Positions 1 to 64,000 of a DNA stretch of 64,000 nt are shown in pieces. The position numbers and the translations under genes are program-made. The stretch is taken from the NCBI GenBank assembly GCA_029776255.1, contig JAKOTN010000083.1, forward strand, positions 61,487 to 125,486, read 5' to 3'. A model generated the notes under the pieces. That model did not search any database. It was not told where the DNA came from and saw only the letters and a list, made by a program, of their open reading frames with translations. Positions within the stretch are counted from its first letter, which is position 1, and the number at the start of each line of letters is the position of its first letter. Source of the DNA: Pseudomonadota bacterium (GTDB taxonomy: Bacteria > Pseudomonadota > Gammaproteobacteria > Burkholderiales > Rhodocyclaceae).

Positions 1-706
1 ACGCCAGCCCATTGGCGTCGGAGGCACGAATTTGGTTCCCCGGATCGATCTGACGCAGACCAATCCGCCCGGCCACCGGCGCGCTCACGCGCGTGTAGTT
101 CAACTGAAGTTTGGCGTTGTCGAGCTGGCCGCGGTCGTTTTCCACCGTCCCCTCGTATTGACGGACCAGGGCCGCCTGGGTGTCGACCTGCTGCTTGGCG
201 ATGGAATCCTTGGCCCACAGTTCGCGATAACGCGCCAGATCGACGCGCGCGTTTTGCAACAAGGCCAGATCGCGGTTCAATTGACCATTGACCTGGGTGA
301 CTTGGGCCTGATACGGACGCGGGTCGATCTCGGCCAGCAACTGTCCTTGTTTCACCGTGTCGCCTTCATTGAAATGCAGACGCAGCAGTTCGCCGTCAAC
401 CCGGGAGCGGACGGTCACCAGGTTGCGGGGAATGGCCGTGCCGATGGCGGGAATCCACAGGCGAACATCCTTGACCGCCACCGTGGCCACCGAGACGGGT
501 TGACCGCGGTTGTCGGCGTTTGGGCGGCCGGATTTCTGGCCGGCGCTCTCGGCGGTTTTCGGCTCATCGCGCCCCGAAAAGTGGTACGCGGCCACCAGGA
601 GGCCACCGCCGAGGAGCACCACCGCGCCGAGCGCCAGCGACCGGTGCCGTCCCTTGCCTTGTGGTTGCACGGGAACAGCGTCCGGATCGAGGGAGTCGTT
701 AGTCAT
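1..706 (-). CDS. RND-type efflux periplasmic adaptor (MdtA-like), partial
   Basis: The frame is open from an ATG at 706 to the window edge, so the C-terminus is missing; the ORF track omits it because no stop is present. The protein starts MTNDSLDPDA, has one N-terminal membrane anchor (about residues 29-47, LALGAVVLLGGG), then the lipoyl half-motif (VDGELLRLHFNEGDTV ... LLAEIDPRPY), a helical hairpin (about 120-180) and the return strand VSAPVAGRIGLRQIDPG. This order is standard for MdtA/AcrA-type adaptors that link an inner-membrane RND pump to an outer-membrane channel. The pump gene would be expected further left, outside the window. The substrate cannot be read from this piece. Confidence 0.88.
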   Translation of the reverse strand, partial: MTNDSLDPDAVPVQPQGKGRHRSLALGAVVLLGGGLLVAAYHFSGRDEPKTAESAGQKSGRPNADNRGQPVSVATVAVKDVRLWIPAIGTAIPRNLVTVRSRVDGELLRLHFNEGDTVKQGQLLAEIDPRPYQAQVTQVNGQLNRDLALLQNARVDLARYRELWAKDSIAKQQVDTQAALVRQYEGTVENDRGQLDNAKLQLNYTRVSAPVAGRIGLRQIDPGNQIRASDANGLA

Positions 707-909
707 GGCAGGACGATTTTCGGTGGCTTTCCCGACATTCGCGGCGCGCCGGTCCGTCGAATGGTCGAAAGAGACAAAAAGGACAAAAGAAACGATCCAC
801 TACGGTCAAGGAGAAATCACTGGGCGCTATTTTGAACCACATCGCCGCAACAACGAAATTAACCGACGGAAAGTGGTGTTAATCGCGTCCGGCACGGGTC
901 GGCCCGGCG

Positions 910-1998
910 TCAACGGCGCTCCAGCAACACACCGCTTTCGACATGCGGCGTGAAGGGAAACTGGTCGAAAACGGCACAGCGGCTGAGACGGTGGCTATCG
1001 TGCAACTGGGCGATGTTGGCGGCAAGGGTTTGCGGGTTGCAGGAAACGTAAAGAATGCGCTCGAAACGCCGGACCAGTTCGCACGTCGCCGGGTCCAAGC
1101 CGGCGCGCGGCGGATCGACGAACACGGTGCCGAAATCGTAGGCCGACAAATCGATGCCGGCGAGACGGCGGAACGGGCGCGCGCCATTCAAGGCTTGCGT
1201 CAGTTCCTCGGCCGACAGACGCACCAGGGTCACGTTGCCAATCTCGTTGGTGGCCAGATTGGCCTGCGCGGCACTGACCGACGCTTTGCTGATTTCGCTG
1301 GCCAGCACCCGCCGAACGCGCGTGGCCAGCGGCAAGGTGAAGTTGCCGTTGCCGCAATACAGTTCGAGCAGATCGTCGGCACGCTCACCGATGGCCCCGA
1401 CGGCCCAGTCAAGCATTTTCTGGTTCACGATCCCGTTCGGTTGCGTGAACGCGCCCTCCGGTTGCCGATAACGGAAACGACGGCCGGCAGCCGTCAACTC
1501 CTCGACCACATAATCGCGGCCGACCGGCAATCGCTGTCCGCGTGAGCGGCCGATCAGGCTGACGCCCAGGTCGGCGGCCAATTCCGCCGCCTCGACCTGC
1601 CACGCCTCGTCGAGACGGCGGTGGTAACAAAGAGTGATCAAGGCATCGCCGGCCAAGGTGGTCAGGAATTCCACCTGAAACAGTCTGGACGACAGCGCCG
1701 GACGGGACTGCCAGGCCTTTTTCAGGCACGGCATCAAGGCGTTGATGCGCGCACTCGCGGCCGGAAAATCGTCCATCAGAATCGGCGATCGCTTGTCGCC
1801 GGCGGCGAACATCGCGTAATGCCGTTCGTCGCCCTGGCGCCAGAGGCGAAATTCGGCGCGCAAGCGGTAGTGCGCAGGCGGCGAATCGAATACCGCCGGC
1901 GACGGTGCCGCGAAGGGCGCCAGCAATGCGCGCCATTGCGCGACCTTGTCTTCGAGTTGAACGACGTATCGCTCTGAATCATTGGATAAAAAAGACAT
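910..1998 (-). CDS. trmA: tRNA (uracil-54-C5)-methyltransferase TrmA
   Basis: Makes ribothymidine-54 in the T-loop of tRNA using S-adenosylmethionine. The sequence shows the SAM-binding motif [14 protein letters not shown], the [10 protein letters not shown] motif, the nucleophilic cysteine in [12 protein letters not shown], and the C-terminal HVESGVLL with the catalytic-base glutamate. The family's [4Fe-4S] cysteine cluster is absent, as expected for TrmA rather than RlmD. I chose the ATG at 1998 ([12 protein letters not shown]), giving 362 aa, close to the usual length of about 366; the ORF track's longer start at 2169 adds an unrelated N-terminus. It lies 222 bases downstream of the second GTPase gene on the same strand, so it may or may not be co-transcribed. 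Confidence 0.95.
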
Positions 1999-2220
1999 CG
2001 GCGATTCTTTTCGGAAGGGGGCGCGAAAGATGCGTCGGACACCGATTTCATGCCCGCCTGAAAAGTAGAAGCTTTTCATGATAGCAGCTTCCAGTCGCGC
2101 CCTTCGGGAACGACGGCAGGGTAATCGCGGATCGCGGCGTCTTTCGCTTGTCAGGCGGCGATCGTTCAAACGCCCGTGCCGCGTCGGTGAAACGCTGCAA
2201 CGCCTCCGAGGAGGGAAATA

Positions 2221-2766
2221 TCAGGACTCGGACAAGCCCGGGTTGAGCGTATACAACAGCGCTTTGACCAACATGGCCACATCGTCGCGACGCCGGGCAT
2301 CGACGCGAAAAATCGCGGGAACGGGCGGCTTGGTGATTTCGGCGACCTTGCGCCGATAATCCGCCAGACCGATGGGGGACGGCTTATCCATATGCGTGAC
2401 GCCAATCGCGACGGCCGTGTTGGCGATGAACGTCTTGAAGGCGAGCAGATATTTTTCCAGACTGTGGAGCGGGTCCGGGGCAGCGTTATTGACCAGCAAC
2501 ACCAGTCCGATCCCCCCCTCGGCGAGAATATTCCACATGAAACTAAAACGCTCCTGCCCCGGCGTGCCGTAAAGCATTACTTTTTCGCCGCCTGGCAGAT
2601 ACAGCAGGCCGTAATCCATGGCCACGGTGGTGCTTTTCTTAATCTTCGCGGTATCGTCGGTCGCCACGGCCTCGGTGCTGACCGGAACGATATCGCTCAG
2701 AGCCGCGATGGCGGTGCTTTTACCGGCGCCGACGGTCCCCGAGAATATGATTTTGTTATGCCGCAT
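2221..2766 (-). CDS. MglA-like small GTPase, copy 2
   Basis: A 181-aa Ras-like GTPase of the bacterial MglA/COG2229 type. Visible motifs are the P-loop GTVGAGKST (residues 10-18), a switch-I-like TVAMDYG, the G3 motif as YGTPGQERFSF, and a G4-like VTHMD. It is closely similar along its length to the GTPase at 5572-6132, including the start HNKIIFSGTVGAGKS and the end LLYTLNPGL. It begins 4 bases after the receiver-like gene and is the last gene of the short module. Such GTPases usually switch a partner according to bound GTP, with a Roadblock protein as regulator; that role is inferred here from the Roadblock gene two places upstream. The output is unknown. Confidence 0.88.
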   Translation of the reverse strand: MRHNKIIFSGTVGAGKSTAIAALSDIVPVSTEAVATDDTAKIKKSTTVAMDYGLLYLPGGEKVMLYGTPGQERFSFMWNILAEGGIGLVLLVNNAAPDPLHSLEKYLLAFKTFIANTAVAIGVTHMDKPSPIGLADYRRKVAEITKPPVPAIFRVDARRRDDVAMLVKALLYTLNPGLSES

Positions 2767-2770
2767 GAAC

Positions 2771-4063
2771 TCAGAGCGCGTTGATCAGCTTGCGCACGAT
2801 GCGTGAAAACGCCAAGGAACATCGATTCGCGGGCGCGGCGGACGACCGGGCATTCTGGCAACTATCCAGCGCCGCGGCATCGGCGCGTTTGTCGAGAAGA
2901 CCGGCAAAACGGGCGGCGGTGAAAAAAGCGAAAACGTAACGTTGCGGAATGCCCAGTTCGGTGGCGATTTCCACTGGACTGGCGAATTTTCTCGCCCACA
3001 GGGTGGCGATGGTTTCCGCATACGGCGGCGCGAAGCAGCGCGTGAAATCCGGTATCGCGCGCAAGAACACCGGCTGATACGGATCGGAACCCTTCGGCAG
3101 GCGCCCACGAGCCGCCCAAATAGCGACGTTCCACAGCAAGTCGCGAGTGGCGTAGAGGGTTTCCTTGCCTTCGTCGTTGCAAGGCCCCGGATCGGGAACA
3201 ACCAGCACCGCCCCACGCGGCAACTGGGTCATCGAAGCCGGCCGGAGACGGTTGTGGCTGAAATCGGTCCGGCAAACGGCTTCCGGCGTGCTGGCGACAC
3301 GGATCATGCGCGGCAGACCGACGACGGCCCGTGGCAAACCGGTTGTCTTGCTTTCGCGCACGGCACGCAGCAAAGGACCGAGCAGATAATGCTCGGGGTG
3401 AAAAAACAATTTCGCCGGTGGTTCGCCGGACCGTGTGCCGGCGATATCGCCATTCGAGCCGCAGATGTCGATATTCTCACCCGAAAGACTTTCGCCGAAC
3501 CGGCTTGGGGCGTCCACGAACGGTCGGGCCGCTTGCCGGTGGGCGGCGGCCGGCGCGGTCGGCTTGGGGATCGTGGTTACTTGCTCGACGGGACGCGACG
3601 GCGCTTTGATGGCAACGGCGCTGACCAGTGTGAGCGCCTGTATCAATTCATCGATTTTGATCGGTTTGCCAAGAACGATGATGTTCGGGAAGCGTTTGTG
3701 CTGTTCCTTCGGATTGCTGGCGTAACCGATGGCGTCCTTACCGTGCATGGCAACCTGCCGCATGGCGCCATCGGCGCCGGGACGATCGCAATCGATCAGC
3801 ACCACTTGCGCGGCGGCGATATTCTCAACCAGGCAAACACGATGCTTGGCGTCGTTTTCCAGCGCCAGGCGAATTGCATACGCATCGACATGACTGGCCT
3901 GAAGCAAGAAAAGAGCGATCGATTGCCCGTCGTCCCGGTCGAAAATGGATTTTCGAATCGACGCCGCCTCTTCGTTGGTCGGTAAATGCGCGTCGACATC
4001 GGCGATCGCGGCAAATTGCAGCCAACTGGTTTGGGAATCCCCTAGGGTGGACGGCGTATTCAT
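2771..4063 (-). CDS. Receiver-like signalling protein with C-terminal helical domain, copy 2
   Basis: The 430-aa product has no certain family name. Residues about 50-150 look like a response-regulator receiver fold: strand QVVLIDCD with acidic residues, then LGKP with the usual lysine. A variable linker follows, then a region shared with the 383-aa paralogue at 6122-7273 (FFHPEHYLLGPLLRAV, RLRPASMTQLP, LLWNVAIWAARGRLP) ending in a helix-turn-helix-like stretch (SPVEIATELGIPQRYVFAFF). The ATG at 4063 is chosen because AAAGGAGT lies 7 bases before it; the track start at 4087 lacks this. Its place between Roadblock and GTPase genes suggests an adaptor or output component; DNA binding is only a guess. 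Confidence 0.7.
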   Translation of the reverse strand: MNTPSTLGDSQTSWLQFAAIADVDAHLPTNEEAASIRKSIFDRDDGQSIALFLLQASHVDAYAIRLALENDAKHRVCLVENIAAAQVVLIDCDRPGADGAMRQVAMHGKDAIGYASNPKEQHKRFPNIIVLGKPIKIDELIQALTLVSAVAIKAPSRPVEQVTTIPKPTAPAAAHRQAARPFVDAPSRFGESLSGENIDICGSNGDIAGTRSGEPPAKLFFHPEHYLLGPLLRAVRESKTTGLPRAVVGLPRMIRVASTPEAVCRTDFSHNRLRPASMTQLPRGAVLVVPDPGPCNDEGKETLYATRDLLWNVAIWAARGRLPKGSDPYQPVFLRAIPDFTRCFAPPYAETIATLWARKFASPVEIATELGIPQRYVFAFFTAARFAGLLDKRADAAALDSCQNARSSAAPANRCSLAFSRIVRKLINAL

Positions 4064-4170
4064 TAGGCGACTCCTTTCGCTGCACATGGTTGATGCGATG
4101 TGGCGACGGATACAGCACCGATGGTCGCCAGATACAATTCCGATTGTTTCATGAGGAAAACCCCTTCTTA

Positions 4171-4536
4171 TCAGCCGAGTATCGAAGCGATTGCCTTGAC
4201 CGCCCGACGCACTTCCAGAAACACCATTCCCAATTTGGCATTCGCCTTGGCGATCGCGGTGAGCACGGCGTCAGGACCTGCCTGTATCATCATTACGTAA
4301 CCGTACTCACCTTTGATCAGCACCAGCTCAAGTTCGCCACGCGTCAGTTCGCGCGCCGTTCTATCGCCAAGAGAGAGCATCGCGGCACTCATGGCACCGA
4401 CGCGATCTTCGTCCATCCCACTCGGCAATAAAGCACTAATGAGCAAGCCATCGGATGAGATGACAGCAGATGCTTCGACATCCGCTGACACACCGTTCAA
4501 ATCGCCAAGGACGGTTTCCAGCAAATGTGAGCGCAT
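4171..4536 (-). CDS. Roadblock/LC7 domain protein, copy 2
   Basis: A 121-aa single-domain Roadblock/LC7 (MglB-like) protein: MRSHLLETVLGDLNG, then VEASAVISSDGLLISALLPSG, then GAMSAAMLSLGDRTARELTRG and a C-terminal helix. Members of this family dimerise and regulate MglA/Ras-like GTPases. The start at 4536 is supported by AGGGA upstream and because the paralogue at 8968-9333 has the same start (MRS.LLET) and the same length; the upstream extension to 4677 is not conserved between copies. It is the first gene of the short module, 107 bases before the receiver-like gene and two genes ahead of the GTPase, a cvn/mgl-like arrangement. Confidence 0.92.
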   Translation of the reverse strand: MRSHLLETVLGDLNGVSADVEASAVISSDGLLISALLPSGMDEDRVGAMSAAMLSLGDRTARELTRGELELVLIKGEYGYVMMIQAGPDAVLTAIAKANAKLGMVFLEVRRAVKAIASILG

Positions 4537-4946
4537 CTTCGGTTCCCTGGGCATCAATAAAACAACCGCGGCTCGACGACTTCCGCCGCCGCCATCGACG
4601 GGTATCTTCGGTTGTGACTTGCCGCTGGTCGCCAGTTTACGGAAGGTCGCGTCGGCCGGCCATGAACTAATTGGCATTTCCCGACGTGTTGTCGACGCGT
4701 TTTAAGCCCGATTGGCGGAGAAGCACGCCAAAGGGGTTCGCAGGTTCTTGCGGGATATTGCCGAGAATTCGCCGACCAAGACGGCGGCTGCACGGCCTAC
4801 CGACGTGCGGCGGCGGCCCCAATCCAGAGTGAAGACTTTGCCCGTAGGTATCCGCGGCAGGGGGAAGAGGCGTCGCCAGCACCTCTCGCGATCACCGACA
4901 CGCGTCGGCCGAGCAGTACTCTTACGGCCTTAGCGCCGGGAATTTC
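4537..4946. other. Intergenic gap between the two signalling modules
   Basis: About 410 bases separate the end of the long module from the Roadblock gene of the short one. Short ORFs here have no recognisable domain and no good ribosome site. The stretch presumably holds the short module's promoter, but I see no clear -35/-10 pair or terminator hairpin. Confidence 0.5.
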
Positions 4947-5579
4947 TCAAATTTGCCCGTAACGGACACAGAGCGACCAGACCAGATCCGCGAAATTCTG
5001 TTGGTTGAAGCGCGGCCGACCGCGCACGGCCAAGGCCAGCCGAATGCCTCCGACGTGCATCGGCCAGAAGCTCAAACCGCTGATTCCGGCGGCGTCGACG
5101 TTTCCCCAACCATCCAGCAACTGATCGCCCAATTTGGACAAGGCGATGGTTTGGCGGTCGGCAACGGAAAGAATGTCGGCCCCCAGGGCGGCGAGAGCCT
5201 CGCCCTGATCCATGGGGTATCCGGCGACGGCGAGACAGAAGCCCATTCGATCGGCGAGCACCGCCTGATGGGCGTCGCTAAGTGTCGCCAGTAGCGGCGG
5301 CAAGCTCAATTCCAGCGATTCCAGCCGGGCTGCTCGCGGTGTGCTCCACGCTTCGAGACAGGCATGCTCCTGCAATTGGAGAAGTTGCTCGAGAGCTGGT
5401 TCATCGGTGGCCTCCCCCGTCCACAGGCGCGCCGCTTCCAGCGTGAGCAAGGGCGAAACCGGCTCACGCAGAATCGCTTGCAGGACACGCCGTTCGACGC
5501 TGTCTTCAGCGCTGGCGACAGCGCGCCATGCACCATACGGCGTCACGCAGAGATAGGAATCGGAGAGGATCTCAAGCAT
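4947..5579 (-). CDS. Unknown 210-aa protein, possible winged-helix plus Roadblock-like fold
   Basis: Last gene of the long module. Its ATG overlaps the GTPase stop by 8 bases (ATGCTTGA), implying translational coupling. The N-terminal part (VERRVLQAILREP ... LTLEAARLW ... ALEQLLQLQEHACLEAW) reads like a small winged-helix domain. The C-terminal part (AVLADRMGFCLAVAGYP, then EALAALGADILSVADRQ) resembles the strand-helix layout of a Roadblock fold, where a strand ending in DR.G is followed by an A-rich helix. If so, this is a second Roadblock partner for the GTPase. I do not recognise the family outright; the short module lacks a counterpart. Confidence 0.55.
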   Translation of the reverse strand: MLEILSDSYLCVTPYGAWRAVASAEDSVERRVLQAILREPVSPLLTLEAARLWTGEATDEPALEQLLQLQEHACLEAWSTPRAARLESLELSLPPLLATLSDAHQAVLADRMGFCLAVAGYPMDQGEALAALGADILSVADRQTIALSKLGDQLLDGWGNVDAAGISGLSFWPMHVGGIRLALAVRGRPRFNQQNFADLVWSLCVRYGQI

Positions 5580-6132
5580 CGATCAGGCCAGGATTCAAGG
5601 TGTAGAGAAGTGCCCTGACCACCATCGCCACATCGTCGCGTTCGCGCGCGTCGACACGGAAAACGGCAGGGGGCGGCAAGCGGCGGCGCACGCGCAATTT
5701 AGCACGGTAATCGATCAAAGTCGGCGAATTCGACCGATCCATGTGCGTCACGCCAATGGCAACGGCCGTCTTGGCAATAAATCCGTCAAATGCCGTCAGA
5801 TAATGCTCGAGATGATTCAGTGGATCGGGCATGGCGTTGTTGATCAACAAAATCAGGCCGATTCCGCCTTCCGCGAGAATTTCCCACATGAAACTGAAGC
5901 GTTCCTGACCGGGCGTACCGTATAGCATCACTTTTTCGCCACCATCGAGAAGCAGAACACCATAATCCATTGCCACGGTGGTGGTTTTTTTCAGCGTCGT
6001 CGCGCCATCCGAAATGAGCGCCTCGGTTGCGACCGGTACGATGTCGCTCAACGCCGCGATGGCGGTGCTCTTGCCGGCGCCAACCGTGCCAGAGAAGATG
6101 ATCTTGTTATGAACGGCTTGTTCAGACCGCAT
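5572..6132 (-). CDS. MglA-like small GTPase, copy 1
   Basis: A 186-aa paralogue of the GTPase at 2221-2766 with the same motifs: P-loop GTVGAGKST, TVAMDYG, YGTPGQERFSFMW and VTHMD, ending LLYTLNPGLIDA. Its ATG overlaps the end of the receiver-like gene by 11 bases and its stop overlaps the 210-aa gene by 8, so it sits inside a tightly coupled operon. By analogy with MglA/MglB it probably cycles between GDP and GTP states under Roadblock control. The absence of a canonical NKxD motif (VTHMD instead) is shared by both copies, so it is a property of the family here and not decay. Confidence 0.9.
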   Translation of the reverse strand: MRSEQAVHNKIIFSGTVGAGKSTAIAALSDIVPVATEALISDGATTLKKTTTVAMDYGVLLLDGGEKVMLYGTPGQERFSFMWEILAEGGIGLILLINNAMPDPLNHLEHYLTAFDGFIAKTAVAIGVTHMDRSNSPTLIDYRAKLRVRRRLPPPAVFRVDARERDDVAMVVRALLYTLNPGLIDA

Positions 6133-7273
6133 TCAGGAGCTTTCGCAAGATTCTTCCAAGCAAGGACGGGCGGCGCCCCTGCTGCGGCGGTGGCGGTGGT
6201 GGAGGAGCACTTGCTGTCGGCGACGTTTTCTTCGCGGCACCCAGGTCGTGTTCAAGCAGACCGGCAAATTGCGCTGCCGTGTAGAACGAAAAAACGTAAC
6301 GTTGGGGAATCGCCAACCTCGACGCGATGTCGACGGGACTGGCAAACGCCCGCACCCACAAGGCGGCAATTCGCAGAGCATGCGGCGGCACGAACACGCG
6401 CGTGAAATTGGGCCACGCCTTCAGACGGACGACACGATAAGGATCGGTGTCTTTAGGCAGGCGACCCCGGGCCGCCCAGACGGCGACGTTCCAGAGCAAA
6501 TCCTCGGACGCGAATGCCACTTCGGCCGACGGATCGTCCGGCCCAGGATCGAGAACAAGCCGCGTGGTCGCCAGCGGCAATTGCGTCATCGAGATCGGCC
6601 GCAAGCGTGTTTCACGAAAAGCGGTCAGGCAAAGTGGAACTGGCGCGACCGATACCCGAATCAACCGATGCAAACCGGCTACCGCCAGCGGGCGTCCCGA
6701 CGCCTGGCTTTTGACGACGGCACGAAACAGTTGACCGATCAAATAATCTTCCGGATCGAAAAAAAACTTGTCCGGCACCTGGGAGTTCGGCGCCAACGGC
6801 AAATCTTCGAGAGAACCGCAGAGCTCGGCGCCATCGTCGGTGTCGATGCTGTCACCGAGTGACTTGGTCTTTTCCGCCACCAACGGACCGGCGCCGGCCG
6901 GCTGGGCCGGCAATAAAGGAATACTGGCCGGCGAGGCCATCGCACGGGACAACGCGGCAGGCAAACCGTCGAGATTAAGCGGTTTTCCGAGAATGTCGAT
7001 GGTCGGAAATTTCGTGCCGCACTCCCTTGGATTGAGCGCGTACCCAACGACTCCAAGACGCTGTTGTGGCGGGATTCGGCGCAAAGCCAATTCGGCGCCC
7101 TGACGATCGCAGTCGACCAGCACAACCTGCGCCTTGGCCATGTTATCGGTGAGACAAACCTTGTTGCGCATGTGCCGTTCCAGTGACAAGCCAATGAGTC
7201 GGGCGTCCATGCTACCGACTTCCAGCAGCAGCAAGCTGATCGGAGCGGCCGCGTCTGAGCGGTTCTGGCTCAT
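6122..7273 (-). CDS. Receiver-like signalling protein with C-terminal helical domain, copy 1
   Basis: A 383-aa paralogue of 2771-4063. Residues about 10-105 resemble a receiver domain (AQVVLVDCDRQGA, then ILGKP). The second half shares FFDPEDYLIGQLFRAVV, LRPISMTQLP, LLWNVAVWAARGRLP and the helix-turn-helix-like SPVDIASRLAIPQRYVFSFY. A proline/glutamine stretch lies near the C-terminus. The start overlaps the preceding stop by 4 bases (ATGA) and the stop is overlapped by the GTPase ATG. No kinase is encoded in the operon, so if the receiver fold is functional it may bind a partner without being phosphorylated. I do not assign a function. Confidence 0.7.
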   Translation of the reverse strand: MSQNRSDAAAPISLLLLEVGSMDARLIGLSLERHMRNKVCLTDNMAKAQVVLVDCDRQGAELALRRIPPQQRLGVVGYALNPRECGTKFPTIDILGKPLNLDGLPAALSRAMASPASIPLLPAQPAGAGPLVAEKTKSLGDSIDTDDGAELCGSLEDLPLAPNSQVPDKFFFDPEDYLIGQLFRAVVKSQASGRPLAVAGLHRLIRVSVAPVPLCLTAFRETRLRPISMTQLPLATTRLVLDPGPDDPSAEVAFASEDLLWNVAVWAARGRLPKDTDPYRVVRLKAWPNFTRVFVPPHALRIAALWVRAFASPVDIASRLAIPQRYVFSFYTAAQFAGLLEHDLGAAKKTSPTASAPPPPPPPQQGRRPSLLGRILRKLLNAV

Positions 7274-7737
7274 GACTTGTACGAATCGGAAGGACGTAGA
7301 AACTGGCGCCTGCCCAAGACCGGTCGCGCCATGACCACACCGGGTCTCGCCACCCGAGGGTCGTGAAGATCGGCACCTTGATCGAGGCTTTTCTCGATAT
7401 AGTCCGCCAAACCGACCCGGCGCAACGCTTGGCGGTAATTCCGGAGCATGCGTCTACGCAGATCCAGACCGCACGCGCCCAGAACCAGACACAAATCGAC
7501 AACGGCCGACCCCAGTTCCTGATCGTCACCCAGGCTTTTCCAGAGCGAAATACGCTGCACATGCAGGTGGAGGTTCGCCGGATCACGGCCGATCTCGGCC
7601 GCCAACAAGGCCCCGGTCGCAGGGCTATGCCAATGCGAGACGATGTTCAAGGTTCTGACCGGCAGACCAAAGACAGCCGGAGGCGACGAAGGGCGAATTC
7701 TGCCCGGATCGGCCTTGTCGGTAATGAACTGGCTCAC
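7270..7737 (-). CDS. Hypothetical protein of the Roadblock/GTPase operon
   Basis: The 155-aa product is not recognised. It has no signal peptide or membrane segment, a histidine-containing early segment (NIVSHWHSPATGALLAAEIG) and an arginine-rich helical middle (LGACGLDLRRRMLRNYRQALRRVG). Both ends overlap neighbours by 4 bases (ATGA), so it is translated in step with the PhnD-like gene before it and the receiver-like gene after it. The short module has no equivalent, which makes it an accessory of the long version. Confidence 0.6.
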   Translation of the reverse strand: MSQFITDKADPGRIRPSSPPAVFGLPVRTLNIVSHWHSPATGALLAAEIGRDPANLHLHVQRISLWKSLGDDQELGSAVVDLCLVLGACGLDLRRRMLRNYRQALRRVGLADYIEKSLDQGADLHDPRVARPGVVMARPVLGRRQFLRPSDSYKS

Positions 7738-8477
7738 TGGGTCAGCGTTGAAATGATATCTATCATGAGTTCCACATCTTCGTGCTCAAGCCGCCGCCAA
7801 CGGTTGCAACCAAGACCGGCCAGCAGACTGCCGCCCTTCTCGGTTTCATGCAAGGTCACCAGCAACTCGGCGATTTTTTCACGGCTGTCTAGCAGTGCGG
7901 GGCCGATAAGGAAGGAGTGATGAATGACATGCAACTGACTGGTGACCAGCACGTGCAAATCGCGGCGGATGATACCCGAAAGCGCCTCAAAGGCGTCTAC
8001 CGGCATGAAGCCAATGTCGGCGTTGTCGCGCAATACCATTCTGGCCACCTGAATATAGGTATCCGTCGGCAAGGTGACAATGTCGGCAGGATCGATATCG
8101 GCGGGCTCAAGCAGAATCCGCCCGACGGTGTTGACACTGGGGTCATCGGTACATGACAACCTGACACCGGGCCGCAGATCGGTAATCGATTGAAACGGCT
8201 TCTCCGCCGCCGTGAAAACGACCATTTCGTCGCCGCTTTCGGGACCGGCGATCGCTTGAAAGTTTCTTTCCCGCACCAGCAACGACGCATCGAATGGATT
8301 GGCGTAGATCATGTCGACCTGCCCTTCCAGGATGGCCTTTCTCTGGCTGCCGAAATCGTCATACAACTCGAGGTGGATGGACATCGACAACGCGCGCTGC
8401 AACCAGGTATTGAAGATGTACCAATCGGTAATCCGCTCGGTGGGAAAACTGGGGCTGACCGTGAAATTGACGTTCAT
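7734..8477 (-). CDS. PhnD/SsuA-like substrate-binding protein without signal peptide
   Basis: A 247-aa protein with the fold signature of phosphate/phosphonate-type binding proteins: FTVSPSFPTERI at the start, a segment like the PhnD hallmark (EGQVDMIYANPFDASLLVR), then DLRPGVRLSCTDDPSVNTVGRILL and DNADIGFMPVDAFEAL. Family members are normally periplasmic, but there is no signal peptide or lipobox and no ABC transporter genes nearby. It therefore probably acts in the cytoplasm as a ligand sensor feeding the Roadblock/GTPase operon. Start and stop both overlap neighbours by 4 bases. The ligand is unknown. Confidence 0.75.
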   Translation of the reverse strand: MNVNFTVSPSFPTERITDWYIFNTWLQRALSMSIHLELYDDFGSQRKAILEGQVDMIYANPFDASLLVRERNFQAIAGPESGDEMVVFTAAEKPFQSITDLRPGVRLSCTDDPSVNTVGRILLEPADIDPADIVTLPTDTYIQVARMVLRDNADIGFMPVDAFEALSGIIRRDLHVLVTSQLHVIHHSFLIGPALLDSREKIAELLVTLHETEKGGSLLAGLGCNRWRRLEHEDVELMIDIISTLTQ

Positions 8478-8953
8478 GATCCGTTCATGCTCCGGTAAAG
8501 CGTTTCCGCCGCAAGCACCTGCTGACGGGACGGCTCACGCCGAACCGAGGTATAGCCGACAACCCGGCCTTCGCGGACGTTCGGCACCACCGTCGCATAG
8601 ACCCAGTAGTAGCCGCCGTCCTTGCGTAAATTCTTGACGTAACCATGCCATTGGTTCCCGGCTCTGACGGTTTCCCAAAGATCGCGGAAAGCCGCGGCCG
8701 GCATGTCCGGGTGGCGCAGGATGCTATGCGGCTGGCCGATCAATTCGTGTGCCTCATAGCCGGACATATCCACGAACGATTGGTTGCCCATGGTGATCAC
8801 GCCAGCGGTGTCGGTACGCGAAACGATCAGTTTGCCATGCGGAAAATTGGTTTCGATATCCGTCACGCACACCCGCCGGCTGGTGCCGTCAAAGTAGTGC
8901 ATGACATATTCGCGGCCTTTTTCGACAACACCCGACGAACTCACATCATTCAT
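8474..8953 (-). CDS. PAS-domain sensor protein (Aer-like PAS, soluble)
   Basis: A 159-aa protein with one PAS domain: GKLIVSRTDTAGVITMGNQSFVDMSGY, then GQPHSILRHPDMPAAAFRDLW, then KNLRKDGGYYWVYATVVP. The HSILRHPDMP segment is typical of the Aer-like redox-sensing PAS group, which can bind FAD; cofactor binding is inferred. No output domain is attached, so the signal must pass to another protein of the operon. It starts 14 bases after the Roadblock stop, and its own stop overlaps the PhnD-like gene by 4 bases. Confidence 0.85.
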   Translation of the reverse strand: MNDVSSSGVVEKGREYVMHYFDGTSRRVCVTDIETNFPHGKLIVSRTDTAGVITMGNQSFVDMSGYEAHELIGQPHSILRHPDMPAAAFRDLWETVRAGNQWHGYVKNLRKDGGYYWVYATVVPNVREGRVVGYTSVRREPSRQQVLAAETLYRSMNGS

Positions 8954-8967
8954 CCTGGCGACTCCTG

Positions 8968-9333
8968 TCAGCCGAGAACCAACCCGATCGCCTTTGCCGC
9001 CCGACGAACATCGAGAAAGACCAGACCAAGTTTGGCGTTCGCCTTGGCCATCACCGTCAGCACGGCATCCGGCCCCGCCTGCACCATCATCACGTAGCCT
9101 TTTTCGCCCTTGATCAAGACTTGCTCAAGCGTGCCGCGCGCCAATTCGCGGGCCGTACGGTCGCCCAGCGAAAGCATCGCCGCGCTCATCGCGCCGACGC
9201 GATCTTCGTCGAGCGTGTTCGGCAACAAGGCGGCCATCATCAGGCCATCGGACGAAATGATGGCGGAGGCTTCGATGTCGGCGGAGGTTCCGTTGAGATC
9301 GTTGAGAACCGTTTCAAGCATGTTTGAACGCAT
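8968..9333 (-). CDS. Roadblock/LC7 domain protein, copy 1
   Basis: A 121-aa paralogue of 4171-4536 with the same layout: MRSNMLETVLNDLNG, IEASAIISSDGLMMAALLP, GAMSAAMLSLGDRTARELARG, and LGLVFLDVRRAAKAIG. First gene of the seven-gene long module. The conserved MRS start is preferred over the track start at 9453, whose extra 40 residues have no counterpart in the paralogue. Expected to dimerise and act on the GTPase at 5572-6132, by analogy with MglB or Streptomyces CvnB; which GTPase pairs with which Roadblock copy cannot be told from sequence. Confidence 0.92.
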   Translation of the reverse strand: MRSNMLETVLNDLNGTSADIEASAIISSDGLMMAALLPNTLDEDRVGAMSAAMLSLGDRTARELARGTLEQVLIKGEKGYVMMVQAGPDAVLTVMAKANAKLGLVFLDVRRAAKAIGLVLG

Positions 9334-9699
9334 GTGATTGACCTTGTGTAAGTTTGAAGAGCAAATCGGACGTTTCCGGCGGGCAAACGTTCCTGGACTC
9401 GTTGATTCACGGCCATTGGACTCGGTCGAACTTCCGTGATTTTCGAGTGACAAATTCTAGCAAGTCGCAAAAACGAGAAGGCGTGAACTAATTAACGTCC
9501 AATTAACCTTAAAAATCCAGCAAATAAGACAAATTTAGCATTACTCCGTCCACTCCCCCGTGCCGCCTCGAAAAACAATCGTGAGCCACTAGTCAGCAAA
9601 CGACCGGCAAGCGACCTTGGTGGAAATAGAACGCCGACCATCCAGAAAACGCGCTTTCAGTAATCACGTGCCCCCGGTTCCGTGCGCGGCAAAACAGAC
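9334..9699. other. AT-rich intergenic region upstream of the long signalling operon
   Basis: About 366 bases between the Roadblock start and the end of the YidB-like gene. It is clearly richer in A and T than its surroundings (for example AATTAACCTTAAAAATCC). I see no ORF with support; it is the natural place for the operon promoter. Confidence 0.6.
9454..9462 (-). promoter_or_regulatory. Candidate extended -10 element for the long Roadblock operon
   Basis: On the minus strand the sequence reads TGCTAGAAT, an extended -10 (TGn plus TAGAAT) about 120 bases before the Roadblock start. The -35 position is poor, as is common with extended -10 promoters. Assigned from pattern alone. Confidence 0.35.
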
Positions 9700-10332
9700 T
9701 CAACCGCCGAACCGCCGTGCCAAGGCCGAGACGCTCGCTGCGAGTTGGTCGAGGTCCGGAGCGCTACCGTCGGGAGTCAGATGATTGACGACATCCGGCA
9801 ACAGCTGCGACAAACCTTGTGCGGCGTCTTCTTCGCTGACACCGACCTGCTGCGCTATGCGCGACAACGCGTCGCTACCGAATACTTGACCGATGGCATC
9901 CGGCGAAATCGGTAGATTTTCGCCCTGGCCAACCCAAGAGTTGACCTGGTCGCCATAACCGGCGCGCTGAAACTGCTCGAGCAAGCCGCCAAGCCCCCCC
10001 GATCCGCCAGCCTCGCCCGTTCCGTGAGCGCCGCCGCCGAGAACGCTGCCAAGCACCGATCCCAATGCGCCCGCGCCACCACTAGCACCGCCGCCGAGAA
10101 GGCCACCAAGAACGTCGCCTATTCCGCCGCCGCCTTGCTGACCAGCCAACAGGCCACCAAGCACACCACCGAGTCCACCACTTTCTCCGCCGTTTCGGTT
10201 GTTCATGATCATGCCAAGCACCACGGGCAACAGCGTTGCCAGAAGATTGGAATCGCCTGCCGCCGGACGCGCCTGTTCCGTGCCCGTCATGCCGCCCAAA
10301 ATGCCACCCAGTACGCCATCCAACAGTCCCAT
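9700..10332 (-). CDS. YidB-like (DUF937) glycine-rich protein
   Basis: A 210-aa protein of the YidB/DUF937 family. It begins MGLLDGVLGGILGGM, carries a long glycine-rich low-complexity middle (about residues 50-115, repeats of GGVLGG and GGLLGG), and ends in the folded DUF937 part (QFQRAGYGDQVNSWVGQGEN, then ALSRIAQQVGVSEEDAAQGLSQLLP). The ATG at 10332 has GGAGG 6 bases upstream, so the track start at 10443 is too long. The family has no established biochemical role. It is transcribed alone by position. Confidence 0.85.
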   Translation of the reverse strand: MGLLDGVLGGILGGMTGTEQARPAAGDSNLLATLLPVVLGMIMNNRNGGESGGLGGVLGGLLAGQQGGGGIGDVLGGLLGGGASGGAGALGSVLGSVLGGGAHGTGEAGGSGGLGGLLEQFQRAGYGDQVNSWVGQGENLPISPDAIGQVFGSDALSRIAQQVGVSEEDAAQGLSQLLPDVVNHLTPDGSAPDLDQLAASVSALARRFGG

Positions 10333-10554
10333 TTTATACCTCCATGATTTAACTTCATCAAAAACATCGTCGGCACGCGCCAAAGCCGCGGTCCGAAATC
10401 GATTTTCCACCCTTGATCGACAAACGTCTTTTTGCCTCGTCAATCGCCATGGGCTCGGTCGCCATACTGCGCACAGTAGGAACGGAAATCAATCGAAACG
10501 CCCCCCTCGGCCAGCAATGACGGCAACACGCGGTATCTGCCAGACCGTCAGTCC

Positions 10555-11682
10555 TTACACACCCGGCTGCAAGGTCACCGTCACGTCGATTTGACGACCG
10601 TCGCGCAAAATCTTCAGCGTGACCGTTTCGCCAACGCGGCGGTCGTCGAGCCGCGCGAGCAACTTGCCCACGGAGTCCACCGTCTTGCCATCGACGGCGA
10701 TGATCACGTCACCAACGGCCACGCCGCCATCGGGCAACAACTTGGCGCCCAACAAACCGGCGGCTTCGGCAGCCGAACCGGGCGCCACGCGCAAGACGAC
10801 CACCCCGTCGACACCGAGTGCCCGCTTCAGCCGGTTGTTCAGACCCTCGTCGAAGGCGGCCCCCAGCGCCGGACGGACATACTTGCCGCCGGCGATCAAT
10901 TGCGGAACGACGCGATTGACGGTGTCCACCGGTACCGCGAAACCGATGCCGGCGCTCGCGCCACTCGGGCTGTAAATGGCGGTATTGATTCCGATCAGCC
11001 GGCCGGCCGAGTCGAGCAGCGGCCCGCCGGAGTTGCCGGGGTTGATCGCGGCGTCGGTCTGGATCAGATGCTCGATGGTGTTGCCGCTTTCACCGCCCAA
11101 CGAACGGTCCAGCGCCGATACGATGCCCGTGGTCAACGTCCAGTCCAGGCCAAAGGGATTGCCGATGGCGAATACCTTCTGACCCACCTTGAGATCGGCG
11201 CTACTGCCCAGCGGTACCGGCGGCGGACGTTTGAAGCCGACACCGATACGCAGCACGGCGATATCGTGCGCTGGCGAGGCGCCGACCAACGCCGCGCGAT
11301 AGCTACGGCCGTCCGCGAGTTTTACCGACGCCTCGCTGGCATTTTGAATGACATGAAAATTGGTGATCACGTGTCCAGCGTCGTCCCAGATGAAGCCAGA
11401 CCCAGTGCCGCGCGGAACGGTAAACACATCGCGCGTCCAGAAATCGCGCACCTGCGCCTTGGTGGTGATGAACACCACCGAATCGCGACTATTTTCGAAC
11501 AAGGCGATGGTCGCCTTTTCATCGTCCGCGAAATCCCCGCGCGCAGCCACGGTGCGCGGCACGGCCTCGCGAGGCAACAGCCAGTCTTCCAGCACCGGCA
11601 TGACCCGCCAGACGGCGATCAACATGGTGGCCGCCAGCGTCATCCAGAGCAGGCGGACGAGAAAACGATCGTTGTTACCCAT
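10555..11682 (-). CDS. HtrA/DegS-type periplasmic serine protease
   Basis: A 375-aa S1C protease anchored by one N-terminal membrane helix (residues about 10-27, LLWMTLAATMLIAVW). The triad is visible: His in ITNFHVIQN, Asp in AHDIAVLRI, Ser in NPGNSGGPLLD. One PDZ domain (about 275-370, with GDVIIAVDGKTVDS) follows, as in DegS rather than the two-PDZ DegP. It is therefore likely an envelope stress protease or regulator. AAGGAAA precedes the ATG, and cbpA ends 17 bases upstream, so the two are probably one transcript from the sigma-32-like promoter ahead of cbpA. Confidence 0.92.
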   Translation of the reverse strand: MGNNDRFLVRLLWMTLAATMLIAVWRVMPVLEDWLLPREAVPRTVAARGDFADDEKATIALFENSRDSVVFITTKAQVRDFWTRDVFTVPRGTGSGFIWDDAGHVITNFHVIQNASEASVKLADGRSYRAALVGASPAHDIAVLRIGVGFKRPPPVPLGSSADLKVGQKVFAIGNPFGLDWTLTTGIVSALDRSLGGESGNTIEHLIQTDAAINPGNSGGPLLDSAGRLIGINTAIYSPSGASAGIGFAVPVDTVNRVVPQLIAGGKYVRPALGAAFDEGLNNRLKRALGVDGVVVLRVAPGSAAEAAGLLGAKLLPDGGVAVGDVIIAVDGKTVDSVGKLLARLDDRRVGETVTLKILRDGRQIDVTVTLQPGV

Positions 11683-11699
11683 GCGCTTTCCTTTTGCGT

Positions 11700-12665
11700 T
11701 TAGTCGTTTCGCCGTTGCGGCGCCATCGCCCGCGGATCGAAATACAGTTCCCTGGCCATTGTTTCGTACAGGGTCCGCGCTTTTTCGGAATCTGCCGGCG
11801 GCAACACCACGTAAACGTCGAGCAGCAGATCTCCAGGCGCCTGGCCGGGAAACCCCTTGCCGCGCACCCGTAACTGCCGGCCGCTCTGCGTGCCAGCGGG
11901 TATGCGCACCTTGACGCCACCGTGTGGCAAATCAACCGCCACCACCGCGCCCAGGGCGGCCTCCCACGGCGCCACCGGCAAGCCGAGATGCAAATCGCGC
12001 CCCTGGGCGCGGAAACGCGGATGTGGCCGGAATGCGACTTCCAGCAACAAATCGCCGGCTGGTGCGCCGCAGTGCCCGGGCGCTCCCTGCCCGGCGAGAC
12101 GAATCACCTGTCCAGCATGAACACCCCGAGGAATTTTCACGTTCAAGGTCCGATTTTCGACCGTCACCCGGCCTTGCGCGTCGCTTCTCGGCACGCGCAA
12201 GGCGATCTGCCGGGTGGCCCCGGTAAACGTGTCTTCGATATCGAGCAGCACCTTGGCTTGATGATCCTCGCCGCGCGCCGCTAACGGCCCACGCGCTGAA
12301 AAACCGAAACTTCGTCCGGCCTCCCGGCGACCGAAAAGCTCCGCGAAGAAATCCGAGAAGTCGCCAGCCGCGGCATTTCCGAAGCCGTGCCTCGAAAACT
12401 CGAAGCCGGCGTCCCAGTCGGGCGGCGGCCGGAAATCCTGTCCGGCCCGGTAGCCCTTGCCGAGTTGATCGTAAGCGGCCCGTTTCTCGCTATCCTCGAG
12501 AACGGCGTAAGCCTCGTTGATCTCCTGCATGCGCGCTGCCGCGTCCGCCTCCCGGGACACATCCGGATGATAGCGGCGCGCCTGCTTGCGAAACGCCTTC
12601 TTGATCTCCTCCGCCGTGGCGTCGCGTGACACCCCCAGAATCTGGTAATAATCCTTGAATTCCAT
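11700..12665 (-). CDS. cbpA: CbpA-type DnaJ co-chaperone
   Basis: A 321-aa J-protein: N-terminal J domain (residues 1-70, with the HPD motif in RRYHPDVSRE), a Gly/Phe-rich linker, and the two C-terminal beta domains (KIPRGVHAGQVIRLAGQG, then VRIPAGTQSGRQLRVRGKG). There is no cysteine zinc-finger, which separates CbpA from DnaJ. It stimulates DnaK ATPase. The ATG at 12665 (MEFKDYYQILGV) has GAGGT upstream and matches the family start; the longer track start is rejected. Divergent from the Hsp20 genes and upstream of the HtrA-type protease. Confidence 0.93.
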   Translation of the reverse strand: MEFKDYYQILGVSRDATAEEIKKAFRKQARRYHPDVSREADAAARMQEINEAYAVLEDSEKRAAYDQLGKGYRAGQDFRPPPDWDAGFEFSRHGFGNAAAGDFSDFFAELFGRREAGRSFGFSARGPLAARGEDHQAKVLLDIEDTFTGATRQIALRVPRSDAQGRVTVENRTLNVKIPRGVHAGQVIRLAGQGAPGHCGAPAGDLLLEVAFRPHPRFRAQGRDLHLGLPVAPWEAALGAVVAVDLPHGGVKVRIPAGTQSGRQLRVRGKGFPGQAPGDLLLDVYVVLPPADSEKARTLYETMARELYFDPRAMAPQRRND

Positions 12666-12703
12666 CACCAACCTCATCGCGCAATAGCTGTCGACCAGCA
12701 TGT

Positions 12704-12766
12704 GACTATGGGCGCCACGGAGCCGGCTTTCAAGATATTGAAAGTGGCGCGAGAGACCCAAGATTC
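12704..12766. promoter_or_regulatory. Divergent sigma-32-like promoters sharing a palindrome
   Basis: The perfect inverted repeat CTTTCAAGATATTGAAAG (12727-12744) supplies a heat-shock -35 element in each direction. Plus strand: TTGAA, 14 bases, CCCAAGATT, reading toward hsp20. Minus strand: CTTGAA, 15 bases, GCCCATAGT, reading toward cbpA. Both fit the sigma-32 consensus CTTGAA-N13-15-CCCCATNT reasonably well. The genes on both sides are heat-shock genes, which agrees. Confidence 0.65.
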
Positions 12767-12817
12767 GAGTTGCGCGTCAAACACGACGCCCTTCGTCCAT
12801 TCTAAGGAGACCCGATC

Positions 12818-13252
12818 ATGATGTATCGTTCCCTATTTCCCCGCGACTGGCTCGCGGAACTCGATCGCTTGCAACGCGACGTCCAGAATTCGTTCCAGTT
12901 CTCACCCAGCATCCGCGGCATCGCACGCGGCGGCTTCCCGGCGATGAACGTCGGCGGCACGCCGCAGTCGGTCGAAATCTTCGCTTTCGCGCCTGGAATC
13001 GATCCCGCCACTCTCGATGTGCAGATCGAGAAGGGCGTGCTCACCGTCGCTGGCGAACGCCAGCGCCAGCACGCCGGCCCGGAAGCGACGCTGCATATCG
13101 ACGAGCGCTTCGAGGGCCGCTTTCGCCGGGTCGTGACCCTGCCCGACGACATCGACCCGAACGCCGTTGACGCGAAATACCGCGATGGTGTGCTGCGCAT
13201 CAGCATCGGTCGCAAACAATCCGCGCAGCCTCGGCGCATTACCGTTCAATAA
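12818..13252 (+). CDS. Hsp20/alpha-crystallin small heat-shock protein 1
   Basis: A 144-aa small heat-shock protein. The alpha-crystallin domain spans about residues 45-140, with APGIDPATLDVQIEKGVLTVAGER, the central FEGRFRRVVTLPDDID and the closing YRDGVLRISIGRK. The N-terminal region (FPRDWLAELDRLQRDV) is the usual variable arm. It acts as an ATP-independent holdase. TAAGGAG lies about 10 bases before ATGATG, so either methionine could start. It heads a two-gene unit under the sigma-32-like promoter. Confidence 0.93.
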   Translation: MMYRSLFPRDWLAELDRLQRDVQNSFQFSPSIRGIARGGFPAMNVGGTPQSVEIFAFAPGIDPATLDVQIEKGVLTVAGERQRQHAGPEATLHIDERFEGRFRRVVTLPDDIDPNAVDAKYRDGVLRISIGRKQSAQPRRITVQ

Positions 13253-13264
13253 GGAGAAGCGATC

Positions 13265-13639
13265 ATGTCCGACAACACCGCTGCCAGAAAACCGACCGCC
13301 AACGATGAAACGGCCTTGCTGCCGCCGGTCGATGTCATCGAGGATGCCTCGGGAATCACCCTTTACGCCGATTTGCCCGGCGTGCCCAAGGACAAGCTCC
13401 ATCTTCATGTCGAAGCCGACACCCTGACCATCGAAGGCGATATCGATCTGGAAATGCCGGAGGGAACGGTCGCCAGCCACGTCGAAGTCAGCCTGCCGCG
13501 TTATCGCCGGGTCTTTACCTTGTCCAAGGAACTGGATTCGAGCAAGGTCAGCGCCGAATTCAGTCAGGGCGTGTTGAAACTCGGCATTCCCAAGGCCGAA
13601 CATGCCCAACCGCGCAAGGTTGAAGTCAAGGTGCTGTAA
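13265..13639 (+). CDS. Hsp20/alpha-crystallin small heat-shock protein 2
   Basis: A 124-aa second Hsp20, 12 bases after the first and with AAGGAG ahead of its ATG. The alpha-crystallin domain (about 20-120) shows ITLYADLPGVPKDKLHLHVE, LPRYRRVFTLSKELDSSKV and FSQGVLKLGIPK. Tandem class-A/class-B-type Hsp20 pairs often form mixed oligomers; whether these do is not known. Confidence 0.93.
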   Translation: MSDNTAARKPTANDETALLPPVDVIEDASGITLYADLPGVPKDKLHLHVEADTLTIEGDIDLEMPEGTVASHVEVSLPRYRRVFTLSKELDSSKVSAEFSQGVLKLGIPKAEHAQPRKVEVKVL

Positions 13640-13654
13640 ACCTTTGACGCACAC

Positions 13655-13693
13655 CCGCCCGACACGGGGCCGCCAGAGCCGCGTGCCGGGCGG
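13655..13693 (+). terminator. Candidate hairpin after the Hsp20 pair
   Basis: CCGCCCGACACG pairs with CGTGCCGGGCGG 15 bases on, with one weak pair. No T-run follows, so it may be only an mRNA-stabilising stem and not a true intrinsic terminator. Confidence 0.4.
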
Positions 13694-13842
13694 AAGTCGA
13701 AACGAGGGCCATCCTTTCGGCGACGATCGCGTCATCCTCCTGGACTTTCTGCACGCTGGCGTTCCACGTTCTATAGTGTGTCAACCCTTTGCCTTGTCAC
13801 GATGGTGCTTGCGGACCGGAGGCGCCCTCCGTTTCAACGACG

Positions 13843-14727
13843 ATGACCGATAGCAGTAACACCTACATTCCCGTGCGCCGGCGCGATCTCGAAGTCGGCA
13901 AACCCATCGCCTGGGACGTGTACGACCTTCAACACAATCTGCTGTTGAAGCAAGGCTTCGTGGCGACCACGCAAGTCGAACTCGACGTGCTGATCCGGCG
14001 CGGTCTGGTCCGGGTTTTCGACCCGCGCGGAATTGGCGAATCGAAAATCGCCGCCCAGCAAAGCTCACCGGAAAAAGAAGTTCCGCTCGACGAAATCAAG
14101 CTGGCGATCGGCGATCCGTTTCAGATTCAAACCCAGACCGACCAGTCGGACGACCGCTACTACGTCAGTCTGGTCGGTTACAGCAAGAACAGGAGCGTTC
14201 TGGTCACGATTCCCGAAATCGAGGGCCGGTTGTGCAGCGTCCGCGAAGGGCAATCCTTCGTTGTGCGCTTTTTCGCCGGCCGCAACGCCTACGCGTTCAC
14301 CTCGACGCTGCTGAAAGCCTCGAACGTACCGTTCCCGCACATGCACCTCAGCTACCCGCGACAAGTCCGCGGTCTGGTCGTCCGCGATGGCGAGCGCGTG
14401 GCGGTGAAAATCGTCTGCGCCATTGCCATGCGCGAGGAAACACAGACCGCTACCGCCGCCGGCCAGCTGACCAACCTCAGCGTCGGTGGCGCGTTACTGA
14501 CATCGAACCGGAAACTGGGCAATGCAGGCGACCTCGTGGCCGTCAAGTTTCGTCTGCAAATCAGGGACATCGAAGTCTTGATGGCGATAGATGCCACTAT
14601 TCGCTCGATCGCCCGCAAGGAAAACAACGAATTTCAGTACGGCGTGCAGTTCGCGGGACTGCCCAACGATATCGCCATCGCGCTGACCGCCTTCGTCTAT
14701 CAGAAATTGGCCGAGTCGGCCCGCTGA
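13843..14727 (+). CDS. PilZ-domain c-di-GMP receptor, YcgR-like
   Basis: A 294-aa protein with an N-terminal domain (about 5-65, PVRRRDLEVGKPIAWDVYD), a YcgR-type beta domain (about 85-185) and a C-terminal PilZ domain (about 180-290). The c-di-GMP motif is present: RQVRG (RxxxR) followed by NLSVGGA (D/NxSxxG). YcgR proteins act as flagellar brakes when bound to c-di-GMP; the target here is not known. I chose the ATG at 13843 (MTDSSNTYIPV); the track start at 13789 adds an unlikely N-terminus. No strong ribosome site is seen at either. Confidence 0.88.
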   Translation: MTDSSNTYIPVRRRDLEVGKPIAWDVYDLQHNLLLKQGFVATTQVELDVLIRRGLVRVFDPRGIGESKIAAQQSSPEKEVPLDEIKLAIGDPFQIQTQTDQSDDRYYVSLVGYSKNRSVLVTIPEIEGRLCSVREGQSFVVRFFAGRNAYAFTSTLLKASNVPFPHMHLSYPRQVRGLVVRDGERVAVKIVCAIAMREETQTATAAGQLTNLSVGGALLTSNRKLGNAGDLVAVKFRLQIRDIEVLMAIDATIRSIARKENNEFQYGVQFAGLPNDIAIALTAFVYQKLAESAR

Positions 14728-14769
14728 GCGCCACCATCCCACCCGCCATGCCGGCTCGCGCACGTCGAA

Positions 14770-15204
14770 TCAGCACATCGACCCCGCCGGACAAGGAGGT
14801 GCCGGCGCCATTGGTCGCCCATCCCTGGCCCAGGCGACGATACCGCTGCCGACGTTATACACCGTCCGATAACCCGCCCGCGCCGATAGCAGTTGGCTGA
14901 CGACCCGCGTCCGGTTGCCGGAGCGACACAGCAGAATCACCGCCTGCTCGGGTTTGGCCACCCCTTGCACCTTCCGCAACCAGGCGGCGGGATCGCTACG
15001 ACCGTTCTCGTCAAAAAAAGTAAACAAGTGGCTGCCGGGAACGATTCCGGTTTCCCGCCACTCGGTCCCGGTGCGAATATCGACTACCGGCACACCGGCA
15101 GCAAGCAGACGCGCCAGCTGCTCGTTGTCGATATCGACCACCGACGCGCGGACCGGCAAGGCCGCCAGCATAAAAAGTGCCGGAAATACCCATTTTCTAA
15201 ACAT
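14770..15204 (-). CDS. Periplasmic rhodanese-like protein
   Basis: A 144-aa single-domain rhodanese with an N-terminal signal peptide (MFRKWVFPALFMLAALPVRA). The active-site loop is CRSGNRT with the catalytic cysteine present; VVDIRTGTEW and YRTVYNVGSGIVAW are typical. It probably carries sulfur or binds a thiol partner in the periplasm. AAGGAAA lies 7 bases before the ATG at 15204, so the track's longer start is not used. It stands alone between pilZ and the ferredoxin-oxidoreductase operon. Confidence 0.88.
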   Translation of the reverse strand: MFRKWVFPALFMLAALPVRASVVDIDNEQLARLLAAGVPVVDIRTGTEWRETGIVPGSHLFTFFDENGRSDPAAWLRKVQGVAKPEQAVILLCRSGNRTRVVSQLLSARAGYRTVYNVGSGIVAWARDGRPMAPAPPCPAGSMC

Positions 15205-15425
15205 CACGATTTCCTTATGGACGACAAGGGCGATCATACACCCCGTCGTCGCGACAACGAGATGGCAGAGTGCCGCCATGACCCGCGACAGGTGGGGAGC
15301 GCCAACGCCATCGCCATGAAACGGAAACCTTTTCAGCGCCACTTCGGCACGCTAGTATGCAGGTTCTCTTTCCCCGGAAGCTGGCAACAGCGAGCTCCAA
15401 CGCGTCGCGAAGAAAGGATTCCGCC

Positions 15426-17285
15426 TTGAAGCCCACCGATATCGGCGCGCCCGATTATTTCCACAAAGTCGTGGATTGCCAGTGGGCGTGCCCCGCCCAC
15501 ACGCCTGTTCCCGAATACATCCGCTTGATCGCCGCCGGCCGTTACAGCGACGCCTACATGGTCAACTGGGTGGCTAATGTATTTCCAGGCATTCTCGGCC
15601 GGACCTGCGACCGCCCCTGTGAACCCGCTTGCCGACGCAGCCGTGTCGAGGACGAGTCGCCAGACGGGCACGATCGCAAGGAGCCGGTGGCAATCTGCCG
15701 CCTCAAGCGCGTCGCCGCCGACTACAAGCAGGACATTCGCGGCCTCCTGCCGCCGGTGCCCGCCGGGAAAAACGGCCGTCGCGTCGCCTGCGTCGGCGCC
15801 GGACCGGCCTCGCTGACGGTGGCGCGCGATCTGGCGCCGCTCGGCTACGAGGTGGTGATCCACGATGGCGATGCCCGTGCCGGCGGCATGATGCGCAGCC
15901 AGATTCCGAAATTCCGCCTGCCGGAGTCGATCATCGACGAGGAAACCGGTTATGTGCTCGGCCTCGGCGCGGAGTTTCGCGGTGGTCGGTATGTCGCATC
16001 GTTGAAAGACCTGCTGAGCGACGGTTACGACGCGGTGTTCGTCGGTTCCGGCGCGCCGCGCGGCCAGGATCTCGACATTCCCGGACGCAAGGAGGCCCGC
16101 AAGTACATTCATCTCGGTATCGACTGGCTAGCCAACGTCGCCTTCGGACACGTCACCTCGATCGCCAAGCGGGTGGTTGTTCTCGGCGGCGGAAACACGG
16201 CCATGGATTGTTGCCGCTCCGCTCGCCGGCTCGGCGGTGAGGACGTCAAGGTCATCGTCCGCTCCGGTTTCGAGCAGATGAAAGCCAGTCCGTGGGAAAA
16301 AGAGGACGCGATGCACGAAGGCATCCCCATCCTCAACAACCTCGTCCCCAAGGCTTTCACCCACATCGGTGGCCGTCTGACCGGCGTCACATTCCAGAAA
16401 GTGCGTTCGGAATACGACGAAAAAGGCCGTCGCACGCTGGTCCCGACCGGTGAGCCGGATCCGCATTTCGAGTGCGATGTGGTGCTGATCGCCGTCGGTC
16501 AGGACAACGCTTTCCCATGGATCGAACGCGATATCGGCATCGAGTTCGGTAAATGGGGGTTGCCGGTGTTGAACGAAGCGACCTTGCAGTCCACGCTGCC
16601 CAACGTTTTTTTCGGCGGCGACGCCGCCTTCGGGCCGAAGAACATCATCTGGGCGGTCGCGCACGGCCACGAAGCGGCACTGTCGATCGACCGCCTGCTC
16701 AACGGCGAGGACATCGCCAGCCGGCCGGCTCCGGCAATCGAACTGGTCTCGCAAAAAATGGGAATCCACGCCTGGCGCTACGACAATGCGGTGTCCATCG
16801 ACCGCCGCCTGCGCGTGCCCTTGCGCGATGTCCGCGCGGCGCTGAAAAACATCAAGATCGAGGTCGAGCTGGGTTTCGACCCGCAACTGGCCACCAAGGA
16901 AGCGCAGCGCTGTCTGAACTGCGACGTGCAGACGGTATTCACCGGCGGACTGTGCATCGAATGCGACGCTTGCATGGACATTTGCCCGATGGACTGCATC
17001 AGCTTCACCGCCAACGGCGAGGAAGACGAACTGCGCCCGCGCCTGCGCGCGCCGGCACGCAACCGCGAACAGGCGCTATACGTTTCCGACACCCTGAAAA
17101 CCGGACGGGTAATGATCAAGGACGAAGACGTCTGCCTGCACTGCGGGCTGTGCGCCGAACGCTGCCCGACCGGCGCCTGGGACATGCAGAAATTCCTGCT
17201 CAAAATGACTCACGCCAGCCCGCGCTGCCGTCGCGACGAGTCACCGGGCGCACAGCTGCAACCAAACGCCGCAACCGCCGCCTGA
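15426..17285 (+). CDS. GltD-like FAD/NAD(P)H oxidoreductase with ferredoxin domain (KorC-type subunit)
   Basis: A 619-aa flavoprotein. An N-terminal cysteine-rich domain (CQWACPAHTPVPEY ... CDRPCEPACRR), an FAD site (VACVGAGPASLTVA), an NAD(P)H site (VVVLGGGNTAMDCC), and a C-terminal 2x[4Fe-4S] ferredoxin domain (CIECDACMDICPMDC; CLHCGLCAERCPTG). Directly upstream of fused-alpha/gamma and beta oxoacid:ferredoxin oxidoreductase genes, it likely passes electrons between ferredoxin and NADP+, as described for the 2-oxoglutarate:NADP+ oxidoreductase of Azoarcus. I chose TTG at 15426 because AGAAAGGA precedes it and the product starts at the family's usual place; the track ATG at 15357 adds 23 unrelated residues. 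Confidence 0.85.
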   Translation: MKPTDIGAPDYFHKVVDCQWACPAHTPVPEYIRLIAAGRYSDAYMVNWVANVFPGILGRTCDRPCEPACRRSRVEDESPDGHDRKEPVAICRLKRVAADYKQDIRGLLPPVPAGKNGRRVACVGAGPASLTVARDLAPLGYEVVIHDGDARAGGMMRSQIPKFRLPESIIDEETGYVLGLGAEFRGGRYVASLKDLLSDGYDAVFVGSGAPRGQDLDIPGRKEARKYIHLGIDWLANVAFGHVTSIAKRVVVLGGGNTAMDCCRSARRLGGEDVKVIVRSGFEQMKASPWEKEDAMHEGIPILNNLVPKAFTHIGGRLTGVTFQKVRSEYDEKGRRTLVPTGEPDPHFECDVVLIAVGQDNAFPWIERDIGIEFGKWGLPVLNEATLQSTLPNVFFGGDAAFGPKNIIWAVAHGHEAALSIDRLLNGEDIASRPAPAIELVSQKMGIHAWRYDNAVSIDRRLRVPLRDVRAALKNIKIEVELGFDPQLATKEAQRCLNCDVQTVFTGGLCIECDACMDICPMDCISFTANGEEDELRPRLRAPARNREQALYVSDTLKTGRVMIKDEDVCLHCGLCAERCPTGAWDMQKFLLKMTHASPRCRRDESPGAQLQPNAATAA

Positions 17286-17296
17286 GAGGAGCGACA

Positions 17297-19135
17297 ATGC
17301 AGAAGATCGAAGCGGTAAACGATTTCGTCGTCAAATTTGCCAATATCAATGGTTCCGGGTCGGCGTCGGCCAACGAACTGCTCGCCCGGGCGATCCTGCG
17401 CATGGGCGTGCCGGTGTCGCCGCGCAACATTTTTCCGTCGAACATCCAGGGTCTGCCGACCTGGTTCGAGGTGCGCGTCACCGAGAACGGCTACCTCGGT
17501 CGCCGTGGCGGTGTGGACATGATGGTGACCATGAACCCGCAAACCTGGGAGCAGGACGTGCGCGAGGTCGAACCCGGCGGCTACCTGTTCCACGACAGTT
17601 CCAAACCCTTGCCTCGCGGCAAGCTGCGTGACGACATCCACTTCATCGGCATGCCGCTGACCGAAATCACCAACAACGCATACGACGATTCCCGGCAGCG
17701 GCAACTGTTCAAGAACATCATCTATGTCGGCGCGCTGGCTAACCTGCTCGGCATCGATGCCGCGGAAATCGAAAAACTCTTCGCCGAGCAATACAAGGGC
17801 AAGGAGAAACTGCTCGACTTGAACCGACAGGCGCTCGCGCTCGGTCGCGAATACGCCCGGGAAAACCTCAAGGCGATCGGCCTGTCGGTGGAACGACGGG
17901 ATCGGGTCGGCGACAAAATCTTCGTTGACGGCAATACCGCCGCCGCGCTCGGTTGCCTCTATGGCGGCGCCACCGTCTGTGCGTGGTACCCGATCACGCC
18001 ATCGTCGTCGATCCCGGAAGCCTTCCAGAAATACGCCGAGAAGTTGCGTGTCGACCCCGACAGCGGCGGCCGCCGCTACGCCATCGTGCAAGCCGAGGAT
18101 GAATTGGCGTCGATCGGCATGGTCGTCGGCGCCGGCTGGAACGGCGCGCGGGCGTTTACCGCCACTTCCGGTCCTGGCATCTCGCTGATGTCCGAATTCA
18201 TCGGCCTGGCCTATTTCGCGGAGATTCCCGCTGTGCTGATCAACATCCAGCGCGGCGGACCGTCCACCGGCATGCCGACCCGCACCCAGCAATCCGACAT
18301 TCTGGCCTGCGCCTACGCCTCGCACGGCGACACCCGGCACGTGCTGCTCTTTCCGGACGACCCTTACGAATGCTTCGAAATGTCGGCGCAGGCACTGGAT
18401 CTCGCCGAGCGCCTGCAAACACCGGTTTTCGTGATGTCAGACCTCGACATCGGCATGAACCAGCGCCTGTGCCGTCCCTTTGCCTGGGAAGACGGCCGCG
18501 AATACGACCGCGGGAAGGTGATGACGCGCGAGGCGCTCGATGGCGGTGCCGATTTCGGCCGCTATCTCGATAGCGACGGCGACGGCATCCCCTACCGCAC
18601 CTACCCGGGAACGCACCCGACCAAGGGAGGCTATTTCACTCGCGGCACCTCGAAGAACGCCTACGCCATCTACTCCGAAGCCGGTGCCGATTACACCTAT
18701 AACATGCAGCGCCTGCTGCGGAAGTTCGAAACCGCCAAATCGCTGGTTCCCTGGCCGGTGCTCACCGCCGCCAAATACCCGGCGCGCTTCGGCGCCATTT
18801 TCTACGGCTCGACCAGCCCGGCGATGCACGAGGCGCTCGACGCGCTAGCCGATCAAGGCATCTACATCAATGCCTTGCGTATTCGCGCGTTTCCGTTTCA
18901 GAACGAAATCGCCGATTTCATCGCCTCGCACACCCGCGTCTTCGTCATCGAACAGAATTTCGACGGCCAGCTCAAGACATTGCTGGTCAACGAAGCCGGC
19001 ATCAATCCGGCAAGCCTGATTCCTGTGCTGCACTACGACGGCACGCCAATCACCGCACGTTTCATCACCCGGGAAATCGCCGAGCGCGTCTCGCGCTTGA
19101 ACGTTCGCCCCTTGAGAGAAGACAGGGTGGCCTGA
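17297..19135 (+). CDS. korA: 2-oxoglutarate:ferredoxin oxidoreductase alpha subunit (gamma-alpha fusion)
   Basis: A 612-aa protein with an N-terminal gamma domain (about 1-190; INGSGSASANELLARAIL) fused to the alpha pyrimidine-binding domain (about 205-600; GNTAAALGCLYGGATVCAWYP, ITPSSSIPEAF, TATSGPGISLMSEFIGLAYF). With KorB it oxidatively decarboxylates 2-oxoglutarate, or another 2-oxoacid, to the CoA thioester with ferredoxin reduction. The start at 17297 has GAGAGGAG upstream; the track's 16553 start is an out-of-place extension over the previous gene. 2-Oxoglutarate as substrate is inferred from operon layout, not from residues. Confidence 0.88.
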   Translation: MQKIEAVNDFVVKFANINGSGSASANELLARAILRMGVPVSPRNIFPSNIQGLPTWFEVRVTENGYLGRRGGVDMMVTMNPQTWEQDVREVEPGGYLFHDSSKPLPRGKLRDDIHFIGMPLTEITNNAYDDSRQRQLFKNIIYVGALANLLGIDAAEIEKLFAEQYKGKEKLLDLNRQALALGREYARENLKAIGLSVERRDRVGDKIFVDGNTAAALGCLYGGATVCAWYPITPSSSIPEAFQKYAEKLRVDPDSGGRRYAIVQAEDELASIGMVVGAGWNGARAFTATSGPGISLMSEFIGLAYFAEIPAVLINIQRGGPSTGMPTRTQQSDILACAYASHGDTRHVLLFPDDPYECFEMSAQALDLAERLQTPVFVMSDLDIGMNQRLCRPFAWEDGREYDRGKVMTREALDGGADFGRYLDSDGDGIPYRTYPGTHPTKGGYFTRGTSKNAYAIYSEAGADYTYNMQRLLRKFETAKSLVPWPVLTAAKYPARFGAIFYGSTSPAMHEALDALADQGIYINALRIRAFPFQNEIADFIASHTRVFVIEQNFDGQLKTLLVNEAGINPASLIPVLHYDGTPITARFITREIAERVSRLNVRPLREDRVA

Positions 19136-19136
19136 C

Positions 19137-20192
19137 ATGACTTACCTCGCCAAACCCAAGCTGCACCATCCGACCCTGGCCAAGAACAAGGTCGGCTATA
19201 CCCGCCGTGACTACGAAGGCAAGATTTCGACACTGTGCGCCGGTTGCGGTCACGATTCGATTTCGGCGGCGATCATCCAGGCGTGCTGGGAACTCGATAT
19301 TCAGCCGCACCGCGTCGCCAAGCTCTCGGGCATCGGCTGCTCCTCGAAAACGCCGGACTATTTTCTCGGCAATTCGCACGGTTTCAACACCGTGCATGGG
19401 CGCATGCCGTCGGTACTCACCGGCGCCTACCTGGCCAACCGCGATCTGATCTACCTGGGGGTTTCGGGTGACGGCGACTCGGCGTCGATCGGCTTCGGCC
19501 AGTTCGCGCACGTCATGCGCCGCGGCGTTAACATGACGTATATCGTTGAAAACAATGGCGTCTATGGCTTGACGAAAGGTCAGTTCTCGGCTACCGCCGA
19601 CAAAGGTTCGAAATCGAAACGCGGCCAGATCAATAACGACGCGCCGATCGATCTGGTCAGCCTGGCGCTATTGATGGGCGCCACGTTCGTCGCGCGCGGC
19701 TTTTCCGGCGACAAGGCGCAACTGATCCCATTGATCCGCGCCGCCATCGCCCACCAGGGCGCCGCGGTCATCGACGTGCTCTCGCCGTGCATCGCCTTCA
19801 ACAACCACGCCGGCAGCACCAAGAGCTACGACTACGTGCGCGCGCACAACGAAGCGGTCACCCGGCTTGATTTCCTGCCGCCACGCGAGGAAATCACCGT
19901 CGACTATGACGAGGGCGAGGTCACCGATGTTCGTCAGCACGACGGTTCGATCATCCGCCTGCGCAAGCGGCACGCCGACTACGATCCGACCGATCGCACC
20001 CGCGCGATGACCTACATCCAGGAACACGCCGCCCTCGGTGAACTGGTCACCGGCCTGCTCTACGTCGACCCCGAGTCGTCCGACCTGCATCGGCAGATCG
20101 GGTCGGTCGACGTGCCGCTGAACACGCTAGCCGCCGCCGAACTGTGTCCCGGCGCCGGCGCACTGGACAAGATCAACGCCGGGCTGCGTTAA
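19137..20192 (+). CDS. korB: 2-oxoglutarate:ferredoxin oxidoreductase beta subunit
   Basis: A 351-aa beta subunit that binds thiamine diphosphate. The motif is visible as GVSGDGDSASIGFGQF ... VENNGVYGLTKGQ, with the conserved cysteine pair in LCAGCGHDS and GIGCSSKTPDYF. It starts one base after the korA stop, so the two are coupled. It forms the catalytic core with KorA; electrons leave through the ferredoxin or flavoprotein subunit encoded two genes upstream. Confidence 0.92.
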   Translation: MTYLAKPKLHHPTLAKNKVGYTRRDYEGKISTLCAGCGHDSISAAIIQACWELDIQPHRVAKLSGIGCSSKTPDYFLGNSHGFNTVHGRMPSVLTGAYLANRDLIYLGVSGDGDSASIGFGQFAHVMRRGVNMTYIVENNGVYGLTKGQFSATADKGSKSKRGQINNDAPIDLVSLALLMGATFVARGFSGDKAQLIPLIRAAIAHQGAAVIDVLSPCIAFNNHAGSTKSYDYVRAHNEAVTRLDFLPPREEITVDYDEGEVTDVRQHDGSIIRLRKRHADYDPTDRTRAMTYIQEHAALGELVTGLLYVDPESSDLHRQIGSVDVPLNTLAAAELCPGAGALDKINAGLR

Positions 20193-20277
20193 AGGACCCG
20201 GTCGGGCAACCGCACGCACCCTTTTGCGACCCGACGCGGCGGCAATTGCGCCGCACCGATTCGCCGTCGAAAGGTTT

Positions 20278-20303
20278 CCTCCCGTCTACGTCACGGCGGG
20301 AGG
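20278..20303 (+). terminator. Candidate hairpin after korB
   Basis: CCTCCCG and CGGGAGG form a 7-bp stem with a 12-base loop in the gap between korB and psd. There is no T-run, so the terminator call is weak. Confidence 0.3.
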
Positions 20304-20313
20304 CGCCTGCCCG

Positions 20314-20319
20314 TATAAT
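20314..20319 (+). promoter_or_regulatory. Candidate -10 box of psd
   Basis: A perfect TATAAT lies 42 bases before the psd GTG. No convincing -35 stands 17 bases upstream, so the call rests on the -10 and the position only. Confidence 0.3.
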
Positions 20320-20360
20320 CGCGGCTCGCTCATCTCTTCCAGCCTCCGCTGACCGTCGCC

Positions 20361-21230
20361 GTGTCCGAACGCCTCGCCGTACTGGCGCAGCACTTGCTGC
20401 CCAAGCAAAACCTCACCGCCGTTGCCGGCATACTCGCCAACCGTCGCGCCGGCGCCTTGACCACGACGGTAATCCGCTGGTTCATCAAGCGCTACGGTGT
20501 CGACATGAGCGAAGCCGCCAACCCGGACCCCGCCGCCTACGCCAGTTTCAACGATTTTTTCACCCGTCCGCTAGGTCCGGAGGCACGGCCGCTGGCCGAC
20601 GCCGCTTTCCTCTGCCCGGTCGACGGCGCGATCAGCCAATTCGGCCGTATCGAACGCGATCAGATTTTTCAGGCCAAAGGCCATCGTTACACCACCACCG
20701 CGCTGCTCGGCGGTGACCGCGACCTTGCCAGCCGCTTCGACGACGGCGATTTCGCGACGCTTTACCTCAGCCCGCGCGATTACCATCGCATCCACATGCC
20801 CACCGACGGTCGCCTGACGCGAATGATTCACATCCCCGGCGCGCTATTTTCGGTCAATCCGGCGACCGCGCGCGGCGTGCCCGGCCTGTTCGCCCGCAAC
20901 GAGCGCGTGGTCTGCGTCTTCGAAAACGCAAACGGGCACCCGTTCGTGCTGACCCTGGTCGGCGCGACCATCGTCGGCAGCATGGCCACCGTCTGGCACG
21001 GTACCGTCAACCCGCCGCGGAGCGGACAACTCCGCGAGTGGCGTTACGACGGTCAACGGATCGTTCTCGAAAAAGGGGAAGAAATGGGTCGCTTCCTGCT
21101 TGGATCGACGGTGGTCATGCTCTTTCCGCAAGGCATGCTCGACTTCGATCCCGCCTGGACACCCGCGCGACCGGTTCGCATGGGGGAAGCAATGGCTCGC
21201 TCGAAAACCACGCAGGCGACCGGACGATAA
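20361..21230 (+). CDS. psd: Phosphatidylserine decarboxylase proenzyme
   Basis: A 289-aa PSD-I type enzyme that makes phosphatidylethanolamine from phosphatidylserine at the inner membrane. It self-cleaves at the LGST motif, here in RFLLGSTVVML, to form the pyruvoyl group. FNDFFTRPL, CPVDGAISQFG and YLSPRDYHRIHMP are family signatures. The start is GTG at 20361, with no obvious ribosome site. Downstream genes run the other way. Confidence 0.95.
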   Translation: MSERLAVLAQHLLPKQNLTAVAGILANRRAGALTTTVIRWFIKRYGVDMSEAANPDPAAYASFNDFFTRPLGPEARPLADAAFLCPVDGAISQFGRIERDQIFQAKGHRYTTTALLGGDRDLASRFDDGDFATLYLSPRDYHRIHMPTDGRLTRMIHIPGALFSVNPATARGVPGLFARNERVVCVFENANGHPFVLTLVGATIVGSMATVWHGTVNPPRSGQLREWRYDGQRIVLEKGEEMGRFLLGSTVVMLFPQGMLDFDPAWTPARPVRMGEAMARSKTTQATGR

Positions 21231-21310
21231 GCCCGTCCGCCAGCCGAAATCAAATAGCGCGAGAACGCAGCGACCGGCGGAGAGCCAGAGCCAAAAGGTG
21301 GCCGCTTATT

Positions 21311-21697
21311 TCACCGGTCGCGCGGCGTATGACTATGATGCTGCGCCATGCGACCCGCCGAACTCCACTCAGCGCCGCGCGCCTGTCGTTCGATGTGCAA
21401 AATGCGATGATCGCCAATCATCGCCGCCACGACCGCGGCAATCACCGCGAGATCGTCCGGAGGAATATCGTCGCCCCCGGGGACGCTGGCCGGCGGCTGG
21501 GCGGCAGGCTTTTCGGAGGCCTTGCTTGCCGCCGCCTTCGCCTTCGACGGCTTGGTCACCCAGGCGCCGATCCGGTTGAGCAGCGGAAAACCGGCCAGCA
21601 CCACGCCAATGAATGAAATGACGAAGAAACTGAGAAAGAAATCGATGGCGCTGAGAAGCAGCGCCCCTTGCATGGTGTCGGGAATAAAGGCATTCAT
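21311..21697 (-). CDS. OadG-family small subunit of a sodium-translocating decarboxylase
   Basis: A 128-aa protein with one N-terminal membrane helix (AIDFFLSFFVISFIGVVLAGF), a basic/alanine-rich hinge (about 45-70), and a C-terminal segment DLAVIAAVVAAMIGDHRIL characteristic of OadG/MmdD subunits. It would help hold the decarboxylase complex together at the membrane. It follows oadB on the same strand. I prefer the ATG at 21697. The last 25 residues are unusual for the family and could reflect late drift. Confidence 0.7.
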   Translation of the reverse strand: MNAFIPDTMQGALLLSAIDFFLSFFVISFIGVVLAGFPLLNRIGAWVTKPSKAKAAASKASEKPAAQPPASVPGGDDIPPDDLAVIAAVVAAMIGDHRILHIERQARGAEWSSAGRMAQHHSHTPRDR

Positions 21698-21754
21698 TGG
21701 CGGAACCATTTCCGAAATGTCATGAAGATGGCGGCAAAACCGTTCATGGGCGCA

Positions 21755-22924
21755 TCAACTCACGCCAATCAAGGCCAGCATGATGCCCCCCGAGATCGCC
21801 GTGCCGAACACGCCAGCGAGATTCGGCCCCATGGCGTGATAAATCAGTAGATTGTTGGGGTTTTCCTTGTAGGCCACGATATGCGAAACCCTCGCCGCGA
21901 TGGGTACCGACGCAATGCCCGCGGAGCCAATCAGCGGGTTGATCTTGGTCTTGAGAAACAAGTTCATGATCTTCGCCGTGATCACACCGGAACCGGTGCC
22001 AACCATGAACGCGATCAAGCCGAGAACAACGATCTCAATGGTCTGCCAAGTCAAGAACTTGTCCGCCGCCATCGTCGAACCGATCGCCACGGTCAGAATC
22101 ATGATGATGACGTTCATCAGCCCACCAGCCGCTGTTTTCGACAGACGGTCGGTCACCCCGCACTCCTTGAGCAGGTTGCCGAGCATCAGCATGGTGATCA
22201 GCGGCGCCACCGGCGGAAAGAACAGATTGACGATGATCGCAATCACCACCGGAAAAGCAATCTTTTCCAGCTTGGTCACCTTGCGGGATTGCGCCATGCC
22301 GATTTGCCGTTCTTCCTTGGTGGTGAGCAGTTTCATCACTGGCGGCTGAATCATCGGCATCAACGCCATGTACGAATACGCGGCAACGGAAACCGGCCCA
22401 AGCAAATGCGGCGCCAATTTGACGGTGACGAAAATCGCCATCGGGCCGTCGGCACCGCCGATGATGCCGATGGCCCCCGCCTCCGCCAACGTGAAGCCCA
22501 GCATTTTGGCCAGAATCAGCGCGACGAAGATGCCGAGGTGCGCACCGGCGCCGAGAATCACCAGTTTCGGATTGGCAATCATCGGACCGAAGTCGGTCAT
22601 CGCGCCGACACCGAGGAAGATCAGTGGAGGAATGATCAGCTTGGCAACGCCTTCATAGGCGTAATGAAACAGGCCGCCTTCCTTGACCACGTACAGCAAC
22701 GCGGAAATTGCCTGGCCACCGGGAACATCGTCGGGCGGTCCGGGTACGTTGGCGACAATGCACGAGAAGCCAATTCCGATCAGCAGCAGCGGTTCGTAGT
22801 GTTTGGTAATGGCAAGGTAGATCATCGTGGCGCCAATGATGATCATCACCAGATTGCCAAACGAAAAATGCGCCGCGCCGGTCTGTTCAAGCAAGGCCTG
22901 TAAAAAAACGATGACTTGATCCAC
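21755..22924 (-). CDS. oadB: Sodium ion-translocating decarboxylase beta subunit (OadB/GcdB/MmdB)
   Basis: A 389-aa integral membrane protein with about ten hydrophobic segments. It carries the key conserved Asp segment GIIGGADGPMAIFV and the conserved VPIAARVSHIVAYKENP near the C-terminus. It couples decarboxylation of a biotin-bound carboxyl group to outward sodium transport. The biotin carboxyltransferase alpha subunit that supplies this carboxyl group is not next to it, so the substrate (oxaloacetate, methylmalonyl-CoA or glutaconyl-CoA) cannot be told. Confidence 0.92.
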   Translation of the reverse strand: MDQVIVFLQALLEQTGAAHFSFGNLVMIIIGATMIYLAITKHYEPLLLIGIGFSCIVANVPGPPDDVPGGQAISALLYVVKEGGLFHYAYEGVAKLIIPPLIFLGVGAMTDFGPMIANPKLVILGAGAHLGIFVALILAKMLGFTLAEAGAIGIIGGADGPMAIFVTVKLAPHLLGPVSVAAYSYMALMPMIQPPVMKLLTTKEERQIGMAQSRKVTKLEKIAFPVVIAIIVNLFFPPVAPLITMLMLGNLLKECGVTDRLSKTAAGGLMNVIIMILTVAIGSTMAADKFLTWQTIEIVVLGLIAFMVGTGSGVITAKIMNLFLKTKINPLIGSAGIASVPIAARVSHIVAYKENPNNLLIYHAMGPNLAGVFGTAISGGIMLALIGVS

Positions 22925-23262
22925 TGTCGTCTCCGGTGTTTGCGAAAAGCGAGAAAGAACGTCTTCTCAACCCGTGAACGTATCCGCCCTAATGAGGAAA
23001 ACCGGCGGACACAGGCCGAACCACGGGAACTGTAACGCGCGCGCGAATTCGGGCCTACTAGGGTTGGCCCTAGTTTTCGGGCACTCGCCATGCAGGACTG
23101 GCGCTTTCCTCGATCACGTCAAAAACGGTAAAGTGGCTCACCCTTCCCATTCCCCATGGGACCCGCCACGCCTATTTATCGAATCATCCGCATGAATCAA
23201 TTGAATTTTCACCCATCATCACGAACCGATTACGATTGCCCGTCGAGGCGACCGATCCGGCG
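22925..23262. other. Divergent intergenic region between oadB and the FixL-like kinase
   Basis: About 340 bases with no supported ORF. It must carry promoters in both directions. I see no clear sigma factor site or operator, apart from a locally AT-rich stretch near 23180-23235. Confidence 0.5.
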
Positions 23263-24732
23263 ATGATCGACCCAAGTCTTCCGTCGTTTAGCCTGCCGGC
23301 CAACAAAAAACTGGACGGACGACGGCAGGCGCAACCCAAGTGGTGGTTCGTTTGCGCGTCGCTATTTCTGACGGGCTTGATCGGCCTGCTGGACGCCATG
23401 ACCGGTTACGAACTGCGGCTGAACGCGCTTTACTTGCTGCCCATCGCCATCGCGACGTGGAATGCCGGACGAAATGCTGGATTGTCGACCGCGACAGCGG
23501 CGACGCTATGCTGGGTTTTCAGTTTCAACTCGACGCACGGCTACACCCGACCGCTGTATTTTTACTGGGACGGCATTGTGCTGGTCACGACTTTTGCGGT
23601 CTTCGTCATCCTGTTCGCGCGCCTGCATCACGCACTGCGTAGCGCGGACCAGCGATTCGTCCGCCTGCTCGATGAAATGAACGCCGGAGTGTATGTCAGC
23701 GAACAGGCGACGGATCGACTCCTTTACGCCAACAAACGCCTGGCGGTGCTGCTGGATGCCGAGCCGACCGCTCTGTCCGCCGCCGCCCTGGCACACCGCT
23801 TCGGTGGCGACGGCCAGCACTCCGAACACACCGTGAAACGCCGCGCGAAAGAGGTGACCGCGTCGGGCTTCCTCACCGAAGAACGGTTCGATTCCACGAG
23901 CGGCCGTTGGTATCTCGTGCAATCCGGCCCGATACCGTGGCGAAAAGAGCAATCGGCGAGAATGACGGTCGTGACCGACATCACGGACAGACGCCATGCG
24001 CAATTGTTGCGGCAGGAAAATCAGGACATGCTGCATCGTACCGCCCGCCTTTCCGCGTTGGCGGAAAGCACCTCCATGCTGGCGCACGAGATTAATCAAC
24101 CGCTGACGGCCATCGCCACCTACCACGACGCCTGCCTACGTTTACTGACCGGAAAAACCCCGAACCACGGCGAGCTTGTACAAGCGCTGGAAAAATCGCG
24201 AACACAAGCGATGCGCGCCGCGGATATCGTCAAACGCATGCGCGACGCCGTCCGTAGCAAACATCCCCAACCGGCACTGTGCGACCTGAACGAAATAATA
24301 CGAGAATCAATTGATTTAATTGATACAATAATCGAAAACGATGGCGTACTCACCGACCTCGTCCTCGCCGATGGCTTGCCATCTCTTGTCGCCGATAAAT
24401 TTCTTCTCGTTCAGGTCATGGTCAATTTGCTGGAAAACGCCGTCGATGCGATGCAGTCGCTCGACCAGCGCCATCGTCGCCTCGCGATCACCACCTCCCG
24501 GCAACCGGACGGCGTGATTGCCGTGTCGATCCGCGACCACGGTTCAGGAATACCGGCAACTATCCGTGAAAAGCTCTACACGCCCTTTTTATCGACCAAA
24601 CCCAACGGCCTGGGGCTTGGCCTATCGATTTGTCGTTCCGTGGTCGAAGCACACGGCGGGCGGCTGTGGCATAGTCCAAATGCCGATGGCGGCACGATCT
24701 TCCACTTCACGCTGGCGGCGGAACGCGCATGA
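23263..24732 (+). CDS. Membrane sensor histidine kinase, FixL-like
   Basis: A roughly 489-aa kinase. N-terminal membrane domain (about 25-130: WWFVCASLFLTGLIGLLDAM and two further hydrophobic stretches), a PAS-like linker (about 135-250, RLLDEMNAGVYVSE), then HisKA with H-box LAHEINQPLTAIATY and the ATPase domain (N-box NLLENAVDAM, G1 IRDHGSGIP, G2 NGLGLGLSI). HEINQPL is typical of the FixL/NtrB group. The input signal is not evident. The stop overlaps the next ATG by 4 bases. ATG 23263 is used; the track's TTG 23236 is possible. Confidence 0.88.
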   Translation: MIDPSLPSFSLPANKKLDGRRQAQPKWWFVCASLFLTGLIGLLDAMTGYELRLNALYLLPIAIATWNAGRNAGLSTATAATLCWVFSFNSTHGYTRPLYFYWDGIVLVTTFAVFVILFARLHHALRSADQRFVRLLDEMNAGVYVSEQATDRLLYANKRLAVLLDAEPTALSAAALAHRFGGDGQHSEHTVKRRAKEVTASGFLTEERFDSTSGRWYLVQSGPIPWRKEQSARMTVVTDITDRRHAQLLRQENQDMLHRTARLSALAESTSMLAHEINQPLTAIATYHDACLRLLTGKTPNHGELVQALEKSRTQAMRAADIVKRMRDAVRSKHPQPALCDLNEIIRESIDLIDTIIENDGVLTDLVLADGLPSLVADKFLLVQVMVNLLENAVDAMQSLDQRHRRLAITTSRQPDGVIAVSIRDHGSGIPATIREKLYTPFLSTKPNGLGLGLSICRSVVEAHGGRLWHSPNADGGTIFHFTLAAERA

Positions 24733-25439
24733 ATAATACGTTCGTAACAGATCAAACAGTCTTCGTCGTCGACGACGATGACGCCGTATGCGACGCGCTG
24801 GCGATGTTGCTACGCGCGGCGGGACTTCGCGTCGAAACCTTCACCTCGGCGCCGGCTTTCCTCAAACAACTCCGTCCCGAGCAATCGGGCTGCCTGATCC
24901 TCGACATCCGCATGCCGACGATGAGCGGTCTTGAACTACAGGACGCCCTCCACAAACGACGCTGTAAACTTCCCATCATTTTTCTCACCGGTCACGGCGA
25001 TATTCCCCTGGCGGTACGAGCGCTGAAAAAAGGAGCGGTCGACTTCATCGAAAAACCACACGACGAACACCGCCTGCTTCTTGCCACCTGCAACGCGTTA
25101 CGAACCCAGACAGGCAGCCTCGGCGACACCCCGGCGGAGCCGCATCGAACGACTCACCTCGAAGAACGCTTGGCGCTCTTGTCGGCAAGAGAGCGCGAGG
25201 TACTCGCCTGCGTTCTCAAAGGTCGGCAGACGCGAACCATCGCCGAGGAACTCTGCGTCACGGTCAAGACCGTCGAATTCCATCGTGGTCGCATTCGCGA
25301 AAAACTATCCGTCGCGTCCCTCGGCGAATTGTTCCGACTCTTTGGAAACTTCCAACCGGCCCTCTCCGCTGGTACAGCATCCGTCATCGACGAACCCAGG
25401 TTGAATTCCAATCAAAACTATAATTTAATTAAAAAATAA
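24729..25439 (+). CDS. FixJ-family response regulator
   Basis: A 236-aa protein: receiver domain (about 8-125; VFVVDDDDAVCDAL, phosphorylation Asp in LILDIRMPTMSG, KPHDE with the conserved Lys) and a LuxR-type helix-turn-helix (about 145-205; LSAREREVLACVLKGRQTRTIAEELCVTVKTVEFHRGRI). Partner of the kinase upstream through an ATGA overlap. It would activate transcription when phosphorylated. The C-terminal tail (about 30 residues, asparagine-rich) is longer than usual. Targets are not seen here. Confidence 0.92.
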   Translation: MNNTFVTDQTVFVVDDDDAVCDALAMLLRAAGLRVETFTSAPAFLKQLRPEQSGCLILDIRMPTMSGLELQDALHKRRCKLPIIFLTGHGDIPLAVRALKKGAVDFIEKPHDEHRLLLATCNALRTQTGSLGDTPAEPHRTTHLEERLALLSAREREVLACVLKGRQTRTIAEELCVTVKTVEFHRGRIREKLSVASLGELFRLFGNFQPALSAGTASVIDEPRLNSNQNYNLIKK

Positions 25440-25552
25440 GGACGGGAAGGCACTCCGCGCCAGTCTTTTTTGTTCGCGATGCCGCTCGACGGACTTCAAC
25501 GCCGACGGTCATCGTTCATTGCTCTCGGCGCCGCTGAAACGGGACATCGCGC

Positions 25553-26962
25553 ATGGAAACATTCGAGTGGACACCACTGTTCGAAACCGGTCTGGCGATC
25601 GTCGACCGCCAGCACCAGCAACTGGTGAACCTGATCAATCAACTCGGCATGGGCGCCGACGAGGCAAATCCCGAACATATCGACCAGACATTGGTCAAAC
25701 TGACCCACTACACGGTGTACCACTTCCAAAGCGAAGAGGAAATCATGACTCGGGCGCGGGTAGCGGCGACACATGCCGACAAGCACCGGGCAACGCACCG
25801 GCAGTTCATCGCCCAGGTTGCCGAATGGACCGCGCGACGGGAACGTCAAGAAGCCGTCAATCTACGGCAACTGCTCGATTTCCTGAGTAATTGGCTGATT
25901 TTCCACATTCTTGGCGACGACCAATCGCTGAGCCGACAGGTGAAGGCCATACAAGCCGGCGGCGACCCGCAGACGGTCTACGACAACGATCACGGTTTAT
26001 ACGACCCGCGTACCGACGTTGTTCTCGGCGCGCTACATCATCTTTACTGTGATCTGGTCGATCGCAATGAGGAATTACAACAAACGCAACGCACGCTATC
26101 CCAACTGAACACCGCTCTCGAACAACGCGTCGCCGAACGCACCGCCGAACTGCTCGAAACCAACCGTCGCCTGCGCGAAGAACAGGAGCGCGTGCTGGAG
26201 GCGGAAAAAATGGCTTCCCTGGGTCGCATGGTTGCCGGCTTCGCGCACGAGTTGAACACACCGATCGGCGTCGCGGTCGGCGCGGCCTCCCACTCCCAGG
26301 AAGTGGTCGAGGGGCTGAGCAAACTGATTTCGCGGGACGAAGTCGATGAAAACGATCTTCGGCAGCGCCTGGGGATGCTGACCGACATGTCGGACTTGGC
26401 CCTGTCCAACCTGCGGCGCGCCGCCGAAATGGTGAGAAGTTTCAAGCGCACGGTCGTCGATCAGGCGTCCGAACAGGAAAGAGAGTACAAACTGGCCGAA
26501 ATCGTCGAGGATGTGCGCGTCAGCCTGCGACATGTCTTCAAAAACCGGCGAATCGCCATCGACGGCGACTGCCCTCCTGATTTAGTGCTTTTTGGACCGG
26601 CAGGTGCCCTGGCGCAGACATTGACCAACTTGCTGCAAAACAGCCTCAAACATGCCTTCGCCGACGGCGCGCGCGCGGGACGCATTCGAATCGCAGCGCA
26701 TACCGAAGGAAATCAAGTATGTATCGTGCATGCCGACGACGGCGCGGGAATGCCGGAAGAAACACTACAGCATGCTTTTGAGCCGTTTTATACTACACGA
26801 CGTGCGGCAGGCGGCTCCGGTTTGGGGCTGTACATCGCCTACAATCTCGTTACGCAGGCGCTGCGCGGCACTATTCGTTGCGAGAGTACTGTCGGCGAGG
26901 GCACTCGGTTTTTTATCGAAATCCCGCGCCGGATTCCGGCCAAGAGAGTGAATACGCCATGA
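25553..26962 (+). CDS. Hemerythrin-domain histidine kinase
   Basis: A 469-aa soluble kinase with an N-terminal bacteriohemerythrin domain. All di-iron ligands are visible: H21, H57, E61, H78, H82, H118 and D123, the last two as HILGDD. A coiled-coil region (about 170-220; ELQQTQRTLSQLNTALEQRVAERTAELLE) leads to the H-box (ASLGRMVAGFAHELNTPIG) and ATPase motifs (LLQNSLKHAF, DDGAGMP, GSGLGLYIAYNL). The iron site suggests O2, NO or redox sensing, inferred from the family. The stop overlaps the next ATG, which encodes its likely HD-GYP partner. Confidence 0.9.
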   Translation: METFEWTPLFETGLAIVDRQHQQLVNLINQLGMGADEANPEHIDQTLVKLTHYTVYHFQSEEEIMTRARVAATHADKHRATHRQFIAQVAEWTARRERQEAVNLRQLLDFLSNWLIFHILGDDQSLSRQVKAIQAGGDPQTVYDNDHGLYDPRTDVVLGALHHLYCDLVDRNEELQQTQRTLSQLNTALEQRVAERTAELLETNRRLREEQERVLEAEKMASLGRMVAGFAHELNTPIGVAVGAASHSQEVVEGLSKLISRDEVDENDLRQRLGMLTDMSDLALSNLRRAAEMVRSFKRTVVDQASEQEREYKLAEIVEDVRVSLRHVFKNRRIAIDGDCPPDLVLFGPAGALAQTLTNLLQNSLKHAFADGARAGRIRIAAHTEGNQVCIVHADDGAGMPEETLQHAFEPFYTTRRAAGGSGLGLYIAYNLVTQALRGTIRCESTVGEGTRFFIEIPRRIPAKRVNTP

Positions 26963-28533
26963 AAATCATCCCCCATCCACAACGGGAAACAACGGGTTAC
27001 CAACCACCGCGTCTGGACCCCTGGAAACTGCTGGTCGTCGACGACGAACCCGACGTCCGACGCCTCACCGCGCTCAGCCTGCGTGGTTTCGAGTTCGCCA
27101 ATCGGCCGCTGACAATCATCGAGGCCGATTCGGCGCAAGCCGCCCGCGCCAAGCTCCTCGAACACCGCGATATCGCCGTGGCGCTGATCGACGTGGTAAT
27201 GGAAACCGACGACGCCGGCCTGCGACTGGTGGACTACATTCGAGGCAAGCTCGGCAACCGCATGATACGGTTGATCATCCGCACCGGACAGCCGGGAGCC
27301 GCGCCGGAACGCTATGTCATCGACAATTTCGATATCGACGACTACAAGGACAAGACCGAACTGACCGCGCAAAAATTGTACACGGCGGTGCGCTCCGGCC
27401 TGAAACGTTTCCGCGACTTGCAAACCATCGAATTGAACCGCCTCGGCCTCACCCGCATCCTGGATGTCACCCCGGAGTTGTACAACCTGCACCGCGATCG
27501 CCTGGAAGACTATTTTCGCGGCGTTCTGATGCAAATCATCGGCATCTGCAATCTCGAACATTCGGGCATCATTTCCACCATCGACGGTCTGGTATCGACG
27601 ATGGAAGGCGACGATATCCGCATCCGCGCCGGCACAGGCGATTTCCGCACCGGCGCGGAAAGCGAATTCCGGCGCCAACAGATCACCGAACTCTGTACTC
27701 GCGTCGTCGGCGGTCACGAACTTCCCAAGGAACTGCGGCAAGATGCGATGGTGGTACCGCTACAGATCAAGGATGAAATTCTCGGTTTCGTTTATCTGGA
27801 ATCGCGCGTCGAACTGACGGCGGACGATCGCGAATTGATCCAGGTCATGGCCAACCAATGCGCCGCCGCCCTCGACAACTTCCGCCTGCATCACAGTCTT
27901 GAAGGCTCTTACGACGAAGCGATCGACATGCTGGGCCATGTGGCCGAATTCAAGGACAGCGCCACCGGTCGTCACATCCAGCGCATTCAGGAATACACCC
28001 GCCGTCTGGCCCTGGCCATGGGCTGCACCGACTCCGAAGCCGAACTCTATGCCAAGGCCAGCCGCCTGCACGATGTCGGCAAGGCGGGCATACCCGACAC
28101 CCTCCTGCGCAAACCCGGCCCTCTGACGAGCGAGGAATTCGCCGCCATGCAGCGGCACACCCGAATCGGCGACGCGGTGCTCAGCCGCAGCGTCTCCCTG
28201 GGCGTCGCCCGCGTCGTCGCGCGCTCACACCATGAGCACTGGGATGGCAGCGGTTACCCGAACGGGCTTTTGGGCGTCGAGATTCCGTTTGCCGCCCGCG
28301 TCGTCGCCGTTGCCGATGTTTTCGACGCGCTGGTCAGCAGGCGTCCCTACAGGGACGCCTGGGAACCGGAAAAGGCCGCGGCGGAAATCGCCGCCGGCAG
28401 CGGCGGCCATTTCGATCCCCATGTCGTGAAAGCCTTCATGCAGCTCTACCACTCGGGCGCATTGAACGATCTGATCGCCATGAGCAACGATATGCAGGAC
28501 AACGTGCGCGAAGCCCTCAAGTGGCGCGACTGA
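26959..28533 (+). CDS. HD-GYP response regulator (receiver, DUF3369, HD-GYP)
   Basis: A 524-aa c-di-GMP phosphodiesterase of the RpfG type. Receiver domain (about 25-150; KLLVVDDEPDVRRLT, LIDVVMET), DUF3369/GAF-like middle (about 170-320; ILDVTPELYNLHRDRL, LEHSGIISTIDGLVS) and HD-GYP domain (about 335-500; SRLHDVGKAGIP, RSHHEHWDGSGYPNG). HD and GYP motifs are intact, so hydrolysis of c-di-GMP is likely. ATG 26959 overlaps the kinase stop as ATGA; the track's upstream start lies inside the kinase and is rejected. Confidence 0.92.
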   Translation: MKIIPHPQRETTGYQPPRLDPWKLLVVDDEPDVRRLTALSLRGFEFANRPLTIIEADSAQAARAKLLEHRDIAVALIDVVMETDDAGLRLVDYIRGKLGNRMIRLIIRTGQPGAAPERYVIDNFDIDDYKDKTELTAQKLYTAVRSGLKRFRDLQTIELNRLGLTRILDVTPELYNLHRDRLEDYFRGVLMQIIGICNLEHSGIISTIDGLVSTMEGDDIRIRAGTGDFRTGAESEFRRQQITELCTRVVGGHELPKELRQDAMVVPLQIKDEILGFVYLESRVELTADDRELIQVMANQCAAALDNFRLHHSLEGSYDEAIDMLGHVAEFKDSATGRHIQRIQEYTRRLALAMGCTDSEAELYAKASRLHDVGKAGIPDTLLRKPGPLTSEEFAAMQRHTRIGDAVLSRSVSLGVARVVARSHHEHWDGSGYPNGLLGVEIPFAARVVAVADVFDALVSRRPYRDAWEPEKAAAEIAAGSGGHFDPHVVKAFMQLYHSGALNDLIAMSNDMQDNVREALKWRD

Positions 28534-28658
28534 CCGCGCTGGGAATCGACCGGAGAAATCGGCGGTAGCGAGCGACGGCCGGTTTTCGGATCGGCCGCAT
28601 CGTCCCTTTCCGGTAGCCCGATCCGTGCTAGCGCTATCGCTGCCGTCGCCTTGGTGAC

Positions 28659-29660
28659 TCACACCCTCTCGCTGCAATCCTGCCCGTAATCCTGCGACTC
28701 ACGACCGGCAAGTCGTCGCAAAAAACCTTGCAAGGCGGGAGGAAGCGGGGCGTCGACAGCCAGCCGTCTATCCTCCAGAGGATGCGGAAAGCCGATCTTC
28801 CAGGCATGCAGAAACATGCGCTTCAAGCCTTGCCGCGCCAACGTCTTGTTCAAGGAAAAATCGCCGTATTTCTCATCGCCAGCGATAGGAAACCCCAAGT
28901 GCGCCAAATGGACGCGAATCTGGTGCGTCCGCCCACTGCGCAACTCCGCTTCCAGCAAACTGAAGTGCTGCCAGCGCGCCAACAGCCGAAAAACCGTATG
29001 CGCCGCCTTGCCTTCGGCGGCAACGCGCACCCGGCGCTCACCTGACTCTTGCAAATATTTCAACAAGGGAAACTTGACGTTGCGCACCTGATCCATCCAG
29101 CGCCCACCGACCAACACCAGATAGCGCTTGTCGGCCGCCCGTTGACCACCGCATCCTCCCTGGCGAAACACCTCATGCAACGCCACCAGCGCCGCGCGTT
29201 TCTTGGCCAGCAGCAAAACACCCGAGGTTTCGCGGTCAAGGCGATGCGCGAGTTCGAGGAAACGCGCTTGCGGGCGTTGCCGACGCAACGCCTCGATCAC
29301 GCCGAAACTCTCGCCGCTGCCGCCATGCACGGCAATGCCGGCGGGTTTATCGACGATCAGCAAGGACTCATCCTCATAGAGCACCGGCAATTGCGCCTTG
29401 AATTCCGCGCCGGCGACCACTTCCGCCTCGGCGCGTGCCATGCGGACCGGTGGAATGCGCAGGACATCCCCGCTTTGCAGGCGGTACGACACCTCCGCGC
29501 GTCGTCCGTTGACACGCACCTGCCCGCTACGGACGATGCTGTAAATATGACTTTTAGGCACCCCCTTGCAATGCTTCAACAGCAGGTTGTCCAGACGCTG
29601 TCCGTGCTCGTTTTCTGTAACTAATGCGTGTGTAACGGAGATTTTGCTAATTTCAGTCAT
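28659..29660 (-). CDS. rluC: 23S rRNA pseudouridine synthase RluC
   Basis: A 333-aa RluA-family enzyme with an N-terminal S4 domain (about 20-75; GQRLDNLLLKHCKGVPKSHIYSIV cut short here by the motif rule: RLDNLLLK ... SGQVRVNG) and the catalytic domain with the Asp in ELAHRLDRETSGVLLLAK and the later RSGRTHQIRVHLAHLGFP. It modifies uridines near 955/2504/2580 of 23S rRNA. Its divergent position next to rne is the same as in many proteobacteria, which supports RluC over RluD. Confidence 0.93.
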   Translation of the reverse strand: MTEISKISVTHALVTENEHGQRLDNLLLKHCKGVPKSHIYSIVRSGQVRVNGRRAEVSYRLQSGDVLRIPPVRMARAEAEVVAGAEFKAQLPVLYEDESLLIVDKPAGIAVHGGSGESFGVIEALRRQRPQARFLELAHRLDRETSGVLLLAKKRAALVALHEVFRQGGCGGQRAADKRYLVLVGGRWMDQVRNVKFPLLKYLQESGERRVRVAAEGKAAHTVFRLLARWQHFSLLEAELRSGRTHQIRVHLAHLGFPIAGDEKYGDFSLNKTLARQGLKRMFLHAWKIGFPHPLEDRRLAVDAPLPPALQGFLRRLAGRESQDYGQDCSERV

Positions 29661-30062
29661 TTTTAATATACTTCTCTTGATTTGCGTCTTGGGTTGAAAG
29701 AGGCGCTGACCCGTTAGACCGTCGAGCCACGGCGATTTGATTTAAATTGCGATGCACTTTTCGGCAGGCTTCAGCCGCCTCGCTTGCGCCAATCTGCGCA
29801 AGGTCCTCTCAACGCCGATCATCTGGTTAAGTACGCTCACCACGAAGTAGCGATACTACTTGAACTACGCGCGCCTAGCACCTGTGGAGCGGCCCAGGAA
29901 GATTCCCGAATCCTTGAATTTTCAAGGTCCGACGAGATATCGAGTCGGCGGAAGACCCCTATTAGTTGCCCAATCGGAATAAACCTCGAGGATGCCAAGC
30001 ACAACTAATCCGTAACTGCCTGCGAAAGGCTTTCCCCCGTGACAGCGCGTGGGAGCAAAAAA
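29661..30062. other. Divergent rluC-rne intergenic region and rne leader
   Basis: About 400 bases with no supported ORF. In enteric bacteria the long rne 5' leader folds and lets RNase E control its own mRNA. The space here would allow the same, but I see no specific element that proves it. Confidence 0.5.
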
Positions 30063-32924
30063 ATGAAACGCATGCTGTTTAATGCAACACAAGCCGAGGA
30101 ACTCCGTGTTGCCATTGTCGATGGTCAGAAACTAATCGACCTCGATATCGAATCGGCCACCAAGGAGCAGAAAAAGAGCAACATTTATAAAGCGGTCATT
30201 ACGCGCATAGAGCCCAGCCTGGAGGCGGCTTTTGTCGACTATGGCGCTGAACGGCATGGTTTTTTGCCGTTCAAGGAGGTGTCCCGCGCATTTTTCCAGC
30301 CGAGTGTCGACGCGGGCCGCGCAACGATAAAGGAAGCGCTGCGCGAAGGGCAGGAACTGATCGTCCAGGTCGACAAGGACGAACGCGGCAACAAGGGCGC
30401 GGCACTGACCACCTTCGTCAGTCTCGCCGGCCGGTATCTGGTTCTGATGCCGAACAATCCTCGCGGAGGCGGCGTCTCGCGGCGCGTCGAGGGCAATGAG
30501 CGCGCGGAACTGCGCGAAGCCATGGATCAACTGCAGGTTCCGGCGGGCATGAGCCTGATCGCCCGCACCGCGGCCATCGGACGCAACGCCGAAGAGCTGC
30601 AGTGGGACCTCAACTACCTGCTGCAATTGTGGAAAGCCATCGAAGCGGCCGCCGGCCAGCAAAAAGGCGCCTTCCTGATCTACCAGGAAGGGAGTCTGGT
30701 CATTCGCGCGATCCGCGACTATTTCCAGCCGGATATCGGCGAAATCCTGGTCGATACCGATGAAGTCTTCGAGCAGGCACGGCAGTTCATGGAACACGTG
30801 ATGCCGGGAACCGTCAATCGCATCAAGCGTTATCGCGACGATGTGCCGCTGTTCTCCCGCTTCCAGATCGAACACCAGATCGAGTCGGCGTATTCCCGCC
30901 AGGTCAGCCTGCCGTCGGGCGGCGCCATCGTCATCGACCACACCGAGGCACTGGTATCCGTCGACGTCAACTCGGGGCGCTCGACGCGCGGCGCCGACAT
31001 CGAGGAAACGGCACTGAAGACCAACCTCGAGGCCGCCGAGGAAGTGGCCCGCCAGTTCCGTCTGCGCGACCTTGGCGGACTGATCATCATCGACTTCATC
31101 GACATGGAAAACCAGCGCAACCAGCGCGAAGTCGAGAATCGCGTTCGCGACGCCCTGCGTTTCGACCGCGCGCGCGTGCAAACCGGCAAGATCAGCCGTT
31201 TCGGCCTGCTCGAACTGTCGCGACAGCGCCTGCGGCCGGCGCTTGCCGAAACCAGCTACATCCCTTGTCCGCGCTGCTCCGGCACCGGGCACATTCGCAG
31301 CACCGAATCGGCGGCGCTGCATATTCTGCGCATCCTCGAAGAGGAGGCGATGAAGGACAACACCGCCGCCGTTCACGCCCAGGTTCCGGTGGATGTCGCC
31401 ACCTTCCTGCTCAACGAAAAACGGGCCGATGTCCAGGCGGTCGAATTGCGCCAGAAAGTCTCCATTCTGCTGATTCCAAACACCCATCTGGAAACCCCGC
31501 AACATTCCATCGCGCGTATCCGCAACGACGACCTCGGTCACGAGGAGTTGCTGCAACCCTCCTACCGGATGGTGGAAATGCCGTCGGAAGACGATGCCAA
31601 GGATGCCTCGCCGTCCGGCGAGCCGAAACCGCCACGCGCGGAGGCCGCCATCAAGGGCATTGCCGCCGCGCAACCGGCACCGCACATCGCCGAACGCCTC
31701 CCGACACCCGTTCAGCCGGAAGCGCCGGCAACGTTGACCGCCAGGATCGTGAGGAAAATCCGCTCCTGGTTCAACCCGCCGCCGGAAGCAGTGACGCCGC
31801 CGGAGCCGACGGCGCCACGCGGTGGGCAACTGCGCGACACACCGCGCGAGCCGCGTCGCAACGGCCATTCCCGCGGCCCTCGTCGGGACGACAACCGCGA
31901 AACGCCCGAAACACGCGTACCGCGCGAAACCTCCCCGCAGGCGCGCAACGAGGCGCCAAAAACACGCGAACCACGCGAGCCGCGTGAACCCCGCGACCCG
32001 GCAGCCGTGCGCGAACCCCGCCGTCCGCGTGGCGAGCCACGTCGCGAGCAACCGGCCATCGCCGCCAGCACGCCAGTCGCCGCTCCCGCCGCCAAGACGG
32101 AAACCAGCGCCGGCACCGCGCCCCGACCGCCTGCCGGCCCTGAACAGACAGGGCCAGAGGAAACGAGCGGCGCACCGCGTCGCCGCGGCCGTCGTGGCGG
32201 ACGACGCGAACGTGGCGAACGCAGCGAGAAAAGCGAAAATCAACTGGAACTGCTCGCCAGTCCGGCCTCCGTGGGCGAGGATGTCGGCAACAACGCGGCC
32301 ATCCCCGCCGTCGCGTCGGTCGAGAGCGTCGCCGAAACGCCTGTCGTGACACCGGCAGCGGCGGAAACCGCCGAACCACTCACACCTGCAATCACACCAG
32401 CGCTCACGGTCGAAGCGGCGCCGACGAAGACTCCGGAAACGACAACAACGGCAGCGCCTAGCGCGGAGTCCAGCACGGCGCCAGAAGCAATACCGGCCCC
32501 CAGCGCCGCCACGGAAAACCCCGTTCCGCCACCCGCTCTCCCGCCCGTGATCGAAACGGCGACGCCGCAAACCGAGGAGGCACGCGCCACGGTCATCGCC
32601 GATGCGGCACCCGCCGAGACTCCGGTCGTTGCGAACCAATCGACACCCGCCGAGGCGATGGCGACCGAGGCCACTGGCGACGAGGCGACGGTCGAGGTGC
32701 GAAACGCAGCGGCAACCACCGACACGGCAACCGGCAACCCAGCGGCGGACATCCGCCACGCCATCGACGCCAGCGGCCTGGTGATGGTCGAAACGGCGCC
32801 GGATAAAATTCAGACTTGGCAACCTGACACCGGGCGCGACGCGCCGGCGCCGCTCGGGCGTCGCAAACGGGCGACGGTCGTCATCCCCGACGAACCGCTG
32901 GTCATGGTCGAAACCCGGCGCTAG
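30063..32924 (+). CDS. rne: Ribonuclease E
   Basis: A 953-aa endoribonuclease and degradosome scaffold. Start [15 protein letters not shown] at 30063 matches the family; the track GTG at 30039 is rejected. S1 domain about 36-125, DNase-I-like catalytic domain with the metal Asp residues in [13 protein letters not shown] and IIIDFIDM, and the zinc-link CPRCSGTG. The C-terminal 440 residues are disordered and rich in Pro, Ala, Glu and Arg, with a probable RNA-binding arginine block ([16 protein letters not shown]). LVMVET occurs twice near the end. Confidence 0.96.
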
Positions 32925-32987
32925 GCGCTGACGGCGGGCGCCCCATGGGTAGCCTGCCGCCGCCAAACCGAGGCCCGGAGGCAACGA

Positions 32988-34646
32988 ATGGCCCGCATCC
33001 TGCCCGATGGCTGGCGCGAACTCGCCGTCACCGGCGCCGCGCAACGCGAAATCGAAACCCTGGCCCTCCTGGCCAGTCATCTCTCCGACAACTACACCGT
33101 TTATCACGCCGTACACTGGACGAATCTGGAGCGCGGCCATGCGGTCTTCGGTGACGCCGACTTCGTCATCGTCAATGGCGCCGGCGACTGCCTGCTCATA
33201 GAGCAGCAAAGCGGCTTTCTCGGCGAAACGCCGGAAGGTCTGATCAAGGCGCACGCCGGCAAACACCGGAACATCGTCGCCCAGTTGGCCCGTACCCGCG
33301 AAGCGCTGCGACTGAAACTGCGCGCACGTCCCAGCGGCGGCGAGGTCGCGCTCGACGTCTTGCTGTATTGCCCCGACTACCACGTCAAGTTTCCGCACAC
33401 CGCCGGCCTGCTGCCGGAGCGCATCGTCGACGCGCGGCAACGCCAGAACCTGATCGCCATTCTCCGTGCCATCCTGCCGGAAGCGGCGGCAACGCCGGCC
33501 ACCAAGGATGTTCATCGCGTTCTCGGCGACATCATCCAGCTCGAGAGCGATGTCAGCGCGTTGCTGGGACGCGCCCGCGCGCTGGTCACTCGCGTTTCCG
33601 GCGGCCTGGCCCACTGGGCGCGACAACTCGATATCGAACCTTTCCGGCTACGCGTCACCGGCACCGCCGGCTCGGGCAAAACCCAACTGGCGCTCGCCGA
33701 ATACCGCGATGCCCTAACCAAGGGCCGGCGACCGTTGTACGTCTGCTTCAACCGGCCGCTGGCCGATCATTTCAACGCCATCGCTCCAGCGGGCGGACTG
33801 GCCTGAACCTTCCACACGCTCTGCGACCGCCACCTCCGCGCGCACGGCGAAACACCCGACTTCGGCCACCCCGGCGCGTTCGAGCGACTGGTCGATCGAG
33901 CCACCGAACTGCCGGTCGACGACGACTTGCGCTTCGACACCGTGATCGTCGACGAAGGACAAGACTTTCCGGAGGCCTGGCGCGACCAGGTGTTTCGCCA
34001 TGCCGACCCGGCGGCGCGGCGGCTGTGGCTGGAAGACCCGCTGCAAAATCTTTACGGACGTCCGCCGCTGGCCTTGCCCGGCTGGGTCGGCCTGCGCGCC
34101 GTCGCCAACTATCGCAGCCCGCGTCCAGTGGTACGGCTGCTACAGGATCTGCTGCCGGCGGAAGCGACGATCGAAGCCGTCTCGCCCTTCGACATCGAAG
34201 ACATCGATTTTCTGATCTACCACCACCCCGCCGAGATACCGCAAAAGGTCAAGGAAGCGCTCCGCCGCTGCCACGCGGCCGGTTTCCGCAAGGAAGATAC
34301 CGTTCTGCTCAGTTATCGCGGCCGCGAAAATTCGCAACTGATGTCTCTGACGCAGCTTGGCGCCTACCGCCTGCGCGCTTATTCCGGCCGCCACGATCTT
34401 TTCGGCCAACCGCTACTGTCCACGGGCGATCTGCTGATGGAAACGGTCTATCGCTTCAAGGGTCAGGCGGCGCCGGCGGTGATTTTCGCCGAAATCGATT
34501 TCGAAACGCTGGACGACAAGGCGCTACGCAAACTCTTTGTCGGCGCCACGCGCGCGATTCTCAAACTGGTGCTGGTCGTCTCAGAACGCGCCGCCCTGCA
34601 ATTGCAGGCGCGGCGGCGTCCTCTCCCGCAAACGCAACCCAGATAA
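32988..34646 (+). pseudogene. NERD/UvrD-like helicase, split by an in-frame TGA
   Basis: One reading frame runs through both track ORFs (32988-33806 and 33927-34646), broken only by TGA at 33804-33806 between GGLA and TFHTLCDRHL. The N-terminal part resembles a nuclease-related NERD domain (VFGDADFVIVN, LLIEQQS); the rest is an SF1-type helicase/ATPase (Walker A GTAGSGKTQ, Walker B VIVDEGQDF, late VYRFKGQAAPAVI). TFHTLCD right after the stop matches a conserved helicase stretch, so the stop is a lesion inside a domain. Either a recent mutation or a sequencing error; two separate working proteins are unlikely. Confidence 0.8.
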
Positions 34647-34785
34647 TCGACTGAAATCTTGAATTCAAGCCAGACGCAAGTCCTCGACGAACGGCAGGCC
34701 TAATTTCGCGTTTGGCAAGACGGGGGGCGTTTTCGACATAACGACAAGGCGACCCCACGAGCAGTGAGCAGTTAACCATGCCGCT

Positions 34786-34808
34786 AAAACCGAGTGTCGG
34801 TTTTTTTT
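34786..34808 (+). terminator. Intrinsic terminator after the helicase pseudogene
   Basis: AAAACCGA and TCGGTTTT form a perfect 8-bp stem with a GTG loop, followed by an unbroken run of eight T (34801-34808). About 140 bases after the helicase stop, on its strand. Confidence 0.65.
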
Positions 34809-34917
34809 ACAACCACCAGATTCAATGGCTAATTTCGAACCCGGAAAAACCATAATATAAAAATTTAATTGTAAAAAAAACAAAATATTATTGTTTTCAA
34901 ACCCTGATTTTCACCCG

Positions 34918-34934
34918 TCGGCATGATTTTGGCT
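34918..34934 (+). promoter_or_regulatory. Sigma-54-like -24/-12 promoter of the PEP-CTERM gene
   Basis: TCGGCATGATTTTGGCT has the invariant GG (34920-34921) and GC (34932-34933) exactly 10 bases apart and agrees well with TGGCAC-N5-TTGCW. The ATG lies 60 bases further on. PEP-CTERM genes are known to depend on sigma-54 with PrsK/PrsR in several betaproteobacteria, which fits. The 100 bases upstream are very AT-rich. Confidence 0.6.
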
Positions 34935-34993
34935 TTAAGTATAAGGTCGCCGTCCAACCCCGGACGAATCGATAAACTGGGAGGCTAATCATA

Positions 34994-35923
34994 ATGAACT
35001 GCAGGAGAATACGTTTTGCCACGACCGTCCTAATCAGTGCTTTTGGTGGCCTTGCCGTCACGCCGCTACAGGCCGCTTCTATTCCATTTAACTGGGCACT
35101 CAATTATTCCTATAATCCCAACGCTGCAAACACCTTTGATACTGAGCAGACGTTGAACAGCGCACCAGCGACTCCGGCCACATCGACCTATTCGCAATCA
35201 GGTAGTTGGGGAAGCGTCAGTGGCTACGCGTCGGCCAATCTGGCGACCGGCGAATTGAAGTTGCGTAGCAGCGCAACGAACGGCGATGGCACCGCGGCCC
35301 CCTATATGCAAACAAATGCGATCTTCGGCGACAGTTTCACGACAACGGCGACCAGTGGATCGCCGTACACGTGGAACGGTTCCTCCGCGACTTTCAATTT
35401 GGCGTTGACCGGCACGCTTAACGGCGTGGACGCCTCATCGAACGCGGGCGCTTTTGTGATTCTGATGATCCTCAACAAAGGCACGCTTGACCCAGGCCAA
35501 CCACTGATCGGCAGCGTGAACACCAAGCAATATTTCCTTTGGAACCTTGGCAATCCAACCCTCCAGCTCTACTACACGAATCCACAGGGCCAATCCCAGG
35601 CATTAACGACCACCTACAGCTACACCAGCCTTCCACCAACGATCAGCGCGACCTTCGCGCCGGGGGGGGACTTCGACTGGGCACTACTGCTCGGTGCCTC
35701 GGGGCAGGAAATGAACCCTGGTGACTCCTTCGACGTTGATCTTTCGCACACGCTGACACTTAGTTATGTGGGACCAGAAGGTGGAATTACCGCATCCGAA
35801 TCCGGCCAATTTGGGAATATCACGTCACGCAATGGAACCGTGCCTGAACCTAGCGCACTCGCCTTGCTTGGATTGGGGCTTGCTGGACTTGCATATAAAA
35901 GACGAGGAAAAGGAAGCCAATAA
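34994..35923 (+). CDS. PEP-CTERM sorting domain protein
   Basis: A 309-aa exported protein. Signal peptide (about 1-27, TVLISAFGGLAVTPLQAA), a Ser/Thr/Gly-rich beta-type body, and a C-terminal PEP-CTERM signal: VPEPSALALLGLGLAG then KRR. Such proteins are processed by an exosortase at the membrane and associated with exopolysaccharide. GGGAGG lies 9 bases before the ATG. No exosortase or EPS genes are in the window. It stands alone with its own sigma-54-like promoter and a strong downstream hairpin. Function of the body is unknown. Confidence 0.92.
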   Translation: MNCRRIRFATTVLISAFGGLAVTPLQAASIPFNWALNYSYNPNAANTFDTEQTLNSAPATPATSTYSQSGSWGSVSGYASANLATGELKLRSSATNGDGTAAPYMQTNAIFGDSFTTTATSGSPYTWNGSSATFNLALTGTLNGVDASSNAGAFVILMILNKGTLDPGQPLIGSVNTKQYFLWNLGNPTLQLYYTNPQGQSQALTTTYSYTSLPPTISATFAPGGDFDWALLLGASGQEMNPGDSFDVDLSHTLTLSYVGPEGGITASESGQFGNITSRNGTVPEPSALALLGLGLAGLAYKRRGKGSQ

Positions 35924-36278
35924 ACCGGCCTGCTGGCCGAATTTTCCCTGGAACTGACGACGGCCTGGCGGCGCGATTCTCGCCGCCAGGCCGTCGACAA
36001 ATCACGGATAGTCGTTCGCTTCAATTTCGATGAAACGTTGTCGATCAGCCCAAGAGGCATTGAATCACCCCGATTTTTTGACGAAGCGACCTTCTTTGGC
36101 CAGATGGAGGCATGACGATGACGGAAATGACCCGCATCAAGGCTTTCGCGCGAAAATCTTAACCTGAATGCCGCATCCCGGAACGAGCCCGTGACAGAAG
36201 ACGATCTGTAGACAGCGAAACGCGCACGGCAATGAAATAATAATAAAACCATAAAGTTATTGAAATCACCTCACCATC
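35924..36278. other. Intergenic region between the PEP-CTERM gene and pepD
   Basis: About 355 bases. Apart from the hairpin at 35958 I see no gene; short ORFs on either strand look like chance. The last 60 bases are AT-rich and would hold the pepD promoter. Confidence 0.5.
35958..35996 (+). terminator. Strong hairpin after the PEP-CTERM gene
   Basis: CGACGGCCTGGCGGCG and its exact complement form a perfect 16-bp stem with a 7-base loop, about 35 bases after the stop. No T-run follows, but the stem is very stable and probably ends or protects the transcript. Confidence 0.6.
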
Positions 36279-37820
36279 ATGTCAATCCGCCCATCAAACG
36301 AATCCGCCCTTCATTCATCCGTCGCCCTGCCCGCCATCACACCGCAAGCGGTCTGGACCCACTTCGCCACCCTCTGCCGCTTTCCACGGCCATCGAAAAA
36401 CGAAGGCCCCTTGCGCGACCATCTGCGGCAATGGGCCATGGCGCGCGGCCTGATAACCGTCGTCGACGGCGCCGGCAACCTCATCGTCCGGAAAGCCGCC
36501 ACCCCGGGCCGCGAACGGGTGCCGACCGTGATCCTGCAAGCGCACCTGGACATGGTTTGCGAGAAAAACGACGGTGTGCCGCACGACTTCACGCGCGACC
36601 CGATCGAGCCGATCGTTCGCGACGGCTGGCTGACGGCGTCGGGCACCACCCTGGGCGCGGACAACGGCATCGGCGTGGCGTTGATTCTCGCCGTGCTGGC
36701 CGGCGACGCGCTGGCGCATGGCCCCATCGAGGCGCTATTGACCGTCGACGAAGAAGCCGGCATGGGTGGCGCGCGCGGGCTGGACGGCGGGCTGCTGACC
36801 GGGCGCCTGCTGCTTAATCTGGACACCGAGGAATGGGGCCAGTTCTATCTCGGCTGCGCCGGCGGCATGGATGTCGATGTCCGCCGCACCGGCACGCCAA
36901 CCGCGCCACCGGATCGATACACCGCCTGGCGGATCGATTTGCGCGGGTTGCGCGGTGGCCACTCCGGGGTCGACATCCATGAACAGCGCGGCAACGCCAT
37001 CAAGCTCCTGGTCCGCCTGCTCTGCGATCTGCGACGGCAGTTGCCGCTACGCTTGGCGACGCTGCGCGGCGGCAGTGCCCGCAACGCCTTGCCGCGAGAG
37101 GCGTTCGCGGTGGTCGCCGTTCCAGACACTCCAGATGCTCCAAACCGGCCAGACGTGCCTGACGCGCCCGGCGGTTCGCGCGACGCGTCGGCGACTCTCG
37201 TCGACCGGTTGGCCGACTGGCAAACCGTCTTGCGCCAGGAACTGGCCGGCATCGACGACGACGTGACGCTCGCCTGCGCGGCGACGACGGTCAGCGCGGT
37301 GATGAGCCGCGCGGAAGAGGCGATCTGGCTGGACTCGCTCCAGGCCGCTCCGCACGGCGTGCATCGCATGAGCCGCCGCCTGCCGGGGGTCGTCGAAACC
37401 TCCAACAATCTTGGCATCGTCGATTTGCGCCCGGATGGCGGCCACTGCAACTTCATGGTCCGTTCCTTGCGCGACAGCGGCAGTCAGGCGCTGGCAGCCG
37501 AGATCGCCAGCCTGTTCGCGCTTTCCGAAAGTCAGGTCGCCTGCTCCGGCCACTACCCGGGCTGGACACCGGCAGCGGACTCGCCGCTGCTGACCCTGTG
37601 CGAGCAGGTCTACCGACAACGTTTTGGCGAACAATCGACCCGGCAAGTGATCCATGCCGGCCTGGAATGCGGGTTGATCGCCGCCAAAATCCCCGGGCTG
37701 GACATCGTCTCCTTCGGGCCGACCATCCACGGCGCGCACGCGCCGGGTGAAGCGGTGGACATCGCTTCCGTCGATCGTTGCTGGCAACTCCTGCAAGCGA
37801 TACTCGCCGCCGTCGCTTGA
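36279..37820 (+). CDS. pepD: Aminoacyl-histidine dipeptidase PepD (peptidase M20)
   Basis: A 513-aa cytosolic zinc dipeptidase. Metal and catalytic residues are visible: His/Asp in QAHLDMVCEKN, Asp in TLGADNGIGVA, the Glu pair in TVDEEAGMGG, Asp in LNLDTEEWG, and the last His in GPTIHGAHAPGE. It hydrolyses Xaa-His dipeptides such as carnosine. An Asp/Pro-rich low-complexity insert (about 285-305, TPDAPNRPDVPDAPGG) is unusual. No clear ribosome site precedes ATG 36279. Convergent with the giant-adhesin locus, 11 bases apart. Confidence 0.94.
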   Translation: MSIRPSNESALHSSVALPAITPQAVWTHFATLCRFPRPSKNEGPLRDHLRQWAMARGLITVVDGAGNLIVRKAATPGRERVPTVILQAHLDMVCEKNDGVPHDFTRDPIEPIVRDGWLTASGTTLGADNGIGVALILAVLAGDALAHGPIEALLTVDEEAGMGGARGLDGGLLTGRLLLNLDTEEWGQFYLGCAGGMDVDVRRTGTPTAPPDRYTAWRIDLRGLRGGHSGVDIHEQRGNAIKLLVRLLCDLRRQLPLRLATLRGGSARNALPREAFAVVAVPDTPDAPNRPDVPDAPGGSRDASATLVDRLADWQTVLRQELAGIDDDVTLACAATTVSAVMSRAEEAIWLDSLQAAPHGVHRMSRRLPGVVETSNNLGIVDLRPDGGHCNFMVRSLRDSGSQALAAEIASLFALSESQVACSGHYPGWTPAADSPLLTLCEQVYRQRFGEQSTRQVIHAGLECGLIAAKIPGLDIVSFGPTIHGAHAPGEAVDIASVDRCWQLLQAILAAVA

Positions 37821-37831
37821 ACGCCCGGCGG

Positions 37832-39967
37832 TCAGAAACCGCTTTCCCGGACCAGAACCGCCAGCAGTGGCCGCAACCCGTGCTGCCACAGACTTTGCGG
37901 CGCGGCCTCGATGCGGCCGTGGCGAATCGCCTCGCGACCGCTTGCCGCCGAAGCCGAAGTCGCATCCAGAACGACGCCGATCCGGTACAACGCGTCGCTG
38001 GCCACGTCGCGGTCACGCTCTCGATGGGTGGGCACCGGACCGCCGCTCCGCGCGTCGAGCATGGCGTGCGGCAAGGTGGTCACGCGTGCCGGATCGATGG
38101 CCGCGACGCGTCCCGTCAGCGGCGCCGCCGCCTCCGCGGCATCGTAAAGCCGCACCGACTGCCCAAGGGCAATCCGCGCCAGATCCTGCTCGGCGACGAG
38201 CAATTCGGCGCGCCACACACTGGCGTCAACCACCCGCGCCAACAGCAAATGGCTATTGACCCAGGTGCCCGGTCGCAGACCATCGGCCAGATCGCGGACC
38301 GTACCGGCGAAGGGCGCGCTCAGCAGCAAGCGCTCGGCGGCTCGCGTCTGTGCCCGTGCCTGCTCCGACAACTCGCGCGCCTGTTGCATGGCCTTGGCCG
38401 CCTGTGCCTCGCCGCGCTGGTTGATCACCGGCAAACCGGATGCCTGTCTGGCATACGCCTGCGCCAGGATGGTGGTGCGTCGTGCTTCATCGTCGAGTTC
38501 GGGGGCCGCCAATTCGAACAGCGCCTGACCGGCGACCACGGTCTGTCCCTCGGACACGTGAACCGCCGTCAAACGCGCCGCCTGCGGACTGTAGAGCGCG
38601 CGCTGAGTGGCTGGAAAGATCCAGCCCGGGGCATGCACCGCCGTCGACCAGGGCCAGAACAACAAAATCGCGCCGCCAACCAGCAGCAACGGATAAGCCA
38701 GTTTTCGGCGTTTGGAGAGGTGCCGCCGCAAGGCCGGCCACTCGCGCAATTCGCGCCAGATCGGCAAGACGATGAACCAGGCCAGTTCGACCGCGAAGAG
38801 AAAAATACCCAGCGCCTTGAAAAAGAAATGGTAAACCGCCAAGGCGATGCCGAAGAAGACCCCCAGCCGATACAACCAGGTCACCGCGGAAAACAGCGCC
38901 AGCAAGCGCGCTTTCCACAACGGCAGGGGCTCGGCATCCGATGCGACGATCCCGAACAGCAGACGCCGCAAGCGCAAACGCGCCAGCGCCGCGCTGCGCT
39001 CGTGCAGATTGGGCATGTCGAGCGCATCGGCAAGAATGAAATATCCGTCGAAACGCATGAACGGACTGATGTTGACGAGGAAGGACAATACCCAACTGGT
39101 GGTGGCCAGGAAGAACACCGCGGCTCGCAACTGACCGTCCGGCAGCAGCGCCCAGGCCAGCGTCGCCCAGGCGGCGAGAATCAACTCGGCGACGATGCCG
39201 GCTGCGGCGATGCGCAGGCGGTCACGGTGTTCGATCACCTTCCAGCTCTCGCCGGTGTCCGTGTAGAGCATCGGCGCAAGCACCACCAGCGCGATCCCCA
39301 TGTGCGCCACCCGCACGCCGTGACGGGTCGCGGTTACCGCGTGCGCCAGCTCGTGCAGGGATTTGGCGATGGACAGCGCCAGCAGATAGCCGAGAAAACC
39401 GGGTGCGCTCAAGGAATCGTTGGCCCGCGCCAAGACGATGTCCCATTGCCGCATCGCCAGCAATCCACCGAGACCGCCCACCAAAACGGTAAGCAGCAGG
39501 AAAGACGGGCTGTACAACCAATGGGTCATCGCCGTCAGCCGCCGCAGGAGGCGTCCCGGCCGCAGCAAGGGTAGGCGAATGAACAGGTAATGATGGAGAA
39601 GGCGTCGCAGTGGAGCGCCGCGTCGGCTGACCGCGCGTTCGGCCAAGGCGGAAGCGGCCTGACCAGTCGGTGGCAGCACCAGCTCGTTTTGCCGCAGAAA
39701 GCGAATCAGGGCGTCGACATCCTCGACACTGGCCGCCAGCGTCGTTTCCGCGGCCACCGCGTCGGCAATCGCCGCCGCCGTCGCCAGCGGCCAGCGCAGC
39801 AAAAGCTCGAACTCCAGCCAGCCGATGCGGAAGAACCGGTTTCGCACCGGGTCCAGCACCTGCCAGCTTGGCGAACCGTCGGCCTGTGGCGTCGCCGGCA
39901 GCAGCCGCAATTCCTCCCGCAACGGCGGCACCGCCAGGGCGGGATTCGCCACGTTCAGCATCCGCAC
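37832..39967 (-). CDS. PqqD-like / M50-like membrane protein / HlyD fusion
   Basis: A 711-aa inner-membrane protein, last gene of the giant-adhesin locus. N-terminal part (about 35-105; DPVRNRFFRIGWLEFELLL ... LIRFLRQNELVL) resembles a PqqD-type peptide-binding domain. Then a multi-helix core (about 165-460) with the M50 zinc motif KSLHELAHAVTATRHG and FMRFDGYFILAD. Last a HlyD-type adaptor part (about 470-690; AARLTAVHVSEGQTVVAGQALFEL split here: AVHVSEGQTV, LLSAPFAGTVRDL). It may be a protein-processing or substrate-docking unit for export. Its ATG overlaps the upstream gene by 13 bases. Confidence 0.78.
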   Translation of the reverse strand: MRMLNVANPALAVPPLREELRLLPATPQADGSPSWQVLDPVRNRFFRIGWLEFELLLRWPLATAAAIADAVAAETTLAASVEDVDALIRFLRQNELVLPPTGQAASALAERAVSRRGAPLRRLLHHYLFIRLPLLRPGRLLRRLTAMTHWLYSPSFLLLTVLVGGLGGLLAMRQWDIVLARANDSLSAPGFLGYLLALSIAKSLHELAHAVTATRHGVRVAHMGIALVVLAPMLYTDTGESWKVIEHRDRLRIAAAGIVAELILAAWATLAWALLPDGQLRAAVFFLATTSWVLSFLVNISPFMRFDGYFILADALDMPNLHERSAALARLRLRRLLFGIVASDAEPLPLWKARLLALFSAVTWLYRLGVFFGIALAVYHFFFKALGIFLFAVELAWFIVLPIWRELREWPALRRHLSKRRKLAYPLLLVGGAILLFWPWSTAVHAPGWIFPATQRALYSPQAARLTAVHVSEGQTVVAGQALFELAAPELDDEARRTTILAQAYARQASGLPVINQRGEAQAAKAMQQARELSEQARAQTRAAERLLLSAPFAGTVRDLADGLRPGTWVNSHLLLARVVDASVWRAELLVAEQDLARIALGQSVRLYDAAEAAAPLTGRVAAIDPARVTTLPHAMLDARSGGPVPTHRERDRDVASDALYRIGVVLDATSASAASGREAIRHGRIEAAPQSLWQHGLRPLLAVLVRESGF

Positions 39968-41313
39968 CAGCCGCGCAGACTGGCCAGCGGCCGGCGCAGC
40001 AGCAGATAGATCAATGGTCGCCGCTCGCCGTGAATCTTGGCCGTTCCCTTCAAGCCGATTCGCGCGCCTTCCGTGGTTTCCAGTCTGGCCTTGATGCGAT
40101 AGCTGATCACGCCGTCCGGCCCGGCCTGCGCCGAGAAACTGGTCTCGGTCAGCGTCGCGGCCAGTGACTGCAACGGCGCGACATGCAGATAGACGCGCAC
40201 TTCGGCGTCGGTCTGCAAATTGATGGCGTCCGCCACCGGCACCCAGACGGTGACATTCATCTCTTCGGGGTTGGCCAGCAAACCGATGCGTTCGCCGGTT
40301 TGCAAAGGTTTGCCGGCCCAGTCGAGCTGATCGCCGTAAATGAAAACACCGTCGGCCGGCGCGCGGACCTGCAGCCGTTCGGCCTGTCGCGCCGTGCTGT
40401 CGAGTTCGGCTCGTTTTTCATTGACCTTGCCACGCAAAACGCTCAAGGCCATCCGGCTTTCGTGCGCTTCGTCGAATGCCTGTTGTTCGGCCTGCAACAG
40501 ATCGGCGCCGCTGGTACGCGCCGCCTCCTCGAGCACCTGCCGACGATTGACCAATAGCGTGTCGTCGAATTCGACCAGCACGTCGCCGGTTTTCACCGGC
40601 GCGCCCGGCGCCACCGGAATCCGCTTGACGACGCCGTCCATCGGCGCGGCGACCACCTGCGGTCGACTGGCGGTGATCTCGGCCGGCGCCAGTACCGACA
40701 GGCGCACCGGCATCAGGCATGACAGCAGGAAAATGCCGCCACCGAGCAACAGTTGGCGACGCGACGGACGCCAGTTCCGCCAGCGCCCTTGCGAACGCAG
40801 CCACGCCCACAACGCGTGTCCGTAGACCGTTTGCAATTCCGCCAGCCATGCCGCCGGATCGGACGGCGGCGGTGGCCAGGACCATGGATCGTCGCGTGCC
40901 AGCAACCACCAGGCGAGAACCTCGCCATCGGGGCCGGCCAACGGCAGGACCAGAACACCGGCCGGCAACCATTCCTGCCAGTCGGCCCGCAGTTCGGCCG
41001 GAACGTCGTCGACGTCGATGGCGCCGGCAGATCGCCCATCCTGCCAGGCGATCAGCGCTTCGAGCCACAACTGATAAGGGCTAGTCTCCTCGATCGCGCT
41101 CAGGCCGGAATGGCAGTGCAAGCGCCAGCGACCGCGCACGTCGCGTCGAAAAATCATCGCCTGCCGAAAAGGCAGCAGACCGCGACTGTCGTTGCAGATC
41201 AGGAATTGCAATTCGGAGAGGGTAGCGGCGGCGCGCGCTCCCGCCGCCAGTCCAAGATAGATCTGCAACGGCGTCGCCGGCGCGGCGGCGACGCCGGGCG
41301 CCGGCGAATTCAC
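39955..41313 (-). CDS. HlyD-type adaptor with N-terminal GAF-like domain
   Basis: A 452-aa protein. The first roughly 210 residues (ELQFLICNDSRGLLPFRQAMIF ... LVLPLAGPDGEVLAWWLLARD) look like a GAF-type cytoplasmic domain. One membrane helix follows (LLLGGGIFLLSCLMPV), then a HlyD adaptor (VVAAPMDGVVKRIPVAPGAPV, a helical hairpin, LQVRAPADGVFIYGD). I chose GTG at 41313, whose GTGA overlaps the previous stop; the track start at 41514 runs into the neighbour. The GAF part facing the cytoplasm may sense a ligand or bind the substrate before export. Confidence 0.78.
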   Translation of the reverse strand: MNSPAPGVAAAPATPLQIYLGLAAGARAAATLSELQFLICNDSRGLLPFRQAMIFRRDVRGRWRLHCHSGLSAIEETSPYQLWLEALIAWQDGRSAGAIDVDDVPAELRADWQEWLPAGVLVLPLAGPDGEVLAWWLLARDDPWSWPPPPSDPAAWLAELQTVYGHALWAWLRSQGRWRNWRPSRRQLLLGGGIFLLSCLMPVRLSVLAPAEITASRPQVVAAPMDGVVKRIPVAPGAPVKTGDVLVEFDDTLLVNRRQVLEEAARTSGADLLQAEQQAFDEAHESRMALSVLRGKVNEKRAELDSTARQAERLQVRAPADGVFIYGDQLDWAGKPLQTGERIGLLANPEEMNVTVWVPVADAINLQTDAEVRVYLHVAPLQSLAATLTETSFSAQAGPDGVISYRIKARLETTEGARIGLKGTAKIHGERRPLIYLLLRRPLASLRGWCGC

Positions 41314-42143
41314 TTCGGTTTGGGGAAAACCGCCGGTCCGCTCATCCCGGGCAGCAAGTCGGGATCCTTGCCGAGCAGTTGCGCTTCCACGACGACGGTC
41401 TGGCTGACCGGATCGACCCGACTGTTGATCTGCTTGACCTGCACGGCATAGCGCCGACCGGTTTCCTCGACATCGATGTCGAAACGGCCGCCCGCCTTCA
41501 GCCACGACAGCCACAGCGACGGGACATTGACGCGCACCCGCGGCGGGGTGTCGGAAACGATATCGAGCAGCGGCGCACCGGCGTTAACGCCCTGGAACGG
41601 CTTGGCATGCCATTTCGCCACCCATCCGGAAAAAGGCGCCACGACCCGGCATTGCGCCAACTGCGCATTGGCGACGCCGACTTGCGCCCGCGCCTTGGTC
41701 ACCGCCGCCGCCAGCTCGACCTCCAGTTCCGACACCGATTCCAGCCCTTGCAAACGGATTTTACCGTCGTGCGCCAGCCGGGCGCTTTCAAGCTCGGCGA
41801 CGGCCATCTCACGCCGCGCCTGGGCTTCGCCGCATTCGAAACGGGCGATCACCTGGCCTTTCCTGACTCGCTCGCCGGGACGGGGTTCCAAACCGGTCAA
41901 GCGCCCGGACATGCTGGCGGCGAGAGTGGTTTCACGATCCGGAATCAGCAAGGCACGGACAGGTGCGTCGGCGGACACCGGCGGCACGACAGCCGGTGCG
42001 GACGCGTTGGCAACCGGCGCCGGTGCCGCGGCCGCCGGCGCGCCGACGGCTGGAGGGGCGGTGAAATCGAGCGCCGCCCCCAGAAGAAGCGCCGGTACTG
42101 CCGCCAGCCGTGCGATCGCCATTCCCGATTTGCCGAAGCTCAT
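41310..42143 (-). CDS. HlyD/RND-type periplasmic adaptor
   Basis: A 277-aa adaptor with a signal-like N-terminus (MAIARLAAVPALLLGAAL), an Ala/Pro-rich linker, a lipoyl half-motif (MSGRLTGLEPRPGERVRKGQ), a short hairpin (about 120-165) and VVAPFSGWVAKWHAKPFQGV. Second adaptor of the locus, fully periplasmic by prediction. Start overlaps the TolC stop by 4 bases and the stop overlaps the next GTG, so it is translated in step with both. It probably joins the outer-membrane TolC protein to the inner-membrane partners. Confidence 0.85.
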   Translation of the reverse strand: MSFGKSGMAIARLAAVPALLLGAALDFTAPPAVGAPAAAAPAPVANASAPAVVPPVSADAPVRALLIPDRETTLAASMSGRLTGLEPRPGERVRKGQVIARFECGEAQARREMAVAELESARLAHDGKIRLQGLESVSELEVELAAAVTKARAQVGVANAQLAQCRVVAPFSGWVAKWHAKPFQGVNAGAPLLDIVSDTPPRVRVNVPSLWLSWLKAGGRFDIDVEETGRRYAVQVKQINSRVDPVSQTVVVEAQLLGKDPDLLPGMSGPAVFPKPK

Positions 42144-44026
42144 CGCGCAACCGCCGTCGTCTCGATTTTCGGGACGAGATGCTCACGCAGGAAACCCACT
42201 TGCGACAAGGCCGCGGCTTCGGCAAAGGCTTGCACCGACCGTTGTGGCAAGTCAGGCGTCAGCACCGTGCCGTACTTGCGGGTACCGCGCACCTTGCCGG
42301 TAGCGTCGATCAACGTCATCAGCCACTCGCACCGTTCGACACCATTGACCACCGGACCACGCTTGAGGGTCATGCGGAACGTGGCGTTTTTTCCCGCCTC
42401 GCCGACAACCGGCAACTGGTTGCGACGCAAGCGTTCGCTGACACCTTCAACCAGGGTCCGCTTCGAAAGATGCGCCGGCAACGCTTCGATCTCGAGATGA
42501 AATTGTTGTGGCGGCGCGACGACGCCGCGGTCTACCTGAAACACTTCCCGGTCGCCAGCGGCCAGGCTGGCCTGTAGTTGCTTGGCCACTTCGTCCAGAT
42601 CGACACTGGCCAGCTCGTCCGGCAACACGTTCTGGCCGACCGAGTTGAGGATGCGGCCGAGCGCGGTTTGCGCGTTGGCATACGCACCATAACGCTGGAA
42701 CTGGGTCACCAGCGCGCGTGCCTCGGTACGCACCGCCTCCAGTTCGCTTTCGACACGCGTGCTGGCCGCCGCCTGACTGATTTGCGCCAGACGCTGGTCG
42801 ACACGCGCGGATTCGTCGGTTTGCCGGTAGTCGAGCAACGCCAGCTTGTAACGTTCGATCGCCACACGAACTTGCGTGATCACCGCCATCGACAGCGCCA
42901 GACGACGCGCTTCGGCGGCTTGCTGGCGCGCCTCTTGCGTCTGCTTGACCGTCGGGTAACCGAGCAGTTTCATCACGTTCCACGAAAGGCGCACGCTGCC
43001 GTCGTACCAACTGTCGTTATAGAGATGCCGGTTGCTGTCACTCCGGTACCCGACCATGAAATCGATGCCTGGCAACAGCGAGATCAGTTGCCGCCTGGCC
43101 TCGTAACCGTCGATGCGCGCCTTGTAGTCTTCCTCGCGCAGTTCGGGACGATTCTCGAGGGCACGGATTTCGAGCTCATCGACCCGCTCGGGCACCGGCG
43201 GCAGCAAATCCTCCGGCGCGTCGGCCAGTTCGAACGGCGTCCCCGGCGGGATGTTCATCAGCGCCGCCAATTCGTGACGGGCGAATTCCAGTTCCTGCCG
43301 TTTGAGAGTAATCAGGGTCAGCGAATCGAGCAGAGCACGCTGGTAGGCCAGTGCCTGCGCGGGCGGCAGAACGCCGCTGGCCTCGGCCTGGCGAGATTGC
43401 TCGAGCGCCCGCTCTATCCGCCGGTTCAAGCGATCGAATTGCGTCAGCAAGCGCTGCGCGCCCAAGGCCCGCCAGTACGAATTGCGCATGTCCTGAACGA
43501 TGTTCTGCCGCACCTTGCGCCGTCGCTCCTCGGCGATGTTGTATTCGTCGCCGGCTTGTCTGGCGCGGTAGTAGCTCAATCCGAAGTCGAGAACGTTCCA
43601 GCTCAGCTCGGCACCGCGCAAATTGTGACGCCTTTCTTCCGAGGTCGACGGACTGAGCGTTTCCTGGCCGGTCAGGATACTGACGCTGGTGCCGCCGGAG
43701 TCGTTGTTCCGCCAGTTGTAACCGGCGGAGGCGGTCAGTCGCGGCAAGAGATCGAAGGCACTGCTATCGGACAAGCCGCGCGACAGGGCGCTTTCCATCA
43801 ATTTCAGGCGATAGTCGAGGTTGTACGTCAGCGCGCGGGCAACGGCGTCGTGAAAAGTGAACGGTTTGACGATCGGCGCCTGATCCTTGTACATCTCCTG
43901 CCGGTCCCGTGCCACGCGCTGGGCAATCTCGTCGCGGCTGAAAGGTTCCGGCGTGACGCTCGCACAAGCGGCCAGCAGAGAAAGGCTCAGCATGCTCAGT
44001 AAATGACGTTTCATTGGTATCTTCAT
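42140..44026 (-). CDS. TolC-family outer-membrane lipoprotein
   Basis: A 628-aa outer-membrane efflux protein. It has a lipobox (LSLLAACAS), two OEP repeats with long helices (about 60-250 and 280-460, e.g. ALTYNLDYRLKLMESALS), and an extra C-terminal domain (about 500-628) not found in plain TolC. It would form the exit duct for the giant protein encoded just 9 bases upstream. The start could be 44026 or the next Met at 44014. The extra domain is of unknown role. Confidence 0.88.
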   Translation of the reverse strand: MKIPMKRHLLSMLSLSLLAACASVTPEPFSRDEIAQRVARDRQEMYKDQAPIVKPFTFHDAVARALTYNLDYRLKLMESALSRGLSDSSAFDLLPRLTASAGYNWRNNDSGGTSVSILTGQETLSPSTSEERRHNLRGAELSWNVLDFGLSYYRARQAGDEYNIAEERRRKVRQNIVQDMRNSYWRALGAQRLLTQFDRLNRRIERALEQSRQAEASGVLPPAQALAYQRALLDSLTLITLKRQELEFARHELAALMNIPPGTPFELADAPEDLLPPVPERVDELEIRALENRPELREEDYKARIDGYEARRQLISLLPGIDFMVGYRSDSNRHLYNDSWYDGSVRLSWNVMKLLGYPTVKQTQEARQQAAEARRLALSMAVITQVRVAIERYKLALLDYRQTDESARVDQRLAQISQAAASTRVESELEAVRTEARALVTQFQRYGAYANAQTALGRILNSVGQNVLPDELASVDLDEVAKQLQASLAAGDREVFQVDRGVVAPPQQFHLEIEALPAHLSKRTLVEGVSERLRRNQLPVVGEAGKNATFRMTLKRGPVVNGVERCEWLMTLIDATGKVRGTRKYGTVLTPDLPQRSVQAFAEAAALSQVGFLREHLVPKIETTAVAR

Positions 44027-44035
44027 TCCGCTAGG

Positions 44036-47000
44036 TCAAGTGTCAAGGGGCAAGGTCGACGCGATCCGCCGACGCTGGTGCTGAGTGTGTCGCAATTGTT
44101 CGCTGAAGGACGCGGCAACGGGGCGCGGCGTCTCATCGGGCAAAATGACGGGCGATACCGCATGTTCCAGCGACGGCAAGGCGTCATCGTTGACGAGCGC
44201 CTGCCCATCGACCGGCGGCGCTTGTGAATCGTCCGCCACCGTTTGACGACCCATGTGGTGTGGCGAGAACGGTGAAAAATCGTCGTTCAAGCTTTCAGCG
44301 TCGCTGGCCATCAAATCGTTGAGCGCCAACCCCTGCCGGTTGATTTCGGAAACCAACTCCCGAGAATAAGCCACGCCCTGGTCGAGAACGAATTGCGTTG
44401 GCGTCATCCGCTCGTAGCGCTGCAACAAGGAGGACTGCGTTTCTCCAAGATCGCCAACCGTCTGTAGATCCAGTATTTTGGCGACACCTTCCACCAGCGA
44501 ACTGGCCGAATGATCGACTTGACGCAGGACGAACTCCGCCGGTACGAACGGTTGCGCGATGGGGTCCGCGCGCGGCTCGATCGGCGCCGATGGGGCGCGG
44601 ATTGGCGTATTCGTCGCACTGTCCCAGGTGGGCGGCGGCGGCGAAATATCCGGCGGCAACACCTCAAGCGATAGCGTGCCGGTAGCGGTCAGACCGGTGC
44701 TGTCGCGCACCGTGTAGGTAATCGGTGGAACGCTGCCGTGCCAGTTGGCGGCTGGCAGGAAGGTGTAGCCGCCATCCGCCAGAACGGTCAGCGTGCCGAC
44801 ACCGGGGATCGTTGTGCTACCGCCCGCGGCGCCGGGAGACACCGGCACGACGACACCGTTGACCACGAACTGGCTGACCGTCAGGCTGTCGCCGGCATCC
44901 GGATCGCTGTCGTTATCCAGGACGTTGCCGGTTTGGTGCGTGCCCGGCGAGGCGCTGTTGTGGTCGGGCTTGGCGATCGGCGAATCGTCGGCACCGATCA
45001 CCGTGACGAAAATTCTCGCCGAAACAGTGGCGCCATCGGCATCGACCAGCGTGTAAACATAGCTGGTCTGCCGTGTCTGGCCGGCGACGAGATCGTCGAA
45101 ATCGCCGTGCGGATCGAAGCTGACCTGGCCATCGGCGGCAATGCTGAACAAGCCGCCGTGACTGCCGGGAACCACCGTGGCGACGAACGCATGTAGCGCG
45201 TCGCCATCGGGGTCGCTATCGGCGACGGCATCGGTCAAGGCATTGCCGACGACGCGCGGTCCGCCGACACTGCCAGTCACATAGGCATTGTCGGTTGCCG
45301 ACGGCGGCGGATTGCTCGCTGTCCAGGTGAAATTCAGGCTGATTTGCTGGCCGTGACCGTCGGTCGCCGTGATGACGACGCTGTACACACCGTTGTGCCC
45401 GGGGCCGCCGGTGCTCGCCGAACTGTCGAGAGTGCCGCGGATCACGCCGTTGCCGTCGATATGCAAGCCCGGCGGCAGACCGCTGGCGGTGTATGTCAGC
45501 GTGTCGCCGAGATCGGCATCGGCGAAGTGTCCGCTGACGTCGAGCGGCGCGACCGTCGAACCGTCGTTGTTGTGCCGAGCGGGCAGCGCGCCGACCGTTG
45601 TCGGCGCGTCATTCGTTCCGTCGATGGTAATGGTCAGCGTGCTGCTGGCAAATCCGCCGTGACCGTCGCTGATGGTGTAAGTGAAAGATTCTTTGATCGA
45701 TTGGCCGGCCGCCAGTGCCTGCACGACCGGATTGTCGTTGTCTGGCGTGTAAACCAGGCGACCGTCCTCGGCAACGCGCAGTTGACCGTACAGGCCGGCA
45801 AGCGGTGCGCCCGGTGTCGAGCCGCCGCCAACACCGCCGGCAAGGCCATTGGCATTGCTGAAGGCGATGACGGTCAGCGAATCGCCATCGACGTCGCTGT
45901 CCTGTCCGGTGACCGCGGGAGTGAGATCGCCATTCACTGCGGGTCCGTCTTCCCGCGCGCTCAGATTGTCGGCCACGGCGGTCGGCCAGTCGTTCTGGCC
46001 GTTGATGACGATCGTCAGCGTCGTCGTGGCGCTGCCGCCCTGCCCGTCGGAAACCGTGTACTGGAACACTTCACTCAGCGTCTGTCCGGGCTTCAGCGCC
46101 TGTACCGCCGGATTGGCGTTGTCGAGCACATAACTGTAAGTGCCGTCCGCATTCAACGTCAGGCGACCGTAACCGCCGGCGGTCGCGCCGCCAACCGTTC
46201 CACTGCCGCCGTTGATCGCCGATACCCGCAGGGTGCTGCCGGCGTCAGGGTCGGCGTCGTTTATCAGGACGTTGCCTGTCGCCGGCACGGCGGAGTCCTC
46301 GCTGATCGCGTCGCTATCGGCGCGTGCTTGCGGCTGATCGTTGACCCCGGAAATAACAATGGTAATCGTCGCATCGACGAAGCTGCCGCGACCGTCGGAG
46401 GTGGTGTAAACAAAGCTGTCGGTCACCGTTTCACCGGCTTTCAGCTTTTGGACCGCGGCGCTTGCGTTGTCGAGCGCGTAACTGTAGCTGCCGTCGGCGT
46501 TCAGAGTCAGACGCCCGTAGAGACCGTCAAACGGATGTCCGACGCTACCGCCACTGCCGTCGGGCCGCATGATATCGGTGATCGTCAGCGCGTCGCCGTT
46601 CGGATCGCTGTCCTGTGCCGCCGTATCGGTGCCGCTGCCGCCGCCGCCGTTGGTCCATTGACCGCTCAGGACATTGCCGGTGGCGGTACCCTGCTCCTCG
46701 GCGATGGTATTGACGTCGTTCCCGGCGTAGGGCTGATCGTTGGTGCCGTGAATGGTGAAAGTGATCGTCGCGGTGCTCGTGCCGCCATGCCCGTCGCTGA
46801 TGGTGTACGTGTAGGTTTCGGTCAACGTTTGACCGCGCTGGAGGGTCAGGACGCTGGCCTTGCCCTGGTCGACGGCATACGAGAAGGTGCCATCGGCGTT
46901 CAGCGTCAAACTGCCGTAATTACCGGCGGTGCTGCCGCCGACCGTGCCGCTGCCGCCATTGATCGCCGACACGACCAGGGGGGTGCCGCTATCGGGATCG

Positions 47001-47179
47001 CTGTCGTTGCCGAGGACGTTGCCCTTGATCGGTGTGCCGCCGGGCGGTCCGGCGGTATCGACGGTGTCGTAGGCATCGTCGTTCGCCGTTGGCGGATCGT
47101 TGAGGCCGTTGATGGTAATCGCCAGAGTGCTGCTCGCCTTGCCGCCGTGGCCGTCGTCGATGGTCCAGCGTGTAAACAT
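44036..47179 (-). CDS. Giant repeat adhesin, 3' part after the frame break
   Basis: This 1047-aa ORF is the C-terminal continuation of 46989-60101 in another frame; it has no start of its own that makes sense. From the first residues (RWTIDDGHGGKASSTLA) it continues the VCBS repeat interrupted upstream, then four more VCBS-like repeats, an Ig-like domain (GLPPGLHIDGNGVIRGTLD), two more repeats and a C-terminal region (about 870-1047) with two similar bits, AEFVLRQVD and TQFVLDQGV. No RTX nonapeptides are seen. The C-terminus could hold the export signal. If the frame break is an assembly error, this is the end of one protein of about 5,350 residues. Confidence 0.8.
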   Translation of the reverse strand: MFTRWTIDDGHGGKASSTLAITINGLNDPPTANDDAYDTVDTAGPPGGTPIKGNVLGNDSDPDSGTPLVVSAINGGSGTVGGSTAGNYGSLTLNADGTFSYAVDQGKASVLTLQRGQTLTETYTYTISDGHGGTSTATITFTIHGTNDQPYAGNDVNTIAEEQGTATGNVLSGQWTNGGGGSGTDTAAQDSDPNGDALTITDIMRPDGSGGSVGHPFDGLYGRLTLNADGSYSYALDNASAAVQKLKAGETVTDSFVYTTSDGRGSFVDATITIVISGVNDQPQARADSDAISEDSAVPATGNVLINDADPDAGSTLRVSAINGGSGTVGGATAGGYGRLTLNADGTYSYVLDNANPAVQALKPGQTLSEVFQYTVSDGQGGSATTTLTIVINGQNDWPTAVADNLSAREDGPAVNGDLTPAVTGQDSDVDGDSLTVIAFSNANGLAGGVGGGSTPGAPLAGLYGQLRVAEDGRLVYTPDNDNPVVQALAAGQSIKESFTYTISDGHGGFASSTLTITIDGTNDAPTTVGALPARHNNDGSTVAPLDVSGHFADADLGDTLTYTASGLPPGLHIDGNGVIRGTLDSSASTGGPGHNGVYSVVITATDGHGQQISLNFTWTASNPPPSATDNAYVTGSVGGPRVVGNALTDAVADSDPDGDALHAFVATVVPGSHGGLFSIAADGQVSFDPHGDFDDLVAGQTRQTSYVYTLVDADGATVSARIFVTVIGADDSPIAKPDHNSASPGTHQTGNVLDNDSDPDAGDSLTVSQFVVNGVVVPVSPGAAGGSTTIPGVGTLTVLADGGYTFLPAANWHGSVPPITYTVRDSTGLTATGTLSLEVLPPDISPPPPTWDSATNTPIRAPSAPIEPRADPIAQPFVPAEFVLRQVDHSASSLVEGVAKILDLQTVGDLGETQSSLLQRYERMTPTQFVLDQGVAYSRELVSEINRQGLALNDLMASDAESLNDDFSPFSPHHMGRQTVADDSQAPPVDGQALVNDDALPSLEHAVSPVILPDETPRPVAASFSEQLRHTQHQRRRIASTLPLDT

Positions 47180-48510
47180 AGGAACCGTCGGCGGCGACGG
47201 TCACGTGACCGTAGCGGCCGGCAAGGGGGCTGCCGACGGCACCGGCGGTGCCGTCGGTATTGGTGATCGCGCTGACGACCAGGGTGTCGCCGTTATCGGG
47301 ATCGCTGTCGACGCTGACCGGCGACAGGCTGGAGACACCGCCGCCGTTTACGCGCGAACCGCTGATCAGGTTGCCCGACGAAACGGTTTGATCCTCGGTC
47401 ATGCTGTTATCGTCTGCTTGCGCCAGCGGTGAATCGTTCTCGCCGCTCAAGGTGACTGTCAGTGTTGCCGTGGCGGTGCCGCCGTGGCCATCGCTGATGG
47501 TGTAGGTGAAAGTATCGGTCGCCTTCTCGCCGACGGCCAACGCTTTGGCGCTGGTGGTATTCGGAAGATAACTGTAAGTCCCATCGGCGTTCAACGTCAG
47601 GCTGCCATGGGTCCCCACGACGGGTTGGCCGACATGAGCGGCCTGACCGTTGACCTTGCTGACGGTCAGCGTGTCGTTGGTATCGGGATCGCTGTCGTTG
47701 GACAACACTTGACCGGCAACAGCCGGTCCGTTGGCCGGCACGCTGACGGCGTCGTCGACAGCGACCGGGGTATCGTTGACGCCGTCGATGGCGATCACCA
47801 GATTGGTGCTTGCCGTTCCGCCCTTGCCGTCGGCAATGACGTAGGTGAAGCTGTCGCTGAGTTGCTGTCCGACGGACAAGGCGTTGACCGCCGGGTCGGC
47901 GTTGTTCAGGGTGTAAACGTAACTGCCGTCGGCCGCCAGATCGAGACGACCGTAAAGGCCGTCGATCGTCGTCGCGCTGCCACCGCTGACCGGCGTGGCG
48001 GTGGCCGGCGGACGATCGGCACCGGCGGCGACTCCGATGACGGCCAGCGAATCGCCGTTCAAATCGCTGTCGTTGGTCAACACGCCAGGGGCGCCGACAC
48101 CGATGCTGGCAGTGCCTTCGCTGATGGTATTGTGGTCGGCCGTGGCACGTGGGGCGTCGTTGGCGCCGTGAATAACGATGGTCAGTGTCGCCGTCGAGAA
48201 ACCGCCCTGCCCGTCGCTGATCGTGTAATTGAAGGTTTCACTGACGGTGGCGCCGGCGCCGAGCGCCGCAACCGTGGCGTTATCGGTATAAACCCGGAAA
48301 CTGTAGCTCCCGTCGGCAGCGAGCAGCAATTCGCCAAAACCGTTGCCGCCGACCAGCGGGCTGCCCAACACACCGGACACGGCGCCGTTGTTCACGCCGC
48401 TCACCACCAGCGTGCCGCCGTCGACGTCACTGTCGTTGAGCAGGACGTCGCCGGTCGCCGGCAGCGCACTCGCCTTGGCAATGCTGTTGGTGTCGGCACG
48501 CGCGACCGGG
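45600..48510 (-). repeat. VCBS-like tandem repeats, eight units
   Basis: Eight repeats of about 115 residues begin near 48510, 48150, 47780, 47430, 47090, 46740, 46340 and 45990. Each has ADxNxIxED...GNVLxNDSDPD, a YGxLTLNADGSYxYxLDN strand, and FTYTISDGHGG. The fourth unit is the one that is broken. Confidence 0.75.
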
Positions 48511-51500
48511 GTGTCGTTGACCGCGATCACATTGACGGTCGTGGTGACGCTCAAGGCGTTCTGCCGGCCGTTGGCGGCGGCGTCGGAATTGACGTCGCGA
48601 ACGGTCCAACTGATCGTGCGCGAGGCGTCGCCCGGGCTGTCCGACGTGGAATCGAAGCGGATCGAACGCAGCGCCGCCTGGTAAGCCGCCGCCGACGCGA
48701 CACCGCTCAGTTTCAACACGCCAGTGTTGCCATCGTACGTGCCGCTGATGCCGTTTTGATCGACGAACAACAGGTGATCGCCGGCGACGAAACCGGCGCC
48801 GATGCGAATCACCGCCTGATCGAATTGGGTGTCGTCCGCATCGCTGAGCAGCAACGCCGGCTCGAGCAGCAACGGTGCGACGTTTTCGGTATAGCTGTGC
48901 GTACTGCCGGCGCCGGCGATCAGCGGCGCGTCGTTGACCGGTGTCAGATTGACCGTGCGCGTGCTGTTCGTGGTGCGCGCACCGCTGCCATCGGCGTTGG
49001 CGTCGGTGACCGACACGGTCAGCGTGCGGCTGGGTCGCGTGGTGTCCGCCGTCGGGTCGTCGCTGCCGCTGCTGAAAACCAGCGAGCGCAGCACTTCCTG
49101 GTAATGCGCGACGGTATCGATGCCGGTCAGGGTCAGCACGCCGCCAACGTAACTGGCGGAGATGTTCGTGCCGGTCGTGATCACCGCCAGGGTATCGCCG
49201 GCCACCGGGCTGCCGATACTCACCGTTGCCGAAGCCAGGTAGCCGTCATCGGCGTCGCTCAAGGTCAGGTTGGCGTCGACCAACACCGGTGTTCCTTGCT
49301 CGGTGTAGCCAACCGCCGGCGGCGCGGTCGAAATGACCGGCGCGTCGTTGCCGCGGCTGATGTTGATCGTGGCGCTCATGGTCGCCGTCAACGGACTGAC
49401 CGTGCTGTCGCCGGCGCTGAGCTGCCCTTGCGGGATGGTCCCGGCCAGGCCGGTGTTCTGGTCGCTGACGGTGTAGTCCAGCGTGACGGTCGCCGGTGGG
49501 GCGTCGCTGGTGTTGCGATAGGTCAGGCCCTGGATCACCGCGTCGACGCGGCTGGCCGTCGCCGCGGCATTGAACGTGATCGTCAAGGTGCCGGCGGACT
49601 GGGTGTAGGTCCCGACAACGACACCGCCAACAACGACGTTGCCAGCGGTTGAACCGGTGAACCCGAGCGCCGCGGTGGCGCCGAAAACATCGTCGGCGCT
49701 GGCGCCGCCCTGGCGGGCGACGGTCAACGTCGCACCGGTCCATTGACCGCCGCCATCCAATTCGGCGTCAGCCAGCGTGACATTGCCGTCGATCTGTATC
49801 GCGGCGCCGTTTTCGGTATACGTCGGAGTGGCATCGAGGCCGGCGATGGTCGGCGCGTCGTTGATCTGAACAATGTTCACCGTTACCGACGATTGTGCCG
49901 TCAAGACGCCACCGCTGCCTTGCGCGCCGCCGGTGTTCTGGTCGCTGAGCACGACGTTGATCTGCGCAAAGGCGGGCGGAACGTCGGAGGTGTTGCGATA
50001 AGACAAGGCGCCAACGACGCGCCCGACCGACGCGGCGTCGGCACTGGCGTTGAACGTTATCGTCAGTTTGCCGCCCACCTGCGTGAAACCGCCGACCGCG
50101 ACGCCATCCACGACGATGGCGCTGCCGCTGGTCTGCACGCCGAGTGCCGGGTTACCCGGGCTGTCGTCGACAAAACCGAAGATATCGGCCGAATTGGCCG
50201 TACCGCTGCGCTGCACGGTCAGCGTGGCGCCGTTCCAGTTGCCGCCAAGTTCGACATCGGCGACGACGACGTTGCCGTCCAGATCGAGCCGCACCGGGGT
50301 CGCGGCATTTTCGACGAACACCGGCGTCCCGGCAAAGCCGGCGATGGTCGGCGCATCGTTGACCGCCGCGACCACCGCCGTCAGCGTCGTCGCCGTGCTG
50401 TAACGGCTGCCGCCGCCGACCGTGCCGAGATCCTGGCCGCTTTGCGCGGCGGCGACGCTGCCAGCCGACGCGTCGATGGCATGCACGGCCAACACCGGTG
50501 GCGTGCCGTTGTAGTCGGCGACCGGCGCGAAGCGCAGGCTGGCGGAAGTTGGGAGAATCAGAGCGTTGCCAGTGCTCAGGTTAGTGGGCACATCGACCCA
50601 GCCGGCGCCGGTGTTGTACTGCCAGCGGCCCTGCGTCGCCGGATCGGCGCTATTGCCGCTGACCGCCAAACCGGCGAAGGCTTGCGCCGACGAACCGCCA
50701 CTGACGTTATCGGTGCCATCGCCGTAAAGCGACCCGAACAGCGCACTGACGGTCGAGCCGGTATTGGCGGCGCTGCCAATGTCCTCATCGAGGTTGATGC
50801 TGGCCGCGCTCAGCGTTGGCGCATCGTTGACCGCGCCGACGCTGGTCGACAAGGTCACGGCGTTGGCGCTGTTGCTGTAGCGCGTGGTCCCGCCGGACAG
50901 CGTGGTGTCGTTCGATACGTCGACACTGGCGCCGGCGGCCGGCAGGCTGCCGGTCGAGTCATCGACCAGGCGAGCGGTCAGGTTGCCGGGTGTGCCGTTC
51001 CAATTGGCGTTCGGCACGAAGCGCAGTGTGTAACCCGCTGGCAAGAACAGGCCGCTCGCGGACGTGAGACCGGTACCGATGGTCGTCCAGCCGGTACTGC
51101 CATCGGCCGAATACTGCCAGACCCCTTGCCCGGCGGTCGCCGCGTTGGCCGTGACGACGATACCGGCGAGATTGTTCGCCGCCGTACCGCCGAAACCGCT
51201 TTGTTCATCGCGCGCGTCGGAAAAAGCGGCGCCGAACAGGCTGGCGACTGTCGCCTGATTCGGACTGGCGGCGTCTTCCAGGGAGGCGCCGAGAACAACG
51301 CCGGCGAGCAGTCGGGTTGGCGCATCGTTGGCCGGGTTGACGGTCAGCGTCACCGTGTCGGTGGCGGTCGAGAAGGCGGTGGTTCCGCCGTTGGCACGCG
51401 TATCGACCTTGTTGCCGGCGCTGCCGCTGGTCTGATCCCAGGCACGCAGGGTAAGGCCGGCGGCGAAGCTGCCATTGACGTCGTTGGCCGGTTGGAAATA

Positions 51501-54500
51501 AAGGCGATCGCCAGCGCGCAGCAGCAGGGCGCTGTCGTCGGCCACGGCCCCGACCGCTGTCCAGTGCACGCCATTGTCGGTGCTGTAATACCAGGTTCCG
51601 TGCGAGCCGTCGGCGCCGGTGATCGCCACCCCTTGCAGACTGCCGCTGTCGGGATCGCTGATACCGCCACTCAACGCCGAAATCAGCGTGCCGACGGCGC
51701 CGCTCGGCGCGACCGCGTCTTCGTTGGCACTCAACGTCAGCGCGGTATCGCCAAGCTGCGGCGCGTCATTGACCCCGTTGACGGTGACTGTTTGGTCGAA
51801 GGAAACCTGTTTGGCGCCGCCAGCGCCTTGTGCCAAGACGTTACCGTCATCGATGGTCCAGCGTAGCGGCACGGAATCCTGCTGCCCGGCGCCAAGGCTT
51901 TGAACCGTATTGCCATAGGTGATCGCGCTCGCCACCTGCTCGACATCGGCGGTGCTCGTTCCAGAGGCGAAGGTAATGTGCAAGGTGCCGCCGCCATTGG
52001 TAAACGTGCCGACGACGGTGGTACCGATGCGAATGGTGCCGCCGCTGAAGTTGACGCCGGTATCGCCACTGCCGGTGACGCCGAAAACGTCATTGACGTT
52101 GGCACCACCAACACGGGTCAGCGACAGTACCGCCCCACCCCAATCGCCGCTCCCGCCACCGAAAAACGACAGTTCGGGATCGCTCAAGGCGGCGGCGGGC
52201 GCCAGGACGCTTGGAGACCCATCTTCGGTGTAGGCGGCGGTGGCCGGCACGCCGGACAGGACTGGCGCGTCGTTGTTGGCGTCGATACCAACGATGACCG
52301 AACCGCTGCCGATCAGCGCCAGCGTCGGATTGGCGGCGCCCTGTGCCGTTGGACCGGTGTTGGTGTTGCCGTCGTCGATCGTGTAGCCAATGGTGACTTG
52401 CGACGGCGGGTTATCGTTGCCGTTGCGATAAGTGATCGCGCGCAGAACCTGTGTCGCCTGAGCACTGGTGGTGGCGTCGGCGAAGGTGATGGTCAGAATT
52501 CCGCCCGTGTTGGTGAAAGTACCGACCACGGTGGTGCCGATACGGATATTGGCGCCATTGAAATTGACGCCACTGGCACCGCTACCGGTGACACCGAAGA
52601 TATCGTCTACCGCCGCCGTACCGGCATTCCCAATAGCCGCGCTGCGCTGCAGGGTCAGCACGGCGCCGCCCCAGTTGTCGAAAGCGTCGAGTTCGGGATC
52701 GTTCAGGATCGCGTTGGCATCGAGCACCACGGCGGCGCCGTCTTCGGTGAAAGTGACGTCCGGCAAGCCGCCGCCGAGTCCCGTGAAGCCGGGCGCGTCG
52801 TTCAGACCGGCGACAGTGACGGCGAGCGAACCGCTGGCGGTTTTGTCTCCGCCGCTGCCACTGTTGCCCTGATCGTGGAAAACGAAACTCAGCGTGTCGG
52901 CGCCGCTGAAATGGGTATCCGGCAGATACGTCAGCTTGTTGGCGGCGATCGCCGCGTTGATGTCGGTGATCGTGCCGCTGAGAGTGATCGAACGGCCGGC
53001 CACGATAACGGTGACGCCACTCGCCGGATCGAGCGACAGCGTGCCGTGCACGGCACTGACCACCAATTGCACGCTACCGTAACCGCTATCGAGAATGTCC
53101 CGGTTGTCGGACAGGGTAATCCCGGTGACGACCGTTGTCGTCGCGCCATCGCGCGACTCGGCGGCGAACAAGGCGCCGCTTACTTGAACGCCGGGCGCCG
53201 CATCGACATCGAGCGTGGGCGTATCGTTGACCGCGGCGATGTCGATGACGATGTCGCGCGTCGCCGCCGACAAGGGCGTGCCCGGCGCGCCATCCTCCCC
53301 ATAACCCTGGTCATTGACGTCGAAGTGAAGCGTGCGCGCACTGGCGGAAACGTTCAAGGCATTGGCGTCGGCGACCGGCGTGTAACTCAGGCTGGCCAGC
53401 GCCGCGTTCAGTTCGGCCAGCGTGCCGACGATTTCCATGCTGCCGCTGCCGTTGGCGCCCGCGGAAAAGGTAATGCCAGTGGTGGTACCCAGGAGCAAGG
53501 TGCCCTGCCCGATCGATAACGTGACTTTCAGTGGGCCGTTACGGGCGTCGGCATCGGCAATGCTCAGCGTGTTGGCGCCGGTGAAATGGAAAACCGTGTC
53601 CTCGGTTGCCGCAACGCTTGCCGGCCCGGAGGAGGTCGGCGCGTCGTTGACCGGCACGATGCCGTTCAGGGCGATGGTGTCGTTCGCCGTCAGCGCGCCG
53701 CCAGAGCCGACGTTGCCTCGGTCACTGACCGCGATGTGCAGGGTATCCGACGTGGTCGGATCGTCGCCGCTGTCATAACTCAGCGTCGCCAGGGCGGCAT
53801 TGATCTGGGCGAGAGTCCCCTGGAGGGTCAGGTCGTTGCTGTTCAACGCGCCCGCGCTGACCGTGCAGCCATTGAGCGTCAGGTTCAATTTTCCGCTCGT
53901 GCCCACGTTCAGGCGCACCTGCATCGGCGGGGTGCTGGTCGGTGTTTCGCCGCGCGCCAGATCGGGGTCGTCGATTGAGATGCCAGTGATCGCCACGGTG
54001 TTGTTTTCCGTGCCGTAGGTGAAGACATGTGTGGTTACGCTGAGGGTCGGAGCGTCGTTTACGGCATTGACGGTTAACGACACCGAATCGGTGGCGGCGG
54101 AAAAGGCCGTGGTGCCGCCATTGTTCGTCGTGTCGGCAAGACTGCCGTTGGCCGCCAGATCGCTGCGGTCCCACGCCCGCAGGGTCAGGGGCGCGCTTTG
54201 AGTGCCGTTGTAATTGGCAGTGGTCGGTTCGAAATAAATGCGGGTATTGGCGTCGGCGGCCAACAGGCGGGCGGCATCGGCGCTAGGCGTGCCCAAGGCC
54301 AGCCAGGTCGCGCCATTATCGATGCTGTACCACCACACGCCATTGCTGGCATTCACGTTGGTAATCGCCACGCCCTGCACGGAACCGGTGTCGACATCGC
54401 TCACGCCGCCGACCAGGCTGGAAATCAGCGTGCCAACCGCGCCGACCGGAGGGCCGGCGTCTTCGTTCTGCGTAACGTTGAGCACCGTCACCGGGTCGAG

Positions 54501-57500
54501 AACCGGTGCGTCGTTGACCGAACTCACCGACAACGAGACCACGTTGCTCTCGGTCGAAAAAGCGGTGGTACCGCCCTGCGGGCTGCTGTTGGCACGCCCA
54601 CCGGCGCTACCGCTGGTCTGATCCCAGGCGCGATACGTGAAATTGGCTTCCGTGCCATTCTTGCCGTCGGGAATGAAACGGACATAGGCGGTCGACGACA
54701 ACAACAAGGCATTGGTCGCCGAAACGCTGCCGATAGTGCTCCACGTGCCGTCACTGCCGTTGGTCGAGTCGAGCGAGTACTGCCACGTGCCATTGCCGGC
54801 GGTCAACCCGGTGATGGCAATGCCTTGTAGCGCGCCGTTGTCGACGTCGGAAACGTTGGCGCCGAGCAAGGTCGAGACCAGCAGGCTGCGCCCATCGGCG
54901 GTGTCGTCCTCGGTGATCGACACCAGCGTGGTGTCGCCGTCGGCCAGTAGGGGCGCATCGTTGCGCTGCTTGACGACGATCGTGTTTGTGGCCGTGACGG
55001 TGTCGACGCCGTTGATCGCCGTTCCCTCGTCATCGGTGTAGCTCGCGGTGCCGCCGCCATCGACGAAGGTGTAGCTGAGCGTGCGCGTGGCTTGCGCGGT
55101 CGCCTGCGAGGCGTTGGCGGTGTCGGTGTTCTGAAAAGTAAGGTTTTCCAGCACGGCTTTGACCGCGGCGACGTCGGCGTTGCCGTTGAACGTGATCTTC
55201 AAATCGCTGCCATTAACGCCATTTTTGCTGGCGTCGATGGTGCCGATCGACACGCCGTTGTAACGCACGTCGCTACCAACGACGCTGATCGCTCCGAGCC
55301 CGCTCAGCGCCAACTGGTCGCCGGCCGCGAACCCCGAGGTGTAGGCAATGGTCAGCGTGCTGCCGCTGTTGTAATGTCCGTTGACATCGTTCGCCAGATC
55401 GGCGTCGCTGAACAACACCGACGCGTCGATGATCGTCTGGCCGTCATCCTCGAAATAGGTTAGCGGATTGAGCCCGGATAATTTCGGTGCGTCGTTCACC
55501 GGCAGAATCGTGATGTCGAAACGACCGGGCGGCTCGCTGGAGCCGCTTCCGTCCGAAATCACGAAATCGAAGAAATCGGTGGACGGCGTCTCGGAGCCGT
55601 TGTGACGATATTTGAGATAGCCATCCTGGACGTCGGCAAGCGTAAACGCCGAACCGCTGCCGAGCACGGTAATCACACCGCCTTTGTCGAGATACAGCGT
55701 TCCGTATTGAACGGCGGAGGTGATCCGGAACTGTGTCTGACGGCTCGAATTGTCGATATCGGTGTCGCCCGTTTGCTCGGACCCGAGCATGGTCGGGCCA
55801 ATATGGCGCACGCCGCCCTCCGGAACGCTGGCACCGGTGTTGTTGAACACCAGCGGCGGGTCGTTGTGCGGGATGATATCGATGGTGACCGTCGCCTCGT
55901 TGCTGTCCTGGTTGACCGGCGCGTCGGTGGCTTTGTCGTTGACACGCCATTTGAAGCTGTCAGCGGTCGATTCGCTGCCGTCCTGGACGTAACGCAGCTT
56001 GCCGCCAACGAGCATGTCGTAGGTGAATTGCGCGGACGCGGTGCCAAGATCGCCCGGCAACAGGGCAACGAAACCGCTGCCACGGTCGATTTCGATCCTC
56101 CCGTGCGCCGGCAAGGCCGTGATGGTGTAAACAAAACCGGACAAGGCGTTGTCGCTATCGGTAGACGACAGGATCGTCGCGTTCAAAACCTTGATCCGCC
56201 CGGCGTTGTCGTCGGCGTGGCCCGACCCCTGCGAGCTGTATCCTTCCTCGACGGAGAACGCGCTGTCGACCGCCGCCGGCGGATCGTTGACGTTGGCGAT
56301 CACGAAATTCACCGTGCGGCTCGGACTGCGACCAATGTTGCCCTTGGCGATCGACAATTGGGAATCGCCATCGTCGACGGTGACCGTCCCCTTCTCGCTG
56401 ATCGACGGCGGGCTGATCAGCAAGTCGCCAACCTGGACGACGCTGCCGTCGACCAGATAGACGCTGATCGAATCGTTGCGCAATTCGGACGCGGGATCGT
56501 GAAAATAAGCGATCTTGCCGTCGGCGACATCCTGCGCGGCGAAACGCTCGCCAGCCGCCAACGCCACCCACGCCGACCCGCTGGCATCCCAGCGACGGAG
56601 CTGACCTCCGCTTGGCGCGCTTTCAAGAACGTAGGCCAAGGCCCCGATCGCGCTGTCCGGGTCGTGATATTGCAGATTGGCCAAAGTCAGCTTGACCGCG
56701 TTGCCGACGCCCGCGAGCGTGAAGCTGTTGCTTCCGTCGACCAGGCTTTGCTCAAGCAGCGTCGTGCCGTCCTGATTGGTGCCGACCGTTCCCTGCGTCT
56801 GGGTAATCGTTGGCGCGTCGTCAACCGGCGTGACGGTCAGATCGACGGTCGAACTGCCTGATACGCTGCCACCACTGCGACTGACAGTGAAAAAGTCGTG
56901 ATACGGCGAGGCGAAAGCATCGGGTTCGCTACCGTCGCTGACATAGACCACTTGCCCGGCGTCGATCTGCGCCTGAGTGAAACTACCGCCCATGGCAAGA
57001 ACGATGCCATTGACATAAATCGAGCCATGCGCGGGCGCGCTGGACAGGGTGTAGATGCTCGAATCGGTCAGCGCTCCCGTCAGCGAACGGAAGGAACCTT
57101 CGGCGACGATGGCGCCCAGCGTTCCTCCCGGTTCCGGCGGCACAGGAACATCGGGGACGATATTGATCGGCAACGTGCCGCTGGCGATGCCGCCATCCTT
57201 GTCATTGACCGAGAAGGTGAAACTGTCGTCGGCGGTCAGCGGATTGCCGTCGGTCGCCGAGCCGTCGTGAGTGTAAGTCAGACGGCCCGCCGCGAGATCC
57301 GCCTGGGTGAAGGTCGCCCCGGCGCCAACGATGACACCGTTCAGCCGCAAGGTGCCATGGGCGGGAACGGTGCTGATGGTGTACAAGCGATCGGAGGCCG
57401 GGCTATCGACATCGCTGGCGCTGAGAAAACTTTCGCTTATCGTCACCGCGGCACCGCCTTGTTGCGCCGACAACAAGTGCGTCACCGGAACCGGTGCATC

Positions 57501-60101
57501 GTTTCGCGGCGCGATGGTCAAGGTCACCGTCTGTGTCGCCGTCGTCGGCGTCAGCACCTGATGACCGTCGCTGGCCTGTACGTTGAAGCTGGCCGTGGGC
57601 TTGGCTGGGCCGGCAAAGTCGCTACCGGGAACGACCGTCGGCTCGGCGCCGGTCGAAATGAAATGTAGCGGGTTGGCCAGTAGCTGCGCCCGGGTCAGCG
57701 ACATCGACAGCACGACGTCGACATAGGCACTGCCGTTCCAGTATTGCAGGCGACCGACCGCCGGATCGGGCAGGCTGGTAAAGGTCAGGGTCATCCGGTT
57801 CGGATCGCCGTCGGCATCGCTCAGATTCAGATCGAGAACGCTGTAATCGCTCGCTTCGCTGCCAGTGCGCTCAGCGACCGTTTGCGTGCCCCCGACAATG
57901 GCGATTTGTGCGTTCACATCCACGATACTGATCGGCAGGAGGATATCGTCGACCACGCCGCCGGCGCCGTCGCGTAGCGTGAAGGTTGCGCTGTCACTGG
58001 CGTTGGCGCTTAGTTCGCCGCTGGTGTGCCGGTAGGTCAACCGTCCCGAAATCACATCGTCCTGGGTAAACAGCGCGCCGACGACCACCGCCTTGCCGTT
58101 GAACAGCAAAACGCCCTTTGTCGGCAGGGCCTTGACTTGATAGATCAACTGATCCGGATCGTTGTCGGCATCGACCACCGGTAGCTGCGTCGCGCCGATC
58201 GTCGCCGTGCTGCCTTCGTTGAGCGAGAGAGCCACCGGCGTGACGGTAGGAATGTCGTTACGCGACGTGACCGCGAAATCAGCGGTCAGATTGGCCGCGC
58301 TGTAGGGCGTGGCGTTGCCACGACTCGTGACATCGCCGGTATCGCCTGCGACACCGTTGCTGCCATCCCAAACGTAATACTGGATCGTCGCGACACCAGA
58401 CTCCTTGGTATCGTCGGCATTGTCGGCGGCGACAAAACGTAGCTTGGCGTTCGCCGGCAACAACAGGGCGGCGCCGGTTGAGAACGGCGCCGCCGTCAGC
58501 CAGTGGGTACCGTCCAAAGAATACTGCCAGGTGCCGGTCATGCCGTTGGTCGTGCTGCCGCCATAAATGGCGATTCCCAGCGTACTGCCGGTATCGACGT
58601 CATTGACCACGGTGCGGTGATCGACATCGGATAGCAGATCGCCGATCGTGGTGCCGGGGTTTTCGGCGTTGCTCGCGTTCTCGGGAATTGGCACGGTAAC
58701 GATCTTCGCCGGCGTGCCGATAACGGTTGGCGCATCGTTGGTGCCGGTGATGGTGACGGTGATGTCGCCGGCAACCGAACTGTGACCATCTGACAGACTA
58801 TAGGTGAAACTCTCGTTGACGGTCTGGCCCGCCCGTAGCGCCTGCACGCTCGCCAAGCCGTTATCCACCACATAGGTGTAACCGCCGTTGGCGTTTATCG
58901 TCAGGCTGCCGTAAATGCCGACCAACGGGTTGCCGATGCTGCCAGCCGTACCGCTGCCGGCGGCAACCGTGCCCGTGCGCAAGCCGATGACGGTTAGGGT
59001 ATCGGTCGGCGCGTCGACATTGATGTCGTTGGTCAGCACGTTGCCACTTGCCGCCGCGCCATCCTCGGTGGCGGAGATCGAATCGGCCACCGCCACCGGC
59101 GCATCGTCGACCGCGGTAACGGTGAGGTTGATCGTCGTCGGCCCGGCCGTGGTGCTGCCATCGTTGGTGGTCAAGGAAATGCTTGCCGAGCCGGCGTAAT
59201 CGCCCGTCGGAGTGAAATTGATGCCGTTGATGGCGGCGTTCACCTGGGCCAGCGTACCGGTGAAGGTCACCGTGGCGCTGCTGTCGGCGCCACCGGTAAT
59301 CGTCACGCCGCTGCCGGCGTGTAGCGTCACCGTGCCATGCGTCGCCGTGACGGTGACCGTTTGGCTGCTGCCGTCGGGATCGGTGATGCTCAGCCCGGAA
59401 ATCGATAACGGAGTGTCTTCCAGCGTCGTGCGGCCACCGCCACCGTCGACGATGCTCGGCGGCGCCAACAACTCATCGAAAGCCTCGAACATCAAGGCTT
59501 TGGTTTCGATCGTGCCGGTGCTGGCTTCAAGCAGCCAGTCGCCGCCCAGACGAGCACTGCCGGTTTCATTGGGGGACGCCGCGACATCGGCCTGTGTCAA
59601 GGCGGCAAAGGTGTCGATGAAAGCACGACTGTCGGCAGCGACATCGCAACCGTAAAGCAGGATGTCGCCGTCGGCGCCAAGTGTGGCACCAATGTTCGCC
59701 AGCAACGCGCTCTGTTGCAGCAGATCGTTTTGATCAAGCAACCCTTGCCCCAGTATCAAGCCGTCGCCGCTACCGTGACTCAAGATATGAATAGCGCCGA
59801 GATTGTGTTCGCCCTCAAGGGCGGCGGCGATCTGGGCAATGCCATCCGACCGCTGGTCTAGCACCAGCACGCGCGCCGTGCTATCCAGTGATTTGGCCAG
59901 TTCCACACCGTTCGTCACCCGGCTGTCAACGACAATCACCTCGTTCGCGGTGTTATCGCCCACCGTTGGCTGCGGCTTTTCCGCGGCCTGCGCCGCGGCG
60001 GCAAGCGCTGCTGGCGCCGCCCCGTCGAAGAGATGGCGAGGCTCCAGCGCCATCGTGAAGCGACGCGGCGACCACTGGAAAGAACTACGCTTTTTGGACA
60101 T
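46989..60101 (-). CDS. Giant DUF4347/VCBS repeat adhesin, 5' part
   Basis: About 4,370 codons from ATG 60101 (GAGGAA 6 bases upstream; start MSKKRSSFQWSPRR, then MALEPRHLFDGA, a start typical of these proteins). A DUF4347 domain (about 50-210; VIVVDSRV, IHILSHGSGDG, LLYGCDVA) is followed by a VCBS repeat, cadherin/CSPG-like repeats (58.3-55.5 kb), and mixed repeats carrying FGVTGSG and NDAP. It is probably a surface adhesin exported by the adjacent TolC/HlyD genes. The last 60 residues after about 47,165 are out of frame (HRRRPRRQG), so the true frame continues in 44036-47179. Not cleaved by a normal Sec signal. Confidence 0.85.
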   Translation of the reverse strand: MSKKRSSFQWSPRRFTMALEPRHLFDGAAPAALAAAAQAAEKPQPTVGDNTANEVIVVDSRVTNGVELAKSLDSTARVLVLDQRSDGIAQIAAALEGEHNLGAIHILSHGSGDGLILGQGLLDQNDLLQQSALLANIGATLGADGDILLYGCDVAADSRAFIDTFAALTQADVAASPNETGSARLGGDWLLEASTGTIETKALMFEAFDELLAPPSIVDGGGGRTTLEDTPLSISGLSITDPDGSSQTVTVTATHGTVTLHAGSGVTITGGADSSATVTFTGTLAQVNAAINGINFTPTGDYAGSASISLTTNDGSTTAGPTTINLTVTAVDDAPVAVADSISATEDGAAASGNVLTNDINVDAPTDTLTVIGLRTGTVAAGSGTAGSIGNPLVGIYGSLTINANGGYTYVVDNGLASVQALRAGQTVNESFTYSLSDGHSSVAGDITVTITGTNDAPTVIGTPAKIVTVPIPENASNAENPGTTIGDLLSDVDHRTVVNDVDTGSTLGIAIYGGSTTNGMTGTWQYSLDGTHWLTAAPFSTGAALLLPANAKLRFVAADNADDTKESGVATIQYYVWDGSNGVAGDTGDVTSRGNATPYSAANLTADFAVTSRNDIPTVTPVALSLNEGSTATIGATQLPVVDADNDPDQLIYQVKALPTKGVLLFNGKAVVVGALFTQDDVISGRLTYRHTSGELSANASDSATFTLRDGAGGVVDDILLPISIVDVNAQIAIVGGTQTVAERTGSEASDYSVLDLNLSDADGDPNRMTLTFTSLPDPAVGRLQYWNGSAYVDVVLSMSLTRAQLLANPLHFISTGAEPTVVPGSDFAGPAKPTASFNVQASDGHQVLTPTTATQTVTLTIAPRNDAPVPVTHLLSAQQGGAAVTISESFLSASDVDSPASDRLYTISTVPAHGTLRLNGVIVGAGATFTQADLAAGRLTYTHDGSATDGNPLTADDSFTFSVNDKDGGIASGTLPINIVPDVPVPPEPGGTLGAIVAEGSFRSLTGALTDSSIYTLSSAPAHGSIYVNGIVLAMGGSFTQAQIDAGQVVYVSDGSEPDAFASPYHDFFTVSRSGGSVSGSSTVDLTVTPVDDAPTITQTQGTVGTNQDGTTLLEQSLVDGSNSFTLAGVGNAVKLTLANLQYHDPDSAIGALAYVLESAPSGGQLRRWDASGSAWVALAAGERFAAQDVADGKIAYFHDPASELRNDSISVYLVDGSVVQVGDLLISPPSISEKGTVTVDDGDSQLSIAKGNIGRSPSRTVNFVIANVNDPPAAVDSAFSVEEGYSSQGSGHADDNAGRIKVLNATILSSTDSDNALSGFVYTITALPAHGRIEIDRGSGFVALLPGDLGTASAQFTYDMLVGGKLRYVQDGSESTADSFKWRVNDKATDAPVNQDSNEATVTIDIIPHNDPPLVFNNTGASVPEGGVRHIGPTMLGSEQTGDTDIDNSSRQTQFRITSAVQYGTLYLDKGGVITVLGSGSAFTLADVQDGYLKYRHNGSETPSTDFFDFVISDGSGSSEPPGRFDITILPVNDAPKLSGLNPLTYFEDDGQTIIDASVLFSDADLANDVNGHYNSGSTLTIAYTSGFAAGDQLALSGLGAISVVGSDVRYNGVSIGTIDASKNGVNGSDLKITFNGNADVAAVKAVLENLTFQNTDTANASQATAQATRTLSYTFVDGGGTASYTDDEGTAINGVDTVTATNTIVVKQRNDAPLLADGDTTLVSITEDDTADGRSLLVSTLLGANVSDVDNGALQGIAITGLTAGNGTWQYSLDSTNGSDGTWSTIGSVSATNALLLSSTAYVRFIPDGKNGTEANFTYRAWDQTSGSAGGRANSSPQGGTTAFSTESNVVSLSVSSVNDAPVLDPVTVLNVTQNEDAGPPVGAVGTLISSLVGGVSDVDTGSVQGVAITNVNASNGVWWYSIDNGATWLALGTPSADAARLLAADANTRIYFEPTTANYNGTQSAPLTLRAWDRSDLAANGSLADTTNNGGTTAFSAATDSVSLTVNAVNDAPTLSVTTHVFTYGTENNTVAITGISIDDPDLARGETPTSTPPMQVRLNVGTSGKLNLTLNGCTVSAGALNSNDLTLQGTLAQINAALATLSYDSGDDPTTSDTLHIAVSDRGNVGSGGALTANDTIALNGIVPVNDAPTSSGPASVAATEDTVFHFTGANTLSIADADARNGPLKVTLSIGQGTLLLGTTTGITFSAGANGSGSMEIVGTLAELNAALASLSYTPVADANALNVSASARTLHFDVNDQGYGEDGAPGTPLSAATRDIVIDIAAVNDTPTLDVDAAPGVQVSGALFAAESRDGATTTVVTGITLSDNRDILDSGYGSVQLVVSAVHGTLSLDPASGVTVIVAGRSITLSGTITDINAAIAANKLTYLPDTHFSGADTLSFVFHDQGNSGSGGDKTASGSLAVTVAGLNDAPGFTGLGGGLPDVTFTEDGAAVVLDANAILNDPELDAFDNWGGAVLTLQRSAAIGNAGTAAVDDIFGVTGSGASGVNFNGANIRIGTTVVGTFTNTGGILTITFADATTSAQATQVLRAITYRNGNDNPPSQVTIGYTIDDGNTNTGPTAQGAANPTLALIGSGSVIVGIDANNDAPVLSGVPATAAYTEDGSPSVLAPAAALSDPELSFFGGGSGDWGGAVLSLTRVGGANVNDVFGVTGSGDTGVNFSGGTIRIGTTVVGTFTNGGGTLHITFASGTSTADVEQVASAITYGNTVQSLGAGQQDSVPLRWTIDDGNVLAQGAGGAKQVSFDQTVTVNGVNDAPQLGDTALTLSANEDAVAPSGAVGTLISALSGGISDPDSGSLQGVAITGADGSHGTWYYSTDNGVHWTAVGAVADDSALLLRAGDRLYFQPANDVNGSFAAGLTLRAWDQTSGSAGNKVDTRANGGTTAFSTATDTVTLTVNPANDAPTRLLAGVVLGASLEDAASPNQATVASLFGAAFSDARDEQSGFGGTAANNLAGIVVTANAATAGQGVWQYSADGSTGWTTIGTGLTSASGLFLPAGYTLRFVPNANWNGTPGNLTARLVDDSTGSLPAAGASVDVSNDTTLSGGTTRYSNSANAVTLSTSVGAVNDAPTLSAASINLDEDIGSAANTGSTVSALFGSLYGDGTDNVSGGSSAQAFAGLAVSGNSADPATQGRWQYNTGAGWVDVPTNLSTGNALILPTSASLRFAPVADYNGTPPVLAVHAIDASAGSVAAAQSGQDLGTVGGGSRYSTATTLTAVVAAVNDAPTIAGFAGTPVFVENAATPVRLDLDGNVVVADVELGGNWNGATLTVQRSGTANSADIFGFVDDSPGNPALGVQTSGSAIVVDGVAVGGFTQVGGKLTITFNASADAASVGRVVGALSYRNTSDVPPAFAQINVVLSDQNTGGAQGSGGVLTAQSSVTVNIVQINDAPTIAGLDATPTYTENGAAIQIDGNVTLADAELDGGGQWTGATLTVARQGGASADDVFGATAALGFTGSTAGNVVVGGVVVGTYTQSAGTLTITFNAAATASRVDAVIQGLTYRNTSDAPPATVTLDYTVSDQNTGLAGTIPQGQLSAGDSTVSPLTATMSATINISRGNDAPVISTAPPAVGYTEQGTPVLVDANLTLSDADDGYLASATVSIGSPVAGDTLAVITTGTNISASYVGGVLTLTGIDTVAHYQEVLRSLVFSSGSDDPTADTTRPSRTLTVSVTDANADGSGARTTNSTRTVNLTPVNDAPLIAGAGSTHSYTENVAPLLLEPALLLSDADDTQFDQAVIRIGAGFVAGDHLLFVDQNGISGTYDGNTGVLKLSGVASAAAYQAALRSIRFDSTSDSPGDASRTISWTVRDVNSDAAANGRQNALSVTTTVNVIAVNDTPVARADTNSIAKASALPATGDVLLNDSDVDGGTLVVSGVNNGAVSGVLGSPLVGGNGFGELLLAADGSYSFRVYTDNATVAALGAGATVSETFNYTISDGQGGFSTATLTIVIHGANDAPRATADHNTISEGTASIGVGAPGVLTNDSDLNGDSLAVIGVAAGADRPPATATPVSGGSATTIDGLYGRLDLAADGSYVYTLNNADPAVNALSVGQQLSDSFTYVIADGKGGTASTNLVIAIDGVNDTPVAVDDAVSVPANGPAVAGQVLSNDSDPDTNDTLTVSKVNGQAAHVGQPVVGTHGSLTLNADGTYSYLPNTTSAKALAVGEKATDTFTYTISDGHGGTATATLTVTLSGENDSPLAQADDNSMTEDQTVSSGNLISGSRVNGGGVSSLSPVSVDSDPDNGDTLVVSAITNTDGTAGAVGSPLAGRYGHVTVAADGSYVYTLDHRRRPRRQGEQHSGDYHQRPQRSANGERRCLRHRRYRRTARRHTDQGQRPRQRQRSR
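49440..52790 (-). repeat. Mixed repeat block with FGVTGSG and Ig-like units
   Basis: Four copies of a calcium-adhesin-like unit (WGGAVLTLQR, DIFGVTGSG, IRIGTTVVGTF, AITYRN) lie at about 52.8-52.4, 52.2-51.8, 50.3-49.9 and 49.8-49.4 kb, with other units between the second and third. The first two are close at DNA level too (GGTGGTACCGATGCG-like stretches). Confidence 0.7.
55490..58255 (-). repeat. Cadherin/CSPG-like repeat block of the giant adhesin
   Basis: Six or so repeats of roughly 100-130 residues, each with a Y.I...P.HG.L..NG hairpin and a FTQ.D...G.L.Y.HDG segment, for example VPAHGTLRLNGVIVGAG and APAHGSIYVNGIVLAMG. These are typical of CSPG/cadherin-3-type adhesive modules. Confidence 0.7.
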
Positions 60102-60575
60102 GCTATTCCTCAACGAGAGCACGGTCGAAACATCGCAAAATTGCGGCGGCGGGAGCCTTCCGTGGATGACCCATCCGAGCACATCGAAAAAATGGCTGAC
60201 CCTAAACGCCATTGCCGATGAAGAAACGATCAGGCGCCGCGAAAACAATAGCCCTCTAGTTTAGCAGCTATTTCGCCGTCGAAGACGCGGCCACTCGGCT
60301 CTCGGAAGCGCCTGAGCCGACGCCAATCGAGACACCGTGGGTCGCCGACCACGCATCATGGGCACGGCCCCGACAGCGACTATTTCGTCTCGCCTCCTCC
60401 AGCCGCCTGCACCACGACCGTGAAAAAGAGACGCCGACAGCGCTCCAAGCCGTCATGAGCGACGCTCTTTTTTCCGAACCGTGGCTCTCTTTCCGAATCA
60501 GCCCTTTTGCCGCGGGGCCATATACCTTATGCTGCTACTTTAAAGCAGTTTGTCACTTGCCCAACGGAGACCCCG
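60102..60575. other. Divergent intergenic region between the giant adhesin and the DHH gene
   Basis: About 470 bases without a gene I can support. Only the GAGGAA ribosome site of the adhesin and the CGGAG site of the DHH gene are clear. No sigma-54-type site was found for the adhesin. Confidence 0.5.
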
Positions 60576-61508
60576 ATGATCCAAGAGAAATTTCGCCTCG
60601 TCACCCGCAGCGACTTCGACGGCTTGGTGTGCGCCGTGCTGTTGAACGAACTGAATCTGATCGATGAGATCAAGTTCGTTCACCCGAAGGACATGCAGGA
60701 CGGCAGGGTCGAGATCACGTCGCGGGACATCACCACCAATCTGCCTTATGTCGCCTCGGCGCACCTCGTCTTCGATCATCATTTTTCTGAAACGCTGCGT
60801 AATACCGGCAACCGGACAAATCAGATCATCGAAGCCAGCGCGCCTTCCGCCGCCCGCGTGGTCTACGGTTACTATGGCGGTAAGACGGCCTTCCCGACAA
60901 TCTCCGACGAAATGATGGAAGCCGTCGACAAGGCCGATGCCGCCCAGTTCAGCCGCGATGAAGTCCTCAACCCGAGCGGCTGGGTGCTGCTCAATTATCT
61001 GATGGATGCGCGCACCGGCCTGGGCCGTTTCCGCGAATTCCGGATCAGCAATTATTCGCTGATGATGGCGCTGATCGAAGCCTGCCGCAATCACAACATC
61101 GAGCAAATCCTGTCGCTACCGGACGTCAAGGAGCGCGTCGATCTTTACTTCGAGCAAGCCGTCAAGGCCAAGGAGCAGATATTGCGCTGCACCAAGGTCT
61201 ACCGGAAACTCGCTGTGCTCGACCTACGCAACGAAGAAACCATCTGGGCGACCAACCGTTTCATGATCTACGCGCTGTTCCCGCAAACCAACATCTCCAT
61301 CCATGTGCTGTGGGGCGTGCAGAAGCAGAACACCGTTTTCGCCACCGGCAAGTCGATTCTCGACCGCGGCAGCAAGACCAACGTTGGCACGCTGATGCTC
61401 GATTTCGGCGGGGGCGGTCATCAGGCGGCCGGCACCTGCCAGGTCGACAACGATCTGGCTGAAACCACCTTGCAAGCGCTGATCGACCGCATCAACGCCA
61501 ACGGCTGA
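60576..61508 (+). CDS. DHH-family phosphoesterase
   Basis: A 310-aa protein with DHH motif I (TRSDFDGLVCAVLL), the DHH motif itself (VFDHHFSET) and a C-terminal DHHA1-like GGGGHQAAG. Family members split phosphodiester bonds in oligoribonucleotides, cyclic dinucleotides or polyphosphate, needing manganese; which one here is unknown. There is no GGDEF or membrane part. ATG 60576 (MIQEKFRLVTRSDFDG) has CGGAGA upstream and fits the domain; the track's 60507 start is too long. Confidence 0.88.
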   Translation: MIQEKFRLVTRSDFDGLVCAVLLNELNLIDEIKFVHPKDMQDGRVEITSRDITTNLPYVASAHLVFDHHFSETLRNTGNRTNQIIEASAPSAARVVYGYYGGKTAFPTISDEMMEAVDKADAAQFSRDEVLNPSGWVLLNYLMDARTGLGRFREFRISNYSLMMALIEACRNHNIEQILSLPDVKERVDLYFEQAVKAKEQILRCTKVYRKLAVLDLRNEETIWATNRFMIYALFPQTNISIHVLWGVQKQNTVFATGKSILDRGSKTNVGTLMLDFGGGGHQAAGTCQVDNDLAETTLQALIDRINANG

Positions 61509-61548
61509 ATCGTTCGCCGCCTCGCGAGCCGTCGCGGAGACGATTTTT
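61509..61548 (+). terminator. Candidate terminator after the DHH gene
   Basis: ATCGT pairs with ACGAT outside an inner CCGC/GCGG stem, then TTTTT. The stem has bulges, so strength is uncertain. Confidence 0.4.
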
Positions 61549-61729
61549 CGTTGTCCGCGTGCGACGAAGGCCGCATTGACGGCGACCTTCGCGGCCCAAT
61601 ATACTCCGCCGCGCCGAAAATCGAACCGGCCGTAAGCGTTACGCGCCGACTTGCCGCCGCCTGGCCCGCGCCGAGTCCCGCCGCGCTCTGCCCAGCGCGG
61701 ATCGCCATCCACGACCCCAGGAGTCGCCC

Positions 61730-63145
61730 ATGCGCCGTACAAAAATCGTTGCCACGATAGGCCCCGCCACCGCCGCCGCCGAACCGCTGCGACAATTGCT
61801 GGAAGCCGGGGTCGACGTGGTACGGCTCAACGCGGCGCATGCCGACATGGAAACGCACAGCGCCAACGCGCGGCGGGTGCGCGACACCTCGCAATTGATC
61901 GGCCGCAGTGTCGGCGTGCTGGTCGACTTGCCCGGTCCGAAGATTCGCTCGGGCGTGATTGCCGGCGACGCCGTTGAACTCGTCAGCGGCCAGGAGTTCC
62001 GCCTGATCGGCCACGACGACGGTCAGGGCAACGCCAGTCAGGTCGGCACCACCTTGCCCGACCTCGCGCAATGGGCACGCGCCGGCGACGACATCTATCT
62101 CGCCGATGGCGCCATCGTGCTGCGGGTGCGGGACACCGTGGGCGACGATGTCCGCGCCGAAGTCGTCCGCGGTGGCACGCTACGCTCTCGCAAGGGCATG
62201 CACCTGCCGCGCGCGGAGGCGCACGTCGATCCATTCACCGCTCGCGATGCGCAAGCCTTGGAGATGGCGATTGCCGCGAAGGTGGATTTTCTGGGGCTTT
62301 CCTTCGTCCGCGGCCCCGACGACGTGGAACGCGTGCGCGCCATGCTTCCCAAGCGCGGCCCCCGACCGGCGCTGGTCCCCAAGATCGAAACGGCGACGTC
62401 GATCGACAATCTCGACGGCATCATCGGCGCGGCCGACGCGGTCATGGTCGCGCGAGGCGACCTCGGCATCCAGATGCCGGCGCGGCGCGTGCCGTTGTTG
62501 CAAAAGGAAATCATTCGCTTGTGCAATATGGCGGGCAAACCGGTGATAACCGCCACCCAGATGCTGGAATCGATGACGCGCTCGCCCTTGCCGACGCGCG
62601 CCGAGGTCAACGATGTCGCGAATGCGGTGCTCGACGGCACCGACGCGCTGATGCTTTCCGAAGAAACCGCCGTCGGCTTGTTCCCGAACGAAACGGTGCG
62701 CATGATGAGCGAAGTCGCGGAATCGGCGGAGAGTTGGCCGCGCGATCGCGTCGATCCGTCGGCGGCCAAGGGGCCCGATCGTGACCGGGTGGCCTGGGCG
62801 GTGGCTCACGCCGCCGTCGAGGCGGCCGAGGATCTCGGCGTGGCGGCGATTTTGTGCTCGACGCGCAGCGGCGAAACCGCGCATCGCGTGGCGGCGTTTC
62901 GTCCGCGCGTACCGATCGCCGGCATCTCCACCACTGGCCAGGTCCTTGGCGGTCTGTCGCTGGTGTGGGGCGTGCAACCCTTGCTGATCGCCGACAACGC
63001 CGACCGCAACGAGCAATTGCGCCAGGCCATCGATGCCGCGCGCGCGGCGGGTATCGTCCGCGACGGCGATCTCGTGGCACTGGTTTTCGGTTCGGCCGGT
63101 CCGCGTGCCGGCAGCACCGACAGCGTGCGCATCGTGCGCGTTTGA
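61730..63145 (+). CDS. pyk: Pyruvate kinase
   Basis: A 471-aa glycolytic enzyme converting phosphoenolpyruvate and ADP to pyruvate and ATP. Motifs include RRTKIVATIGPAT, KGMHLPRAE, FLGLSFVRG, VPKIETATSIDN, MVARGDLGIQMP and ITATQMLESM. Two departures from the usual form are VVRLNAAHADM (normally RLNFSHG) and GDLGIQM (normally GDLGVE), so kinetics or allostery may differ. Length is normal. ATG 61730 is the family start. It is not in an operon with its neighbours. Confidence 0.92.
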   Translation: MRRTKIVATIGPATAAAEPLRQLLEAGVDVVRLNAAHADMETHSANARRVRDTSQLIGRSVGVLVDLPGPKIRSGVIAGDAVELVSGQEFRLIGHDDGQGNASQVGTTLPDLAQWARAGDDIYLADGAIVLRVRDTVGDDVRAEVVRGGTLRSRKGMHLPRAEAHVDPFTARDAQALEMAIAAKVDFLGLSFVRGPDDVERVRAMLPKRGPRPALVPKIETATSIDNLDGIIGAADAVMVARGDLGIQMPARRVPLLQKEIIRLCNMAGKPVITATQMLESMTRSPLPTRAEVNDVANAVLDGTDALMLSEETAVGLFPNETVRMMSEVAESAESWPRDRVDPSAAKGPDRDRVAWAVAHAAVEAAEDLGVAAILCSTRSGETAHRVAAFRPRVPIAGISTTGQVLGGLSLVWGVQPLLIADNADRNEQLRQAIDAARAAGIVRDGDLVALVFGSAGPRAGSTDSVRIVRV

Positions 63146-63188
63146 CGGAAACGCGGATAAGGCGAATCGAGGACGGGAGCAGTCCCGG

Positions 63189-63541
63189 CTACCGGCCGGG
63201 CGATGTCTCGGAGACCTGCGCCGCTCCCCGCCAGCGCAGGAACGCCGCCAAACCGCCACCGGCTCGATTCTCGACATCCAAACGCGCGCGGTGCGTTTCG
63301 GCGATCCGCCGCGCGATGGTCAGCCCGAGACCGCTGCCCTCGACGCGGGCCTCGCTGCCACGATAAAACCGTTCGACAAGTCGCGGCAACTCGTCCGGTA
63401 CGCCCCCCGGACCTGCATCGAGCACGCCGAGCAGCACGTCGCCGTTTTGGCGGTCGGCGACGACGACCGGACTGTCGGCCAGCGTATAGCGTAACGCATT
63501 GTCGAGTCGATAACCGCGACGCACTGGCTGTTTAATCCCAC
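63189..63541 (-). pseudogene. Histidine-kinase C-terminal remnant
   Basis: Only the ATPase domain is left: N-box-like RLDNALRYT, G1 as LDAGPGGVPDELP (normally DxGPGIP), FERFYRG-like VERFYRGSEA and G2 GSGLGLTIARRIAE. The frame lacks the H-box and membrane parts. Its upstream side meets the left end of the IS481-type element at about 63,541, so the gene appears to have been cut by the insertion. The altered G1 box suggests further decay. Confidence 0.65.
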
Positions 63542-64000
63542 GGTGTGCTGGTGTAATTCATAACCAGCCACGGAGGGATGATCCATGGAACAGGTACTGC
63601 ACGGATGCGCGCGAACGACAGAGGCCGCGCGCCGAGCGATACCACATAGGGATCAATCCAAAAACCGCCGCCATACACGCCTGCCCTTGGATGAGTGCCT
63701 CTACTCCTTGCCGTCAAGCAGTCCCCATTCGACACGCTCATCCCCGCATCGATGCCTACAACGGCATGGCATTTCACGATGGCAGGCGGTTGAGGGCGAG
63801 AAGCCGCGGAAGAAATTCAAGATCTACCCGATTGGCCACTTGCACATCGACATCGCGGACGTGCAACCGACGAGGGCAGGCGCTACCTGTTTGTGGCGAT
63901 CGACAGAACCGCCAAGTTTGCCTACGCCGACCCGCATCCACGAGCCACCCGCTCGGTTGCTCGGGATTTCCCGTCTGGCCTTGTGGAAGCGGCGCCTTAT
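63542..64000 (+). mobile_element. Left part of a decayed IS481-family element
   Basis: From about 63542 (GGTGTGCTGGTGTAATTCA) the sequence no longer fits the kinase, and it carries a degenerate IS481-type transposase. The element runs past the window edge. The left end position is approximate because I cannot see the right inverted repeat. Confidence 0.6.
63585..64000 (+). pseudogene. IS481-family transposase, frameshifted and internally deleted
   Basis: Begins MEQVLHGCARTTEAARRAI after GGAGGGATGATCC. It matches the IS481-type transposase pattern (LPLDECLY, HRCLQRHGIS, YPIGHLHIDIADVQ) but lacks the N-terminal helix-turn-helix middle (only out-of-frame remains such as GGGATCAATCC), and shifts by one base after IADVQ; the other frame continues TDEGRRYLFVAIDRTAKFAY. 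A second deletion follows. It is dead as read. Confidence 0.8.

Follow-up and report, generated by a model that had tools for sequence, protein, structure and literature searches.

Predicted back-to-back sigma-32 promoters with abutting -35 elements between the divergent hsp20 and cbpA genes of Candidatus Accumulibacter

The 64-kb stretch of DNA analysed here (the window) is assigned through its named relatives to Candidatus Accumulibacter, a wastewater bacterium. Judged from the sequence, the divergent intergenic region at 12666–12817 (152 bp, no strand) very probably holds two back-to-back sigma-32 promoters, one directing hsp20A-hsp20B rightward and the other cbpA-htrA leftward. The putative -35 elements meet in a palindrome, CTTTCAAGATATTGAAAG (12727–12744, no strand), with 7 bp arms (12727–12733 and 12738–12744) that are 100% complementary and separated by 4 nt. 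The predicted cbpA -35 element is the heptamer CTTGAAA on the minus strand (12728–12734), and that of hsp20 is ATTGAAA on the plus strand (12737–12743). The two heptamers do not overlap, with 2 bp between them, and their TTGA cores, written TCAA-N4-TTGA, lie 4 bp apart, or approximately 10 bp (about one helical turn) centre to centre. On the hsp20 side, a predicted -10 element CCCAAGAT (12757–12764, plus strand), supported by both a sigma-32 matrix and the congeners, follows after an N13 spacer. For cbpA, the candidate -10 element is GCCCATAG (12706–12713, minus strand) at N14, although the alternative N13 register CGCCCATA is also possible, and is favoured by the matrix.

The flanking genes had been named as cbpA-htrA and an hsp20 pair in an earlier note on this DNA, and Pfam and NCBIfam matches agree: DnaJ/DnaJ_C for CbpA, Trypsin_2-PDZ for the HtrA/DegQ type protein, and two HSP20 proteins. 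The J-domain co-chaperone gene cbpA (11700–12665, minus strand) starts from an ATG at 12665 and encodes 321 aa beginning MEFKDYY, while the htrA/degQ-type serine protease gene (10555–11682, minus strand) starts 17 bp past the cbpA stop. On the plus strand, the small heat-shock protein gene hsp20A (12818–13252, ATG at 12818) is followed 12 bp downstream by a second, hsp20B (13265–13639). The gene for the CbpA inhibitor, cbpM, is absent from the whole genome of the window species (at the corresponding site, 11683–11700, minus strand, just 17 bp separate cbpA and htrA) and is present after cbpA and before htrA in the other 24 congeners with the locus. The CbpA of the window species (11700–12665, minus strand) also sits on a long branch (0.31) of the genus tree and has an unusual residue make-up, possibly linked to the loss of its partner CbpM. 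An hsp20-1 gene has been described as confined to Accumulibacter clades of warm reactors (PMC11131965); the present pair occurs in all 25 congeners with the cbpA locus and is therefore probably not that gene.

The sigma-32 match was assessed with a two-block matrix trained only on the dnaK, groES and clpB promoters of the genus, with hsp20 and cbpA left out. A plain TTGAAA-N-CCCAT scan of the organism's own genome had mostly returned matches without heat-shock genes, and the trained matrix was used instead. The training promoters take the form CTTGAAA-N13-CCCCANNT for dnaK, CTTGAAA-N14-CCCTATTA for groES and (G/C/A)TTGA-type-N13-CCCCATNT for clpB. When every position of the 64 kb window was scanned on both strands, the hsp20-ward site ATTGAAA-N13-CCCAAGAT ranked first of approximately 128,000 positions (17.8 bits), and the cbpA-ward site CTTGAAA-N13/14-(C)GCCCATAG ranked fifth (13.0 bits). 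The dnaK, groES and clpB sites of the same genome score 22.1–24.6, above both divergent sites, but were themselves part of the training set; the window -10 elements CCCAAGAT and GCCCATAG deviate from CCCCATNT. The genome encodes RpoH (TIGR02392, 396.5 bits, over the family cut-off). The earlier proposal that the palindrome gives a -35 half to each of two divergent sigma-32-like promoters is well supported by these ranks and by the wide conservation described below. The second-best sigma-32-like site of the window is CTTCAAA-N13-CGCCATTT at 55197–55224 (plus strand, 17.2 bits). The fourth, CTCGAAT-N13-CGCCACTT (12742–12769, minus strand, 13.8 bits), points towards cbpA and overlaps the hsp20 promoter; it is probably due to chance, and conservation of it was not seen.

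The divergent order of hsp20B-hsp20A and cbpA is found at 25/25 Accumulibacter loci, and also occurs in Cupriavidus, Thiobacillus, Thioalkalivibrio, Propionivibrio, other Rhodocyclaceae and Burkholderiales. We collected 55 non-redundant divergent hsp20/cbpA gaps from Accumulibacter, Cupriavidus, Rhodocyclaceae, Burkholderiales and others; TCAA-N4-TTG(A/T) is present in 33 of them compared with 0.25 expected from Markov-shuffled gaps, with the proviso that the gaps are related by descent and the counts do not represent independent events. A further 10 gaps have a core spacing of N5, N6 or N7. Cupriavidus necator also has the N4 layout. The 4-bp core spacing is held while the length of the gap ranges from 123 to 225 bp, and on the CbpA tree the N4 form turns up at scattered places on all the main branches, so that this layout is probably old and would have been lost several times. 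A strict two-sided pattern, TGGG-N16/17-TCAANNNNTTGA-N17/18-CCA, yielded 10 scattered matches in 10 genomes among 399 genomes of the order, and 1 match for its reversed control; it missed the window's own site and was dropped as too strict for measuring spread.

Within the genus, the two promoters are not kept equally well. The hsp20 -35 element (TTCAA on the other strand) is retained in 25/25 congeners, and nearly all have CCCCA at the hsp20 -10 position. The cbpA -35 element, TTG(A/T) at N4 or N5, is found in 18/25, with the cbpA arm degraded and the hsp20 arm intact in 7, while the cbpA -10 element at N14 reads CCCCATTT, CACCATTT or GACTATTT in congeners. When the 25 Accumulibacter sequences are anchored on the core, information peaks at TGGGG, which is the hsp20 -10 element read from the opposite strand, at ACTTCAATATCTTGAT, which covers both -35 elements, and at the cbpA -10 element; it is low in both spacers. 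The hsp20 side is the stronger, better-kept promoter, and the cbpA side is weaker.

It had also been suggested that the palindrome might be a repressor site. According to this reading, CTTTCAAGATATTGAAAG would be the operator of a dimeric repressor controlling both units, with the likeness to -35 elements secondary. A clean palindrome with 7-bp arms in a divergent promoter region indeed occupies the classic operator position, and the genome encodes HrcA. However, CTTTCAAGATATTGAAAG is not CIRCE, and CIRCE itself (TTAGCACTC-N9-GAGTGCTAA) has no match in the window at up to 3 mismatches. The palindrome is the sole match in the window at up to 2 mismatches (0.10 expected) and a single copy in the whole 3.79-Mb genome, where a search allowing up to 3 mismatches found four further places versus one with the reversed pattern; a second operator copy is thus lacking beyond these few 3-mismatch matches. 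Across 34 N4 loci, dyad symmetry is full or nearly so at positions 3–6 (TCAA/TTGA) and fails at 7, 8, 10 and 11, and the loss of one arm with retention of the other in 7 congeners is at odds with a repressor dimer, which would need both. As regards conservation of the palindrome in relatives, which the earlier note had named as a check, the TCAA-N4-TTG(A/T) core stood and the outer symmetry did not. Most congeners read TTGAAG on the hsp20 side and TTGATT on the cbpA side, so the full palindrome of the window is a chance local feature produced by two good -35 elements. Lastly, the N4 motif occurs in only 1/45 cbpA loci without a divergent hsp20. This control favours a promoter pair over an operator belonging to cbpA, because the mirror half is present only beside an hsp20 gene that it could serve. 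Because the symmetry ends after TCAA/TTGA and the arms decay separately, we favour the promoter pair and regard a repressor operator as highly improbable. A generic dyad operator was likewise rejected, as the arms are not conserved as a unit and decay independently of one another.

The uneven conservation bears on a second alternative, whereby the hsp20 side alone is a sigma-32 promoter and cbpA is mainly transcribed by sigma-70 from an overlapping promoter. Such a promoter can be written down: TTGAAA-N17-CATAGT, a sigma-70-like sequence with a 9/12 match, overlaps the cbpA promoter, and in six congeners TTGATT-N17 is followed by TAT-rich hexamers. The degraded cbpA -35 in 7/25 congeners, set beside an hsp20 -35 kept in all, points in the same direction, as does the status of E. 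coli cbpA as a stationary-phase gene (PMC3547828). In contrast, the cbpA site of the window still ranks fifth for sigma-32, its N14 spacing is that of groES, and relatives such as L015, L019 and L205 possess near-consensus sigma-32 -10 elements at cbpA. We consider a mainly sigma-70-driven cbpA unlikely; the cbpA promoter may nevertheless also be read by sigma-70.

Downstream of the predicted hsp20 start, the leader contains a hairpin, GCGTC-AAACAC-GACGC (12776–12791, plus strand), that begins approximately 5 nt inside the putative transcript (start ~12771) and occupies the same position in 25/25 Accumulibacter loci. Congeners have GCGCC...GGCGC and variants in place of the GCGTC...GACGC of the window, and many other genera have a hairpin of different sequence in a comparable position. 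Among 28 aligned leaders, both partners have changed in 4/7 pairs, with a covariation score above that of all 500 shuffles; because the non-Accumulibacter rows were picked for having a hairpin, the genus rows alone are unbiased in this respect. The hairpin supports the hsp20 start because it fits an mRNA beginning there, and is perhaps an mRNA-stabilising 5' stem. An RNA thermometer was considered for the hsp20 leader and rejected: an Rfam search of the leader gave no family match, and the Shine-Dalgarno region lies outside the conserved hairpin.

With the two sigma-32 promoters as the preferred reading, both units would be turned on from a single 60-bp stretch once heat or protein stress raises RpoH, with holoenzyme binding either side and transcribing hsp20A-hsp20B or cbpA-htrA. 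Both units would be RpoH-dependent and heat-inducible, and this predicted co-activation is well supported by the sequence. Transcription would start at approximately 12699 (minus strand) and 12771 (plus strand), some 72 bp apart. The sigma-32 holoenzyme is reported to extend over heat-shock promoters as far as -60 (Cowing and Gross 1989, cited in PMC5263251); with starts ~72 bp apart, two bound enzymes would on that figure overlap on the mirrored -35 region, and the upstream footprint of each would cover the -35 element of the other. Mutual exclusion of the polymerases is thus sterically plausible and a reasonable inference. E. coli bidirectional promoters show competition only at strong transcription (PMC12825309), as would be expected during heat shock.

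Whether the geometry matters in itself is a separate question. Both promoters could be sigma-32-dependent and functionally independent; compactness and shared descent would then account for the fixed spacing, and the polymerases would not interact. Degraded arms are tolerated, as are gaps of 5–7 bp; where promoter strength is low there is hardly any competition between divergent RNA polymerases (PMC12825309); and the spacing could persist by common ancestry without functional need. Set against this are the persistence of the 4-bp core spacing in gaps of such varied length and the footprints, which should overlap if the holoenzyme reaches -60. Independence is a real possibility that in our estimate falls somewhat short of an even chance. 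A stronger proposal holds that the 4-bp spacing is itself selected: with -35 centres ~10 bp apart on the same helix face, two sigma-32 holoenzymes would either be mutually exclusive or bind next to one another, setting a fixed ratio or alternation of small heat-shock proteins versus CbpA in heat shock. This we put forward tentatively, and consider on the doubtful side.

No description of this promoter pair was found in the open-access literature. In common with the sigma-32 promoters of dnaK, groES and clpB, each side has a CTTGAAA-type -35 element, an N13–N14 spacer, a CCC(C/T)AT-like -10 element and a gene of the chaperone class downstream; in contrast to those promoters, there are two here, arranged back to back so that their -35 elements abut, and both score below the single ones of the same genome. 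The pair also resembles the prokaryotic bidirectional promoters (Warman 2021; PMC10268837; PMC12825309) in having a pseudo-symmetric element, predicted transcription both ways and an expectation of polymerase competition. Those studied are sigma-70 promoters that share a -10 element, with starts 7–25 bp apart (PMC10268837), whereas the -10 elements predicted here (12706–12713 and 12757–12764) do not overlap, it is the -35 region that is mirrored, and the starts would lie ~72 bp apart. The bidirectional promoters described so far share the -10; the present locus would add a conserved natural case with a mirrored -35 region and the same stress sigma factor on both sides, in which a short DNA fragment allows a direct test of polymerase competition versus cooperation at a divergent stress promoter. 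At hrpL/hrpJ of Pseudomonas syringae (PMC5263251), an alternative-sigma holoenzyme at one promoter similarly takes up the upstream region that this promoter shares with the divergent one. However, hrpL/hrpJ combines sigma-54 and ECF-sigma promoters back to back in a negative feedback, while both sides here match the same sigma factor. With regard to E. coli cbpA-cbpM, the J-protein is homologous, and cbpM still follows cbpA in most Accumulibacter species. Control of E. coli cbpA includes insulation by Fis and a promoter located in the neighbouring gene (PMC3547828), in contrast to the divergent hsp20 pair found here, in a window species without cbpM. In many Betaproteobacteria, among them the phosphorus-removing Accumulibacter, the arrangement would tie Hsp20 'holders' and a DnaK co-chaperone into one regulatory unit. 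As predicted from sequence, the pair falls within the broad class of divergent promoter pairs, as a variant that matches a single alternative sigma factor on both sides and whose -35 elements adjoin at a conserved spacing of 4 bp.

Follow-up and report, generated by a model that had tools for sequence, protein, structure and literature searches.

The protein encoded at 37832..39967 on the minus strand of the window (the whole stretch of 64,000 nucleotides that was analysed) is a fusion of 711 residues, here called M50H, in which a PqqD-like RRE domain, an M50 site-2 protease core and a HlyD-type adaptor follow one another in a single chain. Its domain architecture, its invariant catalytic residues, the operon that it closes and the co-occurrence of the protease with a short N-terminal tag on giant adhesins are supported by computation, that is, by sequence, predicted fold and genome counts. 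From these observations we hypothesize that M50H serves in the inner membrane as receptor, protease and adaptor at once and exports LEPR-tagged giant adhesins under the guidance of their leader, a reading to which we assign a probability of about 0.6.

The gene ends with the stop codon at 37832 and begins with GTG at 39967 or ATG at 39961, overlapping the stop codon of the gene upstream, MFP2. A first-pass annotation had given these coordinates correctly, without stating the strand, and had read the product as a PqqD-like domain joined to an M50-like core with metal ligands and to a HlyD adaptor. Pfam matches, AF2 models, Foldseek searches and residue invariance bear this reading out, and the two features on which it had been made to hang, a PqqD fold and the metal ligands, are both present. 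The AF2 model of the whole protein, built with 64 relatives, has a mean pLDDT of 91.8. Its C-terminal third, the periplasmic HlyD/MFP part with biotinyl-lipoyl domain and hairpin (residues 444-686; 37910..38638, minus strand), matches PF13437 (3.8e-12) and PF16576 (3.2e-11) in Pfam and has the barrel-sandwich and hairpin of an adaptor, with Foldseek matches to ZneB (E 1e-13), MexA, AcrA and EmrA. Since Foldseek with the whole model retrieved adaptors exclusively, the N-terminal domain was modelled separately.

Modelled alone (pLDDT 91.4), this domain (about residues 14-100; 39668..39928, minus strand) has the beta-beta-beta-alpha-alpha-alpha order of PqqD/RRE domains. Its best six Foldseek matches in the PDB are all leader-binding RREs of RiPP systems, TbiB1 and CteB, with probabilities of 0.89-1.00 and E-values of 0.02-0.15, which are modest, as expected for a domain of roughly 100 residues; the next match is unrelated (probability 0.63). 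The profile search by which the first-pass annotation had proposed to check the domain gave a divided answer: M50H itself has no PqqD match in Pfam at E ≤ 1 and none in NCBIfam, whereas PF05402 (PqqD) matches nine of 26 aligned relatives, the best at 2.3e-4. A profile made from the domain's sequence found chance matches alone among PDB chains. With detection by sequence and profile having failed, it is the fold and the relatives that carry the case for an RRE, and on the strength of the predicted structure the PqqD/RRE fold of the domain is confirmed, a new assignment for M50-HlyD proteins.

The membrane core (residues 154-437; 38657..39508, minus strand) is made up of long predicted helices and matches PF02163 (M50) at residues 195-276 with 5.5e-7, above the gathering cut-off. 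It contains the zinc-binding motif HELAH (residues 205-209; 39341..39355, minus strand) and, in the sequence FDGYF, D307 (39047..39049, minus strand), which, if the NxxPxxxxDG motif of site-2 proteases is taken as a guide, is probably the third metal ligand. Every one of 26 distant and 64 close relatives keeps H205, E206 and H209 (HELAHA) as well as D307 (FDGYF); in the set of 26, K202, N299, P302 and E261 are invariant or nearly so, as is the G/Y context around D307. An HExxH motif and a third aspartate in a DG motif, both within membrane helices, are the marks of an M50 site-2 protease, and M50H, as read from its alignment, carries the full putative ligand set. The same residues weigh on a reading in which the membrane core would be mainly a translocation pore or docking platform and proteolysis would be secondary. 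SecA/HlyD loci lack a pore, and Kamneva et al. (2015; PMC4452313) proposed that the M50 protein takes its place; both the many predicted membrane helices and the lack of an ABC pore protein in the locus agree with this. However, all the catalytic ligands are conserved without exception in the two clades of M50H described below, and a pore would have no use for them. To our knowledge no M50 protein acts as a protein channel, and we regard a core that is mainly a pore as unlikely.

The nearest described relative of M50H is MpaP of the daptides, described as an RRE-dependent intramembrane leader peptidase, in which an RRE is fused to a site-2 protease (PMC10036551). Like it, M50H has an RRE-like N-terminal domain ahead of an M50 core, and it matches the daptide protease model NF041824 at 7e-44 over residues 70-401 (in a relative, residues 20-401); at 150.5 bits against a curated cut-off of 300, it is a homologue and not a member of that family. 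The model, of 379 positions, has no HlyD part, and its substrates are small RiPP precursors, as opposed to the giant proteins that M50H would handle. The epipeptide metalloprotease YydH/LiaK (NF058609) is also an M50-type RiPP protease; it matches M50H weakly (4e-5) and far below the cut-off, and its model of 246 positions likewise has no HlyD part.

The operon lies on one strand in the order giant adhesin, TolC, MFP1, MFP2, M50H. The TolC-family outer membrane protein (42140..44026, minus strand; PF02321, 6.7e-31) is followed by the first adaptor, MFP1, an RND-type MFP (41310..42143, minus strand; TIGR01730, 2.8e-29, above the cut-off), and by the second, MFP2 (39955..41313, minus strand), whose 452 residues, counted from GTG at 41313, form a soluble N-terminal domain, one transmembrane segment and a HlyD part. 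The start of MFP2 overlaps the stop codon of MFP1, and orthologues of MFP2 occur in L032, L035 and L036. Many of 80 named genomes keep the order giant-TolC-MFP-MFP-M50H, among them genomes of Pseudomonas, Variovorax, Magnetospirillum and Desulfopila, and it is identical on the E. coli plasmid pABWA45_1; of 5426 complete E. coli genomes, 24 have the five-gene operon with high identity. On IS-flanked plasmids of E. coli and Citrobacter (L257, NZ_CP022155.1 116406-145220) the operon is complete and annotated merely as efflux adaptors, and because the full five-gene set is present on such E. coli plasmids, our hypothesis is directly testable. At L031 (IMGVR_UViG_3300022658_000180) the end of the operon, MFP2 and M50H, adjoins phage-like genes, probably of a prophage inserted beside it, and at L034 (G194:C98) an M50H of the window's clade is solitary, with no adaptors, TolC or giant nearby.

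The N-terminal part of MFP2 corresponds in position to the GAF domain of the partner adaptor reported by Kamneva et al. (PMC4452313), and no GAF domain was detected in the MFP2 of the window. A GAF-HlyD partner in those sister loci, together with the frequent use of site-2 proteases in regulated intramembrane proteolysis, would fit a sensor protease that, with a GAF-like partner adaptor, controls expression of the adhesin and does not handle the adhesin itself. The operon has no conserved anti-sigma factor or membrane regulator, however, and both the fused HlyD domain and the correlation of protease and substrate tag point to export; we consider a regulatory role highly unlikely.

The gene for the giant adhesin is split between two reading frames. 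Its 5' part (46989..60101, minus strand) probably starts with ATG at 60101, and its 3' part, in the other frame (44036..47179, minus strand), encodes cadherin/VCBS repeats and a conserved C-terminal tail, with no RTX. The open frames run from 60260 to 46989 and from 47200 to 44036, and the break at about 46989-47200 is either a slip of sequencing or assembly in the repeats or real; an intact relative on the E. coli plasmid pABWA45_1 has 4457 residues and the N-terminus MTTIKNRRLRPRAHRFALESRQLFDGAAL. The adhesin of the window begins with MSKKRSSFQWSPRRFTMALEPRHLFDGAAPAALAAAAQAAEK, followed by a DUF4347 domain and then by cadherin/VCBS repeats. No Sec signal peptide is evident at this N-terminus. 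Within its putative leader, MSKKRSSFQWSPRRFTMALEPRHLFDGAAPAAL, residues 19-28 of the adhesin form the tag LEPRHLFDGA (60018..60047, minus strand), recognised by pattern and by eye.

The tag, ALEPRHLFDGA, is related to the NCBIfam "LEPR-XLL" and is one of two flavours, (A)LEPR[IFM][LM]FD[GA]AA and ExLEPR[IL]L[LY]S[AG][DE], of which the second is LEPR-XLL itself. Proteins of that family (NF012209, LEPR-8K) have the same N-terminal E-P-R-x-hydrophobic tag on giant proteins, but NF012209 models the LLSAD flavour and leaves the LEPRHLFDGA flavour of the window unmatched: it has no match at its cut-off in the window's genome (G000), where the tag is visible by eye and pattern, and close variants of the tag in orthologues, such as those of G162 and G116, score around the cut-off. 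The core letters of the tag are fixed by the search pattern, and it is at the free flanking positions that conservation can be read, with A at -1 (26 of 37), E at -2 (42 of 44) and A or D/E at the tenth position. The LEPR-tagged open frames of 19427 (G368:C115), 14112 (G240:C84) and 15434 residues (G327:C1) are among the largest bacterial proteins.

The DUF4347 domain (59463..59939, minus strand; PF14252, 1e-43) has a conserved His (SHG) and Cys (YGC), the former nearly invariant and the latter invariant in the DUF4347 alignment, a pair that recalls the dyad of His and Cys in caspase-like proteases (clan CD). Situated directly after the leader, DUF4347 may be a domain that processes itself. 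The solved DUF4347 chain 9qpe_G is a weak match.

No ABC ATPase is encoded in the operon of the window, and among the flanks of 80 loci (1.49 Mb) we observed 11 matches to ABC genes, none of them at a conserved place and none in the operon. RTX nonapeptides are likewise absent from the last 230 residues of 27 giants. The operon thus has neither the ABC transporter encoded with an MFP nor the C-terminal RTX repeats by which type I secretion is recognised. With LapA/LapBCE-type systems it has in common a giant repeat adhesin, a TolC-family channel and HlyD adaptors; it differs from them in the missing ABC transporter and in a giant with no RTX C-terminus and with another N-terminus. M50H thus belongs with the RRE-fused site-2 proteases and is part of a putative export operon that does not answer to the definition of type I secretion. 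The D-type giants share an RTX-free C-terminal tail (P..FV.P.V ... A..F..QL..AA), which may act as a plug for retention or as a second signal for export; this conserved tail could be the real export signal instead of the leader.

M50H might also mature or release the giant and not export it, in which case an ABC-driven type I system encoded elsewhere would carry the adhesin, the leader would anchor it and M50H would cut the leader to set the adhesin free or to sort it, in a LapG-like or sortase-like role. The window's genome does encode an LssB-type ABC component of type I secretion (G000:C134:4504-6591; 983 bits, over the cut-off), the operon has no ATPase of its own, and the invariance of the protease site would suit a releasing enzyme as well. 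Yet that type I system adjoins an adhesin of its own with a LapA-type N-terminus, and RTX repeats are missing from the last 230 residues of the operon's giant; a mere releasing protease would have no need of the three adaptors and the TolC channel that the operon supplies, and the sister clade is accompanied by an accessory SecA. On balance we find release by M50H after type I export unlikely. In the region of that ABC gene (L226, G000:C134:1-16000), the neighbouring protein has the LapA-like N-terminus MADKTPVARVSAIQGKAFVKAADG....

That the tag and the protease belong together is indicated by their distribution over genomes. In a sample of 399 Pseudomonadota genomes, where a tag genome is one with a strong LEPR-XLL match, M50H is encoded by 40 of the 41 LEPR-tag genomes, compared with 91 of all 399 (Fisher 2e-28). 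As the sampled genomes are not fully independent by descent, we also counted by genus: M50H occurs in all 23 tag genera against 47 of 213 (4e-18). The class sample gave 16 of 18 tag genomes with M50H (3e-13). A match to A1 at E ≤ 1e-10 had been tried as the marker of protease genomes and was dropped, because ordinary HlyD adaptors match the C-terminal half of A1, and M50H was accordingly counted solely where the match covers the M50 part. The DUF4347 proteins provide a natural experiment. The tag is carried by 18 of 20 readable ones in genomes with M50H (19 counting LEPRILLAAD) against one of seven in genomes without it (p=6e-4); of the other six, four start with a sequence resembling a signal peptide and two lack any N-terminal extension. 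In named genomes carrying M50H the tag is readable in 28 of 30 DUF4347 loci, and the tag pattern occurs in five of 715 complete open reading frames of the loci, every one a giant beside M50H. As exceptions, G245 and G515 are tagged with no protease detected, and the DUF4347 protein of G077 is untagged; G515, the sole exception in the phylum sample, is 86% complete, and another member of its genus has M50H. The LEPR-tagged N-terminus of the operon's giant adhesin is therefore a statistically strong candidate, at the level of sequence, for the substrate terminus that M50H would catch.

These counts also weigh against a leader peptidase and efflux adaptor that matures and exports a RiPP or other small, unnoticed peptide, with the giant as a passenger gene. 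RRE-M50 proteins are indeed known from daptide and epipeptide clusters, but the Pfam and NCBIfam matches in the operon include no RiPP-modifying gene, and the neighbour that recurs beside the machinery is the tagged giant, its tag accompanied by M50H in nearly every genome. We hold such a peptide system to be most improbable. In our judgement, neither a RiPP cluster nor a regulatory protease nor ordinary type I secretion explains the findings as well as leader-guided export does.

A tree of 52 M50H proteins falls into two clades (support 100/100). Among the scored members, the switch between the tag flavours FD[GA]A and LLS[AG]D occurs exactly once on this tree, between the clades, and thus records a single evolutionary event and is no proof of repeated co-evolution. 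The sister clade has LLSAD tags and an accessory SecA-like ATPase in 12 of 15 members, directly beside M50H except in G081, where it lies on another contig. G177, basal in the SecA clade and unscored for flavour, carries an ILLDA tag and lacks an accessory SecA. The window's clade has FDGA-type tags, with an accessory SecA in none of its scored members. The single SecA of the window's genome lies far from the operon, which is thus not a SecA/M50/HlyD locus of the kind described by Kamneva et al. With neither an accessory SecA nor an ABC ATPase in the operon of the window's clade, the energy would have to come from a gene elsewhere, possibly the housekeeping SecA.

Kamneva et al. (2015; PMC4452313) described secondary SecA_DEAD/M50/GAF-HlyD/HlyD loci and proposed for them a role like that of type I secretion, with the substrate unnamed; they mention neither the N-terminal domain of M50H, nor LEPR, nor DUF4347. 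Their loci and ours share an M50-HlyD protein, HlyD partners, sometimes an OEP and the absence of an ABC transporter, and the sister clade also shares the SecA-like neighbour, whereas the window's clade lacks the accessory SecA, and its tags are of the FD[GA]A flavour. In open-licence texts, that paper alone was directly relevant to LEPR-XLL, DUF4347 or M50 with HlyD, TolC or SecA, and we found none that links SecA/M50/HlyD loci to LEPR tags, DUF4347 giants or RRE domains. The RRE assignment, the link between tag and protease and the SecA-free branch are new.

By the precedent of MpaP and the match to NF041824, we infer that the RRE binds the leader, that the M50 core trims it and that the HlyD domains with TolC form the conduit; the cleavage site, the order of events and the source of energy are proposed in the same spirit. 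In the cytosol, the RRE domain would bind the unfolded adhesin by its short, basic leader, which ends in (A)LEPRxxFDGA. This leader would then be brought to the intramembrane zinc site and be removed or trimmed around the FDGA/Ala-rich stretch, and the C-terminal HlyD barrel, the two partner adaptors and the TolC-family channel would pass the adhesin on to the cell surface. In the sister clade, the same protein would work with the accessory SecA-like ATPase. The suggestion of the first-pass annotation that the protein cuts the terminus it has caught and hands it on fits, by analogy, the invariance of the catalytic residues, the kinship with the daptide peptidase and the HlyD and TolC neighbours.

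We would lay even odds on a further step, namely that these operons form a distinct secretion system in which an N-terminal LEPR leader is read by an RRE and the RRE-M50-HlyD protein takes the place of the ABC transporter, clipping the leader as the adhesin leaves by way of adaptors and TolC, with one clade being SecA-driven and the window's clade SecA-free; the leader logic of RiPPs would then serve proteins of 2,000 to 19,000 residues. Leader-guided export by M50H would give a function to the widespread and unexplained LEPR tag and would be an export route with no ATP-driven pump of the usual kind. Two orphans, the LEPR-XLL tag, which some of the largest bacterial proteins carry, and the M50-HlyD/SecA loci, without a function since 2015, would at the same time gain a substrate and a testable role, and our reading suggests that leader recognition by RREs reaches beyond RiPPs to the export of giant adhesins.

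Elsewhere in the window, two similar tandem sets of small Ras/MglA-like GTPase and roadblock-like genes lie at 2221-9453 on the minus strand, the GTPases at 2221-2766 and 5572-6132 and the roadblock-like genes at 4171-4677 and 8968-9453. On the plus strand, 34994-35923 encodes an exported protein of PEP-CTERM type (VPEPSALALLGLGLAGLAYKRRGKG), which implies an exosortase in the window's genome.
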